From: a virus
Virus record (IMG/VR): IMGVR_UViG_3300032116_001320
Location: 1-23,551 of that record
DNA length: 23,551 bases
Strand: one strand, 5' to 3'
The translations under genes and the position numbers were made by a program. Below, piece after piece: positions 1-23,551 of this stretch (within the stretch, counting starts at the first letter, position 1; each line of letters opens with the position of its first letter). The notes under the pieces were generated by a model. The model did no database searches, was not told the origin of the DNA, and was given only the letters and a program-made list of their open reading frames with translations.

Positions 1-2
1 AA

Positions 3-1097
3 GTTCAGCAAAATGGTTCACTTGGTCTCTTAAGGTATCTTGGAGCCGCTAGTACTGCTCCTGCGACATCTATAGACGGTTCTGCACTACAGACTGGCGA
101 AGTTTATTTTGACACTGTATTTAACGGTATGAAGGTTTATGATGGAACTGCCTGGGAAGATGCATTTAGTGCTGCATCCCTAAGTGTAAGTCGTTGGGTA
201 AAGACTGCAATAGGTGGAGAAACTTATCTATCTGGAAATGATGATAGTTCATTAACACTTGTATATACTCCAGGGATTGAAGAAGTATATCTTAATGGTG
301 TAAAACTTATTAGAGGATCTGATTATATTGCATCTTCAGGATCTGTAATATCTAATTTAGAACCATTGATTGCAAATAGTGTTGTAGAAGTTATTTCATA
401 CTCTGGATTTGAACTTGCAAATACATATACAAAAGCAGAGGTAGATGATTTAATTCAAAAAAAGGGTGTTAGATGGATAGAAGTTATGGGTGCAGGTACA
501 TCTATTACAACACTAACTGGAACAGATGATTATGGAAATACCCTTGCATATACACCAGGAACAGAACAGGTATTTATCAATGGTCTTTTAATTGCAAGAG
601 GAATTGACTACACTGCTACTGATGGAACTTCTGTGGTTTTAAATGAAGCCCTTTCTCCTGGGGATATTGTAGAAATTTCAGGAACTAGTACATTTTCTGT
701 TGCAAATGTTTACAGCAAAACTGAGGTTGACAATAAGCTAGAAGACTTTATGATGATTTCACTATCTGATGAAATATCAACAGTTGTAACTGGAACTGCA
801 AAAGTTACAATGAGAGCTCCTTTTGCAATGACCTTAACACAAATTCCAAGAGCTAGTTTAAATACTGCATCAAGTTCTGGAATCCCAACCATTGATATTA
901 AAAAAAATGGTACAACAATTTTGGGTGCAAATAAACTTACTATTGATGCTAATGAAAAAACATCCGTTACTGCAGCTACTGCAACAACTTTAGCTACTAC
1001 AGCTATTGCAAATGATGATGAAATAACCTTTGATGTAACAGTTGCTGGTACTGGTGCAAAAGGATTGAAGGTAGTTTTATACTACACAAGGGCATAA
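3..1097 (+). CDS. Tail fibre / adhesin protein with tandem repeats (5' partial)
   Basis: The reading frame is open to the window edge, so the gene starts upstream; the ATG at 129 is internal. Codons before it encode LGAASTAPAT and then GEVYFDTVFNGMKVYDGTAW, a short N-terminal module that recurs in phage fibre proteins, so it is real coding sequence. Two imperfect repeats of about 76 residues follow (228-455 and 513-740), each with YTPG, a [VI]-[YF]-[LI]-NG strand, RG-[SI]-DY, and ending in TK/SK-[AT]-EVD. The C-terminal ~115 residues are Thr/Ala-rich, with an IDIKKNGTTIL strand, as in the C-terminal beta domains of many phage structural proteins. No transmembrane segment or enzyme motif is visible. 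It is probably a trimeric fibre or baseplate-appendage subunit at the virion surface. Its stop codon lies 1 nt before the next ATG, so translation is probably coupled. The family assignment rests on pattern recognition; the exact virion position is unknown. Confidence 0.75.
   Translation, partial: VQQNGSLGLLRYLGAASTAPATSIDGSALQTGEVYFDTVFNGMKVYDGTAWEDAFSAASLSVSRWVKTAIGGETYLSGNDDSSLTLVYTPGIEEVYLNGVKLIRGSDYIASSGSVISNLEPLIANSVVEVISYSGFELANTYTKAEVDDLIQKKGVRWIEVMGAGTSITTLTGTDDYGNTLAYTPGTEQVFINGLLIARGIDYTATDGTSVVLNEALSPGDIVEISGTSTFSVANVYSKTEVDNKLEDFMMISLSDEISTVVTGTAKVTMRAPFAMTLTQIPRASLNTASSSGIPTIDIKKNGTTILGANKLTIDANEKTSVTAATATTLATTAIANDDEITFDVTVAGTGAKGLKVVLYYTRA
228..455 (+). repeat. Fibre repeat copy 1 (protein-level tandem repeat)
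   Basis: This is the first of two about 76-residue repeats in the first fibre gene. It carries VYTPG, VYLNG, RGSDY and TYTKAEVD in the same order and spacing as copy 2. The resemblance is clear at protein level but weak at DNA level, so the duplication is old. Confidence 0.65.
513..740 (+). repeat. Fibre repeat copy 2 (protein-level tandem repeat)
   Basis: Second copy of the repeat, with AYTPG, VFING, RGIDY and VYSKTEVD matching copy 1. A linker of about 19 residues (RWIEVMGAGTS region) separates the copies. Such beta-rich repeats usually set fibre shaft length. Confidence 0.65.
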
Positions 1098-1098
1098 T

Positions 1099-2766
1099 AT
1101 GACTTTTATAGATGCTGGAAAAATAAATGAAGGAATATCTGCTATTGGTGGTCAGTCCATATCCTACGCTGTTGAAAGCGGAATAACTTATGCGTATCAC
1201 ACTTTTACAAGAGTAGGTACTCATGAGTTTAAAGTTTTATCTGGAGCAGCTTATGCAAAAGTATTAGTTGTTGCTGGCGGTGGCGGTGGCGGAATGGACA
1301 TGGGTGGTGGAGGAGGCGGTGGAGGAGTTTTATATGCTTCTTACTATTTAACTGCAAGTGATACTCCAATTACTGTAACGGTTGGAAGAGGTGGTTGGGG
1401 TGGACCAGCTGGAAGTTTAAATACTGATGCCCAATATAGACAAGATGGTGCAGGTCCACAACCTTCAGTTCATCAGTTTACAGTTGGAGCAACAAATGGA
1501 GAAAATTCATCATTTGGTACATGTATAGCAATTGGTGGTGGTTATGGTGGATCTTCTTATTTTGGATACACTCCAAATAATGGATATGGAAACGCTGGTG
1601 GTTCTGGAGGAGGAGCTTCTGGATATTCTGATGGAAATACTGGAAGAGGTGCTGCTGGAACTACTGGTCAAGGAAATAGTGGTGGTGGTTCAAGTGGTCA
1701 GTATTACTCTGGAGGCGGAGGCGGTGCTGGTGGCGTAGGAGCCAGTGGTTCAAATCAACCAAATGGTGGAGCAGGAATATTATATTCTAACATGAGTCCA
1801 TTTTACTTTGGTGGAGGCGGAGGTGGAGCATCTTATTCTCTTGGAACTGGTGGAAATGGAGGCATTGGAGGTGGCGGCGGTGGAGCTGTTGGTGTGACAA
1901 CTGGTGGTGCAGGAATAAATCCTGGACAACCTGGTGCTGGTGGATCTCCAGGTGCTCAAACAAATACCCGTGGTGGCGATGGTGGAGAAAATACTGGTGG
2001 CGGTGGTGGTGGTGGATCTCACTACAATAGAACAAACCGTGGTGGTAATGGTGGGTCTGGAATTGTTATAGTTAAATATGCATTAGATAGACAAGACTAT
2101 AGAAATAATTTGTCTATTATTACAAATGGACTTGGCTTACACCTTGATGCCACAGATCCAAACTCTTATCCTGGTTCTGGAAATACTTGGTATGATATTA
2201 GTGGAAATGGATTGAACGCAGTTGGATCTTCGCCAATATCTGGAACATCTCTACAGGCTAATCAGCCATATAACACAAGAACAACATCTTTATTAAATAC
2301 AGATACCCATTCTATATTTTTCTCATTTCAATTAAATGGAACAACTGCAACATATGATAAGATATTTTCTTTTAATGGCGGAACAGATAGAAGTCCTGGA
2401 GTATGGAGAAATCCAAATAAAAGAAGTTTTCACTGGAGATATGACGGAGCAAACTCTGGTGCAGACTTTGACCTAACTAATGTTGGAGGATTTAATGCTC
2501 CTACTGGATTAGAATTTGCTACAAACACTTGGTATTATGCAGGTGTTGTAAAAAATGGTACTACTGCAAACGTTTATGTTAATGGACTCAAGATTGGATC
2601 ATCAACAGTAACAAGTCCAAAAACTGCTGGTAATTCTCAGATTCAACTATATCCAGGATATACAGCAAACTCTTCATTAATGAGACATGTTCATGTTTAC
2701 AATAGAGCTTTATCAGATCAGGAGGTTTACCAAAACTATTTAACTATAGCAAGTAGTTTGGTATAA
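1099..2766 (+). CDS. Glycine-rich adhesin with C-terminal LamG-like domain
   Basis: This 555-aa protein has three parts. Residues 1-50 are a short N-terminal strand region ending in the YHTFTRVGTHEFKV pattern that typically precedes Gly-rich phage domains. Residues ~54-327 are a glycine-rich domain with many G4-G8 runs, starting VLVVAGGGGGG and ending GGSGIVIVKY, the classic borders of the phage/bacterial glycine-rich adhesin domain. Residues ~340-555 look like a concanavalin/LamG-like lectin jelly roll: LHLDATDPNSYPGSGNTWYD, then NTWYYAGVVKNGTTANVYVNG and a closing HVHVYNRALSDQEV helix. The lectin domain suggests binding of glycans or polymers at the host surface. The ATG start lies 1 nt after the previous stop and no clear Shine-Dalgarno is seen, which suggests coupling. 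Domain calls are firm; receptor and virion position are unknown. Confidence 0.8.
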   Translation: MTFIDAGKINEGISAIGGQSISYAVESGITYAYHTFTRVGTHEFKVLSGAAYAKVLVVAGGGGGGMDMGGGGGGGGVLYASYYLTASDTPITVTVGRGGWGGPAGSLNTDAQYRQDGAGPQPSVHQFTVGATNGENSSFGTCIAIGGGYGGSSYFGYTPNNGYGNAGGSGGGASGYSDGNTGRGAAGTTGQGNSGGGSSGQYYSGGGGGAGGVGASGSNQPNGGAGILYSNMSPFYFGGGGGGASYSLGTGGNGGIGGGGGGAVGVTTGGAGINPGQPGAGGSPGAQTNTRGGDGGENTGGGGGGGSHYNRTNRGGNGGSGIVIVKYALDRQDYRNNLSIITNGLGLHLDATDPNSYPGSGNTWYDISGNGLNAVGSSPISGTSLQANQPYNTRTTSLLNTDTHSIFFSFQLNGTTATYDKIFSFNGGTDRSPGVWRNPNKRSFHWRYDGANSGADFDLTNVGGFNAPTGLEFATNTWYYAGVVKNGTTANVYVNGLKIGSSTVTSPKTAGNSQIQLYPGYTANSSLMRHVHVYNRALSDQEVYQNYLTIASSLV

Positions 2767-2767
2767 T
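2759..2767 (+). promoter_or_regulatory. Extended -10 promoter (TGGTATAAT), leaderless layout
   Basis: An extended -10 (TGG then TATAAT at 2762-2767) overlaps the upstream stop codon, and its last base is 6 nt before the ATG at 2774. Transcription would start at or next to the ATG. TTTAAC at 2739-2744 is only a weak -35 at 17-nt spacing. Read from sequence only. Confidence 0.45.
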
Positions 2768-2773
2768 ATAATT

Positions 2774-3454
2774 ATGACAGCAGCAAGAGTCCTAGCAGAT
2801 GTAAATCGTGGAGCCACAGTAATTACTTCTACTTCTGCTTCAGTAACTCCAATTACTATAAAGGCAGCTTCAGGTCAGTCTGCAGACCTTTTACAATTTA
2901 AAAACAGTAGTGATGTTATTGTTGGAGAAATTGATAAAAATGGTATTTTAACTACCCCAGGATCTGTTGTTCAAGTACAAACCGTTGCTCTAACTTCAAA
3001 TGGAGTGATGACTACTCCATCTACATTTACTATCGCTACAGATGGAACGACTCCAATGTCTATAGCCTTTACTCCAAAACTTTCAAATTCTTTAATCAAA
3101 GTAGAATGGATGCTTCTTGGTGTTGTAAATCAAGCAGATCCAGTTGCTTGGTGTGCACCATTTAGAGATTCAAACAGTATGTATACTGGAGAGTCTACTG
3201 GAATAGTTGGAACTTATAATATTGGAGATGCATGGAAACAAACTTATGGAACAGTAGGAGATGTTAATTTATTAAATACTTTTTCTGGGCACTGGTTTGA
3301 TACAAATTCTTCTTTAACTACTAGAACATACTCTCTTAGAGTAAAGTCAAGATCTGGAAACTTTTTTATTAATAGGTCAGAGGCAAATAATGCTTCACAA
3401 AACTATTCTACTCAGGGTAGAAGTAGATTAACAATTACGGAGATTGCACTATAA
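2774..3454 (+). CDS. Phage fibre / structural protein
   Basis: A 226-aa protein. The N-terminal 65 residues contain VTPITIKAASGQSADLLQFK followed by a SSDVIVGEIDKNG strand, a beta-repeat module that often starts phage fibre and tailspike proteins and probably mediates trimerisation or attachment. The remaining ~150 residues look beta-rich (TPKLSNSLIKVEWMLLG, TRTYSLRVKSRSG) and may be a tip domain; I do not recognise it. It has no signal peptide or membrane segment. It sits between two Gly-rich adhesin genes, and its TAA shares one base with the next ATG (TAATG). A TATAAT box 6 nt upstream of the start and the absence of a Shine-Dalgarno suggest it may also be expressed from a leaderless transcript. 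Structural role is likely; function beyond that is unknown. Confidence 0.7.
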   Translation: MTAARVLADVNRGATVITSTSASVTPITIKAASGQSADLLQFKNSSDVIVGEIDKNGILTTPGSVVQVQTVALTSNGVMTTPSTFTIATDGTTPMSIAFTPKLSNSLIKVEWMLLGVVNQADPVAWCAPFRDSNSMYTGESTGIVGTYNIGDAWKQTYGTVGDVNLLNTFSGHWFDTNSSLTTRTYSLRVKSRSGNFFINRSEANNASQNYSTQGRSRLTITEIAL

Positions 3455-4473
3455 TGAGCAGAGCTAGAGATTTTTCAAAGTCAGTTGCAGAAACATTGGT
3501 TTCAGGAACAACTGCTGCACGTCCAGGAAGTCCATCAGAAGGTCAAATTAGATTTAATACTGACATTGCAAAGTACGAAGGATATTCACATGGATTTTGG
3601 AGAGCATTAAGAACAGAAGAAGTTGTTGATAATAAAACTGCAGCAAGATTTACTTTTTCTGCAACAGATCAATCCTGGGTAGTCCCTTCTGGAATTACAA
3701 AAATATTAGTAAAGGCTTGGGCTGGCGGTGGCGGTGGTGGTCACTTTGGTGGCTGGACACAGGGTTCTCATGGTGGTGGTGCTGGATTTTCTAAAGCAAC
3801 ATTGACCGTAACCCCTGGAGAAACATTAACTTTAAGAGTTCCAAGAGGGGGTTTTGCTTTCCCTGGTGCTACAAATGCTCCATTTGGTGGTGGTTCATCT
3901 ACTGTTGGTGGAGATAATCAGTATGGTGCTGGTGGTGGTGGATATTGTGGAGTATTTAGATCTACAACTCCATTAATTATCGCTGGTGCTGGTGGTGGTG
4001 GTGGATCTACACTTAGCTATCAAGGTATGGCAAATGGTGGTGCAGGTGGAGGTCTTACTGGAAAAAAAGCTGATGTAGCAAGAAACTATTGGACTTCTGC
4101 TGGAAAAGGTGGAACTCAAACTGCAGGTGGTGCTGCAACTGTTGGAGATAATCAAAACGGTCAAGCAGGTTCTTCTCTACAAGGTGGTTCATGTGTTGGA
4201 AATCCTTATGGCGGAGGCGGAGGCGGAGGTTACTTTGGTGGTTCTGCTGGAGCTTATACTGGAGGAAACTCTATGCCAGGTGGTGGAGGTGGCTCTGGAT
4301 ATATTATATCCTCAGCACTAAATCCAATAATGATTTCAGGATCTTTCAGAACTCCAGGAGGAGTAGATGATATTGACTATCCATATGGAACATCAAGTAC
4401 TTATGGAGATGTAGGTTTTGGTGGAGTTTCTGGAAATCATGGTGGAGACGGGCATCTGGTAATATGGTATTAG
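3454..4473 (+). CDS. Glycine-rich tail fibre / adhesin protein
   Basis: A 339-aa protein. Residues ~20-52 hold AARPGSPSEGQIRFNTDIAK then YEGYSHGFWRAL, a short virion-attachment module found at the N-terminus of many phage fibres. A WVVPSGITKILVKAWAGGGG strand (about residue 75) leads into a glycine-rich domain that fills the rest of the protein, with G3-G6 runs, and ends in GGDGHLVIWY. The same domain type occurs in the gene at 1099, but here there is no LamG-like domain, so the Gly-rich sheet itself is probably the exposed tip. Short Gly-rich motifs in phage adhesins can form polyglycine-II bundles, known from the Salmonella phage S16 adhesin; whether that fold applies here cannot be read from sequence. 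The start overlaps the upstream stop by 1 nt. Confidence 0.78.
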   Translation: MSRARDFSKSVAETLVSGTTAARPGSPSEGQIRFNTDIAKYEGYSHGFWRALRTEEVVDNKTAARFTFSATDQSWVVPSGITKILVKAWAGGGGGGHFGGWTQGSHGGGAGFSKATLTVTPGETLTLRVPRGGFAFPGATNAPFGGGSSTVGGDNQYGAGGGGYCGVFRSTTPLIIAGAGGGGGSTLSYQGMANGGAGGGLTGKKADVARNYWTSAGKGGTQTAGGAATVGDNQNGQAGSSLQGGSCVGNPYGGGGGGGYFGGSAGAYTGGNSMPGGGGGSGYIISSALNPIMISGSFRTPGGVDDIDYPYGTSSTYGDVGFGGVSGNHGGDGHLVIWY

Positions 4474-4492
4474 TAAATAGGAGTAATATATA

Positions 4493-4948
4493 ATGGCATT
4501 TCCAAGCACACCAACTATTGGTGATATATATTCAGAAAATGGTTTTTCCTGGCAGTGGGACGGGGTAGCTTGGTCTGCATATGGTTCATTACAAAATGCT
4601 CTTCAAAGATATAATCTTACATTAAATACAAATGTAGCAGAAACAACAATTACAACTAATTCATCTACTACTATTGATACCTTTTCAAAATCAGCATACT
4701 CTACCGCTGAATATACTGTTCAAATGCAGCAAGGTACTGGATATAGATCTTCTAAATTATTTGTAGTAAATGATGGAACAAATGTTTCTTCTACAGAATA
4801 TGCAATTTTAAATAGTGGATCTGTTCAAATTCCAGCTACCCTGGCATCTGCAATAAGTGGATCAAATGTTGTTATATCAGCTATTGTTACAAATGCTGGA
4901 TCTTCTACCGTTGGAGTTAAAGCCTACCGATTGGCGGTAACAGTCTAG
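4493..4948 (+). CDS. Small fibre / structural protein
   Basis: A 151-aa protein. Residues 4-32 read PSTPTIGDIYSENGFSWQWD then GVAWSAYGS, the short N-terminal module (GDIY...W.WDG..W) seen repeatedly at the start of phage fibre proteins. The rest is Thr/Ser/Ala-rich and beta-like (VAETTITTNSSTTIDTFSKS, YTVQMQQGTGYRSSKLFVV) and ends in VGVKAYRLAVTV. The 'YTVQ...G..RSSK..VV.DG..V...EYA' pattern recurs in phage structural proteins. AGGAG at 4479-4483 is a Shine-Dalgarno 9 nt before the ATG. The TAG stop shares a base with the GTG of the next gene, so the two are translationally coupled. It is probably an adaptor or short fibre subunit; the exact role is unknown. Confidence 0.7.
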   Translation: MAFPSTPTIGDIYSENGFSWQWDGVAWSAYGSLQNALQRYNLTLNTNVAETTITTNSSTTIDTFSKSAYSTAEYTVQMQQGTGYRSSKLFVVNDGTNVSSTEYAILNSGSVQIPATLASAISGSNVVISAIVTNAGSSTVGVKAYRLAVTV

Positions 4949-5619
4949 TGGCTAATTTAAAAGTTTCAGAAGATTTAGTTTCTGAAAATAATTTAGAAAT
5001 TCTTCCACATGTTGGAACAATTTTAACCTATGCTGGAACCACTGCTCCTGCAGGATGGCTATTGTGCAATGGGTCAACTTTTGTTCAAACAACTTATCCA
5101 GAACTGTATGCTCTTCTTGGAAATTCAAATACTCTTCCAGATTTAAGAGAAAGATATTTGATTGGAAAAGGTAGTGGAGCTTTAACTCTTGCTACAAATA
5201 CTGGTGCAAATAATCATACTCATACATATTCTTATGCAGGTAATAATAGTGCAAATACAGCAGTATCACATGCTCATAATGTTGGAACAAATTTTAATGC
5301 AGTATACACTGACCACTGGCATTACTCTAATGTAGATGTTGGAATTGATGGGTATGGAAATAATGTTGCTAACTATAGAGCTGGTAGTTCTCAAAATATG
5401 ACAACTCAAAACCATGCTCACTCAACTGGTGGATATGCAGGAAACTCAAACAATGCTGGATATAATCATGGACATACTGGAAATATTACTAGAAATGATA
5501 CAAATGCTCCTACTCATTTGCATACAGTTGCTTCAAGTGGATCTGGAACAATTTCTTCCAATACAGCAATTAATACTCCACCAACAATTTATTTAAATTT
5601 TATTATTAAGGCAGGATGA
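4948..5619 (+). CDS. Tail-collar domain fibre tip protein, His-rich (1)
   Basis: A 223-aa protein that starts with GTG overlapping the preceding TAG by one base. Residues ~22-75 are a phage tail-collar domain: VGTILTYAGTTAPAGWLLCN, GSTFVQTTYPELYALLG, LPDLRERYLIGKG. Residues ~88-200 are Asn/Gly/His-rich with six HxH motifs (HTH, HAH, HWH, HAH, HGH, HLH), and the C-terminus is the usual hydrophobic strand PPTIYLNFIIKAG. Collar plus HxH repeats is the architecture of phage short and long tail-fibre tips; in T4 gp37, HxH motifs line a trimeric needle and coordinate iron ions. By analogy this is a metal-stabilised trimeric receptor-binding tip. The assignment is strong for the fold and only inferred for metal binding. 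Confidence 0.82.
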   Translation: MANLKVSEDLVSENNLEILPHVGTILTYAGTTAPAGWLLCNGSTFVQTTYPELYALLGNSNTLPDLRERYLIGKGSGALTLATNTGANNHTHTYSYAGNNSANTAVSHAHNVGTNFNAVYTDHWHYSNVDVGIDGYGNNVANYRAGSSQNMTTQNHAHSTGGYAGNSNNAGYNHGHTGNITRNDTNAPTHLHTVASSGSGTISSNTAINTPPTIYLNFIIKAG

Positions 5620-5620
5620 T

Positions 5621-6295
5621 ATGAGTAGTTTTAAAATTAAAGATAATGTTCAAATTTCTACAAGTAAAAATCCATTTTTCTTACCAGGTGCAATAATTTC
5701 TTCCATAGTATCTACAGTACCCAGTGGATGGTTAAATTGTAACGGTCAAGAAGTTTTAATAACACAATATCAAAGCCTATACACTTCAATTGGAACAAGC
5801 TATAATCTTGGAACTGAGACTGTTGGATACTTTAGGCTTCCAAATATATCTTCAAGATATCTTATCCAGAAAACAAGTGGTAGTGGAACTTATGGATCAT
5901 CTTCAGCCCACCTGCACTCTACTTCAGCAAACTATGGACTAGCTAATACAACTGTAGATCATGGACATCCTACAAATAATTATGTAAATAATAATGCAAT
6001 AAACCATGCCCCTGCTGGTGGTGGCAGTGGCGGTGGAACTGATAATAATCCACTAAATGCAAATAAGACTGGATTTTCTTCTGGTGGTGCTTCTGGAGCT
6101 GGTCATTACCATGCTGTTAATTCTGGCGGAAACTCTAGCAACCCTACAGGCAATGATCATGGTCATGGAATGAATACGGGAATTGGAAATGCTTCTCAGG
6201 CACATTCTCATACAGGATCTTTTACAGCTGTAAATAGCACAAGCACATCAATAATTCCACCAAGCTTTGTTGTAAATTATTTTATAAAGACTTAG
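5621..6295 (+). CDS. Tail-collar domain fibre tip protein, His-rich (2)
   Basis: A 224-aa paralogue of the previous gene in domain order. The collar region (~22-82) reads LPGAIISSIVSTVPSGWLNC, NGQEVLITQYQSLYTSIG, FRLPNISSRYLIQKTSG. The Asn/Gly/Ser-rich tip (~95-205) contains five HxH motifs (HLH, HGH, HYH, HGH, HSH) and a Gly-rich loop. It ends in IPPSFVVNYFIKT, matching the conserved C-terminal strand of this class. ATG is 1 nt after the previous stop with no obvious Shine-Dalgarno, so coupling is likely. Sequence identity between the tips is low apart from the HxH spacing, as expected for diversified receptor-binding ends. It may form homotrimers or heterotrimers with its neighbours; the sequence does not tell. 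Confidence 0.8.
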   Translation: MSSFKIKDNVQISTSKNPFFLPGAIISSIVSTVPSGWLNCNGQEVLITQYQSLYTSIGTSYNLGTETVGYFRLPNISSRYLIQKTSGSGTYGSSSAHLHSTSANYGLANTTVDHGHPTNNYVNNNAINHAPAGGGSGGGTDNNPLNANKTGFSSGGASGAGHYHAVNSGGNSSNPTGNDHGHGMNTGIGNASQAHSHTGSFTAVNSTSTSIIPPSFVVNYFIKT

Positions 6296-6301
6296 TTAGG
6301 A

Positions 6302-6307
6302 TATAAT
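6302..6307 (+). promoter_or_regulatory. -10 box (TATAAT) in leaderless position
   Basis: A perfect TATAAT sits in an 18-nt gap and ends 6 nt before the ATG at 6314. There is no TGn extension and no convincing -35, so the evidence is the hexamer and its spacing, which is the same as at 2762, 14585 and 20943. Confidence 0.4.
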
Positions 6308-6313
6308 ATAAAT

Positions 6314-7051
6314 ATGGCAAATATGGATTTAACAACAGATTCTGGTTATGATATTGATGCAAGCATAAATAGCTTTATCCCAGTAGGATCTATAATTTCA
6401 TATGGTCATGGATCATTTTTGTCTAATATTGATGAAATTGGGCTTGTGCCATGCGATGGAAGATCTTTAAATACCTATACTTATAGAAATCTTCATAGAG
6501 TTATTAGTGATATATATGGAGGAACTGCCTATTTAGCTGGAAGTACAGATTTACAATCTGCTACAACAACCTTTACCGTTCCGCTTTTAAATAACTCTGT
6601 TAAATTTATAGCCATGAAAAATGCTCAAGCATTAAATGCATCTGCTGGAACAAATACCCATAACCATGTTGATACTACTCCAGCTACAACTACAGCAGGT
6701 AATGCAACATTTGATCATGGTCATTATTGGACAGCTACTGCAGTTGCAGTTGGAGAATATCATGCACATTATATGGGAGGATTTTATTTTGGATCATCTA
6801 ATGCTCCAGTAAATCAGCCTGTTGGAAAAGTTGATGGAAACCAGTCTGCTGCAGGAAGATATCATGGTCATAGTGGATATGTTCCAACAGTAGGTTTTGG
6901 AGCATATACAGAACACGATCACTATGCAGATGGAAATATGTATACTGCTACAGGAACAAGTCATACTCATACTGTTTCTATAACAACAACACCAGTAGTT
7001 CAAACAGCAATACCAGACTATGTAACAGCAATGTTTTATATAAAAATATAA
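6314..7051 (+). CDS. Tail-collar-like fibre tip protein, His-rich (3)
   Basis: A 245-aa protein, third of the consecutive collar/HxH genes. Residues ~20-100 form a divergent collar domain: SFIPVGSIISYGHGSFLSNI, then GLVPCDGRSLNTYTYRNLHR, and TTFTVPLLNNSVKFI. The tip (~115-225) has six HxH motifs (HNH, HGH, HAH, HGH, HDH, HTH) separated by Gly/Ala/Tyr-rich stretches, and the C-terminus AIPDYVTAMFYIKI is the family's closing strand. The collar is less canonical than in its neighbours (no Trp in the P.GW motif; VPCDG replaces WLLCNG). It is preceded by a TATAAT box ending 6 nt before the ATG, so it could be transcribed separately from the two upstream copies. Probable function: trimeric receptor-binding fibre tip. 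Confidence 0.75.
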   Translation: MANMDLTTDSGYDIDASINSFIPVGSIISYGHGSFLSNIDEIGLVPCDGRSLNTYTYRNLHRVISDIYGGTAYLAGSTDLQSATTTFTVPLLNNSVKFIAMKNAQALNASAGTNTHNHVDTTPATTTAGNATFDHGHYWTATAVAVGEYHAHYMGGFYFGSSNAPVNQPVGKVDGNQSAAGRYHGHSGYVPTVGFGAYTEHDHYADGNMYTATGTSHTHTVSITTTPVVQTAIPDYVTAMFYIKI

Positions 7052-7055
7052 TAAT

Positions 7056-7063
7056 AAGGAGGA
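7056..7063 (+). promoter_or_regulatory. Strong Shine-Dalgarno (AAGGAGGA)
   Basis: AAGGAGGA is the best ribosome binding site in the window, 4 nt before the ATG at 7068. It contrasts with the SD-poor fibre genes upstream and marks the start of a new module. A TATAAT at 7047-7052 overlaps the previous stop and could be a -10. Confidence 0.7.
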
Positions 7064-7067
7064 AAAA

Positions 7068-7427
7068 ATGGCGTATAAAAAAATACTTGTAGATGATAAA
7101 ATTCTTTTTGCAGTATCAGATACTGAGTTTGTTGACATTTCTAGCTATGAAAAGTTTGAATACTTTTGCAATATATCAAAAGATAACTTTTCAAATTTAG
7201 TTGAAGATGTTAAAAATGGACTAAGAGATGCTGTAGAAGAAGAACTTTTGTCTTTAGAAAATGGTTCAATGAACCATTTGACAAAAACTATGGCTTATGT
7301 TAGACTTTTACAAACAGTATCATCAGCTATCTACATTAAGAATGAAGCTCTTAAAAAAGAGGAAGAGCAAAGACTTGAAAAAGAAAAGTTGATCAAACAA
7401 GCAGAAGAATGGCAGTTTAGTGGCTAA
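7068..7427 (+). CDS. Hypothetical phage protein with C-terminal coiled coil
   Basis: A 119-aa protein I do not recognise. The first ~35 residues look like a small beta unit (YKKILVDDKILFAVSDTEFV); the middle is helical (NLVEDVKNGLRDAVEEELLS) and residues ~95-115 are a charged helix (ALKKEEEQRLEKEKLIKQAE) likely to form a coiled coil. It has no cysteine pair, membrane segment or enzyme motif. It has the strongest Shine-Dalgarno of the window and opens the cassette leading to the glycosyltransferases; it overlaps the next gene by 8 nt, so the two are probably co-translated. A chaperone or adaptor for the fibres upstream is possible from size, helicity and position, but this is a guess. Confidence 0.65.
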   Translation: MAYKKILVDDKILFAVSDTEFVDISSYEKFEYFCNISKDNFSNLVEDVKNGLRDAVEEELLSLENGSMNHLTKTMAYVRLLQTVSSAIYIKNEALKKEEEQRLEKEKLIKQAEEWQFSG

Positions 7428-8139
7428 AGAACCAGTTATAGAATTTGTGGCAGCTAAAAATGGGTATTCAAAAATATTTGACTCTCCAGTTTTAGCTTCT
7501 ACAGTTCTTCCACAATGGTATAAAGATCAAAATTTAAATATTGGTAATAGCATGGCTATTGATTCTAAAACTGGAACAACAGCAAGAACAATTAAAGCTT
7601 GTATGCCAGTATTTGATTTGATGACTGCTGGGTATGTTATTAAAGCACCAGCAGAAATATTGATTAAAAATAATGATTTTGGTGCTCCAGAATCTTCTTG
7701 GTCAATTGATGGAATAAGTTTAATTGAGTCTCATTCAAAAGAACAGTTTAATAAATTTTCTGTTCCAGAAGAATATTTCTCTGGATTTGCACTAAAGTTT
7801 ATTAATCCTTGGATAGTAAAAACTCCACCAGGATATTCAACTATTTTTATGACACCAGCTATGAGAGACGACTTGCCATTTTATTGCATTCCAGCTATTG
7901 TTGATACGGACAAGCATCCTTCTTCAGTAAACTTTCCTTTCTTTATTAAAAAAGGTTTTGAAGGAATTATAGATTATAATACTCCAATAATTCAGATGAT
8001 TCCATTTAAAAGAGAAAACTGGTCTCATAAAATTTTGGAAGCTGATGAAGCACTTGAATATGTTATTTGGCAAAATGCTAAAAGAAAGATTCAGAATAGG
8101 TATAAGACCTTTTTTAGAACAAAGAAAGTTTGGAAATGA
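7420..8139 (+). CDS. Conserved phage protein of unknown function, paralogue A
   Basis: A 239-aa protein starting with GTG inside the end of the previous gene. It is clearly homologous to the following gene: both carry P-x-WYKD near residue 35, [TS]-[IV]-KACMP-x2-D-x2-T-x-GY-x-IK near residue 65, a P-x-GYS motif followed by an R-x-DLP segment, and TPI-x-QM-x-PFKRE-x-W near residue 210. The conserved Cys, Asp, Trp and the IVD-x-D strand suggest a structured, possibly enzymatic domain, but no known catalytic signature is present. The KACMP...GY block distantly recalls proteins annotated as DUF6065; I could not test this. Position directly upstream of two glycosyltransferases suggests a role in making or attaching a virion modification, or in fibre assembly. 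Function unknown. Confidence 0.7.
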   Translation: MAKEPVIEFVAAKNGYSKIFDSPVLASTVLPQWYKDQNLNIGNSMAIDSKTGTTARTIKACMPVFDLMTAGYVIKAPAEILIKNNDFGAPESSWSIDGISLIESHSKEQFNKFSVPEEYFSGFALKFINPWIVKTPPGYSTIFMTPAMRDDLPFYCIPAIVDTDKHPSSVNFPFFIKKGFEGIIDYNTPIIQMIPFKRENWSHKILEADEALEYVIWQNAKRKIQNRYKTFFRTKKVWK

Positions 8140-8846
8140 AAAGTAATAAAAAGATATTTGAAGTTTGGTCAGAAAACGCACAAATTGCTAATAATTGTCC
8201 AGAACCAGTTCCAGCAAAAGAACTTATACCAAAATGGTACAAAGATTTATCTAGATACTCTGTTGGAGACAAGATAAACATAAGTGAAGATGGTGCAGCA
8301 AACATGAGTGTAAAAGCATGCATGCCATTTTTAGATACCCTTACTTCTGGTTACATTATAAAACTACATTGTGATATCTTGGTTGAGTGGACTAGTGAAG
8401 ATAACTTTACAATGAAATGGACTAGCGACATTCCACCGCTTACTCCTAGAGGAAAATCAACAGCAGAATCTATTCCCACTGCTGAAGGATATACTCCATT
8501 CTTACAAGCTTGGGAAATTAGATATCCATTTAGAGCACCAAAAGGATATAGTGTTTTAGTTACTCAGCCTTTTAATAGATTAGATTTGCCAACTCTTGCA
8601 ACTAGTGGCATTGTGGATGCTGATAGAGGAATCGGAACTGGTGGCGTACCTTTTGCACTTAAAAAAAGTTTTTCTGGAATAATTGAAGCTGGTACTCCCA
8701 TATTGCAAATGCTTCCATTCAAAAGAGAAGATTGGAAAAAAGAAAGAGTTGAAGATCCTAAACTAACTCAGTTAGGATTTAGTCCAAGAAACAAAATTAC
8801 TGGATGGTATAAAAATGAACTTTGGCAAAGAAAGAGTTATGAATAA
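8136..8846 (+). CDS. Conserved phage protein of unknown function, paralogue B
   Basis: A 236-aa paralogue of the preceding protein. I chose the ATG at 8136, which overlaps the upstream TGA as ATGA, over a TTG at 8130. It has PKWYKD, SVKACMPFLDTLTSGYIIK, RAPKGYSVLVTQPFN, RLDLP, SGIVDADRG and TPILQMLPFKREDW in the same order as copy A. Copy B adds an EWTSEDNFTMKWTSDIPPL stretch that looks like a beta hairpin and ends in a tryptophan-rich tail (GWYKNELWQRKSYE). Tandem duplication followed by divergence suggests a heteromer or two substrate forms. TAA shares one base with the next ATG. No function can be assigned; see the findings for a hypothesis tied to the downstream glycosyltransferases. Confidence 0.7.
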   Translation: MKSNKKIFEVWSENAQIANNCPEPVPAKELIPKWYKDLSRYSVGDKINISEDGAANMSVKACMPFLDTLTSGYIIKLHCDILVEWTSEDNFTMKWTSDIPPLTPRGKSTAESIPTAEGYTPFLQAWEIRYPFRAPKGYSVLVTQPFNRLDLPTLATSGIVDADRGIGTGGVPFALKKSFSGIIEAGTPILQMLPFKREDWKKERVEDPKLTQLGFSPRNKITGWYKNELWQRKSYE

Positions 8847-9166
8847 TGCTGGATTCAGAAAAGCTTAATGAGTATATTAGAAAACTTGCAAGAACATATG
8901 AAATGATGCAAGAAAGAACTGGTAGACCAAATAAGTATATTTTTCCAGAAGATGTTTATGATGGAGCAGTCAGTATAAATATTGGACTAGCATTACATCC
9001 ATTTGGAGATGTTATAGATTTAGAAAAAGAAAGCATTACAATTAGGTCTGCTTTTTTAATTCCATTTGTTGATGATAAAATATTTAACTTTGGAAAGTTT
9101 GAAGACTTTTATAGAATGGTAGATGCTTGGCATAAACATGAACTTTCTTTTATTAAAGGGGAATAA
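8846..9166 (+). CDS. Small hypothetical phage protein
   Basis: A 106-aa soluble protein of unknown function. It begins with a helical segment (SEKLNEYIRKLARTYEMMQE), followed by RTGRPNKYIFPEDVYDG, a beta-like middle (ALHPFGDVIDLEKESITIRS, FLIPFVDDKIF) and a terminal helix with DAWHKHELSF. There are no cysteines and no recognisable motif. Start and stop each overlap the neighbouring gene by one base (TAATG on both sides), so it is locked into the translational chain running from 7068 to 10706. It is probably functionally linked to the paralogue pair and the glycosyltransferases by this coupling alone. Confidence 0.62.
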   Translation: MLDSEKLNEYIRKLARTYEMMQERTGRPNKYIFPEDVYDGAVSINIGLALHPFGDVIDLEKESITIRSAFLIPFVDDKIFNFGKFEDFYRMVDAWHKHELSFIKGE

Positions 9167-9804
9167 TGAAAAGAGTAGCAATACTTACACCATCTTATGA
9201 TGGCTCTGTTTCTATAGAATATTCTTCAAGTCTTGCAAATTCAGCAATACTTTTAAATAATAATGGATACACTCTAGATCATCTTTATGTAAATGGAGAA
9301 GCCATTGTTCAAAGTGCAAGAAATAAATTATTTTTCAATGCCTACCACAAAGACTATGATTGTGTAGTCTGGATTGATTCAGATATTGAGTGGAATCCAA
9401 AAGATCTTTTAAAATTAGTTAGTAGCCCACTAGATGTAATTGGTGCAACGTATAGAAGAAAAACAATGAAAGAAATGTATGTTGCAAAGGTTTCTAATTT
9501 AATTAGTGGAGATGTGATAGAAGTTGATGGTATTGGTTTTGGATTCTTAAAGATGTCTAGAAAAGTTATTGATTCCCTCTGGAATACAAATGAAAGTTAT
9601 GAAGATGACAAGAGTCTTTGTAAAAATGTTTTTGAAGTAGTTGTAAAAGATGGTCAAATGTATTCTGAAGACTATGTAGCCTGTAAAAAAATCAAAGACT
9701 TAGGTTTCAATGTTTATTTAGATAAAACAATTAATCTTTCTCATAAATCTAAGATTAATCTAATAGGAAGTTTTTTAAATTGGGAAAAACAATATTTAAC
9801 GTAG
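9166..9804 (+). CDS. GT-A fold glycosyltransferase
   Basis: A 212-aa protein with the layout of a small GT-A (GT2-like) glycosyltransferase: an N-terminal Rossmann-like strand MKRVAILTPSYDG, an NGEAIVQSARN helix, and VVWIDSDIEW with the DSD metal/nucleotide-sugar site at residues 71-73. A VIGATYRRK strand, the acceptor-side DGIGFGFL segment (~121-128) and a late SEDYVACKK motif (~167-175) with acidic residues suited to act as catalytic base follow. It would transfer a sugar from a nucleotide donor to a phage or host acceptor in the cytoplasm. AGGGGA just upstream gives a reasonable ribosome site, and its end overlaps the next glycosyltransferase by 25 nt. Sugar and acceptor are unknown; neighbouring fibre proteins are the natural candidates. 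Confidence 0.8.
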   Translation: MKRVAILTPSYDGSVSIEYSSSLANSAILLNNNGYTLDHLYVNGEAIVQSARNKLFFNAYHKDYDCVVWIDSDIEWNPKDLLKLVSSPLDVIGATYRRKTMKEMYVAKVSNLISGDVIEVDGIGFGFLKMSRKVIDSLWNTNESYEDDKSLCKNVFEVVVKDGQMYSEDYVACKKIKDLGFNVYLDKTINLSHKSKINLIGSFLNWEKQYLT

Positions 9805-10706
9805 ACCAGTCTTGGATTGGTGGAACAGAGTTAATGCTTTTAAATCTTGAAGAAAAAGTTTTTTCACAAATCCCAGAATTAAAAGAATGGAACTGGATTG
9901 TTGCTCCAGGAGAAATTAATCTTAGAAAAGATGGTAAAAACATTGCCTATGTTCATCTTGGAGAATTTGAAGGAGATTTAAGTTGGTTACAAAATCCTTT
10001 AGTTGCTCACATTGTATTTGTTTCCTATTATCAATATCAAAGATTTATTGAAAGATACCCTGGAATAGATACATCAAAATGTCATGTATTAAAAAATGCA
10101 ATTGACAGAATTAACTTTCCAGAAAAAGATTACTCATCAAAGATTAAACTAGTATTTCATTCTGAGCCTTATAGAGGGTTGGACCGTCTCCTACTAGCAC
10201 TTAGTCTGTTAAAAGACCTCACAGACATTGAGCTACACGTTTTTGGGGATTTAAATACAACTGTCGTAGACTGGAAGATAGAGTTCCAAGATAAAATAAA
10301 ATTAATGTGTGAGCAAGACGATAGAGTAATTTTGCATGGAAGAAAGTCAAATGAGGAAGTGAGAGAGTTTCTTAAAGAAGCTCACATGTTTGCCTACCCC
10401 TGTACCTGGAGAGAAACATCTTGTATATCTCTAATTGAAGCCATGTCAGCAGGTCTTTATTGCATTACAAATAGTTTTAGTGTTTTGCCAGAAACTGGAA
10501 TAGGGTTTACAAAAGTTTACCCATTTCTAGTAGATCCAGAAAAAGAGGCAAAAGTCCTGGCAGAAGAAATAAAGCATGGAATATATTTATTAAAAACTGA
10601 AAAGTTTCATGCAAAAAGCTATATACCCTTTATTGATAAAGAGTATTCCTGGAGTTCAAGAATTAAACAATGGGAAGACTTTTCTAATAGAATCAACATG
10701 GTATAA
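9780..10706 (+). CDS. GT-B (GT4-like) glycosyltransferase
   Basis: A 308-aa protein with the two halves of a GT-B glycosyltransferase. The N-terminal WIGGTELMLLNLEE (residues 12-25) is the donor/acceptor loop of GT4 enzymes. HVLKNAIDRINFP closes the first domain, and KLVFHSEPYRGLDRLLLALS with ELHVFGD and RVILHGR begins the second. ETSCISLIEAMSAG (~211-224) matches the E-x7-E nucleotide-sugar binding motif. The only start that keeps the GGTEL loop is a TTG at 9780, inside the end of the upstream GT-A gene; the next ATG would delete it. The 25-nt overlap implies tight coupling. It is shorter than typical cellular GT4 enzymes (350-400 aa), as phage versions often are. Acceptor unknown; virion protein glycosylation is likely. 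Confidence 0.8.
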   Translation: MGKTIFNVDQSWIGGTELMLLNLEEKVFSQIPELKEWNWIVAPGEINLRKDGKNIAYVHLGEFEGDLSWLQNPLVAHIVFVSYYQYQRFIERYPGIDTSKCHVLKNAIDRINFPEKDYSSKIKLVFHSEPYRGLDRLLLALSLLKDLTDIELHVFGDLNTTVVDWKIEFQDKIKLMCEQDDRVILHGRKSNEEVREFLKEAHMFAYPCTWRETSCISLIEAMSAGLYCITNSFSVLPETGIGFTKVYPFLVDPEKEAKVLAEEIKHGIYLLKTEKFHAKSYIPFIDKEYSWSSRIKQWEDFSNRINMV

Positions 10707-10707
10707 T
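10699..10707 (+). promoter_or_regulatory. Extended -10 promoter (TGGTATAAT) before second fibre module
   Basis: TGG plus TATAAT overlaps the TAA stop of the glycosyltransferase gene. Predicted transcription start is near 10714, leaving a leader of about 12 nt that holds an AAAGGTGA ribosome site before the ATG at 10726. No -35 match at 17 nt. Confidence 0.45.
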
Positions 10708-10725
10708 ATTGAAAGGTGATTAATA

Positions 10726-11109
10726 ATGGCATTTCCAGGTACATATAATTTTAACTACTATGCTGGTGACACTTTTGAGTTTTTTGTATACCCTAAAAAT
10801 TCTACTGGTGGAGTTTTTGATGATCTTTCCGAATATACTCCTCTTTTCTTAGTAGCAACAGCTAGAGGCTCTGCATCAGCTTCTGTAATTTCTTCTCTTG
10901 ATTCAAACGATGCTCTGGCTACAGTTGAAGATGGAGACCATATTTCTTGCACGATTAAACCAGATGGTGGTAGGCAGCTAACTGCTGGAACGTACTTTTA
11001 TGACGTACAGATTGAAAACACAACAGCTTCAGCTGCTGCATCTTTTGGAAAAGTCTTTACATTACTAACTGGAACAATAAATGTTACACAAGATGTGGCG
11101 GTAACATAA
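10726..11109 (+). CDS. Baseplate / fibre adaptor-like structural protein
   Basis: A 127-aa protein resembling the N-terminal Ig-like domain of phage baseplate upper and fibre proteins. It has FPGTYNFNYYAGDTFEFFVY (a strand with the frequent '[YF]-x-GD-[TS]-F' motif), then LSEYTPLFLVATARGSAS, DGDHISCTIKP, and LTAGTYFYDVQIEN followed by KVFTLLTGTINVTQDVAVT. This 'TAGTYxYDVQ...G.V.TLLxGxIxVxxDV' end is common in small phage structural proteins that precede fibre genes. A Shine-Dalgarno AAAGGTG lies 11-17 nt upstream. It begins a three-gene fibre module; the next ATG is 1 nt after its TAA. It probably links the downstream fibre to the baseplate. Confidence 0.7.
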   Translation: MAFPGTYNFNYYAGDTFEFFVYPKNSTGGVFDDLSEYTPLFLVATARGSASASVISSLDSNDALATVEDGDHISCTIKPDGGRQLTAGTYFYDVQIENTTASAAASFGKVFTLLTGTINVTQDVAVT

Positions 11110-11110
11110 T

Positions 11111-11695
11111 ATGGCAATAGATACTATTATATCTAATGATGAATTAGTTGTAGTTGGACCACCTGCCTCAGTATCTGTAAGTGTTGACATTGGTCCACAA
11201 GGAGAAAGAGGTTCTCAGTTCTACTCTGGAGTAGGAACTCCTGCACAGAATGCATCAAGTCTTGTGGATGCAAAAGTAAATGATCTTTACATCAATAGAC
11301 TTCTTGGCGGAAATTATGGAGTAGTCTATAAGCTTAATGCAGTTCCTGGTGGTAGCTCTTGGCAACCAATTTTAAAATTTCAACCTATATCTCATAGCAT
11401 TCAAAAGCTAGTAAACTTTACTTCAGGAACTGGATCGATATCCATTCCTTTAGCAGATTTTTATTCTAATGCTCCAGAAGGTTTGAACGTCAATACTATT
11501 TTAGTCCAGGCAACTGCAGAATTAGATAATCCAGCATTTGTATCCGTTTCTAATAAAGAAATTGCGGATGTGTCTTCTGTTAAAACATTTATTGCAGAAC
11601 TAAAAGGATCTGAGTTCTCTTCTGGATCAGTATCTTTTATATCTTCTTCTGCAACTCCTGTAAACTTTTATATAACTGCTGGAGTAGGTGCTTAA
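11111..11695 (+). CDS. Minor tail / fibre protein with short collagen-like stretch
   Basis: A 194-aa protein whose N-terminal DTIISNDELVVVGPPASVSV leads into DIGPQGERGS, a short collagen-like G-x-y element common near the start of actinophage and cyanophage fibre proteins. Next comes FYSGVGTPAQNASSLVDAKV then NDLYINRL and GVVYKL, a variant of the 'G..Y.n...g.vy.l...sW' attachment module. The C-terminal ~90 residues (SIQKLVNFTSGTGSISIPLA, NVNTILVQATAEL, SFISSSATPVNFYITAGVG) are beta-rich. It is the middle gene of the three-gene module and is probably part of the stalk. No enzymatic motif. Role inferred from modules and neighbours. Confidence 0.68.
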   Translation: MAIDTIISNDELVVVGPPASVSVSVDIGPQGERGSQFYSGVGTPAQNASSLVDAKVNDLYINRLLGGNYGVVYKLNAVPGGSSWQPILKFQPISHSIQKLVNFTSGTGSISIPLADFYSNAPEGLNVNTILVQATAELDNPAFVSVSNKEIADVSSVKTFIAELKGSEFSSGSVSFISSSATPVNFYITAGVGA

Positions 11696-11696
11696 T

Positions 11697-12911
11697 ATGG
11701 CAGAAAAAATAAGTTCTAGCAAAGGCTTTGATGACACAACTTTTGATACATATGTGCCAGAACTAGAAGAAGCTGCAGATATTAGAAATGCCCTTGAGTT
11801 ATTTTTCTATGGAGATTCTACAGATGGAAATACAACTGGAGATGTAAGTCTTCATGCAACTATTGTAGATTTTGATACAAGAATTTCTGCAAATGATGCT
11901 GCTTTTGATGGACATACTGGTGCTATCTCAGACGTACATGGTATTGGTGCAGGTAATCTAGTTGTTGGAACTGGAACAGTTCAAACTTTAACTAATAAAA
12001 CTTTGACAAGTCCAAATATTGCATCTCCATCAATTAGTTCTCCAAATGTTACTGGGACAGCAACCTTGCCTTCAACAACATCTATTGGAAATGTTAGTTC
12101 AACTGAAATTAGTTATTTAGATGGGGTAACATCTTCAATTCAAACACAGATAAATACTAATACCCCAACTGGAATGATTTCAATACACTCTGGTTCAGTT
12201 GCTCCAACTGGATGGCTACTTTGTGATGGAACCTCTTACGGATCTGCTGCATATACAACATTATTTAATGTAATTGGCTATACCTTTGGAGGATCTGGTG
12301 CAAATTTTAATGTTCCAAATTTAAAGGGAAAAGTTGTAGTTGGAATAGATGGTTCTCAAGTAGAATTTGATACTCGTGGTGAAACTGGTGGAACAATGGC
12401 TCACCAACACACAATTGCAGAAAGTAGTGCAATTGGTTCAAGCAATCATGATGGTCACGGTCACAATATGAATTCTCACAGTCATGCAAATTCTATAAGT
12501 GAAACTGGTGCTGGAGATCACGGACACTCTACAAATCAAATTACCAATACTGGAAATTCTGGAAATCATGGTCATACACAAACTGGGTCTGTAACTGCAA
12601 ATAATACTGCAGGAAGAAAAGTAGCTTCTGGTAGTACTTCTAATACACTGCAAGACATAGGTCATGCTCATGCAGATAACTTTGCGGTTTCAGCTGGTGG
12701 AGACCATGATCATGCAATTACTACTACAAACATATCTACTAATTCTGGAAATCATTCACACAGTGTTAGCATAACAAATAATAATAATAATGCACATTCA
12801 GCAATTGCTGGTGGAAGCCATGCCCATACAACTACTGTCCCACAACATACAAGTGATTCATTATCAAATTTACAACCTTATATAGCATTACACTATATAA
12901 TTAAGATATAG
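11697..12911 (+). CDS. Long tail fibre protein with tail-collar domain and His-rich tip (4)
   Basis: A 404-aa protein. I start it at ATG 11697, 1 nt after the upstream stop, rather than the in-frame GTG at 11688. N-terminal helix ELEEAADIRNALELFFYGDS (~20-40) may be the attachment part. Residues ~85-155 are the shaft repeat of aquatic phage fibres (NKTLTSPNIASPSISSPNVT, then EISYLDGVTSSIQTQIN). The collar domain (~158-220) reads IHSGSVAPTGWLLCDGTSYG, AYTTLFNVIG, FNVPNLKGKVVVGID. The tip carries nine HxH motifs and ends LQPYIALHYIIKI. It is the most complete of the four collar/HxH proteins and the likely main fibre. By analogy to T4 gp37, the HxH tip may bind iron; not shown here. Confidence 0.85.
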   Translation: MAEKISSSKGFDDTTFDTYVPELEEAADIRNALELFFYGDSTDGNTTGDVSLHATIVDFDTRISANDAAFDGHTGAISDVHGIGAGNLVVGTGTVQTLTNKTLTSPNIASPSISSPNVTGTATLPSTTSIGNVSSTEISYLDGVTSSIQTQINTNTPTGMISIHSGSVAPTGWLLCDGTSYGSAAYTTLFNVIGYTFGGSGANFNVPNLKGKVVVGIDGSQVEFDTRGETGGTMAHQHTIAESSAIGSSNHDGHGHNMNSHSHANSISETGAGDHGHSTNQITNTGNSGNHGHTQTGSVTANNTAGRKVASGSTSNTLQDIGHAHADNFAVSAGGDHDHAITTTNISTNSGNHSHSVSITNNNNNAHSAIAGGSHAHTTTVPQHTSDSLSNLQPYIALHYIIKI

Positions 12912-12920
12912 GAGAATAAA

Positions 12921-13160
12921 ATGGCTATAAGTTTTAGAAAAGTTGATGAAGTTTCAAAAGAAGCTTCTAATGGATATGATATTTGGGAGTTGTCAAATAA
13001 CTTTGGATCCAATCCAGGGGTAGTTGGATGGTATTTTGTACCAGTTGATACAGATGGAAAAGAATATCATGATGCACTAAGAACTGCAGAACAAAAGTTA
13101 ATAGCTTTGGGTTTAACTGAAATAGAAGTAAAAGCAATAATGGGAAGACAGCTATTTTAA
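12921..13160 (+). CDS. Small hypothetical phage protein
   Basis: A 79-aa soluble protein with an AGGAG ribosome site about 7 nt upstream of the ATG. Visible features are NGYDIWELSNNFGSNPGVVG, WYFVPVDTDGKEYHDALRTA and a C-terminal helix (EQKLIALGLTEIEVKAIMGR). No family recognised. It lies between the main fibre gene and the holin-like gene, and is the last gene before the strongest promoter, so it probably ends the fibre transcription unit. A chaperone for the fibre is conceivable from size and position, without sequence support. Confidence 0.6.
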   Translation: MAISFRKVDEVSKEASNGYDIWELSNNFGSNPGVVGWYFVPVDTDGKEYHDALRTAEQKLIALGLTEIEVKAIMGRQLF

Positions 13161-13167
13161 TCTAGTC

Positions 13168-13196
13168 TTGACAATATTAATTTTTTAAGATATACT
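13168..13196 (+). promoter_or_regulatory. Near-consensus sigma70-type promoter
   Basis: TTGACA (13168-13173), a 17-nt AT-rich spacer, and TATACT (13191-13196): a perfect -35, a 5/6 -10 and the optimal spacing. Predicted start near 13203, followed by a 25-nt leader with AGGAG at 13216-13220, 7 nt before the ATG at 13228. It is the only full two-box promoter in the window and drives the holin-like gene. Confidence 0.75.
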
Positions 13197-13227
13197 TTTA
13201 CAAAGTACTATAGACAGGAGAATTAAC

Positions 13228-13491
13228 ATGGTACTCAAGTTAACAAAGTCACAAAAAGAAATGTTGCAATCGTATGGTCGCTCATTTTTAGGTGCAGCAC
13301 TTGCACTATATATGTCAGGAAATACTGATCCATATACATATGTCTACGCTTTGGTAGCTGCATTTGCTCCAGTTGCAATCAGATTCTTTAATAAGAATGA
13401 TATTGCATTTGGAAAGATTTCTGGAAACTCAACTCCAGAAGAAGTTGCAGCAGAAGTTGTTAAGGCAGCTAAGAAAGTTACAAAGAAGTAA
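13228..13491 (+). CDS. Holin-like small membrane protein
   Basis: An 87-aa protein with two likely membrane segments: residues ~16-30 (YGRSFLGAALALYMS) and ~36-53 (YTYVYALVAAFAPVAIRF), joined by a GNTDP turn, and a lysine-rich helical tail (EEVAAEVVKAAKKVTKK). The R-S-[FA]-x-[GA]-A-x-[AL]-[AL]-x-[YL]-x-SG-[NE]-TDP...P-[VL]-[AL]-[IL]-R-[FY]-x-N pattern is that of small phage holins of cyanophages and actinophages. Such proteins accumulate in the host inner membrane and permeabilise it, letting endolysin reach the wall. It has its own near-consensus promoter and good Shine-Dalgarno, consistent with tightly timed expression. No endolysin follows directly. It could alternatively be another small membrane protein; holin is the best call. 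Confidence 0.7.
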   Translation: MVLKLTKSQKEMLQSYGRSFLGAALALYMSGNTDPYTYVYALVAAFAPVAIRFFNKNDIAFGKISGNSTPEEVAAEVVKAAKKVTKK

Positions 13492-13497
13492 CAACCT

Positions 13498-14589
13498 ATG
13501 CCAACTCCGACAATTGCTTTTCTAACTTATGACTGGTCATTTGGTGTAAAACCATTACAACCAAACGGCTGTGGTTGGTATAGATGTTACTTGCCAATGA
13601 AGCAATTGAAGGAGCATGGTTGGGAAAGTGGAATTGGTCTTCCAGGATTTAGTGAAGAACACGCTTTTGGAATTTTATTACCAGAAGAAAAAGCAATCCA
13701 TGGTTGGGATATTGTTGTTTTAAAACTTATTATGCTTGAAAGATTTGTTGACCATGTTAAAAGAGCAAGGGAGCTTGGTCAAAAGATTGTTGTTGATATT
13801 GATGATCATATGGAAGGTCTTGAAGAAACAAATCTTGCCTATAAAACAACAAGTCCAGAATCTAATCCAAATAATAATAGAGATCATTATGTTGCAATTA
13901 TGGATCAGGCAGATGCTTTAATTACATCTACCCCATTCCTGTATGATTTTTATAAAGCAAAATATCCAGAAAAGCCAATATTTATTGTAAGAAATGGCAT
14001 TGATCTTGAGCGATGGAATATGCGAAATGATCATAAGGGCTGGCTCCCTACTTTTGGTTGGGTTGGTGCAACCCCATGGAGATCTGGAGATCTAGAAACC
14101 CTCAATCCATTCTTTGGAGAATTTTTAAAACAAAAACATTTAAAGTTTCATCATGCAGGAAATATTATTAATGCTCCAACTGCAGCACAACAAATTGGAA
14201 TTGATAAGAGATTATGCACAGTAGAGCCTATGAAAACAATGCTAGGCGTTCCAGAACTTTATAGAAAAATGGATGTTGGAATTGTTCCATTAAGAGATGT
14301 GCCATTTAATCATGCTAAGTCATACCTTAAAGGTCTAGAAAATGCAGCAGCAGGAATTCCTTTTATCGCATCTGGCGGTCTTCCAGAATATCAACTATTT
14401 GCTGATTCTGGAGTTGGAAGAATTGCAAATACACCTGATGAGTGGATTGGTCATATGACAGAACTTTTAAATCCAAAAACAAGGCTTGAAGAAAGAACCA
14501 AGAATCGTGAAATCATAACTGAGCAATTCTCTATGAAGCAAAGAGGTTATGACTGGGATGAAGTATTAAGAAAAATTCTTGCACTATAA
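13498..14589 (+). CDS. GT-B glycosyltransferase (group 1-like)
   Basis: A 363-aa protein, full length for a phage GT-B glycosyltransferase. The N-terminal domain has IAFLTYDWSFGVKPL, GCGWYRCYLPMKQL (residues 24-37, acceptor loop) and KIVVDIDDH (96-104), a motif common in phage glycosyltransferases of this group. ADALITSTPFL and IFIVRNGIDLERW close that half. The C-terminal half has FGWVGATPWRSGDL, VGIVPLRDVPFN and KSYLKGLENAAAGIPFIASG (273-292), the nucleotide-sugar binding loop with Glu280. It transfers an activated sugar to an unknown acceptor. Only 6 nt separate it from the holin-like gene and no Shine-Dalgarno is seen, so coupling or read-through is likely. It is quite different from the GT-B at 9780 and probably has another substrate. 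Confidence 0.82.
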   Translation: MPTPTIAFLTYDWSFGVKPLQPNGCGWYRCYLPMKQLKEHGWESGIGLPGFSEEHAFGILLPEEKAIHGWDIVVLKLIMLERFVDHVKRARELGQKIVVDIDDHMEGLEETNLAYKTTSPESNPNNNRDHYVAIMDQADALITSTPFLYDFYKAKYPEKPIFIVRNGIDLERWNMRNDHKGWLPTFGWVGATPWRSGDLETLNPFFGEFLKQKHLKFHHAGNIINAPTAAQQIGIDKRLCTVEPMKTMLGVPELYRKMDVGIVPLRDVPFNHAKSYLKGLENAAAGIPFIASGGLPEYQLFADSGVGRIANTPDEWIGHMTELLNPKTRLEERTKNREIITEQFSMKQRGYDWDEVLRKILAL

Positions 14590-14590
14590 T
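14585..14590 (+). promoter_or_regulatory. -10 box (TATAAT) in leaderless position
   Basis: TATAAT overlaps the TAA stop of the glycosyltransferase gene and ends 6 nt before the ATG at 14597. No TGn extension or clear -35. Same geometry as at 2762, 6302 and 20943; no Shine-Dalgarno is present for the gene. Confidence 0.4.
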
Positions 14591-14596
14591 ATATGT

Positions 14597-15127
14597 ATGG
14601 CTAAACTATTTATTAAAAGCGATGAATATTCAGAACCAGTTAAAACTTTTTTAAAAAAATATATTAGACAAAATACCCCTTACAACCTAGCAGTCCATGA
14701 ACAAAATGCAGACTTTTGCATTAGTCTTTTTATTCCAGAATATCCAGCAGAAGAAAGACTGAACGCACATATTTTTAATAATGTTGAAGGTATGGAAGAT
14801 CTTGCAAACAAAATTTATTACCAGTGTTCAAAAGCAGAAATTAAAACTAGACCAGTCACTAAGCAGTCTGTATCAAGAGAACAGTATGAGTCATATTTTA
14901 GATGCCCAACTTTAGTTATTAATTTAACAAATGATTCAAAAGAAATTGATGAAGAAGTTTATGCACTTGTAATTGGTCAAGGAATTGTTTCTTATTTAAA
15001 TCCTGGAGCTGTGTTCGATACTTTTTCTGTAAAAGATAAAATTAAAAAACCAGGGGATAAAAGTTTTGTAAATAGAAAATATATCCAAGAGCCAACAAAT
15101 AATACAAAAATACTTTTTAAGAAGTAG
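14597..15127 (+). CDS. Amidase_3-like protein apparently lacking zinc ligands
   Basis: A 176-aa protein; start set at ATG 14597 rather than an in-frame TTG at 14579 inside the previous gene. The order of motifs resembles N-acetylmuramoyl-L-alanine amidase (amidase_3): QNADFCISLFIP (residues 36-47) matches the ADxxISxHxN strand, EGMEDLANKIYYQ (64-76) the S-x-LA helix, and CPTLVINLTNDSKEIDEE (103-120) the PAVLVExGFxSNxxE segment, followed by IGQGIVSYL. However, the strand-1 His is not seen, the His of SxH is Phe45 and the zinc Glu has no counterpart, so it would not be an active amidase. It may be a wall-binding or regulatory derivative, or an unrelated fold. Its position near the holin-like gene fits a lysis link. 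Homology is tentative. Confidence 0.6.
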   Translation: MAKLFIKSDEYSEPVKTFLKKYIRQNTPYNLAVHEQNADFCISLFIPEYPAEERLNAHIFNNVEGMEDLANKIYYQCSKAEIKTRPVTKQSVSREQYESYFRCPTLVINLTNDSKEIDEEVYALVIGQGIVSYLNPGAVFDTFSVKDKIKKPGDKSFVNRKYIQEPTNNTKILFKK

Positions 15128-15338
15128 CTAAAGAAATATATCCTTTAATTTTTTCTATTAAATTAATTCCTGGATAAAAAGATGAATGACATCCTAAACA
15201 GTAGAAGAATACATTGTCATTACTATCAACTTTAGAAACAACAGTATCATCTGTATCAAATTGACATTCTATTTTTGTTGCTTTATTATTTTTTACCAAT
15301 TCGTTATAGTAATTTACCTCTTGAATTGTTAACTCCAT
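15117..15338 (-). CDS. Small minus-strand protein with CxxC motif
   Basis: The only minus-strand gene in the window: 73 aa, ATG at 15336-15338. I accept it because AAGGAGAAG (minus strand, 15342-15350) is an excellent Shine-Dalgarno 6 nt before the start, and because the protein is not low-complexity. It has an N-terminal helix (IQEVNYYNELVKNNKAT), then KIECQFD (Cys25), and FYCLGCHSSFYPG (Cys47, Cys50, His51), which could hold zinc. Small phage proteins with such YCLxC...FYPG ends are often near replication or nucleotide genes, but I assign no function. Its 3' end overlaps the convergent + gene by 11 nt, and it diverges from the ribonucleotide reductase gene with a 66-nt gap that holds candidate promoters for both. 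Confidence 0.65.
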   Translation of the reverse strand: MELTIQEVNYYNELVKNNKATKIECQFDTDDTVVSKVDSNDNVFFYCLGCHSSFYPGINLIEKIKGYISLATS

Positions 15339-15367
15339 TTGCTTCTCCTTGAATAGTCGTGTAGAAT
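15339..15367 (+). promoter_or_regulatory. Candidate promoter for ribonucleotide reductase
   Basis: TTGCTT (15339-15344), 17 nt, TAGAAT (15362-15367; 5/6 to consensus). Predicted start about 15374, with AGAAGGA further downstream as ribosome site for the ATG at 15405. The -35 is only half matched. Confidence 0.4.
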
Positions 15368-15378
15368 ATATCTATTAC

Positions 15379-15387
15379 ATTTTATCA
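15379..15387 (-). promoter_or_regulatory. Candidate extended -10 for the minus-strand gene
   Basis: Read on the minus strand this is TGA followed by TAAAAT, an extended -10 identical in sequence to the one at 17352-17360 on the + strand. It would give a leader of about 35 nt before the minus-strand ATG. It lies back to back with the candidate + strand promoter. Confidence 0.4.
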
Positions 15388-15404
15388 GAAGGACGTGTTA
15401 CCAA

Positions 15405-17345
15405 ATGTCATTTATTGACTCCAATGGATCTATTACAGATCCTTATAGAAATTTTATCCATATCTCAAGATATGCTCGCTGGATTGAAAGCGAAAACCGC
15501 AGAGAGACTTGGCAGGAAACTGTTGACAGATACTGCAATTTTATGAAAGACCATTTGGTATTAAACTATGGCTATAGTCCAAATGCAAAGATTTTTGATG
15601 AAGTAAGAGAAGCTATCCTAAAGCATCACATCATGCCTTCTATGAGGGCACTGATGACTGCAGGACCTGCTTTAGAGAGAGACCATATCGCAGCATACAA
15701 CTGTTCTTTCATTGCTGTAGATAGCCCTAGAGCCTTTGATGAGGCTATGTACATTTTAATGAATGGAACTGGTGTTGGATTTAGTGTTGAGCAAAAGTAT
15801 ATTAATCAGCTACCAGTAATTGCTGAGTCATTCTTTCAAACAAATACAACTATTGTTGTGGATGATTCAAAGCTTGGTTGGGCAAAAGCTTTTAAAGAAT
15901 TGATTGCACTTCTTTACCAGGGTCAAATTCCAAACTGGGACGTATCAAAGGTTCGTCCAGCAGGAGCAAGACTAAAGGTATTTGGAGGAAGAGCTTCTGG
16001 ACCAGATCCACTTGTTGACCTATTTAATTTCACTATTGAAACTTTTAAACTTGCTGCAGGAAGAAGATTAAAGTCTATTGAGGCACACGATCTTATGTGT
16101 AAGGTTGGAGAAGTTGTTGTTGTTGGTGGAGTTCGCAGAAGTGCTTTGATTTCACTTTCAAATCTTGACGACTTTGAAATGGCTAAGGCTAAGAGCGGTC
16201 AGTGGTGGGAAGGAAATGGACAGAGAGCGTTAGCAAATAACTCTGCTGTATACAACTCTAAGCCAAATACTGCACAGTTCCTTCGTGAATGGCGTAACCT
16301 ATATGAATCAAAGTCTGGAGAACGTGGCATCTATAACATTGATTCTGTTAGAAAGCACATTGACAAGTTTGGTCGTAGAGATTCAAGTCTAGTTGGTGGA
16401 ACAAATCCTTGTGGAGAAATTCTTCTTCGTCCAAATGAATTTTGTAACCTTACAGAAGTTGTAATTGAAGCATCTGATACAAAAGAAACTTTGCTTGAAA
16501 AGGTTCGCCTTGCTACCATCCTTGGAACTTGGCAGTCAACCTTAACAAACTTTAAGTATATTAGAAAAACTTGGAGAGATAACTGTGAAGAAGAAAGACT
16601 TCTTGGAGTTTCTTTGACAGGCATTTATGGAAATAAAATTACTGCTACAAATGGAAAGGCTCTAGAGGCACTTCTTGATGAAATGAGAGATCTATCTGTT
16701 TCAGTAAATGATAAAGAGGCTAAGTCTTTAAATATCAATCCTTCAGTGTCAATTACCTGTGTAAAGCCTTCAGGAACTGTCTCACAGCTTACAGGAGTAT
16801 CCTCTGGTATTCACCCATGGTACTCAGAATATTACATTAGAAGTGTTAGAGCAGATAATAAAGATCCACTAACACAATTCTTAAAAGATTCTGGAATTCC
16901 ATTTGAGCCAGATGTAATGAAGCCTGAAGCGACTACAGTATTCTATTTTCCAATCAAGGCTCCAAAAAATGCAATTCTTACAAAAGACTTGACTGCAATT
17001 GACCATCTTGAAATGTGGAAGACTTACAGAACTCATTGGACAGAGCACAATCCAAGTGTAACTGTTAATGTTGAAGAAGATGAATGGATGCGTGTAGGAG
17101 CTTGGGTATTTGATAACTTTGACTCAATTGGTGGAGTATCTTTCTTACCAGCAGTAGAGCACTCTTATAAGCAAGCTCCTTATCAGGAAGTCTCTAAAGA
17201 AGAATACGAGTCTTGGTTAAGTAAGATGCCTAATTCAATTCGTTGGGATATGCTTTCTTTATATGAGACAACTGATGGAACAACTGGAAGCCAGGAGCTA
17301 TCTTGTGTTGCTGGGGCATGTGAAATTGTAGACATTACTAAGTAG
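15405..17345 (+). CDS. nrdJ: Class II (adenosylcobalamin-dependent) ribonucleotide reductase, monomeric
   Basis: A 646-aa enzyme reducing ribonucleotides (triphosphates in the characterised Lactobacillus leichmannii relative) to deoxyribonucleotides in the cytoplasm, with B12 generating the thiyl radical. All key residues are visible: Cys100 in AAYNCSF (partner of the active-site disulfide), NPCGEILLRPNEFCNLTE with radical Cys336, Glu338 and Cys347, and the C-terminal shuttle pair Cys634/Cys639 in SCVAGACE. The 11-residue Cys336-Cys347 and 5-residue Cys634-Cys639 distances match C408/C419 and C731/C736 of the L. leichmannii enzyme. It is shorter than that enzyme (739 aa). GTGVGFSVEQ and KPSGTVSQLTGVSSGIHP are further class II signatures. 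It is a classic phage auxiliary gene, here inside the structural region. Arg codons include many CGT/CGC, unlike the AGA-dominated fibre genes. Confidence 0.95.
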   Translation: MSFIDSNGSITDPYRNFIHISRYARWIESENRRETWQETVDRYCNFMKDHLVLNYGYSPNAKIFDEVREAILKHHIMPSMRALMTAGPALERDHIAAYNCSFIAVDSPRAFDEAMYILMNGTGVGFSVEQKYINQLPVIAESFFQTNTTIVVDDSKLGWAKAFKELIALLYQGQIPNWDVSKVRPAGARLKVFGGRASGPDPLVDLFNFTIETFKLAAGRRLKSIEAHDLMCKVGEVVVVGGVRRSALISLSNLDDFEMAKAKSGQWWEGNGQRALANNSAVYNSKPNTAQFLREWRNLYESKSGERGIYNIDSVRKHIDKFGRRDSSLVGGTNPCGEILLRPNEFCNLTEVVIEASDTKETLLEKVRLATILGTWQSTLTNFKYIRKTWRDNCEEERLLGVSLTGIYGNKITATNGKALEALLDEMRDLSVSVNDKEAKSLNINPSVSITCVKPSGTVSQLTGVSSGIHPWYSEYYIRSVRADNKDPLTQFLKDSGIPFEPDVMKPEATTVFYFPIKAPKNAILTKDLTAIDHLEMWKTYRTHWTEHNPSVTVNVEEDEWMRVGAWVFDNFDSIGGVSFLPAVEHSYKQAPYQEVSKEEYESWLSKMPNSIRWDMLSLYETTDGTTGSQELSCVAGACEIVDITK

Positions 17346-17366
17346 TCTCTATGATAAAATAGACTA
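17343..17366 (+). promoter_or_regulatory. Extended -10 (TGATAAAAT) flanked by a 6-bp dyad
   Basis: TGA plus TAAAAT at 17352-17360 sits in the 31-nt gap before the large structural gene. It is flanked by TAGTCT (17343-17348) and AGACTA (17361-17366), perfect inverted copies with a 12-nt centre. An AGAGG ribosome site follows before the ATG at 17377. The dyad could be an operator; it is short and could be chance. Confidence 0.35.
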
Positions 17367-17376
17367 GAGGTAATCT

Positions 17377-20300
17377 ATGTCCTACACACGTTCAAATCTT
17401 TATGCTTCAAGGGTCTATGCAGAACATCCAGTAGCTTTGTGGTCAATGGATGAGCCAAATTATTTTGTCTCTTTAATTTCTCAAGAAGAAAAACAGATAA
17501 CAGAATCTAATTGGTATTTTGACAATGCTATTAGTTCAGCTTCTGTATTTACACTTTCTGGATATCCTTTTGATGACCTAAACGTAAATAAAAATTTAAA
17601 CGTAAATAAAGTGTATCTTGCCACAGCCTCAGCAGCAACAGTAGAGTTTACAGTCTCCTTATCTTCCTCAATATCTTATTTAGATTTTGATCCTAATAAG
17701 GGAAGCGTATGTGTTTCAAATTATATTTATATTCCTGAGGAAACCTTTGTTTTTTATGTAGATATAGGATTCATTGTTGGAGGAGAGGAATTTTATAATA
17801 GATATTCATATCTAAAGACTAATAACTGGGAAAAAATTTCTCATACACATCCAACTTCTAACGATAACTTTGTTCCTTTTATTAGAGTAGTTTTTGATCC
17901 AGATGTGGATGCAAATGAGCAAGAAACCTCTATTTACTTTAATGGAGTTTCTGTTGGTCAATGGTCAGAGCCTTATAATTCAACAAGCACTGGAATATTT
18001 ACAAGTACTCTGCCAGAAAGTGTATCATCTTTAATAGATTTTGAATATAATATACAGTCTGCATCTATTGATGCATATGGCTTTGACGATTCCGATAGAG
18101 GGTACGCACTTTCTCTAAACAATTCCTTATTAGCACAGCTGTCTGGAACCCCAATGGTTTATGGCTCAAGTGGAAATATAAGGCTTAATAAAAATGTTTT
18201 TCAAACAGTTACTTCTTCTTCAGCCTATGCAGAGTATATAACAAATACAGGATCAACAATATACCTTACAGAACAGCAGTATAATAAATTTCCATCTTTA
18301 ATTTTTCCAGGAAAAGGATTTTTAAATCAGTTTGGATATAATAAAACTTTAACTACAGAGTTTTGGCTAAGAATTAGTCCAGAAGAAACAGGGCAGTCAA
18401 GAATTTTTGGACCCCTGTCATCTGATGATGGTATATACATTGATAAAGATTTTATAAAAGTTAATGTTGGTAAATATACAAAATCTTATTTTATTGGCAA
18501 ATGGTATAGACCAATGCTTGTACATTTTTGCCAAAGTCCAAACGAAATTTTCTTAATGATTAATGGAGAAAAAGTAATATCAATTCCAATAGAATCTTTA
18601 ATCATTAATACATTTCCACCAGTAGACGAGGATCTTTTAGGCTTTTACACGGATGATAAAATTTACTTACATGAGATAGATTCGTTTTCAATATTTCCAT
18701 ACGCCGTTGCAGAGCAGGTGGCAAAAAAGAGATATGTATTTGGTCAAGGAGTTCAAGAACAGGAAAATATTATTGGAGCACTTAATGGAACTCTATCTTA
18801 TGTAGACTTCCCGTTTTCTGGATATAGTTCTACAATTAGGTATCCAGATAGAACAAAATGGGAAGACGGATTTTATAACAATATAGTTGCTAATAATCAA
18901 GGCATATCTTTACCAGATTATCAACTTCCACAAATATTATTTAACAATAACACCACTTTATCAAACTTACAAAAATCTTCTATTACTGCAAACTTCTATG
19001 AAGAAAATTATTCAGTTCAAGATGAAGACTATCCATTTATTTTAATGGATCCAAACGATTCATATATTGATAATGGCTCTTATGGAACAATTTATTTTTC
19101 AAAATTAAATCAGACAAACTATCAAACAAGATCTATTCACTCTATATTAAAGTCATCAGATGATGTGTCAACCAGACAATCTTTAATTTACATATCAAAC
19201 AATGCCCAGGCAAACACTTTTGAAGTTGCAATTAACTCTGGAAGTATTCAATATTTATACAATGATACTGTGTTAAATTCAGCCTCTATTTCAACAAACT
19301 CTTACTTTGCAGTTGGTATTGATTTTAATAAAATTGAACAATCCTATTATTCTATAGTTGGATCATTTTTTTCAAGACCAGACACTCTTTCATTAAACTT
19401 TGCAGGAAATCAAGAAGATGTATTTTTAGGAAAGGTTTTTTCTTTAACAATAAATAACGACTTCTTTACAGACAAAGATGGCTCTCAAATATTTAACTCC
19501 TCTGGCATTGCAGTTAAAAACTTTGATATAAATTTGTATGACTACATTGGATCTTACACACTTATTCCTAAATTAACAAATACCACTATTATGTTGGATG
19601 TTGCAGTATCTGGATACTGGGAAAACTCTATACCACTTTCATATTTTGGTAAATTTATAACTCAAGATAATGGAAAAACAAAGTACGATCTAGATGTAAT
19701 TCAATTTAATATTGATACGCCAAGTTCTATATTTTCAAAATATAATGAAGATTCTTCAAATTATCAAGAGTCTTTGTCAACAAAAGTTTATGTAACTCTG
19801 CAAAATATTCTTGAAATTGGTCAGACTGTATACACTCAATTTACAAATACAGAGCTTATTGGAATGGATAGAATTCTAGACTTAGGAGAAGTAACTTCTT
19901 CAGAGGATACAAAGTATAAAATTAATGATGGAACAGTTATCTACCCCCCAAAGGACGTATCTGGATTTACAAACTATTATATAACCTTGCACATTGAAAT
20001 ATCTTCAAAAGGAATAAATTCAGAAAAGGTAGCAGTAAAAAATATGGGACTATCTGCACTATCTTTTGATGAGGGACAGTTTTACTCAATAAACACTCCT
20101 GCTGCAGGAAAATTTTATCCAATAGTTAAAAATGAAGACCAGTATGTATATAAAAGAAAGATTCCTGTGATTATTGATACAGAATCTTCCCCGTACCTTT
20201 ATTTATCTGGAGATTCTGGAATAGAAGTTTTACCAGAAATTGATGAAAACTTAGTAAAGGGTGTTTCTGTTCCAATAAATCAAAGCTTAAAACCTGCACA

Positions 20301-20928
20301 AGAAGTTGTAGGTTTACAAATATTTTTAATGTATAACGAGTCTAATTCTTTTACTGAAAGAAAAAAGATTGGAAAAATATTTAGTTCAAATGATTCTTTT
20401 GACATTGTTTTAGTGCCTGAAGAAGATGGGAAAAGAGCCTTCTTTAAAATTTTTGATACAGAAACTGGGGCAGAATTTACTACTGCAAAATCATTTTTAA
20501 ATGGAAAATTAGTAAACGACATAGTTATTGAACCATTGACATGGAATAGCATCTCTATATCCCTTCAAGAAAACTCAATACCACTTGATCAAATTATTGG
20601 TGAAATAGAGATATATTCAGGAGTAAAGGTTGATAATGTTGCAAGTTTTATAGAGTTAAATCCAATCAAACAAAACCTTATTGTATATGATGAATGGGAT
20701 ATTGTTAATGATGAAGATTGGTCTTATTGGTCATCTTCTGCAACCTGGACACAAGTTTTGGATGAGCAGTCTTTAGAAATTACAGTTCTTTCTTTAGACG
20801 GAGAAGAATTGTTTAATACATATTCTGGTCTTTCTTCAGGTATTGGAAGCGATAATAGCATAGTTAATGTAACTTCTGATTCTGTTGTAATATTAAATGA
20901 CGCAGACTGGGACATTTATTTGGTTTAA
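17377..20928 (+). CDS. Large LamG-like structural / tail appendage protein
   Basis: The longest gene here, 1183 aa. The N-terminus YAEHPVALWSMDEP is the entry strand typical of LamG/concanavalin-type domains in phage proteins. A LamG-like jelly roll is visible at ~305-430 (PSLIFPGKGFLNQFG, TTEFWLRISPEE, WYRPMLVHFCQ, EIFLMINGEKVISIPI) and a second lectin-like unit at ~586-655 (IHSILKSSDD, SLIYISNNAQANTFEVAINS, YFAVGIDFNKIEQ). The long C-terminal part is acidic, Ser/Asn-rich and beta-like, ending in NDADWDIYLV. No signal peptide, protease or hydrolase motif is evident. The 18-bp tandem duplication near residue 68 adds NVNKNL. The likely role is a large virion-surface fibre or side appendage binding host polysaccharide. 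Its position just before the portal module is unusual for a fibre gene. The domain call is moderate; the virion position is unknown. Confidence 0.72.
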   Translation: MSYTRSNLYASRVYAEHPVALWSMDEPNYFVSLISQEEKQITESNWYFDNAISSASVFTLSGYPFDDLNVNKNLNVNKVYLATASAATVEFTVSLSSSISYLDFDPNKGSVCVSNYIYIPEETFVFYVDIGFIVGGEEFYNRYSYLKTNNWEKISHTHPTSNDNFVPFIRVVFDPDVDANEQETSIYFNGVSVGQWSEPYNSTSTGIFTSTLPESVSSLIDFEYNIQSASIDAYGFDDSDRGYALSLNNSLLAQLSGTPMVYGSSGNIRLNKNVFQTVTSSSAYAEYITNTGSTIYLTEQQYNKFPSLIFPGKGFLNQFGYNKTLTTEFWLRISPEETGQSRIFGPLSSDDGIYIDKDFIKVNVGKYTKSYFIGKWYRPMLVHFCQSPNEIFLMINGEKVISIPIESLIINTFPPVDEDLLGFYTDDKIYLHEIDSFSIFPYAVAEQVAKKRYVFGQGVQEQENIIGALNGTLSYVDFPFSGYSSTIRYPDRTKWEDGFYNNIVANNQGISLPDYQLPQILFNNNTTLSNLQKSSITANFYEENYSVQDEDYPFILMDPNDSYIDNGSYGTIYFSKLNQTNYQTRSIHSILKSSDDVSTRQSLIYISNNAQANTFEVAINSGSIQYLYNDTVLNSASISTNSYFAVGIDFNKIEQSYYSIVGSFFSRPDTLSLNFAGNQEDVFLGKVFSLTINNDFFTDKDGSQIFNSSGIAVKNFDINLYDYIGSYTLIPKLTNTTIMLDVAVSGYWENSIPLSYFGKFITQDNGKTKYDLDVIQFNIDTPSSIFSKYNEDSSNYQESLSTKVYVTLQNILEIGQTVYTQFTNTELIGMDRILDLGEVTSSEDTKYKINDGTVIYPPKDVSGFTNYYITLHIEISSKGINSEKVAVKNMGLSALSFDEGQFYSINTPAAGKFYPIVKNEDQYVYKRKIPVIIDTESSPYLYLSGDSGIEVLPEIDENLVKGVSVPINQSLKPAQEVVGLQIFLMYNESNSFTERKKIGKIFSSNDSFDIVLVPEEDGKRAFFKIFDTETGAEFTTAKSFLNGKLVNDIVIEPLTWNSISISLQENSIPLDQIIGEIEIYSGVKVDNVASFIELNPIKQNLIVYDEWDIVNDEDWSYWSSSATWTQVLDEQSLEITVLSLDGEELFNTYSGLSSGIGSDNSIVNVTSDSVVILNDADWDIYLV
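17579..17614 (+). repeat. 18-bp in-frame tandem duplication
   Basis: TAAACGTAAATAAA recurs at 18-nt period (17579-17592 and 17597-17610), encoding NVNK twice. It adds six residues without breaking the frame, consistent with replication slippage. Confidence 0.6.
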
Positions 20929-20948
20929 GCAATAATTTATGGTACAAT
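20920..20948 (+). promoter_or_regulatory. Promoter for head module, leaderless layout
   Basis: TTGGTT (20920-20925), 17 nt, and TACAAT (20943-20948) extended by TGG. The -10 ends 6 nt before the ATG at 20955, so the transcript would begin at the start codon. No Shine-Dalgarno is present. It lies across the end of the large LamG gene and a 26-nt gap. Confidence 0.5.
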
Positions 20949-20954
20949 AATGTC

Positions 20955-21326
20955 ATGGATTATATAGAAGGCTTACAAAAAATGCCAAACAAGCCAAAAG
21001 TAAAGGTAGTAGAAAATACTTCTGAGCATGGTTTATACGTTTGGAAAATGGAAAATGGCAGAATATTCGGAGATGGCGATGGAAGTTTTATGAATATTCC
21101 TGCCAGAAAGTACGATATTAGTGCAATTAATAGAATTACTCAGGCTGCAGCACACTATGGTGCTGGTGCTGGAAAAGCAGTTTTTATGCCAGGAGTAACA
21201 AGAGTAACAGAAGAAGAACATTCTGTTCAAGTTGATAGAATGGCACAAGGATATATTCCAGACGAATTTGATACTGGTGCTTTCATGGATGCTGCAAAGG
21301 GGCTGAAAAAGCATGGAGATGACTGA
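20955..21326 (+). CDS. Conserved hypothetical protein upstream of portal
   Basis: A 123-aa soluble protein. It contains HGLYVWKMENGRIFGDGDGS, then FMNIPARKYDISAINRITQA, AHYGAGAGKAVFMPGVTRV and an acidic C-terminal helix region (YIPDEFDTGAFMDAAKGLKK). A strong Gly/Asp-rich turn (GDGDG) and no cysteines are notable. I do not recognise a family. Its stop overlaps the portal start region by 8-14 nt, so it is translationally tied to the portal and probably belongs to the head/packaging module; in many tailed phages this place holds the terminase, which this is not. It may be a small head-assembly or packaging accessory protein. Confidence 0.65.
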   Translation: MDYIEGLQKMPNKPKVKVVENTSEHGLYVWKMENGRIFGDGDGSFMNIPARKYDISAINRITQAAAHYGAGAGKAVFMPGVTRVTEEEHSVQVDRMAQGYIPDEFDTGAFMDAAKGLKKHGDD

Positions 21327-22869
21327 GACTATTGCAAGACTAGACAATTTAGATAAGAACAAGCCTTCTGCAAATAAAAGTGATGACTTCTTACTTGAAG
21401 CAGATATGGTAAAAAGCTTTGATGGAATTGACGCAAACTTTAAAAGAAGAATAACAAGAATGAGCAAGGCTTACACTGGTCAAGATGGTGCTAAGTCTAA
21501 GCAACTTTTTCCAGAACAAGATATCACTACAGCCTACGGTCTTTTTGATGTAGTTCTCCCACCATACAATCTTGATGAACTTGCCTTCTTCTTTGATAAT
21601 TCTTTTGCAAATCATGCTGCAATTAATGCAAAGGTTGCGAATACAGTAGGTCTTGGATACAACTTCATTATGTCTGATATTGTAAAGGCAAGAATTGAAG
21701 AAATTGAAGATGTAAACCAAAGAGTTAGAGCACAAAGAAAAGTTGAAAGAGCAAAGTCTGAACTTACTAACTGGCTAGAAGAATTAAATGACGAAGATAC
21801 TTTTACCCACGTTCTTGAAAAAGCTATGACAGATTATGAAGCAACTGGAAACGGTTACATTGAAATTGGAAGAAAGAACACTGGAGAGATTGGCTACATT
21901 GGTCATATTCCAGCAACAACTGTTCGTGTAAGAAGACTTCGTGATGGCTATGTTCAAATTGTAAATCAAAGAGTAGTTTACTTTAAAAACTTTCAGGATA
22001 AGAAAACAGTAAATCCTGTAACTACAGATCAAAGACCAAATGAACTAATTCATATTAAAAAATACAGTCCAAAAAATACATACTATGGTGTTCCAGACGT
22101 AGTTTCTGCAGCAACTTCTGTTGTTGGAGATCAACTTGCTGCAAGGTACAATATTGATTACTTTGAAAATAAGGCTGTTCCAAGATATATTGTTACCCTA
22201 AAGGGTGCAAAACTTTCCTCTGATGCAGAAGACAAGTTGTTTAGATTCTTGCAGTCTGGTCTTCGTGGGCAGAATCATAGAACACTTTACATCCCACTTC
22301 CTGGTGATGCTGCAGATAACAAAGTTGAATTCAAGATGGAGCCAGTTGAAAATGGTATTCAAGAAGGATCCTTTGATAAGTATAGAACTTCAAATGTCCA
22401 TGACATTCTTATGGCACATCAGGTTCCAATTTCTAAGGTTGGCTCAGATCCTGGTAGTTCAATTGCTTCTGCTCTTGTTTCAGATAGAACATTTAAAGAG
22501 CAAGTTGCAAGACCGTCACAAAAGAATTTAGAAAAGACAATTAATAAGCTTATCAAAGAAAAGACAGATATTCTTTTGTTAAAGTTTAACGAACTAACAC
22601 TTACAGACGAGAATACTCAAAGTCAAATTGATGAAAGATATCTAAGAGCACAAGTTGTGGTTCCAAATGATATCAGACCAAGATTAGGATTACCAGTAAT
22701 TCCGCAAGGAGATACTCCAGTAGTTATGACCCCTCAACAACGTGCAGAGCAAAATGCTCAAATGGCTGGAACAAGAGAAAGAGATCAACAAAGAACAAAC
22801 GAAGCATCTGATTCAACTTCCACCACAACAGGAAGAAATCCTGGTGGAGAAGGAAGATCAGTGTTATAA
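21313..22869 (+). CDS. Phage portal protein (PBSX/HK97 family)
   Basis: A 518-aa protein forming the dodecameric ring at the capsid vertex through which DNA is packaged and to which the tail joins. Portal features: HAAINAKVANTVGLGYNF (~100-117), the P-domain start typical of this family; a KVERAKSELTNWLEELND helix; FTHVLEKAMTDYEATGNGYI and VGHIPA-like strand GYIGHIPATTVRVRRL. The wing/stem part has NELIHIKKYSPKNTYYGVPD, VGDQLAARYNIDYFENKAVP and KVGSDPGSSIASALVSD. The last ~50 residues are a disordered Gln/Ser/Thr-rich tail. Start: ATG 21313 or ATG 21319; both overlap the previous gene and neither has a clear Shine-Dalgarno. It is followed by the prohead protease, the usual order. The family call is firm; portal length is normal. 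Confidence 0.9.
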   Translation: MEMTETIARLDNLDKNKPSANKSDDFLLEADMVKSFDGIDANFKRRITRMSKAYTGQDGAKSKQLFPEQDITTAYGLFDVVLPPYNLDELAFFFDNSFANHAAINAKVANTVGLGYNFIMSDIVKARIEEIEDVNQRVRAQRKVERAKSELTNWLEELNDEDTFTHVLEKAMTDYEATGNGYIEIGRKNTGEIGYIGHIPATTVRVRRLRDGYVQIVNQRVVYFKNFQDKKTVNPVTTDQRPNELIHIKKYSPKNTYYGVPDVVSAATSVVGDQLAARYNIDYFENKAVPRYIVTLKGAKLSSDAEDKLFRFLQSGLRGQNHRTLYIPLPGDAADNKVEFKMEPVENGIQEGSFDKYRTSNVHDILMAHQVPISKVGSDPGSSIASALVSDRTFKEQVARPSQKNLEKTINKLIKEKTDILLLKFNELTLTDENTQSQIDERYLRAQVVVPNDIRPRLGLPVIPQGDTPVVMTPQQRAEQNAQMAGTRERDQQRTNEASDSTSTTTGRNPGGEGRSVL

Positions 22870-22885
22870 TATAACAATATTATAA
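22864..22885. repeat. Perfect 9-bp AT palindrome spanning the portal stop
   Basis: TTATAATAT (22864-22872), loop AACA, ATATTATAA (22877-22885): a perfect inverted repeat made only of A and T, containing the portal TAA. With no GC and no U-tract it is a weak terminator. It also holds a TATAAT on each strand and might be an operator or bidirectional -10. Confidence 0.5.
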
Positions 22886-22918
22886 ACATATAAAAAATAC
22901 ATATATAATAGGAATAAG

Positions 22919-23551
22919 ATGTCTGCTTTAAACAAGGCTTATTGGACTTCAGATAACGATGATATCAAGTTATCTATGCCAATCGCCAAAATAGATGAAG
23001 AGCGTAGAACCGTTTCTGGATTTGCCACGCTTGATAATATTGACAAGCAATCTGACATTGTTCCTACAGATGTTAGCATTAAAGCTTTCGAAATGTTTCG
23101 TGGAAATCTAAGAGAAATGCATCAGCCAATTGCTGTTGGCAAGGTAGTTAATTTTAGACAAGAAAAGTTTTTTGACAAGACTACAGATAAGCTATATAAT
23201 GGAGTTTATGTAGATGCATATATTTCTAAGGGTGCACAAGATACTTGGGAAAAAGTTCTTGATGGAACTCTAACAGGATTTTCAATTGGCGGAGTAATTA
23301 AAGAAGCAGAAAATTCTTGGGATGAGAATGTTGAGAAGACAATTAGAATTGTAAAAGATTATGAACTTCATGAGCTATCTTTGGTAGACAATCCTGCAAA
23401 TCAATTTGCAAATGTTGTGTCTATTCAGAAAGTTAACAAAGATGCTCAAATTGATGGTATAATTGCAAAAGCAGATCTTGAAAATGTCTACTGGTGTGAG
23501 AATGACGGTCTCGTCAGACTTTCAGAAGTTGAAGATTCAAGTTGCCCTTCA
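22919..23551 (+). CDS. Prohead (capsid maturation) protease, XkdF/HK97-like (3' partial)
   Basis: The frame stays open from ATG 22919 to the window end (211 codons), so the C-terminus is missing. It matches the phage prohead serine protease that cleaves scaffold and capsid precursors. N-terminal PIAKIDEERRTVSGFATLDN with DIVPTDV, LREMHQPIAVGKVV holding catalytic His68, LTGFSIGGVIKEA holding the catalytic Ser122, and DYELHELSLVDNPANQ (148-162), the signature end of this family. After the domain, YWCENDGLVRLSEVEDSSCP has two cysteines (193, 209) that might begin a small metal-binding tail. AGGA precedes the ATG by 5 nt, and TATAAT at 22904-22909 lies just upstream. It sits right after the portal, the expected position; the major capsid gene should follow outside the window. 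Confidence 0.88.
   Translation, partial: MSALNKAYWTSDNDDIKLSMPIAKIDEERRTVSGFATLDNIDKQSDIVPTDVSIKAFEMFRGNLREMHQPIAVGKVVNFRQEKFFDKTTDKLYNGVYVDAYISKGAQDTWEKVLDGTLTGFSIGGVIKEAENSWDENVEKTIRIVKDYELHELSLVDNPANQFANVVSIQKVNKDAQIDGIIAKADLENVYWCENDGLVRLSEVEDSSCPS

Follow-up and report, generated by a model that had tools for sequence, protein, structure and literature searches.

The Skp1 pathway of Dictyostelium and Toxoplasma, which combines a prolyl hydroxylase with a hydroxyproline glycosyltransferase (PMC7864055, PMC11570480), offers a described parallel to the gene pair analysed here, since relatives of this pair adjoin a PF11397-type transferase and a 2OG oxygenase that resembles prolyl 4-hydroxylases. 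The locus under study differs in that it is without the oxygenase and that its glycosyltransferases are Anp1/GT2-like and GT-B. In phages, the abstract of a study on mycobacteriophage virion glycosylation (PMC11256854) proposes that phage glycosyltransferases decorate virion proteins, as is proposed here, and mentions no DUF6065-type partner. Those of freshwater actinophages have been proposed to change the cell wall (PMC10202952). The two paralogues that precede the glycosyltransferases here belong by profile to the family phrog_7084 / DUF6065, and neither library gives a function for it; one search of a literature collection found no paper on DUF6065.

The locus occupies positions 7068-10706 of the window, i.e. 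the whole 23,551-nt stretch of the IMG/VR virus record IMGVR_UViG_3300032116_001320, and consists of six plus-strand genes set inside a tail-fibre array (Table 1). Five of the six overlap the gene before, as a sequence-only reading had proposed and as the ORF coordinates and letters confirm. The junctions correspond to an 8-nt overlap between gene 1 and paralogue 1 (GTGGCTAA), a 4-nt overlap (ATGA) between the two paralogues, a TAATG with one base in common on either side of the 106-aa gene, and a 25-nt overlap between the GT-A and GT-B genes. The program-called ORF of paralogue 2 begins at a TTG at 8130 and it is the ATG at 8136 that overlaps the prior stop. A strong ribosome site (AAGGAGG) serves gene 1, and the TTG start of the GT-B gene has AGGAAG upstream. 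The identical six genes, in the same order, were found in five other loci (L003, L005, L006, L007 and L008), indicating that the cassette is a conserved unit.

Profile searches support the GT-A and GT-B calls of the same reading, with matches of the former to phrog_1574 (E 9.5e-25) and to Anp1 (E 1.9e-5, slightly below Pfam's own cut-off) and of the latter to Glycos_transf_1 (E 1.1e-15) and phrog_2170 (E 2e-29); neither has a match in PDB by sequence. The fibre genes that it had placed around the cassette are likewise recovered, both flanks matching tail collar/fibre proteins, and the window thus has glycosyltransferase genes coupled to fibre genes as in a fibre-glycosylation module. No association was seen between the 119-aa and 106-aa proteins and the other frequent neighbours that were tested.

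Table 1. Genes of the cassette and of its two flanks (window coordinates)
Feature	Position	Strand	Basis
Three paralogous tail collar/fibre genes, upstream	4948-5619, 5621-6295, 6314-7051 (4948..7051)	+	Profile matches; one cluster
Gene 1, 119 aa, no family	7068..7427	+	Opens the overlapping unit; kept in the same lineage (L003-L009)
Paralogue 1 ("first-copy" subfamily), DUF6065/phrog_7084, predicted dUTPase-like fold	7420..8139	+	Profile, AF2 and PDB matches
Paralogue 2 ("second-copy" subfamily), DUF6065/phrog_7084, predicted dUTPase-like fold	8136..8846	+	Profile, AF2 and PDB matches
106-aa protein, no family	8846..9166	+	Position kept in L003-L008
GT-A glycosyltransferase (DSD motif), phrog_1574 / Anp1-GT2-like	9166..9804	+	Profile matches
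GT-B glycosyltransferase (Glycos_transf_1), phrog_2170, TTG start	9780..10706	+	Profile matches
phrog_1084 protein, 194-aa protein and fourth fibre paralogue (11688-12911), downstream	10726..12911	+	Profile matches, clustering

The two paralogues are 29% identical and have in common the blocks by which they had first been recognised as a pair. Their likeness goes beyond chance, because both match phrog_7084 (E 4.6e-49 over residues 5-232 and E 2.6e-35 over residues 7-208 for paralogues 1 and 2, respectively). Their membership of DUF6065 (PF19541) was reached via relatives, 23 of 49 of which match this profile (best 5.5e-37) and some of which, in rhizobia, carry the annotation "DUF6065 family protein"; paralogue 2 itself reaches only E 0.0049 (16.8 bits, below the 26.6-bit cut-off) and paralogue 1 has no match to this profile. 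Judged by profile, both therefore belong to the DUF6065 superfamily / phrog_7084. Members of the superfamily occur at more than 500 IMG/VR loci and in about 50 haloarchaeal virus records; some cyanophages and alphaproteobacterial genomes also have them. Scanning genome contigs with DUF6065-proper phage proteins recovered none, whereas an alignment of closer copies used as query was productive. Among solved structures, the only match of the family profile by sequence was a peptidyl-tRNA hydrolase (E 0.72). A packaging or replication protein, which the sequence-only reading had named as a finding that would speak against its proposal, was rejected, as the paralogues have no such profile match.

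That reading could not assign the shared blocks to any enzyme; profile search and structure prediction now place them in the families above and in a predicted dUTPase fold. The AF2 models (pLDDT 95.5 for paralogue 1 and 92.2 for paralogue 2) both have dUTPases as top PDB matches, with Foldseek E values of 8e-4 and 3e-4, VIA Z of about 10 and about 9, and, against 2py4, rmsd of 2.7 over 115 residues and 2.9 over 116, respectively. Both predicted structures display the beta-clip fold of dUTPases, and the paralogues are thus predicted to be dUTPase-superfamily (beta-clip) proteins, in the form of rebuilt dUTPases. Since the initial iterated profile had captured two true dUTPases, homology was tested again with a clean, dUTPase-free profile, whose best non-family match among 1843 ORFs was a true dUTPase (E 5.6e-4). 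Aligning the family with a dUTPase alignment in hhalign gave E 4.7e-4 with a probability of only 32%, and paired the -IVDTD block with -IIDSDY and GTPI-Q with GDRIAQ.

A pocket-like core signature of 17 positions is kept entirely in 110 of 153 copies, including both copies in the window, a degree of conservation that resembles an enzyme's. Cys61 is invariant (153/153), and D162, which hhalign places on the motif III block as its catalytic Asp, is D in 136 and E in 13 of the 153. The family shares with PF00692 dUTPases and dCTP deaminases the predicted fold over about 115-130 residues, this Asp and the motif IV Gly/Gln region, but differs in having the invariant Cys, a WYK block and an N-terminal part that is longer. 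The motif I Asp, motif II RSS, motif III YRG and glycine-rich motif V arm (RGxGGFGSTG) are absent from its consensus, the place of motif V being taken by a conserved YK..FW..K.Y tail. PF00692 has no match to the family, nor is it among the Pfam matches of the window copies; in the same genomes it finds separate genes only, and true dUTPase/dCTP-deaminase-type genes coexist with the family in G006, G007, G014, G015, G024 and HF2. Although the catalytic Asp is kept, an ordinary dUTPase was rejected on the loss of most other motifs and on this coexistence with true dUTPases.

The family might instead act in nucleotide metabolism, as a dNTP hydrolase or deaminase that has diverged within the dUTPase/DCD superfamily, with fibre and glycosyltransferase genes merely sharing its variable region in phages. 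The predicted fold and the retained Asp would suit such an enzyme, as would the single copies located near ribonucleotide reductase (HF2, S-RIM4 and the L023/L026/L028 viruses) or thymidylate synthase (HRTV-7). This explanation nevertheless appears unlikely given the motif losses and coexisting dUTPases described above; moreover, ribonucleotide reductase is near only 8 of 89 loci, and the strong association of tandem pairs with hydroxylases and glycosyltransferases would be left unexplained.

This association is seen at 29 of 39 tandem loci, where modifying enzymes occur nearby, versus 8 of 50 loci with single copies (p 3e-8), the latter including L115 and L080, which are near kin of copy 1 and whose contigs are possibly fragments. 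The difference holds for full-context loci only (27/30 versus 4/27; p 6e-9) and after dereplication at 50% identity (p 0.001), and tree-based independent pairs point in the same direction (2.0 versus 0.1 pairs) with too few transitions for significance. None of the tandem pairs is made of sisters in the tree, and in 21 of 33 the first and second copies fall on the same two sides as those of the window; the pairing is ancient. Single copies without nearby glycosyltransferases occur in haloarchaeal viruses and the L023/L026/L028 viruses; rhizobia also have them, next to an S8 peptidase and an ECF sigma factor. The whole genomes of HF2 and HRTV-7 gave no GT1/GT2 (PF00534/PF00535), 2OG or halogenase match. 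Widespread occurrence without glycosyltransferases, which the earlier proposal had set as evidence against itself, is thus found for single copies and not for tandem pairs, so that the connection with glycosylation and fibres holds for the paired form but does not extend to the family as a whole.

2OG oxygenases account for 5.3% of genes at a distance of 1-2 genes, 5.4% at 3-5, 0.8% at 6-10 and 0% beyond, and their nearest PDB relatives are prolyl 4-hydroxylases. The corresponding shares of one glycosyltransferase cluster are 5.5%, 0.6%, 0.4% and 0%; it aligns with a PF11397 protein (hhalign E 3e-37), a family that contains the Skp1 GlcNAc-transferase. In the Pfam tally of near genes (of 120), glycine-rich adhesin occurs 7 times, 2OG 6, Collar 4, and GlcNAc glycosyltransferase, halogenase and carbamoyltransferase 2 each, whereas the far sample is chiefly PhoH, nucleases and AAA, with 2OG (2) and Mtd_N (3) also present. 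By proximity alone, halogenase (p 0.24) and GT1 (p 0.60) were not significant in a permutation test.

The fn3 and Mtd_N fibre genes that also occur among close neighbours, together with adhesin and collar genes, could also suit fibre-associated parts, i.e. trimeric beta-clip caps, adaptors or assembly chaperones, with the nearby enzymes acting elsewhere. The HF2 copy lies a few genes from receptor-binding fibre genes (PMC7230728); in the study of the HF2 virion, only four major bands were identified, so that its data fit either the presence or the absence of a minor virion protein. Such a role is nonetheless improbable, as Cys, Asp, Arg, Lys and Trp are strictly conserved in phages, archaeal viruses and bacterial chromosomes alike, a pattern unlike that of fast-evolving fibre parts, and cellular copies exist without surrounding phage genes. 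Less probable still is a cassette whose target is a glycan on the host surface, for receptor masking or superinfection exclusion, instead of the fibres of the phage itself: the actinophage proposal and the ManC- and GalE-like genes that, read by eye, adjoin two bacterial members would fit it, but the cassette is overlap-coupled and placed inside the fibre array, and its counterparts elsewhere have as partners prolyl-4-hydroxylase-type oxygenases, enzymes that typically modify proteins.

We favour, with a probability of roughly 0.4, a reading in which the pair is a dUTPase-derived, two-component part of a tail-fibre/adhesin modification module, most likely for glycosylation. The paralogues would be co-translated with the GT-A and GT-B enzymes and, by analogy with dUTPase, may form a mixed trimer whose pocket between subunits could bind a nucleotide or nucleotide-sugar. 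As a two-subunit enzyme or adaptor they would catalyse a step, or present the substrate, in the post-translational modification of the fibre/adhesin proteins from the adjoining genes. Among relatives, the modifying partners are prolyl-4-hydroxylase-like 2OG-Fe(II) oxygenases, PF11397 GlcNAc-transferase-type enzymes, carbamoyltransferases and flavin halogenases. The sequence-only suggestion that the paralogues may make, bind or install a sugar on the fibres is in line with the paired form, whose tie to glycosyltransferases, oxygenases and fibre/adhesin genes makes fibre decoration the best-supported reading, and does not extend to single copies, which often stand without these genes.

More generally, and rather doubtfully, a dUTPase-derived protein may have become, through an ancient pairing of two subfamilies, a dedicated component of hydroxylation/glycosylation modifying viral adhesins in many bacteriophages, with cellular relatives. 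A function-unknown family present in hundreds of viruses, as well as in haloarchaeal viruses and rhizobial genomes, gains a testable fold and set of partners from this analysis. If true, a nucleotide-enzyme fold would have been re-used for protein modification, and hydroxylation/glycosylation of phage adhesins would possibly be a common layer of host recognition that has received little study.

The six ORFs of the cassette and their overlaps are as the sequence-only reading had given them, with one shared base at the TAATG junctions, and the same six genes were found again in five related contigs (L003, L005, L006, L007 and L008). The cassette lies between collar/fibre genes of a 23.5-kb virus record, whose portal protein shares ca. 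52% identity with its counterpart in Streptomyces phages (Comrade and Muntaha among them), so that, judged from this similarity, the virus is likely a phage of an actinobacterium.

Features of the window and of related loci
Record	Positions	Feature	Remark
Window	4948-7051	three collar/fibre paralogues	one side of cassette
Window	7068-10706	six-gene cassette	+ strand
Window	7420-8139	copy 1
Window	8136-8846	copy 2
Window	11688-12911	fourth collar/fibre paralogue	other side of cassette
Window	13498-14589	third glycosyltransferase	phrog_7162, E 7e-29; beyond cassette, after fourth fibre gene
Window	15405-17345	ribonucleotide reductase	phrog_367, E 4e-188; ca. 4.7 kb downstream of cassette
Window	17377-20928	1183-aa ORF	between reductase and portal-side genes; no PHROG match
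L084	8757-9398	190-240-aa cluster	WHDHGG...H
L110	8760-9407	190-240-aa cluster	WHDHGG...H
L013	11743-13362	tryptophan halogenase	PF04820
L030	2692-4275	tryptophan halogenase	PF04820
L073	2173-3669	tryptophan halogenase	by eye

The two paralogues, previously left without assignment, are both placed by profile search in phrog_7084, a family of unknown function. Since DUF6065 is matched by 23 of 49 relatives (best E 5.5e-37), the two families are, on profile evidence, one superfamily. Relatives occur in ca. 50 haloarchaeal tailed virus records and in cyanophages, at no fewer than 517 IMG/VR loci, on nine bacterial contigs and on 106 plasmid records, mainly of Sinorhizobium and Rhizobium, several carrying the DUF6065 annotation; none of the papers searched mentions DUF6065. 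Some contigs (L034, L095, L102 and L125) have four or five members at scattered positions.

AlphaFold2 models of copies 1 and 2 (pLDDT 95.5 and 92.2), built from different but overlapping alignments, were both closest to dUTPases among PDB structures (Foldseek E 8e-4 and 3e-4; VIA Z ca. 10 and ca. 9), with 2py4 giving rmsd 2.7 over 115 residues and 2.9 over 116. Independently of structure, the best non-family match of a dUTPase-free family profile was a true dUTPase (E 5.6e-4, among 1843 ORFs), and hhalign aligned family and dUTPase over the motif II to IV stretch (E 4.7e-4, probability 32%). Structure prediction and profile search, both suggested by the sequence-only reading, thus yield a dUTPase fold that is well supported as a prediction, but sequence homology that is modest. 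Among 153 copies, Cys61 is always kept and Trp33, Lys59, Asp66, Gly71, Tyr72, Asp79, Ser140, Pro146, Asp/Glu162, Asp164, Pro189, Gln192, Pro195, Arg198, Tyr228 and Lys236 are near-invariant; all 17 scored positions occur in 110, both window copies included, and look like a putative ligand pocket or active site. In contrast, the motif I Asp, motif II, YRG and motif V of dUTPases are absent, and separate dUTPase-family genes occur in 6 of 28 records with family members, which rules out an ordinary dUTPase.

At least two copies were found in 41 of 96 dereplicated loci, adjacent in 26. A 223-aa gene present in 16 loci, and directly upstream of a family gene in 14, itself belongs to the family, though divergent (hhalign E 1.7e-5, probability 79%). 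When 114 copies were placed in a tree, whose backbone support is moderate, the members of a tandem pair never came out as sisters, and in 21 of 33 pairs the split was as in the window, the first copy on the copy 1 side and the second on the copy 2 side. The pairing is therefore ancient and has a set order, in keeping with two subunits that do different jobs.

Enriched within two genes of family members were a prolyl-4-hydroxylase-like 2OG-Fe(II) oxygenase, a PF11397-related transferase and divergent family members, an enrichment dropping sharply with distance, although this decay partly repeats the choice of clusters, which were picked as frequent neighbours. Two comparisons do not depend on that choice in the same way. 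A 2OG oxygenase, glycosyltransferase or halogenase lay within 4 kb in 15 of 25 contigs vs 7.7 expected in a permutation test with Pfam families (p 0.0005), mainly owing to 2OG (p 0.0005) and GT2 (p 0.018), with GT1 alone and halogenase alone not significant in this test. Likewise, a profiled-cluster 2OG oxygenase or glycosyltransferase occurred at 29 of 39 tandem loci vs 8 of 50 others, a contrast that holds after dereplication to 50% identity; a tree-based independent-pairs test of this link was underpowered. The proposed co-occurrence with glycosyltransferases hence stands for tandem loci but fails for the single copies of the haloarchaeal viruses HF2 and HRTV-7, in neither of which a profile search matched a glycosyltransferase. 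Pfam families of 120 near genes include glycine-rich adhesins and collar domains, together with 2OG oxygenases, halogenases, carbamoyltransferases and ribonucleotide reductase; replication-type families predominate among 120 far genes (2OG 2, Mtd_N 3). Tryptophan-halogenase genes also adjoin or lie near family members (table), and a cluster of ca. 190-240 aa directly downstream of members at 8 loci resembles, by its histidine pattern, another 2OG-type oxygenase, with no clear Pfam match.

Where HF2, HRTV-7, cyanophage S-RIM4 and the L023, L026 and L028 viruses carry a single copy, a gene for ribonucleotide reductase or thymidylate synthase is close by; in the window, too, a reductase gene follows the cassette, at ca. 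4.7 kb. Such settings, like the predicted fold, would suit a role in nucleotide metabolism, which the missing dUTPase motifs and the tandem neighbourhoods make unlikely here. Equally unlikely is a structural or chaperone role, the strict conservation of the signature being unlike that of rapidly evolving fibre proteins. Modification of the host surface is less probable still, the cassette lying among fibre genes, even if freshwater actinophage glycosyltransferases have been discussed as DNA- or wall-modifying (PMC10202952).

In cellular settings, the rhizobial gene has an ECF sigma factor and an S8 peptidase as neighbours, often together with the anti-sigma factor, a conserved arrangement; on plasmids L152, L153 and L155-L159 the gene accompanies the sigma factor and an anti-sigma or hypothetical gene, with the peptidase in most. 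Read by eye, members lie beside ManC- and GalE-like genes on two Rhodobacteraceae contigs (L068 and L070) and directly after a halogenase-like gene on an actinobacterial contig. The L070 copy is apparently broken, its match not being covered by any intact ORF. Because single and cellular copies sit in these other settings, there is no support for extending a role in glycosylation to all of the family.

For the paralogues of the window, the favoured reading, with a probability of roughly 0.4, is a paired dUTPase-fold component within a module that modifies the fibres, ahead of nucleotide metabolism, a structural or chaperone role and host-surface modification. Fold, family, signature, pairing and neighbours were computed, while oligomer, ligand, target and reaction are what we infer. 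The hydroxylase and PF11397 neighbours parallel, by analogy, the arrangement in Skp1 modification.
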